From: Ceratodon purpureus | Lineage: Eukaryota; Streptophyta; Bryopsida; Pseudoditrichales; Ditrichaceae | DNA: 64,000 bases | Assembly: GCA_014871385.1 (NCBI GenBank) | Contig: CM026428.1 | Location: forward strand, 3,691,621-3,755,620 | Reading direction: 5' to 3' | Shown: in pieces, positions 1-64,000 of the stretch | How the letters are laid out: each line of letters starts with the position of its first letter | How positions within the stretch are numbered: the first letter of the stretch is position 1 | Notes under the pieces: model-generated | What the model saw: only the letters and a program-made list of their open reading frames with translations | Databases searched by the model: none | Told to the model about the DNA's origin: nothing | Made by a program: the position numbers and the translations under genes

Positions 1-2610
1 CCCAAGGGCTCTTTTAACTACCTTCAGCTGGTTCCCGATCGCGTCCCGTAAGCGTCTGCAAAGCGTCAAGGAACGAAGAGACGATGTCAAGTTTTAGTGA
101 GGACTTAACACTAGTGCTACACATGTACACGGACGTATTTTTCTCAGAATTTCACAGCATCATCATCGATATGCCTCACAGGAATGACATTAAAAACGGA
201 TTAGGCGCAAAGCTGGAACTGGTGGACTTCGTGACGACAGAGTTAATGGAAGGTCCCCGTGCAGGCCCTGTCGGTCCAGGGGAGTCAGTTTGAGGATAAA
301 CTTGGGGTTTGAATCAGGCCTCAAGTGATGGGTTAGAATGTTATCAAGTTGAGTCACCCTTCCTCGATTTCATCCAGTGTCGGAAAACACCTACCAGAGC
401 GGATTTTGAGAATTTACTGTTCCTAACAGCCTTCAGGAATTGAGCAGGACATATCATGTGCGTTCAGTCATCATTACACTACTGTTTATATGTTACGTGT
501 ATCATGACTTCATCTAGTACGCATTGGTAACATTCACATCATCTGTACATCAACCAAGGAACGTCCTAACATCAAATTCGAAAGGAAAAGGGAAATTAAA
601 TCAGGACGATTCACTGTCGGAAACCATTCCGAGGCATCCATGTCCAATCACAGATGAGATTTTGGCATCATTTAGTAAACCTGAAGTGGCGTGACATTGC
701 TTGCAACTCGAGTGTGGTATAGGGAGTTGCTGTGTTCGGCCCTGCCCGGGAGTTAAACGCAGTAACGACGAGCTGAAGTTGATCACAGTACCGGCGATAA
801 CTAGCCTCCACCTGCTAATGACAGTACAATGCTGTTGTAAGTGGAACGGATTCGAGGGTTATTACGATGTCCATGATCAAACGATCCAAACTTGGAGAAT
901 CAGCGAAGAAAGGCATCCCAAAATACAGAAATAACATACCTCCTCAAGCAGAAGGCCAAGCTTTTGCTTCTTCGATTGGAGACCGTTTCCGATCTCCGTG
1001 CTGGCTGCATCAGCGCGACCCGCGAAGATCTGCGAGTAGTCGACTACAGCCATTTGAGAAACAGCTAGAAGTGGGGAGGAGTGAATGTTGAATGCTGGGG
1101 CAGCTGAATTCCTCCCGGAGGTCACTCCGTTGGGGATTGTACTTGAGGAGCCAGCCGAGATTTCCTTTCCAATATTGTCCGTAAGGGTGCCACCCACACC
1201 TGCAGACGCGCTTGCTCCAGCCATACTGTGCCAGTTGTTATACTGCTGATGATCGGAAGATCTGGCTGGCCTTGGAGGCCGCTTCAGGGCGGTCGCCCTA
1301 CAGACTTCGTTGAGTATGGCTTGAGCCGACCTGATGAACCTCGACGCGGATATATGGTTGCTCGGCCCGGCACCTGATAGATTACCGTGACTGCTCGCGG
1401 CAAGATGCTGCCGGCCTGCAGTACTGTCGATATGTTCCTGTAGAAATCTTGCCCCCATCGTGGCGTCATCTCTGGAGTGGGTTCGGAAACGGCTCAAATC
1501 TGCATTACCTCCCGCTAAATACCTTGAGGCGAGCTCCTTGGTGTTCGATATAGCAGCCGCCTGGCCCAGAGCTCCCATCTGGTCACTTTCTTGCAGCTGA
1601 CCTCCCACCGAATGGAACTGCGATTGATGTGAAGACAAAGATAAGGACAAGCCTTGCCCATTGACGGCGATGCCTTCCAAGCCTTCCATATGCAATCCAA
1701 CTCCATTTGACATGTGGTCTGTTTGTTGCATATGTGAGAGATCGTGACGTGATACATTAAACTGAGGCACACGGGGATCAGTTTCAAACTGGGACTGATG
1801 AATTTGGGAATCTTCATTCATAGGTAGAAACGAATGTTCATTCCCCACATTTCGCCAATCGAAGTTTGGATCTGCACCGCGGCTTGCTGAGAGCTGATCA
1901 AGTAGCGACAGGGGAAGCCCCCCTACAGATGCGGCTAGATATGGATCAACACCATACTGTTGCTGGCCCTGGTCGCAGGCGGCTTGTGGTGTTGCAGTTC
2001 CTTCATCGTGTGTCGGATACAACATCGACGTGGTAGCACTAGCTTGGACCCGCCCATCAGCATGAAAACCGGCGTTTGAGCTGTATCCTGCTGTACCCAC
2101 ATGATGCAGAGCCTGTGCCATCGGTTCTTGCTGGTTGTTGGGTGCTGGAGGGTAGTAAACACCCCCATGGTCGCTATGACCGCCAACATTGAAGGATCCT
2201 CCTTGAAAACAATCGAGTAGGAGCTGAGCTTCACTATGAGGTGCCGTCATCATGCCGCTTCCACCAATTTGGAGGTTCTGCATGCTGGGATTGTCGTACA
2301 ACCCTCCGTTGCCTCTACTATCCCAGAGAGACGGTGGAACAGATGGCGACTGACTCGGGTAGGCCCCCGTGAAGAGTGTCCCGATTAAGCCTGCACCCGA
2401 TGCAGGGTGGCCTTGGCCTGCTGCCCCCTCCTCTGAGAACTGCAGCTGGCTTGCTTGATCCTGGAGGGGGGCCACCAGCACCCCTCCCCCCGTCACAAAG
2501 TTGTAGGAGTCGGCAGCTACCATGGAGTTGTTGTACTGATGATCAGGAGCTTGCAAGCTTTGGCTTGTCTCGCCGGGGTACGCTCGCAAAGACGAGTCCG
2601 TTGGATCCAT
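1..2610 (-). CDS. BELL: BELL-type TALE homeobox protein, left copy, partial (runs off window)
   Basis: This is the inverted copy of the complete BELL gene at 49487. Readable exons on the minus strand are 2610-940, 811-681 and 55-1; the homeodomain exons lie beyond the window edge. Exon 1 encodes a Gln/Ser-rich N-terminus and the SKY-like motif [14 protein letters not shown]. Exon 2 encodes the BELL motif ([13 protein letters not shown] ... [11 protein letters not shown]). The splice sites match the right copy: GAG|GTATGT and TTCAG|GTTT donors, and GCAG acceptors. I chose the ATG at 2608-2610 (MDPTDSSLR). The frame stays open upstream to another ATG at 2734-2736, giving 42 extra residues that include an AAEEV repeat. 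Compared with the right copy I see one 5-residue indel in that leader repeat, DS versus EYS in SLWDSRGN, and N versus D in STEIGNGLQ. Members of the family bind DNA in the nucleus as heterodimers with KNOX proteins. Whether this copy keeps its homeodomain cannot be seen here. Confidence 0.85.
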
Positions 2611-3536
2611 TCTAAGAACGTCTTCGGAAACCCACCGTCCGCGGGATTTACCTGCTCGATTCCACTCCAACACGAACACTTCCTCCGCAGCAACCTCCTC
2701 CGCAGCAACCTCCTCCGCACAACCAAAACGCTTCACGCCTCAGACCTTAACCTACAGCAGTATCCACGCGCTCTCAAACCGCCGGGCTTTACCTCGCAAC
2801 GCCTCCCGTCACGCGCACCAAACTCCGGCCATTTCCCCGTCAATTCCTTCACACAAGCACGGTCCTCCTCTCTTCTCCTCCCTTGTCTTCTCGTCACTTC
2901 TCTTCTCTAAGCTCCTCCTCCTCTCCCACGTCCACCGCACAATCACCCCCGACCTCCAGCATGAACTGATCACCCTGCAGCTCGCCTCCTCCAACTCAAC
3001 ACACTCCCAGCACCTCCATCAGAAACAAACTAACTTCAACTCCTCCAGCTTGGACCGCACACCGGAGCGCCCCGCAGAGGACCACACCAGAGGGCCACGC
3101 GATGAATATCTCACCACCGGCTTGCTCTCCTCCCTCCCACGCTCACGGCACCACGCCACGCGCCATTTCAAACGGTTCACCCTTGCGCTAAGAAACGCAC
3201 AGTGCGGTATGATAGCAGTCTCCCAAGCCGGCGACCTCCCACGGCCGCAATGATGCACCACAGCGCTCGATGTCGATATCGCTCGCAAGGCTAGGCACCC
3301 GGCCGAACGTCGCAGTCGCCGTCCTCCTCCGGCTGGAGATGCACGAGCGAGGCTAGTCGCGGTCGATGGAGAGAGACGTGCGCTCCGCCTCTCAGAGTGT
3401 TGCTGCTGTTGTGGTCGTCGTCCTCGCCCTCATGCCTCAAGTCATAAGCTCTAGTCGCTCTGCAAGCCTTCAACGCGCCCTCCGGCGTCTCTCACCAGGC
3501 TCAAGGTTGCAATTGGTCGCGCACTCACTCACTCGC
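2611..3536 (-). promoter_or_regulatory. Upstream / leader region of left BELL copy
   Basis: The region between the BELL start and the TC-rich tract is GC-richer than the distal DNA and nearly identical to 48560-49486 in the other arm. It probably holds the 5' UTR and core promoter. I cannot place a transcription start or TATA box with confidence. The open frames here are not conserved protein as far as I can tell. Confidence 0.4.
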
Positions 3537-3570
3537 CCTCTCTCTCTCTCCCCCTTCTCTTTCCCTCTCG

Positions 3571-3603
<33 letters not shown>

Positions 3604-3622
3604 TCTCTCTCTCTCTTCCCGG
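3537..3622. repeat. (TC)n microsatellite
   Basis: A polypyrimidine CT/TC tract about 900 bp upstream of the BELL start. Its counterpart in the right arm is the GA tract at 48480-48570, which differs in repeat number. GA/CT tracts near plant promoters can bind BBR/BPC factors; that role is only inferred here. Confidence 0.85.
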
Positions 3623-5723
3623 CGAGCCCCTCTGTCGCCGTGTGAATGGATCTCTTTCGCTTGCGTCTGCCCGCGGGGAGGGGGCCGAGCCTGCCCGTCA
3701 TTACAGAGAATGCCATTGCATGAGGCCGTCTTACGTACCGCGTCACTTCACTAATTAGCTTACGCTTTTCTCGCTGGTCCCCACTAATCGCCCTCGCCTG
3801 CTCCCTCGCCCGGAGTCCAACGAGTCCAATGCCTTTGCTGATCCGGTTTCGTTTCTCATTTTCAATATTTTCGTTTTCATTTTCATTTTAATTTCATTTT
3901 AACGAGTCAAATGAGTTGAGCAACTTCGTTTGTCATCATCTTATTTCCTTGTCCATCTTTTTATTCAGGGTGATTTTTGCATTTGTTTCATCCATTGGTG
4001 GTTTGTCGGATGGCAAGGCTTTTTCGTGAATCATCTTTGTTTTTTATTTCTGAAGCTGCCCGAGGCCCGAGGGTGGTTTGTTTGTCTGATTGACAGGTGG
4101 TGCCAAGTTACTGGTTTGGTCAATGGTGGTGTTTCTTTTTTTCTTTTTTATTCCCCCCGATTCTAATGTTGCAGCTGCCCTGGGGTGGTTCTGAGGGCTC
4201 TGGAGGGGTTAAAGTGTTGGGCTACTTGGTTTGTTGGTGGGGCTATTTGTTGGGGGTTGAGGCTACATGAGCTGATAGAGTTGGGAGCGGACCAATGGTG
4301 ATGGGTTTTCACAATGGGAGATCCAGAGGGGTTTACTGATGTTCCAAGAGTAATTTGGAAATGAGTTGGGGAATGTGCCTTGAGGTGCGAGTCACCGTGA
4401 TTGAGCCTTGGTATTCTGCGTAATTTGTGATAGGTGGGAATTTGGGTTGCAAGTGAGATGTGAGTAGCCGGCCCTGAGGTGAGATCATAATTCTAATTTC
4501 TTCCCAGTGAAGTCCTTATGATAACAGCTCAAGTGCATTAGGGAAGTAATTATGGTGTGGGGTTAAAACTTAATAAGTGCTTGACAAGCTTCATTCTAAT
4601 GACACATCATCAAATAACCAATGCTGAATTCTACTTAGCATCATTGAGTTGCCCAAGAGTTAATTCAGGAATGAAAACAAGCAGCCTTTGGTGATAACAG
4701 CTGTGGAGAAGTGGCATTCAAATCTGAAGTCTGCCTTAGAGGTGGGATTCAAAAGTGCAGCAAGCATCATGAACAATGAGCTCAATGGATACTGAAACTC
4801 TATCCACTTACTGTAAATTCCAGTATTTGTAGCGATAGGTAAGAATTCAGAAGGCTACAGGTGTAAGATTTTGAGGCACCAACTTCAGCTGTGAAGCTGT
4901 AAGGGCTTAAGTGCATGACCATATAAATCCAGGTGATTCCTTGGTGGAGTCACAAATCTTCAGGAATCAGGCACAAGCACTGGCCAAGTTTTGTTCTTGT
5001 GATCTGCTCTGGACTTCAAGGTAGGTCAAGGTGGATCCAGGTGAGAATATCAAGATATTGGTTGGCCATTGGGCTATGGCAAGAATCAACTTTGAAGAGA
5101 GATTGAAGTTTAAAGTGCAGCTCAAGAAATTTGAGAGAGCCTTGATGCAGAAAATAACTTGGTTACCGCTGGGACTAAGTTAGAAGTTATGGTAAAGCGT
5201 CCAATACTGGCGCAAATTTCAGCCTGGTGAATCTACTGCAAATTTAAGAGTGCAAATAATTTTCATGCATGGGGAAACTAATTAAAAAGTTGGAGCAAGT
5301 GGAATCATCATTTTTGGATTCTTCTACAATTAGTTATGAATATTTGAAGATGGATTCATAGGTGTTTCTAAAATGATGCCCTAAAATCGCACCCTATAAT
5401 GTTTTCCATCAGTACATGGTACTCTTGGGTGGGGAAGCTATTATGTACCTCTGAGGGAAGATGACTAGAGCTCCATTTTTGGCACTGCGCCATTTTTGGT
5501 CGTTCTACCATAGAACTTGGAACCAAAAGGAGATTGGGAGGAGAACCAGATGTTCGTTGCCTAATTATCGCAGTGTTCACTCACCATCTCCACATTGTGC
5601 AGCTAAGGCAGGTTCGTGATCCTTCACCAAGTAGCGTAATTTCAGTACTCTAAACCACCTTTCGTATGATGGCTTGTGCAAAGGGCCAAGACATGACACT
5701 GCATGATTCCCTAATGTTGAAAG
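3623..5723. other. Non-coding BELL upstream DNA
   Basis: No open frame with recognisable domains. The sequence is retained almost base for base in the other arm (about 46376-48480), including non-coding parts, so the identity comes from recent duplication or gene conversion and not from coding constraint. Confidence 0.6.
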
Positions 5724-5726
5724 TAG

Positions 5727-6491
5727 AGGGAGAGCACAATAAAGTGGACCACAATTTACAAAGTACAAAATGTGATCACTAAGAAGTGAATATGAAGTGT
5801 GCTGTTTTTTAAAGGCTCAAAACTGATTTTTGAGCATTTTGGTGTAGTGTTTGAGCATTTTAGTCACTTTCTAGGATGTCACTGAGGTATCTTTCACCCA
5901 TCATCATAAAAAGAACATCCTCGATTGAAACTTAATTTGACCACTAATTCTAAATCATAAAAATGAACTATTCAAAAGTCTTAATTTCTTCATTTGGTGC
6001 CCTCTAGGCTCTGTTGTCTTTAGAGGATGTTTTTTCCAATTTGAAACACAATGTTCATTGTTCAGTGAAAGCAAACGCACATAAAGTACTGCGGAAGTGA
6101 CCCTCTTAAAAAGCATCCTTGCGGTACTTTTGGAACCTTAAACAAATTAACAAGTATATGAATTGACTATTTTAGAATACCTCTTAAACATACGGAGGGC
6201 ACCACTTAATTAAAAGTGATTTTTAGATAGTTTTTGGTTCATTTCTAGACACTTCTTCAAATGATTGCATTCACTTTAGTTGGATTTAAAGCCTTCATAC
6301 AATAACTTTAAAGAGTCTACTTTGCACGAAACTTTTTCAACTTGTAGAAAAAACAAGTTGTGTTCATCCATATTAGCAGAAAAAATTGACTTCAGTTACA
6401 TCTTTCCATCACTTTGTGCAATTTTTGCAAAAGGCTGAAATTGACAAATAGCTAAGCACTTTTGTGGTCCACTTTATTGTGCTTCTCCCAG
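5727..6491. mobile_element. Non-autonomous TIR element, 3-bp TSD family (copy 1)
   Basis: Terminal inverted repeats contain AGCACAATAAAGTGGACC at the left and the reverse form GGTCCACTTTATTGTGC at the right. The direct repeat TAG flanks both sides (5724-5726 and 6492-6494). The interior carries the hallmark of this family, two nearby GAGCATTTT motifs, and no coding capacity. The same insertion lies in the right arm (44873-46372), so it predates the inverted duplication. I cannot assign the superfamily. Confidence 0.82.
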
Positions 6492-6494
6492 TAG

Positions 6495-8011
6495 TTACAC
6501 AAAATTTGTTTTTTAACAGCAAGAACTTGGGTTTAACATAACCTCTGAGGGCCTACCTAGTGCTCTCAAAATGGGATACGACACTATTCAAGATCTGTCA
6601 TTTTTCCAAACTGTACAAAAGTACAAATGATTTCTAACTTTCATCCATCACAGCTTCCTTCTTGAAACATAATTTATGACACTTTTGTAAGGCACATTTC
6701 ATTACACATGTTAGTTTTAACTTTTGAAGGATGCATCCAAGGGCTCTTGATAGATGATAGCCACTTAATGCACAACTTAGATGTCATATGTTACTCACAA
6801 GAAAAATTACTTAAATTATATAGATGTCATTTTTTATGTATGTAAGCCAAATCAAATGAAACAAATTCTCTAATCTTATGCTTCCTACTTACAATGTCTG
6901 GCTAGAATGAATCTTTTGTTTAGTACATGTAGGATAGTTGGAGTCAATGGCCTATCCAATTGGATTTGTCTTCTATGATGTGTCCAACATCAAGGCCAAG
7001 TGACTTTTGACAAATATTGTAATCTAAGAAATTCATTCACTGATGCAATGTCCGTTCAACTCATAATAAAATTATCAGCAATATTGATGCACGGCTGTCG
7101 TCTAATACTGTGCCTTTCTTCTTTGATGTTGAAAGCCATAGAGTCATGTGAGGTCCCTGGTCTACTAAATCCTTTTTATTCTATGATGTGAATAGCCACC
7201 GTAGATAATGATGTAAACAGCAATCACATGTGACTTTTAATGAATCTTCTTTCACTTCCAATGAACCTTCTTGCTTTAATGATGTAAACAGGCGCGACAA
7301 GCTCTTTGATGGAAACAACAATGACAAGTGACTTTTGATATCTCTTATATGAGATGTAACAGCAAGAGAGACTCAAGTGACTTTTGAGGAATCTTCTATA
7401 AAATGACAAACACTGATGTCTTTTTGGGAAAGTCAGTCACTTACACACTCAAGATGATGAGTGGGGAAATCTAGACATGGATTCAATGTCCAGTCAAGTG
7501 ATATTAAAATGACCTACCACAATTCTAAAAAGCAATGGTGTAGTAGTAATTGAGAAAAAGGCCTGGCTATCTGTAGTCATTTCTAACTTCAAGACTCAGC
7601 TGACATCCTATGAATCATTTTATGAAAGCTAAACACTAATGTCTTATCAAGAAAGCAAGAGAGTGATGCCTTCTCAAGAGAACCTGATGCCTTCAACACG
7701 AAAGCTAAACACTGATGCAACGTCTATTCTAGTGATAAGAAAATGACCAATCACATTTCTAAACAAAGAATTGGTCTAATCCCATGCTAGAAAAAAGGTG
7801 GACTATCTCTTGTCACTTTTAACTTGAGTTGTATTCAGTTTGTGTTCTACAAGGCACTCATTGCATTGTTAATATTTTCATATATGAAAATTTTCCTTGC
7901 TTAATCTAAGTTATAATTTGAGAAGCTAAGAAATATCTATGATTGAATTGACAAGTTGCAAAAGTTCAAAACTCCAAGCAATAATTGAGTGACAATTTTT
8001 CAATAAATTCC
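6495..8011. other. Non-coding DNA of the left arm
   Basis: AT-rich sequence with several related short blocks (variants of AAGTCACTTG and GATGTAAACA) that look like degraded tandem or dispersed repeats. No gene seen. A short open frame at 7000-7191 recurs in the other arm only because the whole segment is duplicated. Confidence 0.5.
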
Positions 8012-8043
8012 ATATACATATACATATATATATATACATATAC

Positions 8044-8095
<52 letters not shown>
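8012..8095. repeat. (TA)n / (TATACA)n microsatellite
   Basis: CATATACATA units grade into a pure TA run. The matching position in the other arm (42558-42594) is a shorter AT run, so the tract length differs between arms. Confidence 0.92.
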
Positions 8096-8097
<2 letters not shown>

Positions 8098-8180
8098 ATT
8101 TGTCTATCTCACAATTTTATAAAGCCAATCTGGACGGACGTTTGTTCTTCTATACTTATGGTGTAATCATGAGTCCTTAT

Positions 8181-9604
8181 AGAAAGGCTTGTCTATTATG
8201 TCCCAATGTCGTCATGTCATGACTGCTATTTGTTACAACCCAATGCTAGATTCGACCATGATTACCGTGGTTAAAAAGATCATAACCATATTTGGTATGT
8301 AAGTACATTATTCCAATTTGGACATGTATGATGGAAGATGTCTACGACTCTACGTGTCATGACATGTCACCAAATTAGAATAATGTCAAGAAATGTTCAC
8401 TAGCACTTCTCCATTCACCATGTCCATCTTTTGATTCCATCATTAGCCCTACGGTTTCCTACCGTCAACCCTTGTTTCAAACCGCCCCACCATCATTTCC
8501 TACCATGACACCCTTGTTTTTTCTTGCGCAACCCCCTCCCCCTTCCTCCCTTCCCTGCCGTCTCCCTTGAATTGCACATCGTTCGCCTAGGCTTGGTATA
8601 GGTATCACACAAGAGGGAAAAAGTTCTTAATAGTTGGGATTTAAGAGGAGACGATATAGAATGAGGGGTAGACAACCGGGAACATAGGGCCGGTGACAAG
8701 AAAGAAGAGAGGTGAAAAGCAACTTTTGAAGGCTCTAGAAGCCACATTTTGAACCAAAATTTTATCATTGAGGATGTTTTTGACATCCTCATGAAATGTA
8801 GATGCCAAAAATGTATTCAAACACAAGAGATAAATGAAAGATGAGGTTGATAGTCTGATAGAGTTATTGAAAGGTAATACGGTCAAATTAGGGCAAAGAA
8901 CAAGAACATGGAGGCGATTCACATGTTACATGGGTCGGACAACAGGTAACAAGTTTCCAATGGTTGGAAACAAGGGGCAGACGGTAGGAAAGAGGGGAAA
9001 AATGGTAGAAAATTGTGAGGCGGACGAAGAGATCTGAAAAGGGGTAGAATATGGAAGGCACTATAGTAAGCGTAAGTTGATTTAGTTTTTTCTTATATTT
9101 AGGAATCCTAATAACCTCTCTAAATACATTCTCGCCATAGTGGCATATGACACATTGGATTTTGTCATACAATGGATGTAGACATTGGCATTGGATAATT
9201 AAATTACCCTACCTATAGAATCAATTCTATGTTGATCCTACGTGGATCCTAGTGTGTGATGACAAAAGGGTCTGTTACAACACAAACCCTTGTGATAGGA
9301 CATCATGTCATGGTACGTTGTAATATATAACCCTTGTTATAGGATATTTTTCTAGAGACTATGAAGTAATAAAATATGTATAATATAGTTTTGAAATATT
9401 TCCCATTTAGATCGTATACATTTTATTTACTTTACATATGTAAAATCTTAACATTCAAACAAAATCATTATCTCGTACTTTATTTCTTTATTGCAAATTT
9501 GTCCAAATTGCCAATTTGACTCCTTTTCACTTTAGGCCTAATAAATCTCAATCTTCGCATTTATTAGTATATTTTGATATGAGATCTTAAAATGAACCTA
9601 TTTT
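8181..9604. other. Transposon-derived spacer, no gene
   Basis: The pieces around 8450-8560 and 8930-9010 are imperfect inverted relatives. They share the motif family TTGGAAACAAGGGG / GTCCGCCCCTTGTT with the interior of the element at 9605-11195. They are probably decayed relatives of that hAT family. No coding region supported. Confidence 0.45.
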
Positions 9605-11195
9605 TAGGGTTTTCTATGTCGTCTGGTCGTGACTATCTCGTCGGGACGTCGGAATGGGTCGCAACAAGACCATTGTGACGTCACAATAGGGATTAACGTA
9701 GGTTTAAACTTTAGAGTAGGCCCTGCGAGTAGGTCGGGCAAAACAATTTCCTCATTGCGTACGTGGCGTCCTACGCGGCAAGAGAGGGGGCCACATTAGA
9801 TGACGTCGATCTGCGGGAGGGAGGTCGCAATGGCAAAATGTAGAAGTGATGACTACCGTCCGCCCCATATTTCCATACATTGGGAACGTGTTCCCCATCG
9901 TCCGACCCCTTGTTCCTTGTTGTCCGCTCCAATTTAACCCCTTCAACTTAGAGAAGCCTTATCTTCCTCATTTTTTGCCTTATTTTAGCATTTGAGGACA
10001 TTTTTGGCATCTACAGTTCATGAGGATGTCTAAAATGTCCTTGAAATCAAGATTTGGATTCCAAATGCGGCTGCTAAAGCCCCTGAAAGTTGCTGTCCGC
10101 CTCCCTTGTTCCACCTAGTCCGCCCCATGTTTTTTCTAGTCCGCTGGGGGGGATGCACAATAAAGTGTACCAAAAAAGTGCTCTGCTCATTGCCAATTTC
10201 AGCCCCTATTGCAGAGACATAAAAAAGTGGCATTTTGATTGTTGGTATGTAAGGACGAAGTTTGGGTATAGAAAATAGACTTGATAATCTAAAGTGTGGA
10301 ATAATACGGTACAAATCTGCGTCTTCTTTAATGCCGTACGAGAACCTCAAAGTCCGACAAAGTGAATGCAGTCATTTGATAATGTAATAAGAACAAGTGT
10401 CAGATGTTGTCGGAAATCACTTTTGATTCCATAAGGACCTGCGTTTGTGAATTGCGGTTGTAGAAATGACAATGACCACTTCAAATGAAAGTTTGGGTAG
10501 ACAAGAAGTATTTCAGGGACGTTTTTAAAACATTGTTTTCCGTGAAACTTTTTGTGAGGTTTTTTTCACCGGACATTGTTTTTTAAATTGGAAAAAACAT
10601 CCTCTGAAGACAATAGAGGGCCCAAAATAAAGAAATTGAGACTTTGGAAAAGTTCATTTTCATGATTTAGAACCAGCCGTCAAATTAAGTTTCAATTAAA
10701 GATGTTTTTTTTATCGAGATGCCTGGAAGATACATTATGATACCTTAAAAAGTGACTAAAATGCTCCAAAACTACACAAAAATGCTCGAAATCAGCTTTG
10801 AGCTTTAAAAAACAGCACACTTCATATTCACTTCTTAGTGATCACATATTGCACTTTGTGGTACACTTTATTGTGCTTCCCCCCGCCCCATGTTCTCAAC
10901 TATTGGAAACTTGTTGTATATCGTCCGCCCCTTGTTCTCAATGATTGGGAACGTAATCCTCGTAATTTTTCTTTCCATTTACTGTAATTTGCTGACATGT
11001 CATGACACGCGGATGCCTTCCAAGTTCCATCCTACATGTCAAAGTTAGGGTAATGTAATTTTATTCAAAACCTAGTTATTTTTGAGTCCGACACAGTAAA
11101 GACAGGATCGGTCATAATGTTGTGACATCATGACGTCATAATGTCGTGACATTATGACGGAAATGGCCTCCGTCACGACGCAATAGAATACCCTG
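9605..11195. mobile_element. Non-autonomous hAT element (GTCGTGACG family, long copy)
   Basis: The left end reads TAGGGTTTTCTATG and the right end reads in reverse CAGGGTATTCTATTG. Both are followed inside by subterminal GTCGTGAC / GACGTC motifs. The flanking 8-mers are CCTATTTT (9597-9604) and CCTATTAT (11196-11203), matching at 7 of 8 positions, as expected of an aged hAT target duplication. The 251-bp element at 40052-40302 has the same ends and is a shorter relative. The interior has no transposase and is interrupted by the TIR element at 10145-10883. Confidence 0.8.
10145..10883. mobile_element. Non-autonomous TIR element, 3-bp TSD family (copy 2, nested)
   Basis: The ends are TGGGGGGGATGCACAATAAA and its near-complement CTTTATTGTGCTTCCCCC. 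The interior is collinear with the copies at 5727 and 39054. The likely duplication is CGC (10142-10144 and 10884-10886), but the C/G runs make this call ambiguous. It is inserted in the hAT element at 9605-11195 and is therefore younger. Confidence 0.78.
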
Positions 11196-11203
11196 CCTAT
11201 TAT

Positions 11204-13616
11204 ACTTCTCATATACCAAAATCAAACAGTTGATTTTTCTTTGTTTATGAAATCATAAAGATCAAAGTCAAATCAAGTTAAATATTCTTGACCACCAACT
11301 CTTAAAAACTATGCTTTATCAAACTTTGCAACTTGCCCTTGTAAAACTACAACTTAGGCATGTTGGTAGTTTGATTAGAAATTTGCTTGGTGATACATTT
11401 AAATAAAGACATTTGGAAAACATCTTTGAAGTAGGCTTTATTACTTCTTGCATAAATTGAACGACAAAATGAGGTATCACTAAAAATTTCCAAAAAATCA
11501 TAAATTCACCAAAAACAAGTCACACAATAAGTTTGCAATGGAATCTTCCCAGTTCAAATTAATCACACAAGAATAACATCTTAAAGTACATTATCTAAGC
11601 TGCCAATAATCCTAATATCTCAATGGCGTGTTAAAGAATTTTAGAATATAAAGAACCAAGAATAATATGTTATCTTTAGCTTTAGTGATGGGATAAATAA
11701 TATGTTTTCTCTCATGTATATTTCTAATTTTATGCAATAGACATATCTTGGACAAAAGAGATATCAATATAATTATGGTTTGGAAAATAAATATTAGTTT
11801 TGGATGAAAAAGAGTCTTAAATTGAATTTTATAACTACTATACAGTATATTGAGATTTTCATCAAAAGATTCTATTGATGCTGTTTTAGATGAACCATTG
11901 ACCTGTAAATTAATGATTCTCTATTTGAAACAAAATTGATGTATTGAAATTTGATATCAAATAAATATTGGCAAAATTATTAGAGGTCAAGGTGTCAAAT
12001 TGCATAATATTCAAAAGCAATCTTCAAATTCAAAAGTGATTTCTTTCCTTTTTTTTGGATAAAGGAATAATATTTTTGAAATTCTACAAGTTTTGTTTTA
12101 CAAGTCAAACTCTTGTGAGACCTAGACGACATACTTTTCCATTTCAAAATCTGCTGCTATGTAATGCATACACTCAACTTTCATTTACAATTTGAAAGAT
12201 GTCATCATAGCTTACAAGCAAACTGTATATTACCTAATTTAATATTGACAAGGGTTTTCATGTGCATATAATGTGCTATTGTAGATTCATTCATAAGCAA
12301 TTGCCAAAATGAACCATAAAAGTTTTAAGAAAAAAATTATTTCTAAATAAGAAACCAATTGAAAATGCTTAAAAGGAAAGAAAGGATTGACATCTTCACA
12401 TATAAATGAATGCAACTACCGCATTTTAAATTCATATACAACAAGTTTGCATTCCAGATAAACTTATTTTCTAGTTATGACATTTTTGAAACATAACAAT
12501 ACAATTTGTGTCCAATTGATAGTGTATATTGTCTTTGTTGAATGTAAAGCTTCAATGTATTAAATGTGAGGGGAGCTGTTTTTGTTCAATTTAGAAAATT
12601 GTTTTCTTACAAATCAACATATTGTTTCAAATGTACAATATTTTGATGAGATTATGACCCTTCAATATGTTAAGACGTATAAAAAAATAACCTTGTATCC
12701 CCGTCTTTCCTCTCTTCATAGCCTCATAGGTGAGATTAGGATAAAAATTTGATGAGAATGTTTGTTTCTTCTGCAGTTTCTTTAAATCCACGGACCACAA
12801 TACATTGAGATTAAAGATTTGGAAATCTTCTACAATTGGTTAAAAACTCTTATTATTAACAAAACACCAAGTTCTTTTTTAATGACACGAGTTGATTATG
12901 ACTAGTTGCATTAGACCACATTTCTATGATTGCTTTGATGTATGTGATCATAATTTGTAGCAAACCTACATTGTGACCAGATACATTAAAAAAGAAATAG
13001 TAACTGATACTGGTCACACATTTGAAATTTGGAACTAATCTGCTTTTTTATAGCAAGAAATTATATATTTTTTCTGAAAGAGTTACTCATAATCCTCTTC
13101 TACAATATGTCATTATCCCATGACATATGAGAGAATTACCCACAGCCTACAGGATGATGACATTCATGTGATCTCAACTGGAATTCCTGTGATTGAGTTA
13201 GTCAGCAGATAACAGATCTGAGAAGTTTGTACTAGCTGAGTGACATACTCGTCAACCACATGGCCCTCACTGATATATTCTACTCAAAATTTCAGCATGC
13301 TCCCAGACAGTTAACCCAGTAGCTCCATCTTAGTTTGTCCCTGATAGTGGGACAGGTGCGGTTTTTTGTATTAATTAATTAAAGGGTTCCTTGAGGAGGT
13401 GCCACGTGGACCCCCTTAAGGACCCCTTAAACTAATTAATACAGAAAACCACACTATTTCATATTTCAAAATCTTTCCACCCACAACTCATATACTTTGT
13501 CACATCCTCTGCATTTGCAAACAATATGGGGCAAATCCCCAAATTATCATACCATCACCATACCATCACATACCATCGCCATGCCAAATCACACCCCCTC
13601 CACATCACACCCCTCA
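11204..13616. other. AT-rich spacer without genes
   Basis: No coding region or transposon ends recognised over about 2.4 kb, apart from the foldback at 13356-13454. The base composition is strongly AT-rich, in sharp contrast to the GC islands that follow. Confidence 0.55.
13356..13454. repeat. Approximately 99-bp imperfect foldback
   Basis: The sequence from GTGCGGTTTTTTGTATTAAT to its inverted counterpart ATTAATACAGAAAACCACAC forms a near-palindrome. The arms are about 47 bp, with scattered mismatches and almost no loop. It could be a very short MITE or a small-RNA-like hairpin; no target duplication is clear. Confidence 0.6.
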
Positions 13617-13732
13617 TTAACCCCTAAATGGCCATTGTCCTGGAATGGGCTTTTTTGAAATTTGGGCAGGTTCCTAAAAATTCAAATTTACTTGAAAAAT
13701 TTTGAAATTTTTTGTGGTAAAAGGTTTTTTCA

Positions 13733-13850
13733 CAGGGTTGTTCAAATAGACGTCCGACCCGGCTCCGGACGTCAAGACGTCCGACCCGGACGTCCCCCGT
13801 CCCGGACGTGGCGTCTCCGACGCTCGAGAATTACGCCGCGGTAATAATTT
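13733..13850. repeat. Type-A terminus of giant hAT
   Basis: Repeated GACGTCCG motifs follow the CAGGGTTG tip, then GGACGTGGCGTC and GAATTACGCCGCGGTAA. The right end of the element at 36547-41616, read in reverse, shows the same order of blocks (AGACGTCC..., GACGTGGCGTC, GAATTATGTCGCGGTAA). The repeated GACGTC palindromes are candidate transposase-binding sites. Confidence 0.8.
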
Positions 13851-13889
13851 TGCGACCTCGGAGGGGTAAAAACATTCCCCAGCCGTCCG

Positions 13890-14651
13890 ATCGGCCGATC
13901 CCGCCACCACGCCTCATCTCGGCCGTCCGTTCGCGGGGACGGCCGCGGGGACGGCCGCGGAGACGGCCGCGGGGTCGTTGCGGACGGCCGCACGTCGATC
14001 CGACGGCCAAGATGCGGCCTTGCTGGCACATCGCGGGCCGTCGGATGTGGGCGGCCCTCCAGGGCCGTCGGATCCCACGGCCGTCGCCGCGGCCGACCGC
14101 GGGGACGGCCTCGGGGACGGCCGCGGGATCCGACGGCCCGGATCGATCCCGACGCCTGCCATCGGGGACCGCTCGATCGGCGCGGCCGACCGCGGGCCGT
14201 CCGATCCCGCGGCCGTCCCCGTGGCCGTCCCCGCGGTCGGCAACGGCGACGGCCGCGGGATCGGACGGCCCGCGGCAGCCATGGTCGGCCTGGGTGGGCC
14301 GTCCGATCGGGCGGCCGTCTCCGCGGTCGGCCGCGGGGACGGCCACTGGATCGGACGGCCCTCCGCGGCCGACCATGGCCGCCGCGGAGGGCCGTCCGAT
14401 CCCGCGGCCGTCCGCGTGGGCGACCGCGGGGAGACACGGCCGTCCGCGTGGCCGACCGCGTGCAGACGGGGCCGACCGCGGAGACGGCCGCGTCGGTCGG
14501 ACGGCCACGCGGCGCCATCGCCCGACGCGGCCGTCCGATCGGACGGCCGGCGCCTTCGGGCGGAGTCGCGCCCGATCGGACGGCCGCGGGGGCGTAGATC
14601 GGACGGCCGCGGGGACGGCCGTGGGGACGGCCGTGGGGACGGCCGCGAGGT
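13890..14651. repeat. GGCCGTC-rich GC island 1
   Basis: The sequence is built from variants of GGACGGCCGCGGGGACGG, GGCCGTCCGATC and GGCCGACCGCGG on both strands. It is extremely CpG-dense. All frames are open because stop codons are rare in it, so the long open frames here are not genes. It ends directly at the TATA hairpin of the kinase-like gene, which suggests a regulatory (CpG-island) or structural role. Confidence 0.85.
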
Positions 14652-14678
14652 CGGCTTCCCCTATATAAGGGGAAGCCG
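14652..14678 (+). promoter_or_regulatory. TATA element in hairpin, promoter of kinase-like cargo gene
   Basis: Perfect 10-bp arms, CGGCTTCCCC (14652-14661) and GGGGAAGCCG (14669-14678), hold TATATAA in the loop. It lies at the edge of GC island 1, 274 bp before the ATG of the kinase-like gene. The same arrangement recurs before the other two cargo genes. Confidence 0.72.
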
Positions 14679-14935
14679 CCTCTTCATTTTTTACCTTTTT
14701 TCTCCCTTTTCGAGTGAGGCTGATTGCTACTGGTGGGGGACTTGATCCTTCTCCGTTGGTCGTTCTCACCGGGAGGAAAGGGGTCCTTCATTTGGGGGGG
14801 GGGGACTTTTCGAATTTTTAAACGGTTTTTTTCAAAACCCTTTGGATTTGAATTGCTCTTATTAATCATTGTGGGAATTGAGGGTTTCTTTGGAGTTGCG
14901 GTTACGATTTCTTGAAGCCTTGAAGGCTTTCCACG

Positions 14936-16411
14936 ATGTCGAAGAACAAGAAGCAGAAGAATGTGGGGGAATGGGCGAACAAATTCGATGACATGCCGAG
15001 CTTACGTTGCAAGGATTATATTGTGGCATTCATCGTGGAATTTTACCAGGAGAATACCCTTGTTTCATTGAATAGTCGTTACGTTCGGTATGAGGAAGAT
15101 GGGCCCAGGAAATTCAAGTCAGAGATGGAGACAAAGATTAGGAATCGTTTGATGGATCCGTGCTGGCATTCGGATACACAGAAGCCCGGTTACGATCATT
15201 TCGTGTCACAACGTGCACACGATGCGTTATGGAATGCTAAAGAGGTTATTACTAAGTATGCAAGGGCGCAAAGGGGAGGAGTCGAGGCCTTCAAGGATAC
15301 TATTGCAAAGGCAGATTGCTTCACGAGACTAATGGCGCCCCATAGCTCAAGAAAGCATCGACGGGCGTCTATTACTTGGTGGAATTCTCCGATTGGGATG
15401 GAGACGGCGGCTGACTTACGTAAACGGCATTTGACTATCTTGGCAGACTTTGCAGTTTTCTATTACTTGGACAAGGAAGTCCAGAGAGGTGGTTATGCTA
15501 CCATACGTAGGGTTCGTATCGAGGGAAACCCGGAAATCCCACCGTACTGGGAGTTTGCTGAGAAACGGCCGCTCAATTGGTCTATGAGGCCGGATTTGGC
15601 ACGTGTGGACCACAACAATGAATCTCTTGCGATAAGGATTCCCCATCCTGGTGTCATCCGCTTCCAGGCCATTCATCAGTTGGAACATGTGGGATTCATG
15701 TACTGGTGGAACGGTGGGACCCTTCGAGCCATGCTACAGAGAGACAACGAGGCCCCGGGTGACCTCCCCATCGACTACATCTTCAGAGAGAATGCAGAGG
15801 ACAGTCCGATTCTAGGGAAGCGTCTCCAACTTTTCCGAAGTAAGCGTACAGAGCTTGCTTGGGCATTGTGTAACATCATAGATGCCGTACACAAATACGG
15901 TTACCTCCACAATGACTTGTCACCGGACAACATCCTACTTCACTTTCCGGAAGATGAGTCCAAGATCTACATCGGGGTTTGTGATTGGGGCTTGATGACG
16001 AAGACACTAGAGAACAGAAGGTCGCCTTGGGTTTTTGAGAGTGTCCATCAGAAGGAGGAGACTATGAGGAGGCGATACTGGGTGGATCCTCGCGTGGTAT
16101 ACGTACACAAGGAAAACCAAGATATTCAAATCATTCCAGATTTGACGGTTGCATCGGAGGATTTCGCAGCTGCGAAGATAGCGGCGAAGATCAACAGGGG
16201 CAACATGTGCACGGCATACCACGAAGCCGAGCCAGTAGAAACACGCCATTTCCAGAATATCGGAGAACTCGCAATGGTTTTCGAAAGTTACCTTGAGAGA
16301 GTTTGCCAAAACAACAGAGGAACGATTGGTGGACTCGGACATCTTATTAACCGTTTCAGAGATACACACAACTGGCCCACTCCCATCGAGCACTATCGCG
16401 AGGGTTACTGA
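14936..16411 (+). CDS. Kinase-like cargo protein of giant hAT
   Basis: A 491-residue intronless frame. The C-terminal half has a protein-kinase-like layout: a glycine-loop-like RGGYATIRRVRI (about residue 185-196), HPGVIRF...GGTLRAML resembling the hinge and helix D region, the catalytic loop HNDLSPDN (H325, D327, N332), and DWG (350-352) in place of DFG. I could not identify the usual beta-3 Lys or the APE motif, so it may be an atypical or inactive kinase. The N-terminus (about residue 20-105) has CKDY and DHFVSQRAHDALW, which resemble segments of the shared domain in the two neighbouring cargo proteins; this link is tentative. It has its own TATA hairpin 274 bp upstream and converges with the gene at 17371-18933. 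Its carriage inside the hAT element is seen; its role there is unknown. Confidence 0.8.
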   Translation: MSKNKKQKNVGEWANKFDDMPSLRCKDYIVAFIVEFYQENTLVSLNSRYVRYEEDGPRKFKSEMETKIRNRLMDPCWHSDTQKPGYDHFVSQRAHDALWNAKEVITKYARAQRGGVEAFKDTIAKADCFTRLMAPHSSRKHRRASITWWNSPIGMETAADLRKRHLTILADFAVFYYLDKEVQRGGYATIRRVRIEGNPEIPPYWEFAEKRPLNWSMRPDLARVDHNNESLAIRIPHPGVIRFQAIHQLEHVGFMYWWNGGTLRAMLQRDNEAPGDLPIDYIFRENAEDSPILGKRLQLFRSKRTELAWALCNIIDAVHKYGYLHNDLSPDNILLHFPEDESKIYIGVCDWGLMTKTLENRRSPWVFESVHQKEETMRRRYWVDPRVVYVHKENQDIQIIPDLTVASEDFAAAKIAAKINRGNMCTAYHEAEPVETRHFQNIGELAMVFESYLERVCQNNRGTIGGLGHLINRFRDTHNWPTPIEHYREGY

Positions 16412-17370
16412 TATGGAGTTACATATCTACCTTTCCGTATTCCTATAAAAGCATAATGTTTTTTTTGTTACCGGACGGCGGGCATAGCTCTTACTAGTGA
16501 ATAGTCATATTTACACTCTATATTATTATGAGATGTTGGAATCTCAATTTTTGTACACCGGTCAATATTTTGTTTATAAAGTTTACTTGCATTTGGTTCA
16601 AATATGGTCTCTGTACTAAGATTGGTCTATTTCTACCCCTTGTATTATGAGGAAAACGGATTGGCTCCACACATCTAGCTAAAAGTCGATACTCTCAATT
16701 CTAATTATGAAAATTATGCGATATGTGAATTGTAACCGTTATGCAGCTTATGCTTTGTAATTTTTATTCTTACAAATATTGGCAAGCGTATACTCAAGTT
16801 CTTTTCGTGAAGACGAAAGCGTAAGGGCCGCAAAACGTGATTGCTCATAATCCCCTGTACAAACAAATACCTTAGATATAAATATGCATCCATCAAAAAA
16901 TATCATTCACGATATTCTTATTAATTTAGCCCAAAAAATAATTGAAAATTATTTTGCATACTTGTCTTGAGATTCATTATATTCTAGTGCTCGTAAGCCG
17001 TAGACTCGTAACCCATGTCAATAGGAAGTTGTCATTTTAAAAATAGTGATATTGATAGTAATGTGCACTTCGAATACGGCTACAAGAATATTAAAAAGGT
17101 AAATTCCTTTCAAATGTTAAGACAACTACAATATAAAAGACAACACAACTACACTCTAAAACACTAATTATATCTATTCTACTTGCAAAATGTGGCACGT
17201 GCCTGTATTCTTGAGTCCGTACATTTTAAACCTCCATCTACAAAACTGCAAACTACGTACATACTATGCTTGCATCTTTTACTTTCCGTTGTAAATTTGT
17301 AATATGCGAAGTCCACATTAAAGTCTCGGTACGCTCCGATGCTGTAGAAAGTACTACCATGCACCCCATT
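16412..17370. other. Convergent intergenic region inside giant hAT
   Basis: An AT-rich stretch between the 3' ends of the kinase-like gene and the minus-strand gene. It should contain both polyadenylation regions. No other gene seen. Confidence 0.5.
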
Positions 17371-18933
17371 CTAATAGTCTCCCCTCCACCCTAATCCATT
17401 GTAGTCATATGGATGATAATAGTTCCCATCATTGGGGAGTTCGCTTGGACCTCCCCGATCGTACGTTTCTTGTGGCCCGTGCCTTGCTAAATTTGTGGAG
17501 GCTCTCAGAAGTCTCTCTCTCTCCTCCATCAATCTTCGATTATCCCGTCTAAGGTGAAACGCATGATTCTCCATCTGTAGTACGTAATTTTGCCTTCTTC
17601 GCTCCAACTCTAGTTCTTCCTCAAAATAGCTATCTCTTACAACTCGACCGGGAGGGTATCCAAAAGGAGGAGGTGGTACTCTGTCATCGCGATGAAGTAC
17701 GTTGCGGTTGTCCCCGCTATTGTGATCAGTACCGTCGGTGTGATAACCTAGAGGTGGAGGAAATATTCCAGGCGGAGTCCGCGAAGATGATCTGTAATCA
17801 TCTTCTGCAAATAGGGCAGATGGGGTACCATGACCACCATATCCGCGGTATGGAGGGGGAGTTGCGTAATCATCACGTCCCAGTCTCTGCGTATCTTCTT
17901 CGCGATCTGGGGAATAACCGTGAGGTACCTCTCTCGGAGGTGTTCGATGGCGCGGACTAGCACTCCTTGGAGGACTCGGTATTTCCGACCAGCCGTCGTC
18001 ATAGTTACTAAAGTATCTTGATCCCGTTGCATAATCTGGCCACGGTCGTCCCCCATAGGGTCCATACGTGCTATCCGCAAAGTCAAAGGGTAAATCAGCT
18101 CCTTCCGGTTCCCCGTGGCCATAGCCTTGTTCGTGGGGTCCCATGTCCTGACGATCTAGCGAACGGTGTCCCCCGTGGGCAGAGCTTTGTCCATACTCCT
18201 CATGGTTGGTACATGATGACTCTCTGGCACGATGCCCTCTGCGATTCCTTGGATTTTCGTTTGAGCGACGCCCTCGATAGTTGTCTTCATCATCATAGCT
18301 TAAACGACGTCTCTCCTGTTCCTCATCATTATATTCGATGGCTAGAGTTTGTATTCCTGCATCTTGTGCCGGTGGACTCCGACGGTTTGAAATATGTAAT
18401 GGGGGACAATCGCTATGTCCACTCCAGTCTGTTACAAGATCCATGCTGTCTCTGTTCATTCTATCTGTCCTCAGGCCCGAGACTGTGGTCCAGTCAACCC
18501 TCTTATGTAAGACTATCTCCGCCCACACCATTGCCATATTCGAATACAACATGATATGAGGTCGGGAGTTCTGGATTCGTGCTGCTCGAAAAACCTCGTT
18601 GTATCGAATTTTGAAATGATTACTTTCACAATTGTCGATCCTGATTTCTCCCCGTGTTGCTTGTTTCTCCGCAGCCTCGGTACGTAGATGTACTGGGATC
18701 AACTTCATGAGGTGCTTCATCTTGACATATTCCTTGCAAGTTACCATCCGCCATGGTGATGGTTCCCCCTCCCATCCAATCTCTGCTACACAATCAGGGT
18801 CATTCGTAGCGTATGGATCCAAGGGGTGTTTCCTTTTAGGAGTGGAGGGTCCTCCCCGGTCGTTACGAGGCATGGCGAAAGTCCGGTAAGCGAGTAGCTG
18901 TGAATACCGTGTATCGTACCAACCTCGTAACAA
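17371..18933 (-). CDS. Cargo protein with shared N-terminal domain and disordered R/G/D-rich C-terminus
   Basis: 520 residues without introns. Translation could also begin at M21 (MPRNDRGG), which resembles the start of the RING cargo protein better. Residues about 46-170 align by eye with residues 33-153 of the protein at 22915-26085: VAEIGWE/VAEEGWE, CKEYVKM/CKKYVKM, NHFKIR/DHFLHR, and MVWAEIVLHKRVDW/MVYAELILKRKISW. The remainder (about 190-520) is rich in Arg, Asp, Gly, Pro, Ser and Tyr, looks disordered, and contains a short charged stretch near 440-480 (EEELELERRRQN) that may form a coil. I recognise no catalytic motif and no known family. A TATA-in-hairpin element lies 290 bp upstream. 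The gene converges with the kinase-like gene. Confidence 0.78.
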   Translation of the reverse strand: MLRGWYDTRYSQLLAYRTFAMPRNDRGGPSTPKRKHPLDPYATNDPDCVAEIGWEGEPSPWRMVTCKEYVKMKHLMKLIPVHLRTEAAEKQATRGEIRIDNCESNHFKIRYNEVFRAARIQNSRPHIMLYSNMAMVWAEIVLHKRVDWTTVSGLRTDRMNRDSMDLVTDWSGHSDCPPLHISNRRSPPAQDAGIQTLAIEYNDEEQERRRLSYDDEDNYRGRRSNENPRNRRGHRARESSCTNHEEYGQSSAHGGHRSLDRQDMGPHEQGYGHGEPEGADLPFDFADSTYGPYGGRPWPDYATGSRYFSNYDDGWSEIPSPPRSASPRHRTPPREVPHGYSPDREEDTQRLGRDDYATPPPYRGYGGHGTPSALFAEDDYRSSSRTPPGIFPPPLGYHTDGTDHNSGDNRNVLHRDDRVPPPPFGYPPGRVVRDSYFEEELELERRRQNYVLQMENHAFHLRRDNRRLMEERERLLRASTNLARHGPQETYDRGGPSELPNDGNYYHPYDYNGLGWRGDY

Positions 18934-19208
18934 TGCCTGTAACTTCTCCCCACCGTATAAAAGTTGATTTAATCTCGTATATATCTAGTGCATAAGGACT
19001 AAAACAAAACCCAGAACTCCTGCCAAAAAACCGTACGTATGAAGCACTATACTGTTGGTTTCATAATAACCAACAAACGGTGCGGACAACCCTAAACACA
19101 ATCCCACGATAACCCGTGGGGAAGTAGTAAAAGCTTGGAGGAACGCAACTGAGCTGAAAAAAATCCAGCACATGTAGCACGAGCACCCAAGTGAAGAAAA
19201 AGGAAGAA

Positions 19209-19231
19209 GGGCCAGCCATTTATGCTGGCCC
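19209..19231 (-). promoter_or_regulatory. TATA-like element in hairpin, promoter of minus-strand cargo gene
   Basis: Perfect 8-bp arms GGGCCAGC and GCTGGCCC enclose CATTTAT, which reads ATAAATG on the coding (minus) strand. It sits between GC island 2 and the gene, about 290 bp before the ATG at 18933. Confidence 0.65.
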
Positions 19232-19249
19232 GAACCCCTAGGCAGCCAG

Positions 19250-19945
19250 TTAGGTCAAACGACGGCCCCCCTACGGCCGTTGGATCTCGGGGAATGGAGA
19301 ATCCAACGGCCGTAACTGGTCAGTCGCGGGAGCGGTCGCGGCCGTCCACGATCGCGGACGCGACCGGTCGTGCGGCCGCGACCGCTCCCCAAAGGGTGCG
19401 TCGGTGGACCGCCGCCCCGCGGTCGGGACGGCCGACCACGTCGACGGGCGTCCCCGGGGTCGGCCGCGGCCCACCGCGGGGACGGCCGTGCTCCACCCCG
19501 CGGTCGGAGGCTGCAGCGGCGTGGTCGGCCACGGCCGACCACGCCGACGGCCCTTCCGACCGCGGGGTGGGCCGTGGCCGTCCCCGGGGACGGCCTTGTC
19601 CGACCCCGCGGGGACGGCCGACCCCGCGGGGACGGCCGTGCTCCACCCCGCGGTCGGCCACGGCCGTCCACGCGGTCGGCGAGGGCCGTCCACGCGGACG
19701 GACCTTCCGACCGCGGGGTCGGCGACGGCCGTCCACGCGGGGACGGCCGCGGCCGACCCCGGGGTCGGGGGGCTGCGACCGCGGAGTCGGCCAAGGCCGT
19801 CCACGCGGGGTCGGCCGCGGCCGTCCCCGCGTGGACGGCCGTCGTCCGCAGCCGTAGGATCTTCTCGTCGGAGAAGATCCGACGGCCGTCCACGCGGGGT
19901 CGGCCGTGGCCGTCCCCGGGGACGGCCGTGTGGGGGGGGGGGTCG
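19250..19945. repeat. GGCCGTC-rich GC island 2
   Basis: Same composition as island 1, with GGCCGTCCACGCGG and GACCGCGGGG variants. One side faces the minus-strand gene and the other a pyrimidine-rich leader-like stretch at 19950-20030, so it may once have been a bidirectional promoter. Long open frames on both strands here are artefacts of composition. Confidence 0.83.
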
Positions 19946-22129
19946 AAGGAACTCCCCTCCCCTTGTGTTTTCTCTCCTCTCCTCCCCCCTCTCCTCCCCT
20001 ACTCTCCCCCCTCCTTCTTCTTCCAAACAATCCCACTTGGGATTGTTTGGACAGCATATCTCCTACAAATGGAAAATTCAGACATATCCCGGATATTGTG
20101 GGGAATGTCCTGAAGATCCTGTGATCGGGGAGGTGGGGTCGACGTTTGAAATTGGGATCCAATGAACTATGTGATATTTTGGTTCTTTGGGGGTGGATAA
20201 CCCCCTAGGATCTACAAATAATGTGAACACGTTTATGAAGAAGAATATATATCCTATCGAATGGAAAGAACCGTAGACATTGTGGGTACACTAAAACAGT
20301 TTTTACCAATTGTCATTTAAAGAAACGAAGGTACTCATGTTTTAGCATACGGTAATGAATTAACATTTTATACTAACGAATCAAAAGAGTAAATGTCAAC
20401 AACAATATGATAAGAGGAACATTGCGGAGAGAATGCACTAGAAGTAATTCAACGCATTAATTGATGTACACACTTGGTTTTGGATGCGGTGCACCTTACG
20501 TTTAAATGGTTAAGAGATTTGCATTTATATTTCACCGGTTTACGGTTTAGGGTAATCTCTTAGAAATATAGATCCAATTTCTTCTCGATTAGTGGTATAC
20601 AATGAAAATATTTATATAGATTCTTTGACTCTAATTTTTAATGGAATGATTTACCCTAGTTTTATTTCTTTAATTTTACATACTCTCGTTCTTTAGTATT
20701 ATGGTAGAATCAAAAATAAAAACATAAATAGTAGTTTAGATTATGAGAGAAACTGGAGATAATAATAAAGTGAAATAAACCAAAACAAACATTCAATTCC
20801 CTTGGGATTATGCAATTCATCGGAGGAATAAAACTCAAATCATTGTTTTCATAACAAATGGTCCAATTCTAATTTCTCATGGCTGGTTTAGAGTTATTTG
20901 AAATATAAAGACTCTCCTTCCTCTTTAATGTCTTTTATTTTACAAACTTCCATACCGTAGTACTGTGTTATCATTAAAAATAAAATAAAAAATCACTAGC
21001 TCACATTATGAGATGAGGAAGGGATAATAGTAAAAAACAAAATTAAAACAGAAAACATTCAACCGTCACTGAATATTGCCAATTTGTGAACGACTATAAT
21101 TGAAATCATTGTTTTTAGAAACAATTCTAGTTTCCAACGCCCAGAATTGAGTTGTACCTTGCAACTTATATGAAATAAAATAAATAAATTAGGTAACACA
21201 TTTACATTATACTCTATACAAATATATGTTTATTCATATACACTTTAACGTAAATATAAATATGGAATGGGATTCTAACTTGTACAATGTATAGTACATA
21301 CGTACAAAAGTAAACACTTACTAATGACACAACGAGAGAATTTAACAAGCACGAATGAGAGAATTTAACAAGTAAAATGGTGGAATAGTGGTCGAATTAG
21401 TAAAATATACTTTAACATGGGTCATGGAGGAAATAAATCGAAATACGAACGTTCAAAACGATATGAAAGGAAGAAATTCACGAAATGACATTTAAGGAGC
21501 TTCGAGGGTTGAAGTTCTAAATTAGACAAATTAGACGTTAAAAAAAGGGCATAAACTAGAGGGGAATAAAGTTTAAACATAGAGTAAAATAAAGAAGAGG
21601 TAAATGAAAACAATATTCGAAAGTGGAAATTGTATAGAGGGAGGAACGTTAAAAGTATATAAAGAGATGGTAACTCGAATTAAATTGATAATATGAAGAC
21701 GTTTAATGAAAGTATAATAGAAGCACTTATGTATTTAAAAAAACAAAAATTCAAAGCGGAGAATAAGAAGACGGTCCACGGAGAACTATTTAGATTACAA
21801 TTTCTGAAACAAGTTTAGATGAGTTCGATTTCTGCGAGGAACTTTTGGAGTGCGATGATAGACCACCTTGAAATGCGTACGATAGAAACAACAGAAATAA
21901 TGATTCGAATAAATGACACATACATTAACTTCAGTGGAGCGTACGGAATAATGACTCGTTGAAGAATTTAGATGCTTTGCATACCATGAAGTATTTTAAT
22001 TCGTGTTTACATTAACTGCTGTTCTCATTTTAATTGGTGAAAGAAATTAACAGGTTTAGTGTAATATGTGGTCGGAAGATGTAGCATTATATGTTTTTTT
22101 CATTTGTATTTTAAAAAAGGGGGGGGAGG
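19946..22129. other. Internal spacer of giant hAT with remnant shared with the smaller element
   Basis: The CT-rich stretch and following sequence (about 19960-20150, with ATTCAGACATATCCC and GGTGGGGTC) are related to 37540-37690 in the second hAT element. Both lie next to a GC island, which suggests the remains of a further transcription unit. The rest to 22129 is AT-rich with no recognisable gene. Confidence 0.55.
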
Positions 22130-22690
22130 GAAATTTCCCGCGGCCGCGACAGCCTCGTCCCCACGGTCGGGGGCCGTTTCCACGGCCGTGGGCCGTCTCC
22201 GCGAGGGCCCGTCCGCGGGGACGGCCCTTCGATCGCGGCCGTGATCGAACGGCCGTCGCCTTGGAGACGGCCCCGATCGGACGGCCGCAGGCTGTCGCCG
22301 ACGGTGCCGTCCCCGCGGCCGTCTCCAAGGCCGTCTACGCGGCCGTCCCCGTGCGGTCGGCCGCCATCGGACGGCGACGGCCGCGGGGACGGCCGCGATC
22401 GGAGGGCCGCAAGCCGCCCCCTCGGGGGCCGTCTCCAAGGCCGTCCCCTCGGCGACGGCCTTCATCGGACGGCCGTCGCCGAGGACACGGCCCGATCGGA
22501 CGGCCGCGGAGGCACGGGCCTCCGCGGCCGTCGCCGTGGCCCCCGACCCGACGTCCCCCAACGGCCGTCGTCAGGTTCGGGACGACGGCCATTGGCCGCG
22601 GCCGTAGGATCGGGGGGCGACGGCACTAGGCTCGGGGGGACGGCCGTAGGGTTGGGGGCCGTCGCCATATATGGCGACGGCCGTCCCCCA
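22130..22690. repeat. GGCCGTC-rich GC island 3
   Basis: GGCCGTC/GACGGCC variants on both strands, ending at the TATA palindrome of the RING gene. Composition and position match islands 1 and 2. Confidence 0.83.
22657..22682 (+). promoter_or_regulatory. TATA element in perfect palindrome, promoter of RING cargo gene
   Basis: A perfect 26-bp palindrome: arms GGCCGTCGCC and GGCGACGGCC around ATATAT. It closes GC island 3 and lies about 250 bp before the ATG at 22915. A CT-rich leader-like stretch follows. Confidence 0.7.
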
Positions 22691-22914
22691 CTTCCTCACT
22701 TCACTCTCCTCAATAGTCCCTCTCCTATTGCTACAGTTTCCCAATTCACTTGGGGGCTTGTTGGTACGTGGGGGTGAGGAGATGGGGGTCCCTTTTTATT
22801 GTGGGGGGGGGAGTTTTTGAATTTTCTGTATTCGTTATTTTGTAAACGTCATTTATCAACTCATTGTTTTCTTTAAAACAAAACCATATCGTTTTTGTTT
22901 AAAACGAGGTTACT

Positions 22915-25900
22915 ATGGCGGATCCGGAACATGATGAGATTGGAGGAACCGGGAAGAGGAACAGGCCGAAGGGAATGTGCCACAACTTTTCTTGGGAGAT
23001 CCTAGACAACAAAAACATTGTAGCTGAAGAAGGCTGGGAATCTGTAGGGGAGATTTTCTGGACTTTCAAGGAGTGCAAGAAGTATGTGAAGATGTATCAC
23101 ATTGACAAGTTATGGCCCCGAGAAGAACACGAGATGAACACACGGACTTTTAGTTGCAAGCCCTGGTTATGCATGGATGACCATTTCTTGCATCGGGCAT
23201 ATGAAGTCTGGACTACTATGTTTGGGCAACGGAAGCCCAGCAAAGGCCATTTCAATTATACCATTTGTAGTATGGTATATGCGGAGCTAATATTGAAGCG
23301 GAAGATTAGTTGGTGTACGTACCCCACTACGAAAGACAGGCCGTTGCAAATTGGATGGATGGTAACAGACATTCCGGATTTATATCTGATCGATCCTTTG
23401 CAAGCACAGAAGGTTGTAGCGGAGTTCCGAAAGCGGCAGTGGCCACATCTAAAGAGCTTTCCGAAGAAAGAAGTAAAAAAAGTACAGAATGAAACTCCGC
23501 ATCGTCCAGAGGAAAAGAAGCCCGTTGCCATTGCCAATGTGATCGCTACGATGTTCCCCGTTGCCACAGAAACTAATGCCCCTACTATTCCTAGAGCAGA
23601 CCTGGAAATCACGGTGAAATCTTCCAACGATACAAAGGGCAAGGCAGCCGTAGATGAGGTGGAAGTGGAGGTGGACAATGACTGCTCAACACATCTTACG
23701 GCTGCGGAAGCCGGATGCTCCAACTCTCGTTCAGTGGATGATGGTCCAAGTTCCTTGGCAATAGTACAAGTGCCTACCAAAGAGGATAGCACAAAGGATG
23801 CAGTTCATTCCATTTCGGAGATTATGGAGCTGGTGAAGTCGATGCCAAACAATGAATCATTGAAGGAGTTACTAGATTTTAGCACCAAATTGACGGAGGT
23901 GTCCTCTGATGAACAGCGTGGGGGCTTAGAGAATACCACAGAGGGAGACGCTGCAACAAGAACCACGGAGGAAGTGCAACAAATTCATAATGTGTTGAAG
24001 ATTGCACACACCCTGAAAGAAGGGGCTTCCGTATTAGGCGCTATGGCACCAGATCTCATAAATATGGCTCATGCATTTGGAAGTATCACTCCGGGCATGA
24101 TACAGGGTGCCCTTGGCTTTGACACTTTGGCATCTTCCATTAAGCCTCTTCTGGAAGACCGTGTGAAGTTAGGCGAAGAGAACGTGGCTCTGAGTAAGGA
24201 TTTAATGGATGCAACGGAACAAATCAAGAGTTTGACAAGAAGGTTGGACCATGTGAAGATGAGTTTTTTTGCACAATTGGAAGAGTGCAAAATCTACCAC
24301 CCGGTAGAGAAGGAGAAAAACAAAACAAAAGAAGTGAAGCCTACGGTGAAGAAGGAAGTGGTGAAGGTGGAAGGAAAGGATCGTATCATTGAAGTACTGA
24401 GCGATGGTGAGGATTCCGATGACCTTGGCCTTTCTAAATTTTCAAATAAAAGTGGAGATGGGGCCACACAAGGGATGGCATCTCAGAAGTCTAAAATGAC
24501 ATCTGGTCCAGTTCCATTGGACATTGGCTCTAGCCAAGCAACACCAGGACATGAGGATAGAGGAAAAGGGCCAATGGATGATTCAATAGAATTAGACATT
24601 ATTTTACGGGATTTGGAGGTGGCTAGAAGGGAAAGAGACGAGGCCCGTACGGAACTGGAAAGGCTGAAGACCACCATAAGGATGGTAGATGATACACCAT
24701 CTTCCATAAGGGCATTATCATGGCTTGGTTGGGTCCACAAACTACGAGATAAGGAGACAATAGTCTCTAGAGCACAACAGGATATGAAGAAATGTGCAAT
24801 TACTTCTATGGATGTCGAAGAAGCTATCCAATCATCTTTACAGAAGTATAACGAGGCAGCAGCCAAGGGCGGCGAGGATGCTACAAAAATCACGATATGG
24901 CGCGATGTAGGAGAAATGATGGAGCGCACATTACATAGTTCCAAAAATAAAGAAGGGGTCATTGACTGGGCGCTAGAGGTCGAGGAGGGGTGGATGCCGT
25001 ACGATGTACTATCATCTCATTTGGATGAATCGAAACGTGTGGTTATCCATACCCGCAAACCGTCGGAGGAATATTCGAAGGAAACGTGTCCCATCTGTCA
25101 ACAATATTTTGGGCCGGAAGGGGCCTTTGAGATGGGAAATTGTAATCACAAGTTCCACATAACCTGCATCGCGAAGGCTGCTTTAAACAACAAACAGTGT
25201 GTTATGTGTCGCTCCCCAATTAGTTCACGTTTTTACGAGATGCTGGGACTACAACACGTGATGCCGCCTGGGCATGAGTTTGATCGGTGGAATTTACCAC
25301 TAGACCAACTACCTAAGAAAGAGCTGAATTATTATGATTGGGGCAAATCACTGGCTTGGAACCCGGAGACAATGACTCACCAACTATCTACGGCTAACGA
25401 TGCCGGAATGGACGATTTTTCATGGATGACACACGACCATGAGGTGGAGATGAGGGCAAGTGAAATTCCGGATGCCAAGGACCGAGAATTTTTTTGTAGG
25501 AACTTCGGTGGACATTGGAGTATACATCGCAATCGCTTCTTCCGGTTTCCAAAACCGGAAGTTGTGGTAGATGCCGACGGTAAGAGAAGAGAAGTAGAAC
25601 GGGACTATGGCCAACTTGATGAGTACAAGATGTATGACAGAACCCCGGTTGGTAGGGCACTTGTATTGGCCAAACTAGAAGAAGCCATTCAGCATCGTCG
25701 CACTTTTACAGAGGAATCCTTCAAATATTCGGACCTAGACTACTGGGTGATCACTAAGAAGTTTGACGATGCTCTTCATAAAATAGTTAACGACTGGAGG
25801 AGGGCACTTCGTGCGGAGGATAATTCCTCTCGTTGGTCACGCAATAGGATTGAGAAGATTGTGCAAGAAACAGTAGCCAAGATTGACAAGGCAAAGGAGT

Positions 25901-26085
25901 TGTGGAACGGGAAGAATTCCAAGAAGCGCAATCGAGACAACCCTTATGAAGACGATCCCGAATGGGGGGAAGATAATCGTCGTTCTTTGGATCGCGTGGA
26001 AGAAGAATATCGATCGGGGGGTACGATTACACATCCAAGCCAGCGACGCCAGACTCGGAGGTCAAATGCAAACAATGGACGTTGA
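22915..26085 (+). CDS. RING-H2 cargo protein of giant hAT with shared N-terminal domain
   Basis: 1056 residues without introns. Residues about 33-153 form the unrecognised domain shared with the minus-strand neighbour (VAEEGWE, CKKYVKM, DHFLHRAYEVW, MVYAELILKRKISW). A long Lys/Glu/Ser-rich middle follows, with a probable coiled coil at about 415-450 and another at about 560-600 (ELDIILRDLEVARRERDEAR). A RING-H2 finger spans C725-C765: CPIC, then C743, H745, H748, C751, and C762-x2-C765. The last 250 residues are charged and include a WSIHRNRFFRF segment. The RING-H2 finger suggests E3 ubiquitin ligase activity; the substrate is unknown. The family is unknown to me beyond the RING. It has its own GC island and TATA palindrome. 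It converges with the transposase gene, about 470 bp apart. Confidence 0.85.
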   Translation: MADPEHDEIGGTGKRNRPKGMCHNFSWEILDNKNIVAEEGWESVGEIFWTFKECKKYVKMYHIDKLWPREEHEMNTRTFSCKPWLCMDDHFLHRAYEVWTTMFGQRKPSKGHFNYTICSMVYAELILKRKISWCTYPTTKDRPLQIGWMVTDIPDLYLIDPLQAQKVVAEFRKRQWPHLKSFPKKEVKKVQNETPHRPEEKKPVAIANVIATMFPVATETNAPTIPRADLEITVKSSNDTKGKAAVDEVEVEVDNDCSTHLTAAEAGCSNSRSVDDGPSSLAIVQVPTKEDSTKDAVHSISEIMELVKSMPNNESLKELLDFSTKLTEVSSDEQRGGLENTTEGDAATRTTEEVQQIHNVLKIAHTLKEGASVLGAMAPDLINMAHAFGSITPGMIQGALGFDTLASSIKPLLEDRVKLGEENVALSKDLMDATEQIKSLTRRLDHVKMSFFAQLEECKIYHPVEKEKNKTKEVKPTVKKEVVKVEGKDRIIEVLSDGEDSDDLGLSKFSNKSGDGATQGMASQKSKMTSGPVPLDIGSSQATPGHEDRGKGPMDDSIELDIILRDLEVARRERDEARTELERLKTTIRMVDDTPSSIRALSWLGWVHKLRDKETIVSRAQQDMKKCAITSMDVEEAIQSSLQKYNEAAAKGGEDATKITIWRDVGEMMERTLHSSKNKEGVIDWALEVEEGWMPYDVLSSHLDESKRVVIHTRKPSEEYSKETCPICQQYFGPEGAFEMGNCNHKFHITCIAKAALNNKQCVMCRSPISSRFYEMLGLQHVMPPGHEFDRWNLPLDQLPKKELNYYDWGKSLAWNPETMTHQLSTANDAGMDDFSWMTHDHEVEMRASEIPDAKDREFFCRNFGGHWSIHRNRFFRFPKPEVVVDADGKRREVERDYGQLDEYKMYDRTPVGRALVLAKLEEAIQHRRTFTEESFKYSDLDYWVITKKFDDALHKIVNDWRRALRAEDNSSRWSRNRIEKIVQETVAKIDKAKELWNGKNSKKRNRDNPYEDDPEWGEDNRRSLDRVEEEYRSGGTITHPSQRRQTRRSNANNGR

Positions 26086-26553
26086 GTAGAGTATTTACGT
26101 TGGACATGGTACCCGCATTACTACGGTTAATGTGACAATACACTGGGTGATAGTCGTATTTAGAGCAGTATATATATATATATATATATTGGTTGCGGAG
26201 CCCGGTGTATGGACTTTACACTACTTCTATATGTACTTGCAAAAATTACCTTTGGTTTTAATACAATTTCATTTATGTTTTATCGGAGTTGCATTTGTGT
26301 GGAAAGAATTGTTAGTACTTAGATGCATCGAACTTCATATGTAGATTGTGTACATTCATTACGAGAAAGAAATTGCGAGAAGTACAATCAAAGTAAAAAT
26401 AAGTACACAATGTGGAGGACAATATTGAAGAGGCAAGCACCACCGCTTAAATGAGATATAATATGATAATGGTTTCTAGAAATGGACATTCATAAAAGAG
26501 TGGCATTCTAGGGTGGTGCACTGGAAATGCCGCCTTCTAACTATCGTGCCCAA
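26086..26553. other. Convergent intergenic region with (TA)n run
   Basis: Lies between the 3' ends of the RING gene and the transposase gene. Contains a TA microsatellite at about 26170-26190. No gene seen. Confidence 0.5.
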
Positions 26554-29500
26554 TTAGGCCACATAATCGCTGTCGTCCTTCACTTCGGCCCCACTAGGAC
26601 CGGAAGAATCGTATTCGTCATCGCCATCGCTCTCGCGTACCTTCTTCACCCTCGCCTTACTCTTCTTCTTTGACTCGAATGGGTTCAGGAATTTCTTTGG
26701 GCCATTCGGGTCATCCAAAGGAGTTTTTGGCCTACCAGGATTGAAAGCCAACACCTTCTGAGTCTTGTCTACAGCCTTTCGCTTGGACGTGGCTCTAGCA
26801 GGGGGTTTCTCAGGAAATATGTCCGGTTTTCCCAAAGCCAACTTCGGCCCAAAGAGATTCCCAATTGGAAGTCCGTCATCAGTAGAGAGGAGGCCCGGGT
26901 CCGCTTGTCGGGTTCGGACCAATCTCTTCCTACATTTCTCCGCTACTTCAGCAGCCTTAGCATCTGCCTTCATTTTTTTAGACAACTCAACCAACCTCGT
27001 GGACGATTCGAACCCGCCAACTTGGACCCTAGTCTTTGCAGTTCCAAACAATGTGCGAGATGCACCCGATACGGGTACGGGCACATCCTCCTTTGTAGTG
27101 GGTGGAACCATATCGTCCTTGAGGCGGTTGAAGTTTGGAGAAACAACCTTAGAAGTATCAATGGTGGGGTCTCCCTCTTTCTTTGGTATGACCAAATCCA
27201 CGGTAGTATGAGAGGATCCTCCCCGGAGAATCTTATCACTGTTTAATAAACCGTCTCCATTCAAAAAAGAGGAAAGAGGAATCGTATCCTCCTCGTTGGT
27301 ACCTTCTTCTTCGACATCATCATACTCGAAAGCACGCTCCATTGGCGCAGGAGAACAACGGGATTTTCCTTTCGGAGACACCTCGAGGTCGTCGACTGGG
27401 GCCTCGATGGGGGGGTCAATTGATAGATCATCGAAGGGTAGATCAACATCAGACTCACTAGAGTAGTCAACATCCTCGGTTTCCACGGCCTTCGGATCCT
27501 CCTTCCCCTCCAACTCCCCGTAGAACCTGCCTAAGGCACTCAACTTGGACTGGGAAATTATCTTGGAATTTGTATACACAAACACGAGGTCATTAGCCCT
27601 CTCCGGAAGTAAACGGTTTCGCTTCCTGTCGTGGACAAAGGAGTAGCTACTCCAATTCCGCTCGCATGAAGAAGAAGACAGGGGCTGAGCTAAAATCCTT
27701 TTTGCAATTGCGGAAATGAATTTACCAGCGGATCCGTATATATCCCACCAACCAGAAGGCGGCAGTTGTGACTTAGAGGATTCACGTACGTCACGAAACG
27801 GAGGATAAGCTTCACGAAATGCAAAGAACTCTTCTATGACCACTTCCTTCAGTGTCGGAGGAGCCATCGACAACAAGACCTCCTTCGCCGATGCCATTGC
27901 ATCAGTATCATTGCGAAGGTCCTCATCGTCAATAAGATAAGGGTTTAGAAGCGCAGCAGCACACTGTAAGGGTGATTTAATCATGGCTTTACGCTCGTAA
28001 AATGAGTCCTCGCAGTAATCAGCATTGTCTGAGTCTAGTTTGAAGGGCTCATGGCGTAAAGAGAGAACATGCTTCTCAAGGTTGCGGAGAACAACGTAGG
28101 CTTTACCCAATGCCGATTCCTTCGCATCAAACTCTCGTAGGGCATATACAACGGGACTCGTCATCCACTTGAAGTTTGCACATTGCTCCCAGAAAACGTC
28201 ATCCAAGACAACCCTCTTAACATCGCGTGAGATCTTCGCTTTGTCACGGGCAGATAAGGTCTTCTTCGTTTCGTAGTTTCTCCAGTCAGGATCCACAACG
28301 CTCTGCTCCAATGCTCCTCGAACCTTCAGTAGACGCGAAATCATAATGTAGTGCGATGCAAACCTAGTCTGACCAGGCATCAGCAAGCTAAGTTTTGCCT
28401 CGTGCTTTCGAAATACCGAGAGTGGCATTTGCCTTATCTTTATGAACTTAACCAAGTTCTTAGCCCGATCTAGGAGCTCCTTCACCCACTTCATCTTACT
28501 CCAATCCTCCAACAAAAGGTCCATCGCATGGGCAGCACATCCTTGGACAAATATGGATGGATAGAGTGCTTGGACCAACTTTCCGGCATTAAGCATCACT
28601 GGAGCATTATCGTAGCATACTTGAATGATGTTCTGTTCTCCAACTTGTTGGATAAACTTCTCAATGACGGTTGCTACGAAAACAGCATCCTTCTCTTTCC
28701 CACTCGTGTCAACGGCTCCCAAGAATAACTCACCAGCTGGAGATACCAGCATTGCGTTTATTAGAGGGCGACTGCTTACAGAAGTCCACCCATCCAGGGC
28801 CAACGTTCCCCCGTACTTCCTAACACTTGAAAAAATCCTATCATTCAAGGAAGTCTCCAAATCAGTCCTTGCTTGGGCTAGTAAATTTGTTCGGAGATGG
28901 TGGTAAGATGGAGGTGTGTATGATCTCTTCATGTTGGACGTCTTCAACACCGCGTCCTTGAAAGAGGCACTCTGAGCCACGTTAAACGAGATACTGTTCT
29001 CGTAAAAAAATGTGGCCCATGCTTTGTCGCATTCCCGCCTCTGAGTCTCTTCGAAGCCCTCTTGAAGGGTAGATTGCCTCTTTGCCTTCAAAGGAGGAAA
29101 CGGACCACTACCTTCCCCCGAAAAAGTGGAAATGAAAGGTACACCCTCACCAATTAAAACGGGTTCATTCTTCGGAGTAGAAACCCGGGATCCAGCGCAT
29201 GAGTCCACATCCATGGGAGTATTCACTCTCGGGGATATATTGCCACGAGTCACCGGGGAAGTACTCTGCTCCGACATGAATATTCTGGAGTCGTTAGGGA
29301 ATTTGCCACCGCAATTCTTGAACAAGGACAATATAGCGGGTGACAAATTAGTGCAACGACCTACTCCACTAGTCCGTACCCCTAGAACTTTGTCATAGCC
29401 CAAATGACTGAGCATCCGCTCAATCCTCTTTGCGAAAGTGTTCTTGCATAGCATACATTGAACCATCTCAGTCTTCTTCTTCTCCGCATCGCTCATATGG

Positions 29501-29634
29501 ACTTCGGTATACCATGGGGAGTAACTTTTAGACGCCATTGGTGCACTTGATAGATCGCCCGGAAAAACTTCAAAAAATCGGGGTACCACGTCCTCAAGAG
29601 AACTAGAGCCTCCGAAGAAGCTCCAATTCAACAC
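26554..29634 (-). CDS. hAT transposase, apparently intact
   Basis: 1026 residues, one exon. M33 (MASKSYSPWYTE) is an alternative start. In order: a BED-type zinc finger (W41, C60-x2-C63, H77) near residues 40-95; a DUF659/RNase H-like core with LDGWTS (D281), CYDNAPVM (D342) and the hAT landmark CAAHAMDLLLEDW; and a C-terminal dimerisation region with SSSSCERNWSSYS (E658) and KRNRLLPERANDLV. D281, D342 and E658 are the likely catalytic triad by comparison with the family. After the dimerisation region there is an unusual extension of about 300 residues, acidic then Lys-rich. Most plant hAT transposases are 600-800 residues long. The gene lies next to the type-B end and has a TATAAAAG 109 bp upstream. 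It presumably mobilises this element and, in trans, 36547-41616. Confidence 0.92.
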   Translation of the reverse strand: MLNWSFFGGSSSLEDVVPRFFEVFPGDLSSAPMASKSYSPWYTEVHMSDAEKKKTEMVQCMLCKNTFAKRIERMLSHLGYDKVLGVRTSGVGRCTNLSPAILSLFKNCGGKFPNDSRIFMSEQSTSPVTRGNISPRVNTPMDVDSCAGSRVSTPKNEPVLIGEGVPFISTFSGEGSGPFPPLKAKRQSTLQEGFEETQRRECDKAWATFFYENSISFNVAQSASFKDAVLKTSNMKRSYTPPSYHHLRTNLLAQARTDLETSLNDRIFSSVRKYGGTLALDGWTSVSSRPLINAMLVSPAGELFLGAVDTSGKEKDAVFVATVIEKFIQQVGEQNIIQVCYDNAPVMLNAGKLVQALYPSIFVQGCAAHAMDLLLEDWSKMKWVKELLDRAKNLVKFIKIRQMPLSVFRKHEAKLSLLMPGQTRFASHYIMISRLLKVRGALEQSVVDPDWRNYETKKTLSARDKAKISRDVKRVVLDDVFWEQCANFKWMTSPVVYALREFDAKESALGKAYVVLRNLEKHVLSLRHEPFKLDSDNADYCEDSFYERKAMIKSPLQCAAALLNPYLIDDEDLRNDTDAMASAKEVLLSMAPPTLKEVVIEEFFAFREAYPPFRDVRESSKSQLPPSGWWDIYGSAGKFISAIAKRILAQPLSSSSCERNWSSYSFVHDRKRNRLLPERANDLVFVYTNSKIISQSKLSALGRFYGELEGKEDPKAVETEDVDYSSESDVDLPFDDLSIDPPIEAPVDDLEVSPKGKSRCSPAPMERAFEYDDVEEEGTNEEDTIPLSSFLNGDGLLNSDKILRGGSSHTTVDLVIPKKEGDPTIDTSKVVSPNFNRLKDDMVPPTTKEDVPVPVSGASRTLFGTAKTRVQVGGFESSTRLVELSKKMKADAKAAEVAEKCRKRLVRTRQADPGLLSTDDGLPIGNLFGPKLALGKPDIFPEKPPARATSKRKAVDKTQKVLAFNPGRPKTPLDDPNGPKKFLNPFESKKKSKARVKKVRESDGDDEYDSSGPSGAEVKDDSDYVA

Positions 29635-29742
29635 ACTTCTGAACGCCGCCGTTCACCATGCAACAGATACACACGTATATTAGTGGAACTAGTAGCACAT
29701 GGAGTACAATTCAGAAGTGTAATGGCAACTTTCAGGAGGGGT

Positions 29743-29750
29743 CTTTTATA
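29743..29750 (-). promoter_or_regulatory. TATA box of transposase gene
   Basis: TATAAAAG on the minus strand, about 109 bp before the ATG at 29634. Unlike the cargo promoters it is not held in an inverted repeat, and it sits closer to its ATG, so the transposase may be controlled differently. Confidence 0.6.
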
Positions 29751-29860
29751 CTCATTCCCTGAAATGCCAAGGGGTAAGCCCTAAAAATCAACGGAGGACG
29801 GCCGTCGAGGCCGTAAGTCAACGAGGGGCCGTCCGATCATGGACTGTCACGGCCGTCGAA

Positions 29861-30102
29861 GGGGCCGTCGCCGGGGACGGCCCCCCCCACCGCGGCGACG
29901 GCAAGGGGCCGTCGCCGGGGACGGCCCCCCCACCCACCGCGGCGACGGCAAGGGGCCGTCGCCGGGGACGGCCCCCCCCACCGCGGCGACGGCAAGGGGC
30001 CGTCGCCGGGGACGGCCCCCCCACCGCGGCGACGGCAAGGGGCCGTCGCCGGGGACGGCCCCCCCCACCGCGGCGACGGCAAGGGGCCGTCGCCGGGGAC
30101 GG
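29861..30102. repeat. Six-copy 43-47 bp tandem repeat in GC island 4
   Basis: GGGGCCGTCGCCGGGGACGG recurs at about 29861, 29905, 29952, 29997, 30039 and 30083, each followed by a C-run and CCGCGGCGACGGCAA. This is the most regular of the GC islands, located between the transposase promoter and the type-B end. It is a candidate array of transposase-binding sites or a silencing target. Confidence 0.88.
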
Positions 30103-30185
30103 CCCCTTCCCGACGCGTCCGACGGCCGCCCCCGCTCCGCGGCGACGGCCGCACCCTCCCCCGCAACCCCTCCGCCGCGTAGAAG

Positions 30186-30318
30186 ATGTGGTTTCACCCC
30201 GGGGTGAAACCTATGCGGGTGATTTTTTTTTTCTAAGTCACAGGACGTCCCCTGGCGCTGGCGGACGTCCGCGGACGTCCCCACGTCCCGAGCGTCCCGG
30301 ACGACCGTGACAACCCTG
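30186..30318. repeat. Type-B terminus of giant hAT
   Basis: Read inward from the tip: CAGGGTTGTCA, GACGTCC repeats, CGCCAGCG, GTGACTT, an A-rich tract, then the perfect 22-bp palindrome centred at 30200/30201 (arms GGTTTCACCCC and GGGGTGAAACC). The left end of the element at 36547 shows the same order of blocks with one mismatch in the palindrome. Confidence 0.82.
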
Positions 30319-30326
30319 TTTTTTCA

Positions 30327-31078
30327 AGAGGTTTATGGGGATATTTTTTTTTATTTTTTTTGGATGAAGTGAGAAAAAGTTATGCTCCTTTGAGCATAAA
30401 ACGCCCTTCCACGGGCAGGCTCTCAGCCACTGTGAATGCAGCAATTTCTGCCCAAAACTGCCCAAAACTGCCCAAAACTGCCCAAATCTGCCCAAATCTG
30501 CCTAAAGACGAAACTTTGAAATTCCACCAAAAATTGAGATTTTAATATATTTTTTAAAAATAAAAATTTCTATGTATAGATGAGGTAGTAGAGCATGTTC
30601 TCACCGTTCGGATTTTTAATCCAAATTTTTTCATATGCTATTCTTATTGTCCAAAAACGGCCTTTGTTTGTGAATTTCAGTACACCCCCTAGCGGAAAAT
30701 GATTGTTTTGGCAACCTTCCACAACTTTTTTGTAAACAATTTGTTTAACACAATTAGCTAACTCAGTCTTCTTTGACGTGCATCAAAACCCCCAAAATCC
30801 ATAATGGAAAAAAATGGTTTTTTGGGCCTTCAAAACTCTGCTGATCCCTTTTTGCGCAGGGAAAAAAAACTTGTTTTTCAACTTTGAACGTTACGATCTT
30901 GCAAATGGTGAGGAATGAGTGTGTAAGATTTGGTGGACATGTAGACATAGAAGTTAGCTACAAGATCTTACGGTTAGATGTACTAATTAAGACCCCAAGT
31001 TTGCAAAATCCACCTTGCTTTGAAGAGGGGCTGGTTTCAGGCAGTTTTGATGGAAAAACACCCTTGGCCGTTTAGGGG
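30327..31078. repeat. Right-hand part of the split piggyBac-like element
   Basis: Continues from the target site of the giant hAT to the right TIR. It includes a short tandem run of CTGCCCAAAA/T units at about 30450-30505. Related to the right two thirds of 34618-35546. No coding region. Confidence 0.65.
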
Positions 31079-31082
31079 TTAA

Positions 31083-34025
31083 TTAATTAATTAATGTCAC
31101 ATTTGGTGGTTCGCAATTTTGGGTGCATAGTTTTATGATCATAAGTGATCTGCACAATCATGAACTGCAATTCTATGAGTCTGGACAACAGTCATCAGAC
31201 AGACATGGGCCACAGCAAAAGAATGGACTTCTGCCCAGTGATTCAAGTTGTCACAGACAGGAACTTAGCTTCACCAGATGACATAGTATTAGCCACACTA
31301 ATGGTAGGTTGCAACACTGGCTGGAAACCTCTTGAATGTAGTTTATTCAAGTTAGATGAGGCTGTGTGCAGAGGAGTTGCAGGCAGGATGAATGCTGAGT
31401 AATTTTGATATGGTCACCAGTTGAACACGTAGACTGTTGATAATGTTGACCCAATCTCCTTGAGAAAGCAGGGGTGCAAGACCCATGAGCCGGACAGAAG
31501 GCCTCCATCAATACCAGTCTCCATCGCTACTGTCCTCTGCTTACAGGTCTCCAGTGCACAAGTGACCAGCTATGGAGCCTGTTTGTTCGAATTTAGCCAT
31601 GAACTGCCCGCTTGACCCAAAACAATGTTGGTTTCAATTGTCTGAACTGTTCTTGTCATTCATCTTTCATCCACATTTGTTTGCATGTGAGTATGTACAA
31701 ATTTTCCTGTAGCACATAACAAGTATGTAGATTATCAATGATGGCTGAATGTGAAAGAAAAATGCAGCCAACTCCCTCTCTCCGAGCACTCTTTGTCATT
31801 CCTACAATGAATCTTAACATGGGCTAGTTTGCACACTTCCAATGAAGTTCTAGGTAGCAGGCCGTTTGACCCCTTAAAGGTTAACCCCAGTGAAGTGGCG
31901 GGCTTGGGATTTGTTTCACACACCTGGGGCTCCTTTTCAATGTTCATTATCAGTTTATAGGCAGCCTGGGAGTACCGTAATTCCTCACGATGCTTAATAG
32001 ATGGAAACGCAAACAGAAAAACAAGAACTGGTATCAGTACACATTGACCAAAGTTACTGTATGTTTGGTAGTTCTAAACATACCCATCTAATTGATGCTG
32101 CTAGTGCTAATAGATAATTTAATACCCTTGTCAAAGAAAGTGACACCAGCACAATGCACTCATCCTCAAATGCCTGTTCTTGGTGATCTATTTCTTGTCA
32201 CTTTCACTAATCCTCAGCTTCAAGTTCCAGGTTGACTGAGTATGAGTCCACAATGCCATTGTCTTCTATGAGAACACCAGTTGATGAGTACTGGGAGAAA
32301 ACCGATGCTATGCAAATGAGATGTAAAACAAAGCATACAAGATCTAGATGGCCATGGTAATGATTCTTGCTTAGCAAGGCCAAGCACACTAATGGTGATC
32401 ATCCTCTTGAGTGCTCCTTGTGTGGGTACTATTGATCACCCCACGCAATAGAAGATTTGTTTTCTGAAATTGAAAGTTCTCAGAGTGCTAAAGTGTGCCC
32501 TCTGAGCGCTTGAAGTGGTGGTACTGGCTGCTCAGAGCAAGGATTTGTGGAGACCAGCTAGCTGAGAGTTATTTGATAGAGACCCCCACCGACCTTGCAT
32601 GTACAGCTACACAAAAGCTGCAGCACACATGAGATAACATTTAAAGGTGATAGAGGTTATCAGTTGCAACTGGGAGACCTTCCAAATTCCAATGCACCTT
32701 GAAGTATTGGTACTCCAACTCCCTTGCAAAGAGAACTCATTTCTGTCCAACCCCTTGACACTAGCCACGTCTACACAAAGTGAAGAACTTGAGGTGCAAA
32801 ATCCAGTGCAAAACTCAAGGTAAGTCCTAATTCTCTTGGAAAAATGGTGTTCATTCTTTGAGTAATCTTCTCTGTGTCTACACATGGTGGAGACCTTGAC
32901 TGAAAATTGATGGGATTGTGGAGTTCTCCTTGGAAGATGGATTAGCCACATGTGACATGGCTAGTGTACATTATGGTGGAAAAGTTCAACAAACATTATG
33001 GTGGATGGCCATACGGTTGCTGTGTGAGGGTTGATGCATTTTAGAATGAAACTAGATGCATGAACTAGCCTCCTGAGGATGTATGTACTATACATTGTCA
33101 CTATCAATTCAGGAAATTTTCACTAATCTTTCAAATGTAATTAGACATAGGCATTGATGCATTCTTTGAGTTCCCATTGGAAGTCTCATTCTGGGTGGAT
33201 GAACATCTATCCATGGCTGAGCCACATGTAAATGTCTCGAAGCAACTGGGTCAAGCATCCTTGTGTGCATCAGTATACTGTACACCATTCATGAATTCAT
33301 ACATGCTAAACCCCTAAACGTGCTAGTATTTTGTTTTTCATATTTTATCATGGTTATAAACATTGAATTGGAATACTGTATTTCTACTATCCAATTTTGA
33401 TGTAAAATTGAAGCCAAAAATGTTAAATTTCAACGTCATTGTCCAATTATTGAATTGTGTTGGGACCGTAAATTGGGTTATCCAAATCAACAAGCATTCG
33501 TCTTCATGGTTTCGGATTTTTATTAAAGTCAATCATGACAAATTGAAGCCTCTGAAGCTCTGGCTTTAAGTTCAAAGTTCAGACCTTGAAGGTAAAATTA
33601 GAGAAAATTCAATTCAATTCCAAGAATTTTGGTTTTTTTTCTTCTTCATAATCTTTATGATTGCTCATCCAATCAGTTGTTTTTCCACACCAATTGTGCC
33701 ATTTAACTAGTTCAGAGACTCTGAAAGTGGCAGTTTGTGGTGCTATCACCTTCTGAGAGACTTCAAATGCTAAATTATGCCAGCACTTGCCAGTTCCAGC
33801 CTCCTGCCGCTCAACCTGTTGAGGAGTTGTAACTTGTACAAGCAGGTTCATTTAAAAGGGAGGCACATCTCTTTCAAAGGAACATGACTCATTGATCTCC
33901 CATTTGAATTCCCAGTACGCCTTGTATTTCATTCCCAGGAGACCCTCTTCCATTTTGACTGTGTTTCATTCTCAAACAGGTGATTTGACAGTAAACAGGG
34001 GAAGGATTAGTGGGCAGGGCAATCC
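31083..34025. other. Spacer without recognised gene
   Basis: Almost 3 kb of moderately AT-rich sequence with only short open frames. I recognise no domains, transposon ends or RNA genes. It starts with a (TTAA)n-like run next to the piggyBac-like element. Confidence 0.45.
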
Positions 34026-34040
34026 AAAATCCTTGTCTCA

Positions 34041-34383
34041 GAGAAATGATGCAGTGTTCGAAGGAGAGTATTGGTCGTCGGCCAAGATCAGAGCATACAT
34101 TTGGGATGCTCTCTTGGAATATGGTAGACTCGAGTGGCAGAAGACTCAGCTTAGGTACAAAAAAGCTAAGACCCCGGAGAAAGCCCAAAGCATACTTGAT
34201 GGCTTTGATGCTGTCTGGGTTATTAGAAATGTTATCTGTGTTAGGAATGGTTTATCTGTTGTTTGGCATCCGATGCCATGTGCTAGTCCCCTCATCTTTT
34301 GGTAACTCTTCCCGGAGGTTCCCCCTCTGTGGTTTGTAATCTACTTTTTGCAATGAATTTCCTTGCTTCAAAAAATAAAATAA
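34041..34383 (+). mobile_element. 5'-truncated LINE (non-LTR retrotransposon) fragment
   Basis: A 15-bp direct repeat, AAAATCCTTGTCTCA, flanks the insert at 34026-34040 and 34384-34398. The insert ends in an A-rich tail (AAAAAATAAAATAAA). Its open frame (RNDAVFEGEYWSSAKIRAYI ... KTQLRYKKA, stop at 34303-34305) resembles the extreme C-terminus of LINE reverse-transcriptase proteins. Long TSD, poly(A)-like tail and 5' truncation are typical of target-primed reverse transcription. Confidence 0.8.
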
Positions 34384-34617
34384 AAAATCCTTGTCTCATT
34401 CAATGAATGTGCACTGCAAAATGACCATGTTCCCACCACCACTCCCTTTCACAAAATCTGAGTCCTATGCATCTCCTGGGGCATTGATAGTCCGAATGTT
34501 CTTAGACGCACCATGGCTGCAACATGAGTTTTAGTTTTCCATACTTGTTGTGTTCTGATTGGGCAAGTTTTAGATCCATCTTAGTAGCAGCCTTACGACA
34601 TGCTCACCTCATTTTAA

Positions 34618-35546
34618 CCCCTAAGTGCCCAGGAAAGCCAAAATGGCTTTTTGCTGTTTCGGTCAGTCTAAATAAAGGGGTTAAAATTGATATTTTTGCC
34701 TAAGATTTTTATTAGATGCTCCTTGTACTGCAAAGTGTATGTGGTAAAATTTACAAATCCAAATTCCAATTTGAAGACCTTCATCTAGAAATTTTAGGTT
34801 TCAAGTCCAAAACGGGCAGCTTAAAATTAGGCTTTTTTTAAAATAAAATTCTTAAAATATGTTCATAACCAAACAACCACTCAAATTCCAAAGAGACCCA
34901 AGTCAAAAAATATACCAATTTTACAAGGGCAGCCTCTAAAAATTACAAGGACAAGCTTCAATATTTTCAGTAATTTTTGAATTACTTTTTTCAAAATTCG
35001 TCAAAATTTGAGATTTTGGAATTTTTCAAAAATAATTTTGCTCAAAAATCAAAAACTTATAAAGGCACATAACCACCGTTTAGATTTTTCTAAAACCAAA
35101 TATACATGACGTCATGCATGTTTTACTATATCAACGTTTTCAGACCTGCTTCTAGAAAACAATTTTTATGAGAGCCAAAAATTGGAATGAGTCTCTCAAA
35201 TTTTCCATGGAGGTACTCAATTTGATTACCTACATGGAAAAAAATATGGGCAAAATGTTTCGGCTAACAATCTTCAACTCCCCCTTTGCACCATTTTGAC
35301 TATGTCATTCAACCAATGCCCAAAAAATGTTTTGCTGCAACTTTGAATATTATAATCTCTAAGATGGTAAACATCCAACGGCTGAAAAAATTATCGGTAC
35401 TTCTAAAGAAGGTTCAGTACAAGATCTTACGGCTCGATGTCTAAAAAAAGAATATGTTTTTGGTTCAAATTGTCGTTTCTACAAGGTGGTCAAAAATCAC
35501 TGTTTTGGAGGTTTTGAGACCCAAAACATGCTTGGGCACTTAGGGG
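34618..35546. mobile_element. piggyBac-like non-autonomous element (intact copy)
   Basis: TTAA lies on both sides (34614-34617 and 35547-35550). The inverted termini are CCCCTAAGTGCCCA and TGGGCACTTAGGGG. 929 bp, no coding region. It is the uninterrupted relative of 13621-31078. Confidence 0.8.
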
Positions 35547-35792
35547 TTAAAGTAAGATGAAGTCCTGGAAACTGATCTAATTTGACGATGGAATTAGCGC
35601 TTAATTTTACGTGGTTTTATCAAGCTTTCGACATCTCCTACAAGCAACACAAATATATTAAAACGGCCACTCCACGTTATTATCGCCGCCTCATACAGTG
35701 GTGTTTGAGAGATATTCGGAAGCCATGGTGGCTTTATTTGGACTTGCACTTGGAAAATCATGAAGACATATCAGAAATGGAAGTTTTGTGTA

Positions 35793-36079
35793 CAGGGTTG
35801 TCATAACGAACAGACATGGGCCAAATTCGGCGGACCGGACGGCACTTCGGACGGACAGACCGGTCGGTCCCCAACATTTATCGGACATAGCGGTCTGCTA
35901 GAAAAAAATTAATAGGTATATATCTTCAATATGTGCACAATAATCTTCAATATATACAAGATTGGGACGGTCAACCTTAAGTCTTGGTCGAACGGACCTC
36001 CCTTGACCCCTAACGGTCGGACAAGCGGACCGAAGGTCCGGACGGCACTTCGGTCCGGGAGGTCCTATAAACAACCCTG
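35793..36079. mobile_element. 287-bp hAT MITE
   Basis: The ends are CAGGGTTGTCATAACG and, at the right, TATAAACAACCCTG. An exact 8-bp duplication TTTGTGTA flanks it (35785-35792 and 36080-36087). The inside is rich in GGACGG / GGACCG motifs rather than the GACGTCC of the giant element, so it is probably a related but separate subfamily. Confidence 0.9.
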
Positions 36080-36413
36080 TTTGTGTAATGAATATGAAGT
36101 TTAGGATAAAATAAAATATTGGCGCAAGTGATTACAACATTACATAGCCAAAAGGATAATGATGAGTCCAAAACAAAATTGAAAAATAAGAAAAAATTAA
36201 GAGGCAGTAAACTAGTAAAAAATATGCCAATAAAAAGTATATTAATAAATCAATAAAAATAACTCTCTGATATGTTTATATGCAATCCAAAAATATTTAT
36301 TCACAAATCTTGAATACACAATTACATAAGTTTGTTGCGATATTTGATTTATTGGGTTTTATGTTCTAGATCATATATTATACGATATATATTAATATAT
36401 ACCAAAATCTCAG

Positions 36414-36546
36414 TCCAAGACAACAACAGCATTTCGGGTCACTCTCCCAAGCTTAAGAGTCCAGTGAGTACATATTAACATTGAGAAGATTCAAACTATA
36501 AGATCTAATGCTGCAAATCAGAGAACCAGACACATAAGGATCATGT
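36414..36546 (+). repeat. Left fragment of duplicated segment (paralogue of 60795-60927)
   Basis: About 130 bp closely matching 60795-60927 in the same orientation, interrupted after GATCATGT by the hAT element. The match resumes at 41617. Confidence 0.85.
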
Positions 36547-37074
36547 CAGGGTTGTCAAGACGTCCGAGGACGTTTGGGACGTCCGGACGTGCACGGACTT
36601 CCGCCAGCGCTCCAAGACATTCTGTGACTTTGAAAAAAAAAAAAAAAAAAACAGGTTTCACCTCGGGGTGAAACGAGATTCTGGAGGGATAAACATTTTT
36701 CGACCGTCCGATCGACCGATTCTGCGACGGGGCCGCATCACGGCCTTCGGATCACGAAGACGACCGCGAGGACGGCCACAAGGTCGTTGCTGACCACGGC
36801 CACTCCGCTCCGACGGCCACGATACGGCCGCTTCGGGCGATCGTGGGCCGTCGGATCGGAGCGGTCGCCGACGGCCGTTCGTCCCCTAGCCGTCCGCAAG
36901 GCTGAACGCGGGGTCGGACAGTCCGCGGCCCCTCCGATCCCACCGCCACATTCGGGCCGCGGCCGCCGCATCGTGGCCGCTCGATTCCAGCAGCCGTTGA
37001 GGGCCGTTGGATTGAAGGGCCGTTGGATTGGGCGGCCGTCGGCGGCGACGGCCACCATTTCAAAAAAAACCCTC

Positions 37075-37385
37075 GAAACTTAAAATGTTCATAATTTCTT
37101 TAAAAATTATCCGAATCGGGCTTATGAGGTGTTTTCTTGCATCTATGTTTCCTGTAGATGCCAAAAAAACATCTCACAAGTCCATTTTGGACACGTTTTG
37201 AGGAAGTTACAGCAATCTGAATATTTCGGAGCGCCTCAAAACTTAAAATGTTCATAACTTCTTCAAAACCTGTTTGAATTGGGCTTATGAGGTGTTCTTT
37301 GGCATCTACGTTTCTTTTAGATGCCAAAAAACATCTCATAAGTCCAAGTTGGACAAGTTGTGAAGAAGTTACGGCAATCTGAAGA
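37075..37385. repeat. Subterminal inverted repeat of second hAT (left)
   Basis: Two tandem units of about 150 bp (AACTTAAAATGTTCATAA... GGCTTATGAGGTGTT... GGCATCTACGTTTC...). The inverted counterpart is at about 40800-41105, so together with the GC islands the element has foldback-like arms of roughly 0.85 kb. The phrase ATGCCAAAAAAC is repeated many times. Confidence 0.75.
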
Positions 37386-37444
37386 TTTCAGGGAGTTTAG
37401 AGGTCGGCCGTCGGGGAAGACGGGGGGTCGTCGGCGCGGACCGG

Positions 37445-37490
37445 GGGGGGGGGGGGGGGGGGGGCGTCGGCGCGGACGGAGGGGGGGGGG
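37445..37490. repeat. Long poly(G) runs
   Basis: Two G-runs in a G-rich stretch, the first about 20 bases long, inside the second hAT element. Such runs can form G-quadruplexes and are also prone to length errors in sequencing. Confidence 0.8.
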
Positions 37491-37699
37491 GCTTGCAAGG
37501 CCTTCCTTCTTCTCTTGGGTTTTCTCTAGAGCCCGCCTCCCTTCTCCTCCTCCTCTCCTCCAACCTTGACAAAAATAATTCCATTTCTAGACACTCTAAA
37601 AACAAAATCATTACCGAACTGGAAATTTCAGACATATCCCTGAAATCATTCCAAATGTTCTAAAGATCTTGTAATTGTGAGTGTGGGGTCCGCCTTGAG

Positions 37700-39050
37700 T
37701 GTGGGGTCATTAATATGACAAGTTTGTATGTTTTCTGCTTTAGTTTTATATTGCAAAACAAATCTTTTTTTTCATGGAAATGTTTTTTTCCTAATTACTT
37801 GATTTTTTGGGTATTCAAAATTACGTCCATTGTAGTTTGTTTATCTCGGGGTTACTTCTTATGTTTTCAAATACCATTATATTCTACGTAATTTCAATTA
37901 ACTATTTTCTAATTATTGTCTTGTGCTTTATCTCATCCTCTAATCTTTAAATTTTTTATCCTTTCTAAGATAGATATTTTTATTTAGTTTCTTCCTTTGC
38001 CATAATGTTATTACCGTGACATCGTTTTCTATTCACTTCATACTCCTCATTTCTTCTTGTATCTCATTTCCACTCTTGCAATTATTATTATTATTTTTAT
38101 TTGATCTTCTATTCTGATTATCTTCTTGATTTATTATTACCTCTCATGTACTTTTTTTATTTTATATTTTTTCCCTTGATATCTATCTTCTCTATACACA
38201 TCTATTTCCTTCAAACCTTTTCCCATTGTAGTTTGTTTATCTCGCGGTTATTTGGTATGTTTTCATTTACCGTCGTATAATTTGTATTTTATTTCAATTG
38301 TCTGTTTCTTTATTATTGTCTTGTACCTAATATAATCCCCTAATATTTTCTTCCTTTCTTCTAATAATTAAAAATAAAAAGATAGAATGGGAGACAAATT
38401 AGAGGAATATTAAATAAATAAATGATGGGAGAGGAATAGAAGGATATGAAAATGAGAAGATAGAATGGAAGAATAATGTCAAAATAAAAAATTAAAGAGC
38501 AGATAGAATGGAAAAATAGTGTAATAATAAAAAATAAGAAGATAGAATGGAAGGCAAATGGAAAAAATATAAAAATAAAAGATAGAATCGGTGAGTAATG
38601 GAAGAATACATAATAAATAAATACTTAAATAAATAAATAAACAAATATAAATTATCCATTACTTCTTTGTATTTTTTATAGAATCATTCTGTAGTGATAC
38701 TCTATTCTTTATATTAGCTGGGATCCAAAACAATAGAATTCTAAGAATGGAATATTAATATGAATGCCAATGATTTTATAGAAATGAATTGTTTAATCAT
38801 AATTCTGATATTATTTTTGGCTATGAAGTATGTGATTGTATTTCCACATTTAGATTCCACATGTTATGTCCTCCATCCACAAAAATAATGATTTCGAATC
38901 ACCTTTAAGTTGGAAAAGAATTCAGAAATCTCAGAATAAAAAATCGACCTGATTTGTTAAACTCTAAGCTATAGAGACTCAATATTTGTCTAAAGGGAAT
39001 GGAAGGCAAACAATGTGGCATTCACTAGCCCAAGTACTCAAATGTGATAC
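37700..39050. other. AT-rich interior of second hAT
   Basis: No gene. Contains repeated phrases (TAGTTTGTTTATCTCG at about 37832 and 38227) and many AGATAGAATGG repeats at about 38380-38590, which suggest local duplications. Confidence 0.5.
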
Positions 39051-39053
39051 TAG

Positions 39054-39794
39054 GGGGGAAGCATGATAAAGTGTACAACAAAGTGACACATGTGATCATT
39101 TGGAAGTAATTATGAAGCGTGCTGTTTTTCAAAGCTCAAATCTGATTTTGAGCATTTTGGTGTAGTTTTTGAGCATTTTAGTCACGTTTTTGGGCGTCAT
39201 AAGGTATCTTATATACACCTTCATGAAGAAAAGAACTTCAATTGAAACTTAATTTGACCACTAGTTATAAATCATAAAAATGAACTTTTTCAATGTCTTA
39301 ATTTCTTCATTTGGGGCCCTCTATTGTCTTTAGAGGATGTTTTTTTCAATTTAGAAAACAATGTTTGGTGAAAAAATACTCACAAAAAGTACCGCGGAAA
39401 AGACCCTCCTAAATAACATCCTTGCGGTACTTTTGGAACCCTAAACCAATTGATGAGTATATGAATTGACTATTTTAGAATACTTCTTAAACATACAGAG
39501 GGCCCCACGTCATCAAAAGTGATTTTTAGATAGTTTTTGATTCTTTTATAGCCACTTTTTCAAATTATTGCATTCACTTTGTTTGGGTTTGAAGCCCTCA
39601 TACAATAACTTTAAAGTGTCTACTTTGCACGAAACTTTTCCAACTTATACAAAAACAAGTTGAGAATCTATATTACCAAAAAAAATTGACTTCAATTACA
39701 TCTTTCCATCACTTTTGTGCAGTTTTTGCAAAAGGGCTGAAATTGACAAAAAGATAAGCACTTTTCCTGTACACTTTATAATGCTTCCCCCCAC
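39054..39794. mobile_element. Non-autonomous TIR element, 3-bp TSD family (copy 3)
   Basis: The ends are GGGGGAAGCATGATAAAGTG and CACTTTATAATGCTTCCCC. The duplication TAG is at 39051-39053 and 39795-39797. The interior is collinear with copies 1, 2 and 4. It lies inside the second hAT element. Confidence 0.85.
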
Positions 39795-40051
39795 TAGCAT
39801 ATCCTCATTCCAAAAGAAAGAAACATTTCTCTTATGTCAACTCCCGAACCTTCAAAATTCACCCACCTTTCTAAATTAAACCTCCACCCTTGTCAGATGG
39901 CTTGGTTTTTTAATTAATTAATTAACACCATCTTCGACTTCTAATTCAAATTTACAATCCTCAATTCTAATTAATGTGTCCTCCAACTTCCTTCACACAA
40001 TTTCAACCTCTATCTAATTTGATTAGAATTCTAATTTCTAAGTGTTGCCTC

Positions 40052-40302
40052 CAGGGTTTTCTATTGTGTTGTGACGTGGGCCTATTGCGTCATAATGTCG
40101 GGACGTCACAACGGTTTAGAGTCACGACATAATGACCGATCCTGTCTTTACCGTGTCGGATCTGCCCATTTTGAGCCATCGTCCGACCCCTTGTTCCTTG
40201 TTTTCCTACGTTGACCCCTATTGTGACGTCACAATGGTCTCGTCACAACCCGTTCCGACGTCCCGACCGGATAGTCACGACCAGACCGCATAGAAAGTCC
40301 TG
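40052..40302. mobile_element. 251-bp hAT MITE (GTCGTGACG family, short copy)
   Basis: The ends are CAGGGTTTTCTATTGTG and, at the right, CGCATAGAAAGTCCTG. An exact 8-bp duplication GTTGCCTC flanks it (40044-40051 and 40303-40310). It shares both subterminal regions with 9605-11195 in reverse orientation and lacks that copy's interior, so it is an internal-deletion derivative or a founder MITE. Confidence 0.9.
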
Positions 40303-40799
40303 GTTGCCTCCTCTACAACTTACCTTCCAAATCCTCCCATTTAAATTCATTTTTAAATTTCAAGTTTATCCCTTATTTAATTCCAATGTTCCATTCCTGA
40401 TTTATACTCTCTATATACCACCCTGTGCTCCGTCCCCCATCCAAATTTCATTCCTTTGATTCTCTCCTATAACTAAATTTTCCACTACCATTTTTTAACG
40501 TCAACAAAAAACCTTCAACCTCGAACTATTAAGTAACTTCAGCCAACAAATGCATGTGTTAGAAACTTCCTCATTTGGACTACATATGGAGGACTACATG
40601 TCTAGAAATGGAAGTTCTAGGACTACTTCAATGCTTTTGCCAAGGAAGGAGGGTGTGAGGAAGGGAAGAGAGTTAGGGAGGAAAGGAAGTTAGTGAGAGA
40701 AGGGAGAGGGGAGGGTAAAAGTAGAAGCAGCGGCTGTCTCCCTCGGAAAGCCGACGACCAATGGCCTTAGTTTTACAAAAATATAATCGAAATTTCATC

Positions 40800-41105
40800 C
40801 TCCCGTATCATCTTCAAAACTTGTCCAAATTGCACTTGTAAGATGTTTTCTGGCATCTACACAAAATGGAGATGCCAAAAAACACATCATAAGCCCCATT
40901 CAGACATGTTTTGAAGAAGTTATGGACAAATTAAGTTTTGGGGCGCTTCGAAATCTTCAGATTACGGTAACTTCCTCAAAACGTGTCCAAATTGGACTTG
41001 TGAGATGTTTTTTTGGCATCTACAAGAAACGTAGATGCTAGAAAACACCTTATAAGCCCAATTTGGACAAGGTTTGAAGAAGTTAGGAACATTTTAAGTT
41101 TCAGG
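40800..41105. repeat. Subterminal inverted repeat of second hAT (right)
   Basis: Inverted counterpart of 37075-37385, again as two units with GATGCCAAAAAACA and GGACTTGTGAGATG phrases. It precedes the GC island at 41110-41480. Confidence 0.75.
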
Positions 41106-41616
41106 GGGTTGTTTTTTGGAAATGTAGGCCGTCGCCGCCGATGGCCTCGGCCGACGGCGACCGTCTGCGCGGATGGCGGCCTAATCCAACGGCCCTTGAC
41201 GGCCGCCGGAATCGAGCGGCCATGATGCGGCCGCCGCGGCCCGATCGTGGCCGAGGGATCGGAGCGGCCGAGGGCGGGCCGATCGCACGGTCGGCCTCCT
41301 CGGACGGTTGGGGAATCGGACGGACGTCGGCGGCCACTCCGATCCGACGGCCCACGATCGCCCGAAGCGGCTGCATCGTGGCCGTTGGATCGGAGTGGCC
41401 GCGGTCGGCGGCGATCTTGCGGCCGTCCATGCGGTCGTCCTCGCGATCTGACGGCCGAGATGCGGCCGCATCTCGGAATCGGCTGATCGAACGGTCGAAA
41501 AATTCTAACCCCCCCTGGACTGTGGGAATTCTTACCGCGACATAATTCTGGAGCGTTGGGGACGCCACGTCTGGACGTCCGTGTCGGACGTCCGGACGTC
41601 TAATTTGAAAACCTTG

Positions 41617-42290
41617 GATCATGCGTTAAGAAGGTAAAGAATTGTTCAAGCCTTCTTCAAGTGTACTTACAGGAACTTGATGCCGTATCAAGGATGTGGA
41701 AATATCTCATCACCGTGAATACTGTAGAACTCTGGTCGAGTCTCCCTCCAATCTCTTTGGGATGTATAGTGACCTACAAGCCCTCGATACATCCGTAAAT
41801 GAAAGATATCCATTGGTTAAAGGAACCAGCATACAATTTCACATTTAATGCTCTCACAAAACCGTTGCAATGCCTTCATTCGCTGCTTGGCACACATCGC
41901 ACCAACCAGTCTAAAGTTTCGAACACGATGTCAAGACGGATAAAGGATTTCAGTAGGAGCGAGTTCATTCTCCATCATGTACTGTCTACAGGATTGATCT
42001 ACAAGAACTGACGTGTGCTTTGGCCATACGTTCTGCTTGGACCATTTTATAGTTGAAGCATGCAAAAATTGAGTGAACCCGGAGGTGACAATGCCAAACG
42101 AGCAAGTTCGGGAGTCCTACTTTATGGAGGCTATACCGGATCTGCGTCAAGTTGTACTTCATGGAACCCTACATCATCCAATTATATCACAATCTAAGCA
42201 TTGCTGTAAATGGATCTCTGTCTATGTATCGAGATAACGATTCGGCCAGCGATGGCGATCATTGCCCAATTCACCAAATATCTTACAGTC
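41617..42290 (+). repeat. Right fragment of duplicated segment (paralogue of 60920-61370 and 63066-63325)
   Basis: Positions 41617 to about 42055 follow 60920-61370. The copy then jumps to a stretch matching about 63066-63325 (GAGGTGACAATGCCA, GAGCAAGTTCGGGAG, GGCCAGCGATGGCGAT). This copy therefore lacks about 1.7 kb present at 61.4-63.0 kb. It carries frame-breaking differences from the frame at 63074, so it is a degraded copy. Confidence 0.75.
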
Positions 42291-42369
42291 CGTCTTGTTG
42301 AGAATGCGGAAAGGTTATTACAAACTAAATCTCCTACATATCTTGTCCGTCACGGTAATGGGACAATCT

Positions 42370-42470
42370 GGCATCAGGTCGTGACTAGTGTCACATGTCG
42401 TGACCATCAATTGTCATGACGTCATGCCATTATAATGAAAATGGCCTCCTCACCACATAAAATACCAGCC
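42370..42470. mobile_element. Terminal fragment of a GTCGTGACG-family hAT element
   Basis: GTCGTGAC, TGACGTCATG and AAAATGGCCTCC resemble the right subterminal region of 9605-11195. No partner end or target duplication was found, so it is a relic at the inner edge of the right arm. Confidence 0.5.
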
Positions 42471-42555
42471 TCTTTAAAACTCATGTATACACCATGAGTA
42501 TAGAAGAACAAATGTCCTTATAGTCTCACGGTTCTAAATCAAACATATAGACAAA

Positions 42556-42557
<2 letters not shown>

Positions 42558-42594
<37 letters not shown>
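42558..42594. repeat. (AT)n microsatellite
   Basis: Pure AT run at the position matching the longer tract at 8012-8095 in the left arm. Confidence 0.9.
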
Positions 42595-42600
<6 letters not shown>

Positions 42601-43101
42601 CTTCAATTGAAAACTTGTCACTCAATCATTGTTTGGAGTTTTATAGCTCGTCAATTCAATCATAGATATTTCTTAGCTTCTCAAATTATAACTTAGATTC
42701 AGCAAGGAAAATTTTTATATATGAAAATATTAACAATGCAATGAGTGCGTTGTAGAACAAAAACTGAATACAACTCAAGTTAAAAGTGACAAGAGATAGT
42801 CCACCTTTTTTCTAGCATGGGATTAGACCTATTCTTTGTTTAGAAATGTGATTGGTCATTTTCTTATCACTACAATAGACATTGCACAAGTGTTTAGCTT
42901 TCGTGTTTAGCTTTCATGTTGAAGGCATCAAGCTCTCTTGAGAAGGCATCACTCTCTTGCTTTCTTGAGAAGACATTGGTGTTTAGTTTTCATAAAATGA
43001 TTCATAGGATGTCAGCTAAGTCTTGAGGTTAGAAATTACTAGAGATAGCCAGTCTTTTTTCTCAATTACTACTACACCATTGCTTTTTAGAATTGTGATA
43101 G

Positions 43102-43847
43102 CAGGGGGAAGCACAATAAAGTGGACCAAAAAAGTGCTTAGCTTTTCCCCAATTTCAGCCCCTTCCGTAAATACTAGCGAAAGTGGGATCTACGTTATGT
43201 CGATGCAAAATTAAGTTTGGAATATAGAAAGTAGACTTGATCTTCTTCGACTTCCCAAAGTTGCGGAAGAAGACATTGAGTTTACAATGAATATAGAGAC
43301 GTCGAAGTCGGGCTAAGTGAATGCAATCATTTAGAAAAGTGAACATAATGGTTTAGGGTTTTGTCCAAAATCACTTACAATTTAGCAATGCCCTTTATAT
43401 TATTAAGAGGTATTATAAAATAGTCAATTCATATACTCATTAATTGGTTTAGGGTTCCAAAAGTACCGCAAAGATGTTTTTTAAGTGGGTCACTTCCGCA
43501 GTAATTACTAATCATTGTGCGTTTGCTTTCACTGAATATTGTTTTTTAAATTGGAAAAAACATCCTCTAAAGACAATAGAGGACACCAAACGAAGAAATT
43601 AAGACTTTGATAAAGTTATTTTTCATGATTTAGAACTACTGGTCAAATTTGGTTTCAATTGAGGATGTTCTTTTCATGAAGATGCATGTAAGATACCTAA
43701 CGACACCCCAGAAAGTGACTAAAATGCTCAAAAACTACACCAATATGCTCAAAATCAGCTTTGAGCCTTAAAAAACAGCACACTTCATATTCACTTCTTA
43801 ATGATCACATTTTGCCCATTGTCGTCCACTTTATTGTGCTCTCCCCC
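43102..43847. mobile_element. Non-autonomous TIR element, 3-bp TSD family (copy 4, arm-specific)
   Basis: The ends are CAGGGGGAAGCACAATAAAG and CTTTATTGTGCTCTCCCCC. TAG is duplicated at 43099-43101 and 43848-43850. The left arm carries the empty site with a single TAG (read on the minus strand near 7520), so the insertion followed the inverted duplication and the 3-bp target duplication is established directly. Confidence 0.92.
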
Positions 43848-44872
43848 TAGATCATTTTAATATCACTTGAGTGGACATTGAATCCATGTCTAGATTTCCT
43901 CACTCATCATCTTGAGTGTGTAAGTGACTGACTTTCCCAAAAAGACATTAGTGTCTGTCATTTTATAGAAGATTCCTCAGAAGTCACTTGAGTCTCTCTA
44001 GTTGTTACATCTCATGTAAGAGATATCAAAAGTCACTTGTCATTGTTGTTTCCATCAAAGAGCTTGTCGCGCCTATTTACATCATTAAAGCAAGAAGGTT
44101 CATTGGAAGTGAAAGAAGATTCATTAAAAGTCACATGTGATTGCTGTTTACATCATTATCTACGGTGGCTATTCACATCATAGAATAAAAAGGATTTAGT
44201 AGACCAGGGACCTCACATGACTCTATGGCTTTCAACATCAAAGAAGAAAGGCACAGTATTAGACGACAGCTGTGCATCAATATTGCTGATAATTTTATTA
44301 TGAGTTGAACGGACATTGCATCAGTGAATGAATTTCTTAGATTACAATATTTGTCAAAAGTCACTTGGCCTTGATGTTGGACACATCATAGAAGACAAAT
44401 CCAATTGGATAGGCCATTGACTCCAACTATCCTACATGTACTAAACAAAAGATCCATTCTAGCCAGACATTGTAAGTAGGAAGCATAAGATTAGAGAATT
44501 TGTTTCATTTGATTTGGCTTACATACATAAAAAATGACATCTATATAATTTAAGTAATTTTTCTTGTGAGTAACATATGACATCTAAGTTGTGCATTAAG
44601 TGGCTATCATCTATCAAGAGCCCTTGGATGCATCCTTCAAAAGTTAAAACTAACATGTGTAATGAAATGTGCCTTACAAAAGTGTCATAAATTATGTTTC
44701 AAGAAGGAAGCTGTGATGGATGAAAGTTAGAAATCATTTGTACTTTTGTACAGTTTGGAAAAATGACAGATCCTGAATAGTGTCGTATCCCATTTTGGGA
44801 GCACTAGGTAGGCCCTCAGAGGTTATGTTAAACCCAAGTTCTTGCTGTTAAAAAACAAATTTTGTGTAACTA

Positions 44873-46372
44873 CTGGGAGAAGCACAATAAAGTGGACCAC
44901 AAAAGTGCTTAGCTATTTGTCAATTTCAGCCTTTTGCAAAAATTGCACAAAAGTGATGGAAAGATGTAACTGAAGTCAATTTTTTCTGCTAATATGGATG
45001 AACACAACTTGTTTTTTCTACAAGTTGAAAAAGTTTCGTGCAAAGTAGACTCTTTAAAGTTATTGTATGAAGGCTTTAAATCCAACTAAAGTGAATGCAA
45101 TCATTTGAAGAAGTGTCTAGAAATGAACCAAAAACTATCTAAAAATCACTTTTAATTAAGTGGTGCCCTCCGTATGTTTAAGAGGTATTCTAAAATAGTC
45201 AATTCATATACTTGTTAATTTGTTTAAGGTTCCAAAAGTACCGCAAGGATGTTTTTTAAGAGGGTCACTTCCGCGGTACTTTATGTGCGTTTGCTTTCAC
45301 GGAAGGGCGTAAGCATGGTAAAGTGGACCAAAAAAGTGCTTAACTATTTGTCAGTTTCAGCCCTTTTGGAAAAATTGCACAAAAGTGACGGAAAGATGTA
45401 ATTGAAGTCAATTTTTTTTGCTAATATGGATTCTCAACTTGTTTTTCTACAACTTGGAAAAGTTTCGTGCAAAGTAGACACTTTAAAGTTATTGTATGAA
45501 GGCTTTAAATCCAAGCAAAGTGAATGCACTCATTTGGAAAAGTGAACATAACGGTTTAGGGTTTTGTCCGAAATCACTTTTAATTTCGCGGTGCCCTCTC
45601 TATATTTAAGAGGTATTCTAAAATTGTCAATTCATATACCCATTAATTGGTTTAGCATTCCAAAAGTACCGCAAGGATGTTATTTAAGAGGGTCACTTCC
45701 GCGGTACTTTTTGTTACTTTTTTTTCACCGAACATTGTTTTTAAAATTGAGAAAAACATCCTCTAAAGACAACAGAGGGCACCAAATGAAGAAATCAAGA
45801 CTTCGGAAAAGTTCATTTTCATGATTTACAACTAGTGGTCAAATTTAGTTTCAATTCAAAATGTTTTTTTTATGAACTTGTGTAAGATACCTTGCGACAC
45901 CCTAAAATGTGACTAAAATGCTCAAAAACTACACCAAAATGCTCAAAATCAGCTTTGAGCTTTAAAAAACAGCACACTTCATATTCACTTGTTAGTGGTC
46001 ACATGTTGCACTTTGTGGTCCACTTTATTGTGCTTACATCCGGAACAATAAACATTGTGTTTCAAATTGAAAAAAACATCCTCTAAAGACAACAAAGGGC
46101 ACCAAATGAAGAAATTAAGACTTTTGAATAGTTCATTTTTATGATTTAGAATTAGTGGTCAAATTAAGTTTCAATCGAGGATGTTCTTTTTATGATGATG
46201 GGTGAAAGATACCTCAGTGACATCCTAGAAAGTGACTAAAATGCTCAAACACTACACCAAAATGCTCAAAAATCAGTTTTGAGCCTTTAAAAAACAGCAC
46301 ACTTCATATTCACTTCTTAGTGATCACATTTTGTACTTTGTAAATTGTGGTCCACTTTATTGTGCTCTCCCT
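44873..46372. mobile_element. Non-autonomous TIR element (right-arm copy of 5727-6491, with nested insertion)
   Basis: Same insertion as in the left arm, flanked by CTA (44870-44872 and 46373-46375), which is TAG on the other strand. It is lengthened by the nested copy at 45304-46041. Confidence 0.88.
45304..46041. mobile_element. Nested non-autonomous TIR element (copy 5, arm-specific)
   Basis: Inserted into an older member of its own family; the left arm shows the uninterrupted host near 6065. The ends are diverged (GGGCGTAAGCATGGTAAAG and CTTTATTGTGCTTACATCC) and the probable duplication is GGA. It must postdate the arm duplication. Confidence 0.8.
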
Positions 46373-46375
46373 CTA

Positions 46376-48478
46376 CTTTCAACATTAGGGAATCATGCAG
46401 TGTCATGTCTTGGCCCTTTGCACAAGCCATCATACGAAAGGTGGTTTAGAGTACTGAAATTACGCTACTTGGTGAAGGATCACGAACCTGCCTTAGCTGC
46501 ACAATATGGAGATGGTGAGTGAACACTGCGATAATTAGGCAACGAACATCTGGTTCTCCTCCCAATCTCCTTTTGGTTCCAAGTTCTATGGTAGAACGAC
46601 CAAAAATGGCGCAGTGCCAAAAATGGAGCTCTAGTCATCTTCCCTCAGAGGTACATAATAGCTTCCCCACCCAACAGTACCATGTACTGATGGAAAACAT
46701 TATAGGGTGCGATTTTAGGGCACCATTTTAGAAACACCTATGAATCCATCTTCAAATATTCATAACTAATTGTAGAAGAATCCAAAAATGATGATTCCAC
46801 TTGCTCCAACTTTTTAATTAGTTTCCCCATGCATGAAAATTATTTGCACTCTTAAATTTGCAGTAGATTCACCAGGCTGAAATTTGCGCCATTATTGGAC
46901 GCTTTACCATAACTTCTAACTTAGTCCCAGCGGTAACCAAGTTATTTTCTGCATCAAGGCTCTCTCAAATTTCTTGAGCTGCACTTTAAACTTCAATCTC
47001 TCTTCAAAGTTGATTCTTGCCATAGCCCAATGGCCAACCAATATCTTGATATTCTCACCTGGATCCACCTTGACCTACCTTGAAGTCCAGAGCAGATCAC
47101 AAGAACAAAACTTGGCCAGTGCTTGTGCCTGATTCCTGAAGATTTGTGACTCCACCAAGGAATCACCTGGATTTATATGGTCATGCACTTAAGCCCTTAC
47201 AGCTTCACAGCTGAAGTTGGTGCCTCAAAATCTTACACCTGTAGCCTTCTGAATTCTTACCTATCGCTACAAATACTGGAATTTACAGTAAGTGGATAGA
47301 GTTTCAGTATCCATTGAGCTCATTGTTCATGATGCTTGCTGCACTTTTGAATCCCACCTCTAAGGCAGACTTCAGATTTGAATGCCACTTCTCCACAGCT
47401 GTTATCACCAAAGGCTGCTTGTTTTCATTCCTGAATTAACTCTTGGGCAACTCAATGATGCTAAGTAGAATTCAGCATTGGTTATTTGATGATGTGTCAT
47501 TAGAATGAAGCTTGTCAAGCACTTATTAAGTTTTAACCCCACACCATAATTACTTCCCTAATGCACTTGAGCTGTTATCATAAGGACTTCACTGGGAAGA
47601 AATTAGAATTATGATCTCACCTCAGGGCCGGCTACTCACATCTCACTTGCAACCCAAATTCCCACCTATCACAAATTACGCAGAATACCAAGGCTCAATC
47701 ACGGTGACTCGCACCTCAAGGCACATTCCCCAACTCATTTCCAAATTACTCTTGGAACATCAGTAAACCCCTCTGGATCTCCCATTGTGAAAACCCATCA
47801 CCATTGGTCCGCTCCCAACTCTATCAGCTCATGTAGCCTCAACCCCCAACAAATAGCCCCACCAACAAACCAAGTAGCCCAACACTTTAACCCCTCCAGA
47901 GCCCTCAGAACCACCCCAGGGCAGCTGCAACATTAGAATCGGGGGGAATAAAAAAGAAAAAAAGAAACACCACCATTGACCAAACCAGTAACTTGGCACC
48001 ACCTGTCAATCAGACAAACAAACCACCCTCGGGCCTCGGGCAGCTTCAGAAATAAAAACAAAGATGATTCACGAAAAAGCCTTGCCATCCGACAAACCAC
48101 CAATGGATGAAACAAATGCAAAAATCACCCTGAATAAAAAGATGGACAAGGAAATAAGATGATGACAAACGAAGTTGCTCAACTCATTTGACTCGTTAAA
48201 ATGAAATTAAAATGAAAATGAAAACGAAAATATTGAAAATGAGAAACGAAACCGGATCAGCAAAGGCATTGGACTCGTTGGACTCCGGGCGAGGGAGCAG
48301 GCGAGGGCGATTAGTGGGGACCAGCGAGAAAAGCGTAAGCTAATTAGTGAAGTGACGCGGTACGTAAGACGGCCTCATGCAATGGCATTCTCTGTAATGA
48401 CGGGCAGGCTCGGCCCCCTCCCCGCGGGCAGACGCAAGCGAAAGAGATCCATTCACACGGCGACAGAGGGGCTCGCCG

Positions 48479-48480
<2 letters not shown>
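46376..48480. other. Non-coding BELL upstream DNA, right arm
   Basis: Mirror of 3623-5723. No gene recognised. Confidence 0.6.
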
Positions 48481-48545
<65 letters not shown>

Positions 48546-48570
48546 AGGGAAAGAGAAGGGGGAGAGAGAG
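48480..48570. repeat. (GA)n microsatellite
   Basis: Polypurine GA/GAGC tract about 0.9 kb upstream of the BELL start, mirror of 3537-3622 with a different repeat number. Confidence 0.85.
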
Positions 48571-49486
48571 AGAGGGCGAGTGAGTGAGTGCGCGACCAAT
48601 TGCAACCTTGAGCCTGGTGAGAGACGCCGGAGGGCGCGTTGAAGGCTTGCAGAGCGACTAGAGCTTATGACTTGAGGCATGAGGGCGAGGACGACGACCA
48701 CAACAGCAGCAACACTCTGAGAGGCGGAGCGCACGTCTCTCTCCATCGACCGCGACTAGCCTCGCTCGTGCATCTCCAGCCGGAGGAGGACGGCGACTGC
48801 GACGTTCGGCCGGGTGCCTAGCCTTGCGAGCGATATCGACATCGAGCGCTGTGGTGCATCATTGCGGCCGTGGGAGGTCGCCGGCTTGGGAGACTGCTAT
48901 CATACCGCACTGTGCGTTTCTTAGCGCAAGGGTGAACCGTTTGAAATGGCGCGTGGCGTGGTGCCGTGAGCGTGGGAGGGAGGAGAGCAAGCCGGTGGTG
49001 AGATATTCATCGCGTGGCCCTCTGGTGTGGTCCTCTGCGGGGCGCTCCGGTGTGCGGTCCAAGCTGGAGGAGTTGAAGTTAGTTTGTTTCTGATGGAGGT
49101 GCTGGGAGTGTGTTGAGTTGGAGGAGGCGAGCTGCGGGGTGATCAGTTCATGCTGGAGGTCGGGGGTGATTGTGCGGTGGACGTGGGAGAGGAGGAGGAG
49201 CTTAGAGAAGAGAAGTGACGAGAAGACAAGGGAGGAGAAGAGAGGAGGACCGTGCTTGTGTGAAGGAATCGACGGGGAAATGGCCGGAGTTTGGTGCGCG
49301 TGACGGGAGGCGTTGCGAGGTAAAGCCCGGCGGTTTGAGAGCGCGTGGATACTGCTGTAGGTTAAGGTCTGAGGCGTGAAGCGTTTTGGTTGTGCGGAGG
49401 AGGTTGCTGCGGAGGAAGTGTTCGTGTTGGAGTGGAATCGAGCAGGTAAATCCCGCGGACGGTGGGTTTCCGAAGACGTTCTTAGA

Positions 49487-52400
49487 ATGGATCCAACGGA
49501 CTCGTCTTTGCGAGCGTACCCCGGCGAGACAAGCCAAAGCTTGCAAGCTCCTGATCATCAGTACAACAACTCCATGGTAGCTGCCGACTCCTACAACTTT
49601 GTGACGGGGGGAGGGGTGCTGGTGGCCCCCCTCCAGGATCAAGCAAGCCAGCTGCAGTTCTCAGAGGAGGGGGCAGCAGGCCAAGGCCACCCTGCATCGG
49701 GTGCAGGCTTAATCGGGACACTCTTCACGGGGGCCTACCCGAGTCAGTCGCCATCTGTTCCACCGTCTCTCTGGGAATATAGTAGAGGCAACGGAGGGTT
49801 GTACGACAATCCCAGCATGCAGAACCTCCAAATTGGTGGAAGCGGCATGATGACGGCACCTCATAGTGAAGCTCAGCTCCTACTCGATTGTTTTCAAGGA
49901 GGATCCTTCAATGTTGGCGGTCATAGCGACCATGGGGGTGTTTACTACCCTCCAGCACCCAACAACCAGCAAGAACCGATGGCACAGGCTCTGCATCATG
50001 TGGGTACAGCAGGATACAGCTCAAACGCCGGTTTTCATGCTGATGGGCGGGTCCAAGCTAGTGCTACCACGTCGATGTTGTATCCGACACACGATGAAGG
50101 AACTGCAACACCACAAGCCGCCTGCGACCAGGGCCAGCAACAGTATGGTGTTGATCCATATCTAGCCGCATCTGTAGGGGGGCTTCCCCTGTCGCTACTT
50201 GATCAGCTCTCAGCAAGCCGCGGTGCAGATCCAAACTTCGATTGGCGAAATGTGGGGAATGAACATTCGTTTCTACCTATGAATGAAGATTCCCAAATTC
50301 ATCAGTCCCAGTTTGAAACTGATCCCCGTGTGCCTCAGTTTAATGTATCACGTCACGATCTCTCACATATGCAACAAACAGACCACATGTCAAATGGAGT
50401 TGGATTGCATATGGAAGGCTTGGAAGGCATCGCCGTCAATGGGCAAGGCTTGTCCTTATCTTTGTCTTCACATCAATCGCAGTTCCATTCGGTGGGAGGT
50501 CAGCTGCAAGAAAGTGACCAGATGGGAGCTCTGGGTCAGGCGGCTGCTATATCGAACACCAAGGAGCTCGCCTCAAGGTATTTAGCGGGAGGTAATGCAG
50601 ATTTGAGCCGTTTCCGAACCCACTCCAGAGATGACGCCACGATGGGGGCAAGATTTCTACAGGAACATATCGACAGTACTGCAGGCCGGCAGCATCTTGC
50701 CGCGAGCAGTCACGGTAATCTATCAGGTGCCGGGCCGAGCAACCATATATCCGCGTCGAGGTTCATCAGGTCGGCTCAAGCCATACTCAACGAAGTCTGT
50801 AGGGCGACCGCCCTGAAGCGGCCTCCAAGGCCAGCCAGATCTTCCGATCATCAGCAGTATAACAACTGGCACAGTATGGCTGGAGCAAGCGCGTCTGCAG
50901 GTGTGGGTGGCACCCTTACGGACAATATTGGAAAGGAAATCTCGGCTGGCTCCTCAAGTACAATCCCCAACGGAGTGACCTCCGGGAGGAATTCAGCTGC
51001 CCCAGCATTCAACATTCACTCCTCCCCACTTCTAGCTGTTTCTCAAATGGCTGTAGTCGACTACTCGCAGATCTTCGCGGGTCGCGCTGATGCAGCCAGC
51101 ACGGAGATCGGAGACGGTCTCCAATCGAAGAAGCAAAAGCTTGGCCTTCTGCTTGAGGAGGTATGTTATTTCTGTATTTTGGGATGCCTTTCTTCGCTGA
51201 TTCTCCAAGTTTGGATCGTTTGATCATGGACATCGTAATAACCCTCGAATCCGTTCCACTTACAACAGCATTGTACTGTCATTAGCAGGTGGAGGCTAGT
51301 TATCGCCGGTACTGTGATCAACTTCAGCTCGTCGTTACTGCGTTTAACTCCCGGGCAGGGCCGAACACAGCAACTCCCTATACCACACTCGAGTTGCAAG
51401 CAATGTCACGCCACTTCAGGTTTACTAAATGATGCCAAAATCTCATCTATGATTGGACATGGATGCCTCGGAATGGTTTCCGACAGTGAATCGTCCTGAT
51501 TTAATTTCCCTTTTTCCTTTCGAATTTGATGTTAGGACGTTCCTTGGTTGATGTACAGATGAATGTGAATGTTACCAATGCGTACTAGATGAAGTCATGA
51601 TACACGTAACATATAAACAGTAGTGTAATGATGACTGAACGCACATGATATGTCCTGCTCAATTCCTGAAGGCTGTTAGGAACAGTAAATTCTCAAAATC
51701 CGCTCTGGTAGGTGTTTTCCGACACTGGATGAAATCGAGGAAGGGTGACTCAACTTGATAACATTCTAACTCATCACTTGAGGCCTGATTCAAACCCCAA
51801 GTTTATCCTCAAACTGACTCCCCTGGACCGACAGGGCCTGCACGGGGACCTTCCATTAACTCTGTCGTCACGAAGTCCACCAGTTCCAGCTTTGCGCCTA
51901 ATCCGTTTTTAATGTCATTCCTGTGAGGCATATCGATGATGATGCTGTGAAATTCTGAGAAAAATACGTCCGTGTACATGTGTAGCACTAGTGTTAAGTC
52001 CTCACTAAAACTTGACATCGGCTCTTCGTTCCTTGACGCTTTGCAGACGCTTACGGGACGCGATCGGGAACCAGCTGAAGGTAGTTAAAAGAGCCCTTGG
52101 GGAAGAGGTTGACAGGAACGCAGGATTAGGAGAATCCTCAAGACCACGCTACGTTGACCAGCAGCGTGCGCTCCAGCAGCTGGGAATGCTGCCGCAGAAT
52201 GCGTGGCGACCCCAGAGGGGCCTTCCAGAACGAGCCGTTTCTGTGCTGAGGGCCTGGCTTTTTGAGCACTTTCTGCATCCGTAAGACATCTATCATTCCA
52301 TCTCGTGATTCCCAGAGAACACCGTGCACAAAGAGTAGGCTGTTTTCCAACATCTCGAGTGCTAGACTCATATACTCTGCACTAGTGCTCATATCAATTC

Positions 52401-53611
52401 CATCAATTCCAGAGTCACAGCGAGTCTTGCGTAAGCGTCTCCCAACAACCTATCGAACGTCAGATCGGACGGCACTCGACATGTTTGCATTCACGTACAT
52501 GCATCCAAGAAATCCTTGAAGTCTGAAAGTGTCCGAGTGCATGATGTTTCGTGTGGTGAATACTAATTAAGCTCATGTTGATTTGAGCAGATATCCTAAG
52601 GACGTTGACAAGTTATCTCTCGCGAAGCAGACCGGCTTGACAAGGAGTCAGGTACTTTCTACTCACTGAAGTGCATAATTCTTCGTCGTGCGATGCTGTG
52701 CTGATAGACGCTGGGTGGCTCCAGATCAGAAACAATAAATGAATAATTGAACAGTCCACTGACCGGTAGAAATCAAATCTTGATGCCATGCTTGCAATAT
52801 GGTTGTCTGACGCTTTCGAGAACAGGTTTCCAATTGGTTCATCAACGCTCGCGTTCGGCTTTGGAAACCAATGGTGGAAGAGATGCACGTCGAGGAGCAG
52901 AAGGAGAGTGACGAGCGCCAGGCGGCTGAAAGAGCTGCGAGGGATCAGGCGGGAGTTGAGAACGGCACCTTCGAGCAGTTTGAAGGCGACAGAGGTAATT
53001 CTGGCTTGCTTCACGAGGTCAGTGCAAACGCACAGGTGTCCAGGCCGATTCCCAGTGCCAAGACGAGAAACGAAGACAAAGAGCATGTTGATAACGGTCC
53101 CATCGTCGTCACGGAAGTTGGGGGGACATCCGCCGAAGTTCATCCACATCCCGTGATTCCCGCGGGTCGAAGTCTGGATGCTGATGTTGCGGGAAACCAC
53201 AATCAAGACGGTCCAGAAACGAAGAAAGCAAGACCAAATTCTGCCTCCGAAGGTTTCAAACCTGTGATCGCATCCCCGATGCCCCCTGGAATGAACGTCG
53301 AAGGTGCAGAACCAGGGGAGTTCACCAAGGGGAGTGAAAGCAGAGTCAGAAAGAATTATGTGGAGGTTGGAATAGACGACGTTGATGAGAGCGGAGAGAT
53401 AGGAATTTTTGAAGACGAAGGTCTTCCAGATTTGAATGGTGACACCGAAGTTGAAAGTCGGGAGGGAGAAGATGAGTCCGTTCCAGACTCTCCCAAAGAG
53501 AAGGCTATGCCTGCACAGAGTGGTGCTAGCGAATGTAGCAGCTCCAGCGGGTCGAGTGACAGTGATTCGGAAAGCTCAGATAGTGGTGATAGTCGCAGTG
53601 GGACTAGGTGA
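49487..53611 (+). CDS. BELL: BELL-type TALE homeobox protein (N-terminal part of BELL-ELL locus)
   Basis: Exons inferred from GT-AG sites and frame: 49487-51160, 51289-51419, 52047-52280, 52591-52651, and 52826 to 53611 (or to donor 53607). From M49487 (MDPTDSSLR) the order is: a Gln/Ser/Gly-rich N-terminus; the SKY-like motif [14 protein letters not shown] (about 424-438); the BELL motif (about 550-610, [12 protein letters not shown] ... RHFRRLRDAI); and a TALE homeodomain (about 657-715) with the PYP three-residue loop and WFIN (704-707). [12 protein letters not shown] then follows, as usual after BELL homeodomains. The last exon runs on for about 240 residues into an acidic, Ser/Asp-rich tail ending in a stop at 53609-53611, giving 961 residues. 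The stop overlaps a donor (AG|GTGA) that leads in frame into the ELL exons. It is a nuclear DNA-binding partner of KNOX proteins by family. A longer frame also opens at 49376. Confidence 0.88.
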
Positions 53612-53804
53612 ACTAAACTTCGTCTTTAAGACGATCCCTTGACTTTTATCTTCTCTTCATGTTCAAACTTCAGTGTTCATTTTTTGTATTGCTTTTTGTC
53701 TTTTTTTGTCTTTGTTTTTGTTTTTGTATTTTTTTACCCTCCATCATTACTAATTGATGGAGTTTCCCATGAGTTACTGATGAAATTATTACTGGTTGTG
53801 ACAG

Positions 53805-56800
53805 TGGAAGTGGGAGTGACAGTGACAGTGACGGGAGCAGCAGTGACAGCGACGACGATAACATGGATGAGGATGTTGAGATAGTGAGCGATGACGAGGA
53901 TGGTGATGCAGGACATCAGAAACCTAAAGCCATCGACAAAAAGGAGGTAAAAGCTCAAGGGCCTCAGCTCTTTCCTGAAATTTCAGCCCACTGTTGAGAT
54001 AGTAATAATAACACTAAGTCTCATTGTTTGAGATTACTTTGACCTGCCAAGTTACATTTTTGTTCTGGTCTTGTCCCAATGTTCGGTTTGTTTATTTATC
54101 GACATATTTTGCAATGATAAATCTTCATTAATTTTAATGTATCTTTCCATTGGTTTTGAGTCTGTCGGGATAGATTATGGCGGTCAAGTTGTTGTGTATT
54201 CTTACGCATTGTCAACTTCAGCAAGTGCATTGTTCTTGATGGTAGACACTATTCCTGGGTAGACATTGTTCAAGTATAGCAATTGCCTATTACTCACCAT
54301 ATTTATTAATTATCACAAAACAGGCATCGCATCATTCGAAAGATGCTAAACGAGCGAAGCTGAAACCTCCAGAGGAGCTTCAGACTCAGGAATCAGAGGA
54401 AATCGACATTGGAGGTGATGAAGGATCAGGTCAACCTGTGGTCGACCCAGAGGAAAGAGCTAACGTGGTGGTAGAGAATTTGGACATTATTGACGACGAG
54501 GTGGATGTTGTATCCGTGGGCGATGGTGTCTCACCACAAGAAATGGGCTCTGTATCACCCGAACGACAAACGGCAGAAACCAAGATAGACGTTGCAGGTA
54601 CACCCGCAGATGTAGAGGATAATAGGGATTTGTCGCTGACATCTGCTGCAAGAGGAAATAATTTAAGTCTGTCGAAGGAAGAACCTGATAAGACCGGTGA
54701 AGTCGGGTCACAGAAAGATAGCAGTCTTGGGAAACCCACTGACGCGGAAAGACCCAAAGCGGGTACTTTGAAAGGACGTATTAACAGCATGGCTAACAAT
54801 CGGATGCTTGCTAAGAACAAATCTCCGAGTACCAGTTCCAGAATTGCAGCTAAGGAGTCTCCTGTACATATCAACAATAGACTACCTGCAACGGAGTCTC
54901 TAGCACAGACGTCCTCCCCTCCAAGACCAGAGTCTGGCGCAAAATCATTGCTGAGTTCTCCTGCATTGAAAAAAAATGGAACAGAGGATAGTCCTAGACG
55001 AGCAAATGACAGTAGTGCGAAGAGAAAAATTAATACTGAAGCTCGGAAGTCCTTTTGTATGGACGGTAAAACCGAGAGCGAGGAGCTTGTGGATAAGCTT
55101 GTTGAGGCACCCATGCGGCCTTGGCCCAGGCCTGGTAAGTCGGCCCATCCTTCGCAGTCCTTCAGCGCAGATGCAACTCCAGAGTCTGGTGTTAGAGGCT
55201 CTAGAGATGGTGAAGGGTCGGGTCTTGCAGGCAGGGAAACCGAAGCTGAGACTCTACCCAGTGTCTCCAGGCCACTTCGCGATGGGTCTTGGCGACACAA
55301 TCCGGATGGACCCGGTTTACTTGGAAAACCCGGAAAGAATGTAGAGTATTTGGGACGATCACAAGGTAGGGAAACAGAGGCCAATGTGCCGAGTAGTAGG
55401 CAGGTGAAGAATATGCGGAGAGGGAACAATGATCCAGAGGGAGCTCGGAGAAATGAACCAATGAATGATTCTGACTCGTGGGGTAAGCCAGCCAGAGATC
55501 TAGATGGGCCCAGGTTAGGAAATGATGGAGAGGTAATGGTTAATAGGCTTAGGGAAGGTAGAAAAGAGCTGACCAGGTCGGAAGGTCCAAAAGCGTCTTC
55601 GTCTGGCGGTTTTAACAGACAAAATGATAAAAAAGGTAGAGAGTCTCCAGATAGAGAGTCAGGTGAGTGGAGAGAAAGTACTCCAGGTGTAGAGCCGATG
55701 GATATGAAGGGGAGAGATAGCCTGCGAAATGATCAAGTGAGGTTTAGGGATGTGGAGGCAGCGGCTGTTAGTAGGCCAGCTCCGAATAAAGGTCAAAATA
55801 GAGATCTTAGAAAGCCTTCACCTGCAAAAGCAGCCGGGGACTTCAGTAAAAGACCATCTCCTATCAAATCAGGTCCAGATTTCCGGAGACCATCCCCCAG
55901 CACTGCTGCTGGTGACTTGAGGAAGCCATCTCCTGTAAAGCCAGTTGGCGACTTGAGGAAACCTTCTCCTGCGAAGGCTGCTGGTGACATAAGAAAACCC
56001 TCACCTGCAACTTCAAATGCTCAGAAGTTTTCCCAAATTGCACAGAAGGAACTGCAAAAGATCGATCAAGGTGTTGCTAGAGATAGCAATCGTACTGGTA
56101 CTGGTTCGGGAAAACCTTTATCTTCCAGTCAAGGAGAAGATAGGCTAGAGGGTGGCCCAAGTCGCAACGGTAGGGCTACCAATGATACCTTCGAGAGGCC
56201 AATGGAGTCTCGGGGTGTTAAACGGCAATTGGATAAGGGTAGCAGTGAACCTCCAAGAGTGTACAAGAAACCCTCCATTGCTCCTGTTGCACCTTCATCA
56301 TCCCTCAACCGAGGCGTCTCAGACTCTGGTTCTTTAAGGCCGACAGATAAGAAACAGGTGAGTCCTGATCTAGGTTTTAAGCCTCAAAATTCAGAGTCAG
56401 GCAGAGGAGGTTCTTCAGAAATACCCGCTAGTTTAGCAGGTCCTAGTGCGAAAGCACCCAGTGGAGTGAGCCGTAAACAGAGACCATTGGATAAAGGTCA
56501 GAAATCTTCTGCTAAGGAAAGCATGAAACCTCCAAAGGGCCGTGACTGGAAAGCCAAGAATGGCGCTGGTTTGCTTGGACCCGGTGGTGATAGGAGGAAA
56601 GATAACCCTCAAGTAGACCCGGGGCTGAGTAACGGCAAACATTTGAAGTCTTCATCAAGCCCTGAAGAAGTTTCTGGGAAGGAATATTTTGCAAAGTATG
56701 AGAAGGACAGTCCAGATCTGCGAGGACCTATTAGGTCCCATGAAGAGTAAGTTGTTTATCCTTTAGGTTAGTTGGGACTTTGCATTTTGAAGTACGTACA

Positions 56801-57998
56801 GGCGTCATGGTCATCACGTTATTTGCTGTTTTTACATGTGCTGCTTTCCCGGAAATCCTACCTAGTTTGCTGTGTTCCTGTGTAGTTTACAGTTGTTGAG
56901 CAGTTCAATGGCTTCAATGAGTTTCGCCGAATCATTGATTTTCACTAATTTCATTAAATGCGTTCGCAGAGCTGAAGCATATCGGAAGGAATATCAAACT
57001 AAGTACCCTGTGTATTCTCGTCTCTTCAACGACCTTGATAAAAACGGGTTAGTATCCTGGACTTTGTAGCACTGAATAATTGGTCATAAGTGAGCAACTG
57101 CTTCTGCATTCTTGGTTTTCAGCCACAACTGGATCTACTAATTCTCAATATCACATTTAGAAAAAAGGTCACATTTTGAAATGAGTCACCTTATTAATTT
57201 TCCCAATATAGGAAGTTTTAAATATTCTGGTTAGATGTCTTTCTGGAAATCTTGAACTTGGAACCATCAAGGACACCCACCACAAAGTGAGATGATAGGT
57301 CCTCATCTAGCGAATCGAAGTGCCGATATGCTCCTAGTGTTCTTGAATATGTCACAGCCACTATTTCCTTTACTAGTAATTTACCCTTCCTGAGTTCGGT
57401 TTATGGCATGAATGAATATAATTGTGACTCACTGGATGTGATTCTTACACTTGCAGGGGGCATTTCAGTTTGTTCAAGCGAGAATTGGTCCAGGCAACCA
57501 GCCACTCCGATAAGCAACAGATCAGTACCAAAGTGCGGAGGGAATTCCACGCGATCAGGAAGGTGAGACTGTAGTTTGAGGTGTTGGTCGAAGGACTTCT
57601 GTTCTTATGTGAAAGCAACACTTACTGAACGCTGGTCTATGATACATTGATCTTTCTATGATTTGTGTTGTATAGTTAATGAGTCACAAGCACACTGTAT
57701 TGCTAAAGAATATTATAGTCTAATCGTAGTTTGGCATTTCCTTGTGATGCAGGAATTCAAACGTATGCAGACGACCTTTGACATCTTGCATGAAGAACTT
57801 CAGGTCGGATGTTACATTTTTTTAGTTACACCTTCTAAGTGATTTGCTTGTGCCTTTTTTTTTTTGGTTATGTACTGTACCCATCGTACACAACTTGGAT
57901 TGTATCGAAGACTGGTGATCTGAGCGATGTGCGTGTGGTGAATGCAGACAATCAAACAACACCTGGAAAACTTTGCAGGAAAAGCCGGACAGGGATAA
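53805..57998 (+). CDS. ELL: Plant ELL-like elongation factor, C-terminal portion (joined to BELL exons)
   Basis: Exons 53805-53946, 54324-56746, 56970-57047, 57457-57562, 57753-57803 and 57948-57998, all with GT-AG sites and consistent phase. The order is: an SGSGSDSDSDGSSSD acidic run with DEDVEIVSDDE; a long Ser/Pro/Lys-rich region containing five to six GDLRKPSP-type repeats (about 55800-56005); then KYEKDSPDLRGPI and the occludin/ELL homology domain (AYRKEYQTKYPVYSRLF, FDILHEEL, TIKQHLENFAGKAGQG, stop 57996-57998). Plant ELL-like proteins (often called dentin sialophosphoprotein-like) have the same acidic run and C-terminal domain, but with an N-terminal ELL domain of several hundred residues that I do not find here. 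Instead the first exon is entered in frame from the BELL exon ending at 53607; the joined product would be 1910 residues. ELL proteins act in RNA polymerase II elongation. Confidence 0.83.
55799..56008 (+). repeat. GDLRKPSP-type tandem repeats within ELL exon
   Basis: About six imperfect 12-14 residue units (DLRKPSPAKAAG, KRPSPIKSGP, RRPSPSTAAG, DLRKPSPVKPVG, DLRKPSPAKAAG, DIRKPSPAT). Every unit keeps an SP dipeptide with basic residues before it, a possible array of proline-directed kinase sites. Confidence 0.85.
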
Positions 57999-60794
57999 AA
58001 TATAAATTATGTTGTTTTTGTATCAATAAACGAGTTGGGAGTCGAGGCTGTAACTGTTTGTACGGCATCCTCCACCACCTGAAGAGACTATTTTCTAGCT
58101 CATTCTTTTCAAGCATCCGCGACACTATTGTTGTCCCTTATTGAGACATGCTTTGTGTGAATTTTGTGTGTCTTTACATGTAAATTATGCCACTCGCTGC
58201 TTTCACCTTCATTAAGTTCTCACTGCGGAGGACCTTATTCGAAATTTGGATATGGAAGTATCACTACGCTCTTCTGAATTTTTCAGGAGCGTAGTGATAC
58301 ACAAAGGAAATGCCAAACTACGATTTCTGAATCTTTTCTGTGTATCTCTGTGCGGATGTCTTTTTTTGCAAGGGTATGAGAAAGTGGATTGCATGGATAC
58401 GGATACATATCAGTCTCACTAATATCACTCTGGCTCTCCAGATTCATTCATTCATATGCTTCTTTGAATTGAAGATATACTTTGAAATCAGAGAAATACA
58501 TGAATAAATGAATCTGTCTTGGTATTGGTAGTAACTATTACTGCAATATACAAGGCATAAGAGTAAATACGTGCGGAGATGCTCTATGCTAACCTCAGCT
58601 TCTTCAACACTATGGTTCCCCTCATGGATGTAGTCAAGGGTCAAGTGTCCAATCTTCTGAAGCACAAGCTGTACTAGATGCAAGAACACTGACTCTTCAT
58701 GTGAATCTTCTTATGGAAGGTCGATTCTTTCGGGCCTTTCACTCCGCCCTAAATTATATGCGATCGATTTGCTGACTAGCAACTCATGAGTTGTCTTTAA
58801 ATTTTGGTGGCTTTGAAATTTTCGAAATTTTCGATATTTGTCGAGGAGGTTTTTCCGAGACTGTCTCCGAGGAGATTGAGATGTCAATGACGTGTGTCTC
58901 AGGCCCCTCTGTATCACAAAGCTCAATTCTTAATGCACTCAGAATTCCGAAGATGATTGAGGTGAAAAGTGAAACATGAACATAGGCAAAATCAAAACCT
59001 TTTAGCGTGCGGAAAATTATATTCAGGCCAAACACAGACCGTGGAAGCGTTTGACTTCTGGTCCTTAGTGCCGCTAAGGAGCTCCATGTTCTTCGTCCAC
59101 TCAAGCTCCAATGCGACCATCTTGCTCTCAAATTGTCGCTCTGCCACGTCTTATTTGCTGGATCTGTTTTGCTTGAGATTCTTTTTCTGATTACGCCCTG
59201 TGTACATTGCCAATTTCAGTTCGTTCAGCCTCCAAGTGCATGATTCTGACCTTCCCAAGCTGCACTGCGATGATTTAGCAAAAGCATTGTACTTATGAGG
59301 TTCATTTCTATCACAGGATGCCCGTCCCGAGGACAAAAAGATTGTGATCTAGATGGAGGATATATTAAGCTAAACTACTGTTGACTACTGTGATTGTCAA
59401 TACATATCTGGAGGACTCACCTGATCACGTGCTCTAATCGGCTTGTCTGTATAACAATAGCGATAGCCTCGAAACTTCAAAAAGGAATATGTTGTTGACG
59501 ATGATTGTAGAAAAAAATTTGTTCCAAATTACTGATGAGGTCCCATTTAACCAATCGCATACTTCCTTGATGCAAGAAAGATGGGACAGACTAAAGGAAT
59601 GTTGGAGTTAGGAATACCATCAGCAAGAATGGGCTGCAACCAGAGCTTCACAGCGGCAGATACTCTCTTCGATTCCCAAGTCGAGTTCGCTCTTTCCATC
59701 CACGGGCACTTCCTCTTCTTTTCGGGCTACTATGATGCGCAGCCGCGCCTTCCAACACAGCAACACTTCTCTACAAAATCTCAATCTTGAATTTCAAGTA
59801 ATGCTGCGGCTTCACAACATTTCATAAATGGCCTATCAATATCTCTCCCTCACGATATCCAACATGAGGACATCACATCCCAATGTACTCTGGAGGTCTA
59901 CAATTCATGCGCGAGCTGAGTGTCACTCCCCTGAGCTGGATGCGGTCTCCATGACTATTCTCACCAATGGCATCATTTCTCCAAGATTCTCCAAACAATG
60001 TCAAATCTCTATCCCCAGTGTCAAATTCTCCATTGGATATGCTGCCTGGAGAACTAATCTGTTGTAGCCCAACGTGTGATACTCTTTAACTGTACTGTCT
60101 TCTACTTAGGCATTCACAGGCCCTTATGTAACCTTCTGACAGACTTATCTCAAGCTTCGCTGCCCTGTGCCAAAGTCATGTAAATTCTGACTCCGCAAAC
60201 GCAAAGGAAAAAGCACGACCCCAACAGTTTCCGCCGTCACAAACCGTTCAAATCCACCAGGTCTTTCCTTGCTCTGTTTTAAGGCAGCTGTATCAAGAAC
60301 CGGACAGCTGTAGATACGAATGAAGTGAATTGTTTAGTGGAAATTCAGCTTAAAAACTGAAATCTCCTCATTTTAAGACATGAAAAATTGTGCAACTCGC
60401 CAGATCCAGCTCGCTGGATCCACCCCCATATTGCTCCCGCAAACGCAAGTGACTTGTTCCCAGTGTATTTGGCTCCGAATGGAAAGAGCTCATGAGACAC
60501 TTCACAGTGCTCAACCCACACTTCAAAGACGGTTATCTCAGGTTGGCTTGTAACGGTATGTCCCGGAATTTGAACAGTACCGAATTCCCGTCACTGATGT
60601 GCTGCCACGGAAATCTCCAAAAACACAACATTTCTCGTGCGCAGAATCTACAAACTTGCTAAGAATGATAAGTCTGTGCTCTCCTCATTAACAGAATTAC
60701 ACACAGGACCACAGCTAGTGGCGATTGCAGGGCAGTAATTTCGCTTGGTCCCATTCGACCGCATGTGATATACCGGCCTCCAGGAAGATCTCTG
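57999..60794. other. 3' flank of the BELL-ELL locus, no gene supported
   Basis: ELL 3' UTR followed by sequence with only short open frames and no recognised domain or RNA gene. Confidence 0.45.
58258..58300. repeat. Perfect 14-bp hairpin downstream of ELL
   Basis: Arms GTATCACTACGCTC (58258-58271) and GAGCGTAGTGATAC (58287-58300) around a 15-base loop, about 260 bp after the ELL stop. It may be part of the 3' UTR or a MITE relic; its function is not known. Confidence 0.7.
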
Positions 60795-61380
60795 TCGAAG
60801 ACAACAACAGCATTCCGGGTCACTCTCCCAAGCTTAAGATTCTAGTGAGTACTTTTTAACATTGAGAAGATTCAAACTCTGAAATCTAATGCTGCAAATC
60901 AGAGAACCGGACACATAAGGATCATGTGTTAAGAAGGTAAAGAATTGTTCAGGCCTTCTTCAAGAGTACTTCAGGAACTTGATGCCGTATCAAGGATGTG
61001 GACTTACCTCACCACCGTGAATACTGTAGAACTCTGGTCAAGTCTCCCTCCAATCTATTTCGGATGAACAGTCTGCCTACAAGCCCCCGAGCCACCCGTA
61101 AATGAAAGATACCGACTTGTTAAAGGAACCAGCATACACTTTCACATGTAGAATGCTGTTACAAAACCGTTCCAATGTCTTCGTTCGCTGCTTGGAACAC
61201 ATCGCGCCCACCAGTCTATAGCTACGAGAACGATGTCAAGACGGATAAAGGATTTCAGTAGGAGCGAGTTCAATCTCCATCATGTGCTGTGTACAGGATT
61301 GATTTACAGGAATTCACGTGTTCTTTGCCCATGCGTTCTGCTTGGACCATTTTATTGATAAAGCATGCCATTCTTCGCAG
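60795..61380 (+). repeat. Paralogous segment preserving the hAT empty site
   Basis: Matches 36414-36546 joined directly to 41617-42055. GATCATGT is present once at 60920-60927, where the other copy holds the 5.07-kb hAT element. This fixes the ends of that element. Confidence 0.88.
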
Positions 61381-63065
61381 TTCATAGATGAGTTTTGATT
61401 CTCAAGCAGCACATTGGTGAGAGTTCGTAACAGCATTATTTTTGTAAATGCCAGCGTCTGTTTATATCAACAATGCCTTGTCGTTCTAAGCAACTGGAGG
61501 AACCAATCAAACAGGAATTAGACTAGTCAGATGACTTTTTCTTCTCAACCGAGTTCCAGACATCGGCCATAGCCAGCCACTTGCTTCGTTGACAGTGGCC
61601 GCTCAAAGTTCGGGACTTGCAAGGCCCTCCATGATGTACTCGATGTAAAGAAGACAACACCTCATGTGAGATATCTGACTACGTTTGCAGAGCACAGGCT
61701 GAGATTACCGCACAATAACGGACATGATTGTGGTCACCGACACAACGACATACACTCATGCAAGAGAGGTCAGACCGGTAATTACAGGCTGTGGAAGCAA
61801 TTTCAGAATGCAAGAGGTAGATATTGACATATACTTACTGCAATCCTGGCCAAACCTATCGCCCTCACACATAATCCTCCACCTTACAAGAACTCTGTGC
61901 CCCTGTGAATATCAAGATGAATCATACACACGACGTGCACCAGGCCTGCGTACATGGTTGTCTACTGACATGCAGGTATGGCTACAAACGACGGAGTAAA
62001 ACCCTGACAATCTCTGAAATAATCCAAATGTGCAAAAGACAGTTGCAGTAATGCGATCGTCCTCCAATGTACAATCATCGGCTCTGGCTATAATTGAAGC
62101 GGCATTTCGCCCGTGACCCGCTTCCACCGCCAGTAAACGCCATGTATCACGCGCTTGCACTTCTCTTTGAAACCCTGCATTATGCTCCACACATAATCAC
62201 ACCCGTAAAAACTGGCTCTCCTCCCCGTTCCCAATCCTAAGCTGGCACTAAACCTATCACGAACTCTAATCGTCAAATTTAATTCGGATTATCGCCGTCT
62301 CGCATGTACATGGTTTATAGCTGTCTCGCATGCACAACATCCGAGAAAGTTTGCATACTAAGCTCCTGCAGCTACAATCTTCGTTCTCTAATTCCCGTGT
62401 CTCATCTTTGGACGAGGAAGCTTAGGACGTATTCATCTTACATCTGTGATTCTCAAACGTAATTCGGAATAACGATATCGCTCACATTAACTTATGACGA
62501 ATGAATACGTGTGATTCCATGATACCGTGATTATATTCTTCATGCTTTCCAACTTGATTCCCTCTGTCCTCGGTAAACCTCCAATCGTCTCAACTAATTC
62601 GGATTGACGCCTCTTTGTTGCTAAACCTAATCAGATGCTTATCAACACCTTGTTAGTATCGGTAGATGACCTCGGATCGTCTCTGATACTTCTTATCAAC
62701 GCCATTAAGCACATCAACTTCACATTGAAATCCTACACGATTCACAGATCCTACCACTCATAGAAAATCGTACCGTACGATGCTGCATGGCTCCTGCTTT
62801 GATAACCGTTGCTAAGCCTGAGGCGCTAAGCCTGTTGGTAATCTCTAATCATCTATCTCTAATCGAGTCGGGCTAACTTTACTCTGCACATGAACATCAC
62901 ATTGAAACCCTTCAGGATCTACTGAAATCACAACAGCCATCGAAAAACTCACATTAAGTCTCCCGCAGCTCCATTCGCGGTCGATTCGGCCTCCTCCCTT
63001 CCAGTGCATGCTAGGCTTGCTGTTAGTCTTGATAATCCTCGCATTGTCTGATTAACCTGATTGCG
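61381..63065. other. Spacer, no gene recognised
   Basis: Only short open frames. This is the part missing from the copy at 41617-42290. Confidence 0.45.
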
Positions 63066-63073
63066 CACCGGAG

Positions 63074-63382
63074 GTGACAATGCCAGACGAGCAAGTTCGG
63101 GAGCCCTACTTCATGGAGGCTAGGGATACCGGATCTGCGTCAAGCTGTACTCCTCCACATGGTGCCATATCTTTCACGCCTTGCGCTTTCGGCTTTTCCT
63201 TGACCTTATCACATAGCCTGCGTATATTACGATCTGAGCACGCTGTGAATGGATCTATGTCTATGTGTCGAGATTACGATGCGGCCAGCGATGGCGATTA
63301 CCAACCAGTTCACCAACAACAGACCGTACTCGAGGATGTGACCTTCTTTGCACCAGAAGAAGCAGAGCAAGCTTTGTCTTGA
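63074..63382 (+). CDS. Hypothetical 102-aa open frame, partly duplicated at 42092
   Basis: A 102-residue frame starting MTMPDEQVREPYFMEARDTG and ending in an acidic stretch. I recognise no family. The degraded copy at about 42090-42290 retains DNA similarity but not the frame, so coding status is doubtful. It might be a terminal exon of a gene whose other exons I cannot see. Confidence 0.25.
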   Translation: MTMPDEQVREPYFMEARDTGSASSCTPPHGAISFTPCAFGFSLTLSHSLRILRSEHAVNGSMSMCRDYDAASDGDYQPVHQQQTVLEDVTFFAPEEAEQALS

Positions 63383-64000
63383 AACCTTCATAACTTAGCT
63401 CCTATCGGTTGGGTCTCCATAGCCAGCCGGAAAATCCACTTCTGTGTCGGAACACCATAGCTACCATGTTCAGGTTAACTCATTCACCACTCAAAGTTCC
63501 CATCATGGCCATTCTTCTGAGGTTGTGAATCAATTAGCCCCCAATGTCGAAAGGCCTCGAAACTGCCAAAAACTCTCAAAACTGGACTCTTTTCAATACA
63601 AGGTGTAAGTCTTCAAGTTTAGATGCATTTTGGGATTAATCATAGGATTTAGTACCGGACTTATACATGTATATGTACGCCGAATCTTACATTCATACTT
63701 TTAAAATCGGTTTTTTTGGCTCACAAAACACTTCGAACCTATTCATATTCATATTCTTGTCCCTACTTGGATTAAAGATATGTCCATGCATTTTTTCCCT
63801 CATACTACCTTGAAATTCCAAGCCATGAGATCATGCCTTCAAATTTTATTTACATGTTCAAATGACAAAACTTTAAAAAAAAAGTAAAATCTCAATTTTT
63901 GGTGAATTTTTGAAGTTTCTATGATAGAATTAATTTTGGGCAGATTTTGAGCATATACAGCTAGCTGCAGTTTTGGGCACATTTCAGCATGCCCTAATAG
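63383..64000. other. AT-rich window end, no gene
   Basis: AT-rich sequence with stretches like GTGAATTTTTGAAGTTT. The style resembles the interiors of the piggyBac-like elements, but no terminus is visible before the window ends. Confidence 0.35.

Follow-up and report, generated by a model that had tools for sequence, protein, structure and literature searches.

Plant hAT elements are commonly regarded as small, one-gene transposons; CAGGG-type terminal repeats are usual among hAT elements, and maize Ac makes 8-bp target duplications. VANDAL elements are of the Mutator type, not hAT, and Lanisha is a transposon of the moss Ceratodon purpureus. The giant element described here lies in a window of 64,000 nucleotides, the whole stretch of C. 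purpureus DNA that was analysed. As far as the accessible text on Ac, a 4.6-kb hAT, allows the comparison (PMC3260210), it resembles the Ac/Ds system in its hAT type, short terminal repeats, subterminal repeats and apparently non-autonomous partners of varied content, but differs in size (16.6 kb against 4.6 kb), in three more intact genes and in a GGCCGTC module for each gene.

Fungal hATs with one additional gene are already known, judging from the available portions of the reports concerned. A hAT of Pseudocercospora fijiensis has histone-H3-like sequence in 471 repeats and a full length of 9.5-9.9 kb, and a rust-fungus hAT7 carries a TET/JBP dioxygenase gene thought to counter silencing (PMC6710886; PMC12730594). 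With the former, the moss element has in common additional coding sequence, 8-bp duplications and amplification, but whereas the fungal gene is presented in that text as a captured housekeeping gene with inactivated copies (PMC6710886), the moss element, in a plant host, holds a different trio of genes, of which two show signs of selection. With hAT7 it shares the union of a hAT and accessory genes, whose anti-silencing role in the moss would be a presumed one; in contrast, the accessible account of hAT7 (PMC12730594) describes 7-bp duplications, a dioxygenase and fungal hosts, and mentions no kinase, RING or R/G/D gene. A working likeness to Arabidopsis VANDAL/VANC is also possible: there, according to the portion of the source available, an element protein binds tandem repeats in its own noncoding DNA with an anti-silencing effect (PMC10398659), binding that is shown in that system and supposed in the moss. 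ToxhAT/ToxTA of fungal wheat pathogens, 14 kb long with a passenger gene and formerly called a hAT, is likewise a large element with a non-transposase gene, but because the authors, in the text available, reassign it to Tc1/mariner with TA duplications (PMC12506042), it provides no hAT precedent for the moss element. Identity with Lanisha was also considered; its EnSpm-like transposase, and the 2-5 bp duplications that the accessible text attributes to its group, CMCT (PMC12730594), rule this out in view of the hAT domains and 8-bp duplications found here.

The giant element spans 13733-30318 (16,586 bp), as delimited by its ends, its target duplication and its copies elsewhere: CAGGGTTG begins at 13733, CAACCCTG finishes at 30318, and TTTTTTCA stands both at 13725-13732 on the left and at 30319-30326 on the right as an exact 8-bp target duplication. 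Both ends bear CAGGGTTGT, a short terminal inverted repeat of the CAGGG type, and contain GACGTCC-type subterminal repeats (left end, 13733-13839, five repeats against a shuffle mean of 0.2; right end, 30230-30318, six against 0.1). By itself, the 8-mer CAGGGTTG is weak evidence, because its five occurrences in the window (1.96 expected) are matched in 4 of 100 shuffles; proof of the boundaries comes from the genome copies. Patterns of 24 bases for the left end and 26 bases for the right, allowing at most two mismatches, retrieved 289 left and 291 right ends from the 362-Mb C. purpureus genome, in which reversed control versions of both patterns gave no match, and the preliminary description was therefore correct that the boundaries do not depend on one copy. 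Giant copies elsewhere in the genome measure 16,335-16,804 bp. Target duplications were checked in 21 of them; among the 17 with both ends readable, they are exact at 8 bp in 13, have one mismatch in one, are masked in one and are mismatched in two (L004 and L015). Uninterrupted paralogous sites were found for two copies, with 12 joined sites examined. Ends, duplication and genome copies agree, and 13733-30318 is a single insertion of one mobile unit, as had been claimed.

The transposase gene (26554-29538, minus strand; 994 aa) is an intact open reading frame with Pfam matches to DUF659 (E 6.8e-36) and Dimer_Tnp_hAT (E 1.5e-10), both above cut-offs; a weak BED finger falls below the Pfam cut-off, C-terminal likeness to Hermes is weak (E 0.09), and DGWT, CYDNAP and CERNWS are candidate DDE motifs, picked out by eye. 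These domains, the 8-bp duplications and the short terminal inverted repeats place the element in the hAT superfamily, in keeping with its first classification. Assignment to Starships was discarded on the hAT-type duplications and on the lack of any Pfam recombinase match at E 0.1, as sought for a tyrosine recombinase captain, in the seven open reading frames of at least 187 aa submitted (14936-29538).

The three further genes reported earlier, each in one open frame, are present and intact. They encode a kinase-like protein of 491 aa (14936-16411, plus strand) with a Pkinase match below the Pfam cut-off (E 3e-5) and, by eye, HND...N and DWG motifs; an R/G/D-rich protein of 500 aa (17371-18873, minus strand) with no Pfam match; and a RING-H2 protein of 1056 aa (22915-26085, plus strand) with a zf-RING_2 match above the cut-off (E 1.9e-7; residues 724-766, about 25084-25212). 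The R/G/D-rich and RING-H2 proteins have an N-terminal domain in common (34% over 111 aa, E 1e-9), and the kinase-like protein matches neither of them. Viral contigs searched with the kinase-like and RING proteins contained no relatives, and structure predictions were too poor for use (pLDDT 31.3 for the kinase-like protein and 47.3 for the common N-terminal domain).

Upstream of each gene lies a GGCCGTC module, with limits drawn by eye in all four cases: module 1 before the kinase-like gene (13840-14670; 33 sites against a shuffle mean of 1.1), with TATATAA on its inner edge; module 2 before the R/G/D-rich gene (19200-20060; 22 against 0.9); module 3 before the RING-H2 gene (22000-22680; 21 against 0.4); and module 4 before the transposase gene (29791-30190; 18 against 0.6), with TATAAAA between it and the transposase start, closer to the start. 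The distance from module to ATG is about 330 bp for the R/G/D gene and 235-266 bp for the other three. The window contains 110 GGCCGTC/GACGGCC sites: 96 in the giant element, of which the four modules take 94, 12 in its 5.1-kb relative and two elsewhere. The modules may be promoters or subterminal repeats and nothing more.

Recurrence of the gene set was surveyed at 30 transposase loci by arranging the listed matches by position and by spot reads at 13 places. The 3' end of the RING gene adjoins the transposase in all 30, and regular spacing is kept by the R/G/D gene in 27 and by the kinase gene in 26, one or the other being masked, unread or displaced in the remaining loci. The spot reads recovered the sought gene at nine places, with two masked and two without a match; six of eight copies in which the R/G/D or kinase gene was absent from the matches listed had it on reading, while of the other two, L022 is masked and L031 has no match at the expected places. 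L031 and L023 have partner genes displaced or missing. In at least 11 copies, each of the four genes is full or nearly full length and free of stops among the matches listed (paired by eye). Copies without RING and transposase were entertained as a class and dropped; one suspect (C4:725744, L053) holds at least the first 0.8 kb of the RING gene. The proposed check for the same genes between the same ends in other copies was thus run with a positive answer in dozens of copies, and many near-identical copies that bear this four-gene set occur genome-wide; therefore, the additional genes move with the element as components of it.

That two unrelated ends happen to enclose the four genes, or that the assembly is at fault, is favoured solely by how short the perfect terminal repeat is; the probability is negligible and the idea is refuted by the exact duplications of copies at many different sites, their near-constant length, the uninterrupted paralogous sites and the invariable pairing of RING and transposase. 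A Starship-like carrier, whose additional genes would benefit the host and spread for that reason, could account for the large size and the intact additional genes but is very improbable, since dozens of copies exist with the same genes in those read and no gene turnover seen among them, and many are decayed, with stops in 18 of 46 transposase and 9 of 44 RING copies among the matches listed (counted by eye). The epithet "cargo-mobilising" in the preliminary description is unsupported, as there is no sign of host origin or of gene differences between copies.

With omega biased downward in the transposase, kinase, R/G/D and full RING samples, whose copies were ranked by protein score or partly chosen stop-free, sequence comparison gives signs of purifying selection on the transposase (0.58, P 0.0003), the RING 3' part (0.53, P 0.012) and the R/G/D gene (0.72, P 0.007; 0.34 at shared changes, P < 0.0001), not clearly on the kinase gene (0.87, P 0.19), and values for the full RING gene, in eight chosen copies and the window's, that are nearly neutral at shared changes (0.96, P 0.50) and 1.65 at changes common to three or more copies. 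Stops in the transposase sample about equal expectation (9 against 7.5). The near-neutral kinase and full RING values would suit passenger genes, host or foreign genes that an ancestral hAT took up a single time and that have since been copied with it without benefiting it. So would the precedent of a fungal hAT that, in the available account, raised a histone H3 gene it had captured to a copy number in the hundreds (PMC6710886). This possibility carries some weight but is rather unlikely, since the R/G/D gene and the RING 3' part show signs of purifying selection, a module stands by each gene, and most of the 30 copies compared preserve order and spacing. A composite origin, in which the genes stem from at least one further mobile element that nested within a smaller hAT, and the hAT then spread together with its insert, could be reflected in four accreted module-plus-gene blocks, in an A+T-rich spacer (20061-21999) of which portions recur within some short elements, and in matches listed for at least 87 kinase and 86 R/G/D genes against at least 44 RING and 46 transposase genes. 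It is nevertheless improbable: one module type adjoins all four genes, CAGGGTTG occurs inside the giant element only at its two ends (search for CAGGGTTG alone), and L053, suspected to be RING-less, has the start of that gene. Because the order recurs, each gene has its module and two of the three show signs of selection, the genes are suggested to belong to the element; on these sequence grounds, we read them as resident accessory genes, probably for regulation or anti-silencing, and not as host cargo.

The best explanation, which as a whole we consider slightly better than even, takes the element to be an autonomous DNA transposon of the cut-and-paste type within the hAT superfamily, with insertion observed and excision presumed, that has resident accessory genes, modules bound by an element protein and short partners moved in trans. 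The transposase would bind the subterminal GACGTCC repeats and cut at the CAGGGTTG ends, generating 8-bp target duplications, while an element-encoded protein would bind the GGCCGTC-rich module upstream of each of the four genes; the three additional genes would probably serve to sustain element expression or steer transposition. Module recognition may fall to the N-terminal domain common to the R/G/D-rich and RING-H2 proteins; ubiquitination by the RING protein would be directed at a silencing factor or at the transposase, and some partner would be modified by the kinase. The shorter noncoding elements, which retain ends and module-like arrays, would be moved in trans. A bolder reading, doubtful at present, is that the R/G/D-rich, RING-H2 and kinase proteins form a multi-protein system that acts via the GGCCGTC modules and blocks host silencing by ubiquitination; just as tentatively, its targets would be the modules, both those of the four genes and those of the noncoding partners, with the R/G/D-rich and RING-H2 proteins using one recognition domain. 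We know of no earlier RING/kinase-based anti-silencing or transposition-control module on a plant cut-and-paste element, and such an anti-silencing system, if true, would to our knowledge be the first RING/kinase-based control module of this kind.

No report of such a plant hAT was found by title or abstract opening in the literature searched, a scope outside which lay the C. purpureus genome paper and repeat library. New here are the module per gene, the shorter elements with the same ends, the common N-terminal domain and the signs of selection. A family of near-identical 16.6-kb elements with four recurring genes shows that a small gene system can be carried and retained by a cut-and-paste element; should the additional proteins fight silencing, they would offer a second plant lineage beside VANDAL/VANC for studying transposon escape from methylation, and the modules and noncoding partners make the silencing idea directly testable.

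By size, 51 element-end pairs in the genome include 19 of 16.3-17.1 kb and 26 of 4.0-5.4 kb. Gene-free ends, named in advance as one half of a result that would point to chance enclosure, do exist in the form of these 26 pairs, but they look non-autonomous, because L078, the sole short element read whole, is without transposase and none was present at the one place sampled in eight others; L078 is noncoding and retains module-like arrays with 62 GGCCGTC/GACGGCC sites. Within the window, the 5.1-kb element at 36547-41616, in opposite orientation and without a gene-like frame, had been credited with the same two ends: both end types are indeed present, but their order is swapped, the left end resembling the giant's right and the right end its left (BLAST via L078, 70-74% identity), and its duplications, GATCATGT and GATCATGC, agree at seven of eight positions. 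BLAST was preferred for this comparison because global alignment of the ends was uninformative, the shuffle control averaging 0.73. At 35793-36079 lies the third element in the window with these ends, absent from the preliminary description: a miniature of 287 bp that shares the end sequence and is flanked by an exact 8-bp duplication, TTTGTGTA.

The giant hAT element lies in the window at 13733-30318 as one insertion, which begins with CAGGGTTGTTC, terminates in inverted CAGGGTTGTCAC and is bordered on either side by TTTTTTCA. Its description as a single mobile unit is borne out by further copies in the Ceratodon purpureus genome. Both ends were sought in 21 copies and were readable in 17, measuring 16,335 to 16,804 bp, and 13 of these 17 carry exact 8-bp duplications; among the others, one duplication differs by a single base (L016), one flank is masked (L010) and the duplications of two copies mismatch (L004 and L015). 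In the remaining four of the 21, no left end was read by pattern: L003 and L014 (both masked there), L027 (deviating from the pattern) and L019. The flanks of the 12 exact-duplication copies outside the window were additionally joined in silico and compared with the window and with loci including L078, a short element sharing the giant's ends, which yielded uninterrupted paralogous sites for two of them. The joined L020 site corresponds to window 30484-30913 (82% over 434 bp) and the joined L008 site to window 37322-37671 (81%) as well as to L078 (85%); because the alignments are gapless at the junction, the 8 bp are present once in both paralogous sites, with one mismatch for L008. The L008 giant copy (C11:13972519-13989301) has inserted into one of its own short relatives, an element related to the 5.1-kb one at window 36547-41616.

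Across the searched genome (362,488,568 bases, 151 contigs), in which the window spans C8:3691621-3755620, the 24-mer of the left end has 289 occurrences and the 26-mer of the right end 291 with up to two mismatches, and reversed control patterns of both ends occur 0 times. The right end is present upstream of the transposase in 29 of 30 transposase loci (L002-L031, the window copy included), L028 being the one without it. Flanks differ between copies, except for two near-identical pairs (595 bp at 99.8% and 619 bp at 99.5%) and a partial match of 88% between L002 and L020. The 595 bp are the common right flank of L012 (on contig C5) and L015 (on C4), and this suggests a segmental or recombination event, since the flank is common while the two duplications of L015 mismatch.

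The giant contains four long open frames, none interrupted, encoding a kinase-like protein (491 aa), an R/G/D-rich protein (500 aa), a RING-H2 protein (1056 aa) and the hAT transposase (994 aa). Pfam recognises DUF659 (E 6.8e-36) together with the hAT dimerisation domain (E 1.5e-10) in the transposase, and a RING above its cut-off; for the kinase-like protein the match is weak and falls below the cut-off (E 3e-5), with HND...N and DWG motifs recognised by eye. The R/G/D and RING proteins share 111 N-terminal residues at 34% identity (E 1e-9); for this common domain Pfam gives no match and structure prediction yielded no usable model, and the kinase-like protein matches neither of the two.

All four genes recur in numbers that are lower bounds, because scoring covers the best candidates only: at least 46 near full-length transposase copies and 44 RING copies (both at 95-100% identity), 86 R/G/D copies (87-100%) and 87 kinase copies (88-100%). 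Among the matches listed, the 110.5 Mb contig C6 (110,524,308 bases, 30.5% of the genome) holds 50 of 86 R/G/D, 52 of 87 kinase, 19 of 46 transposase and 21 of 44 RING copies, and the more diverged R/G/D and kinase copies lie mostly there, as judged by eye.

The preliminary description had proposed looking for the same cargo genes between the same ends elsewhere, and they are found there: the RING 3' end adjoins the transposase in 30/30 loci, and match lists together with direct reads place the R/G/D gene at regular spacing in 27/30 and the kinase gene in 26/30. The direct reads cover 13 places in 8 copies whose partners were missing from the match lists, of which nine hold the expected R/G/D or kinase sequence (97.5-100%), two are masked (L022) and two are without a match (L031). 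The copies not counted at regular spacing are L022, which is masked; L019, whose kinase was not read; L031, where the only R/G/D copy lies at 31.6 kb and a kinase is absent within 40 kb; and L023, whose R/G/D gene at 12.6 kb is partial and whose kinase lies at 28 kb. Among the matches listed, an R/G/D copy lies within 3 kb of at least 68 of the 87 kinase copies, and a RING copy within 5 kb of at least 31 of the 46 transposase copies. Matching the lists by eye gives at least 11 copies that hold all four genes stop-free at full or nearly full length.

Ends without cargo do exist, and in those examined the transposase too is absent at the places read. A listed right end could be paired with 51 of the first 100 left ends listed, leaving 49 without a listed partner; the pairs span 4.0-5.4 kb (26), 16.3-17.1 kb (19), 7.1 kb (one), 13.7-14.3 kb (two) and 24-33 kb (three). 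L078 has ends about 94% identical to those of the giant, an exact duplication TTGACACA, an inner inverted repeat (1.16 kb at 98%) and an interior without gene-like frames, similar to that of the window's 36547-41616 element. Eight further short elements were sampled over 121 bases each, where a transposase-only element would hold its gene: four samples match L078, three the giant's A+T-rich spacer (one over 46 bases only), one nothing, and none of the eight the transposase. Judging from end-pair sizes, L078 and these samples, gene-less ends are common, and those examined are without transposase at the place read. The A+T-rich spacer lies at 20061-21999, between the R/G/D and RING genes, and the short elements in which its parts recur (3/8) may be internal-deletion products. 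A 287-bp miniature at 35793-36079 has ends CAGGGTTG as in the giant, an exact TTTGTGTA duplication and a different inner sequence.

Each gene of the giant is preceded by a repeat module. Of the window's 110 GGCCGTC/GACGGCC sites, the giant contributes 96, the 5.1-kb element 12 and the remaining DNA 2, and 94 of the 96 fall in four clusters (limits drawn by eye), each upstream of one gene's start, with 33, 22, 21 and 18 sites versus 1.1, 0.9, 0.4 and 0.6 in dinucleotide shuffles; L078 has 62 GGCCGTC sites within 5.15 kb. The kinase gene has a TATA-like box at -274, the transposase gene at -212 and the R/G/D gene at -110; for the RING gene the TATA pattern search found none, although CCATATATGG occurs at the edge of its module. 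GACGTCC is crowded at the giant's extreme ends (5 and 6 copies versus 0.2 and 0.1 in shuffles).

Omega, from changes counted by mutation type and polarised by the per-site majority base, leans low because several copies were picked for their freedom from stops and the transposase set consists of the top scorers; over all changes it is 0.58 for the transposase (30 copies, P 0.0003), 0.53 for the RING 3' part (30 copies, P 0.012; picked by transposase score and free of that sampling bias), 0.72 for the R/G/D gene (18 copies, P 0.007), 0.77 for the full RING gene (9 copies, P 0.044) and 0.87 for the kinase (18 copies, P 0.19). At shared changes it is 0.34 for the R/G/D gene (P < 0.0001; 0.95 at singletons) and 0.96 for the full RING gene.

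Altogether, the recurrence of the gene set, the modules at all four genes and the signs of purifying selection make it more likely that the three extra genes are resident accessory genes than that they are passengers. The tandem repeats on which VANC proteins act lie in the noncoding DNA of the very elements that encode them (PMC10398659); the giant's modules invite the same idea, under which its proteins would act on the modules as VANC does, the putative effectors being an E3 ligase and a kinase. Fungal hATs known to have an extra gene are a histone H3 carrier (PMC6710886) and TET/JBP carriers (PMC12730594), and ToxhAT is now placed in Tc1/mariner (PMC12506042).

A large inverted repeat extends over window 1-7970 and 42632-52101, its main blocks being 93-100% complementary. 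Both arms hold a copy of a 577/578-aa ORF (877-2610 and 49487-51223), the second with a weak match (E 1.7e-4, below the cut-off) to POX (Associated with HOX), a plant domain. The spacer between the arms, about 34.7 kb, contains the window's three hAT elements.
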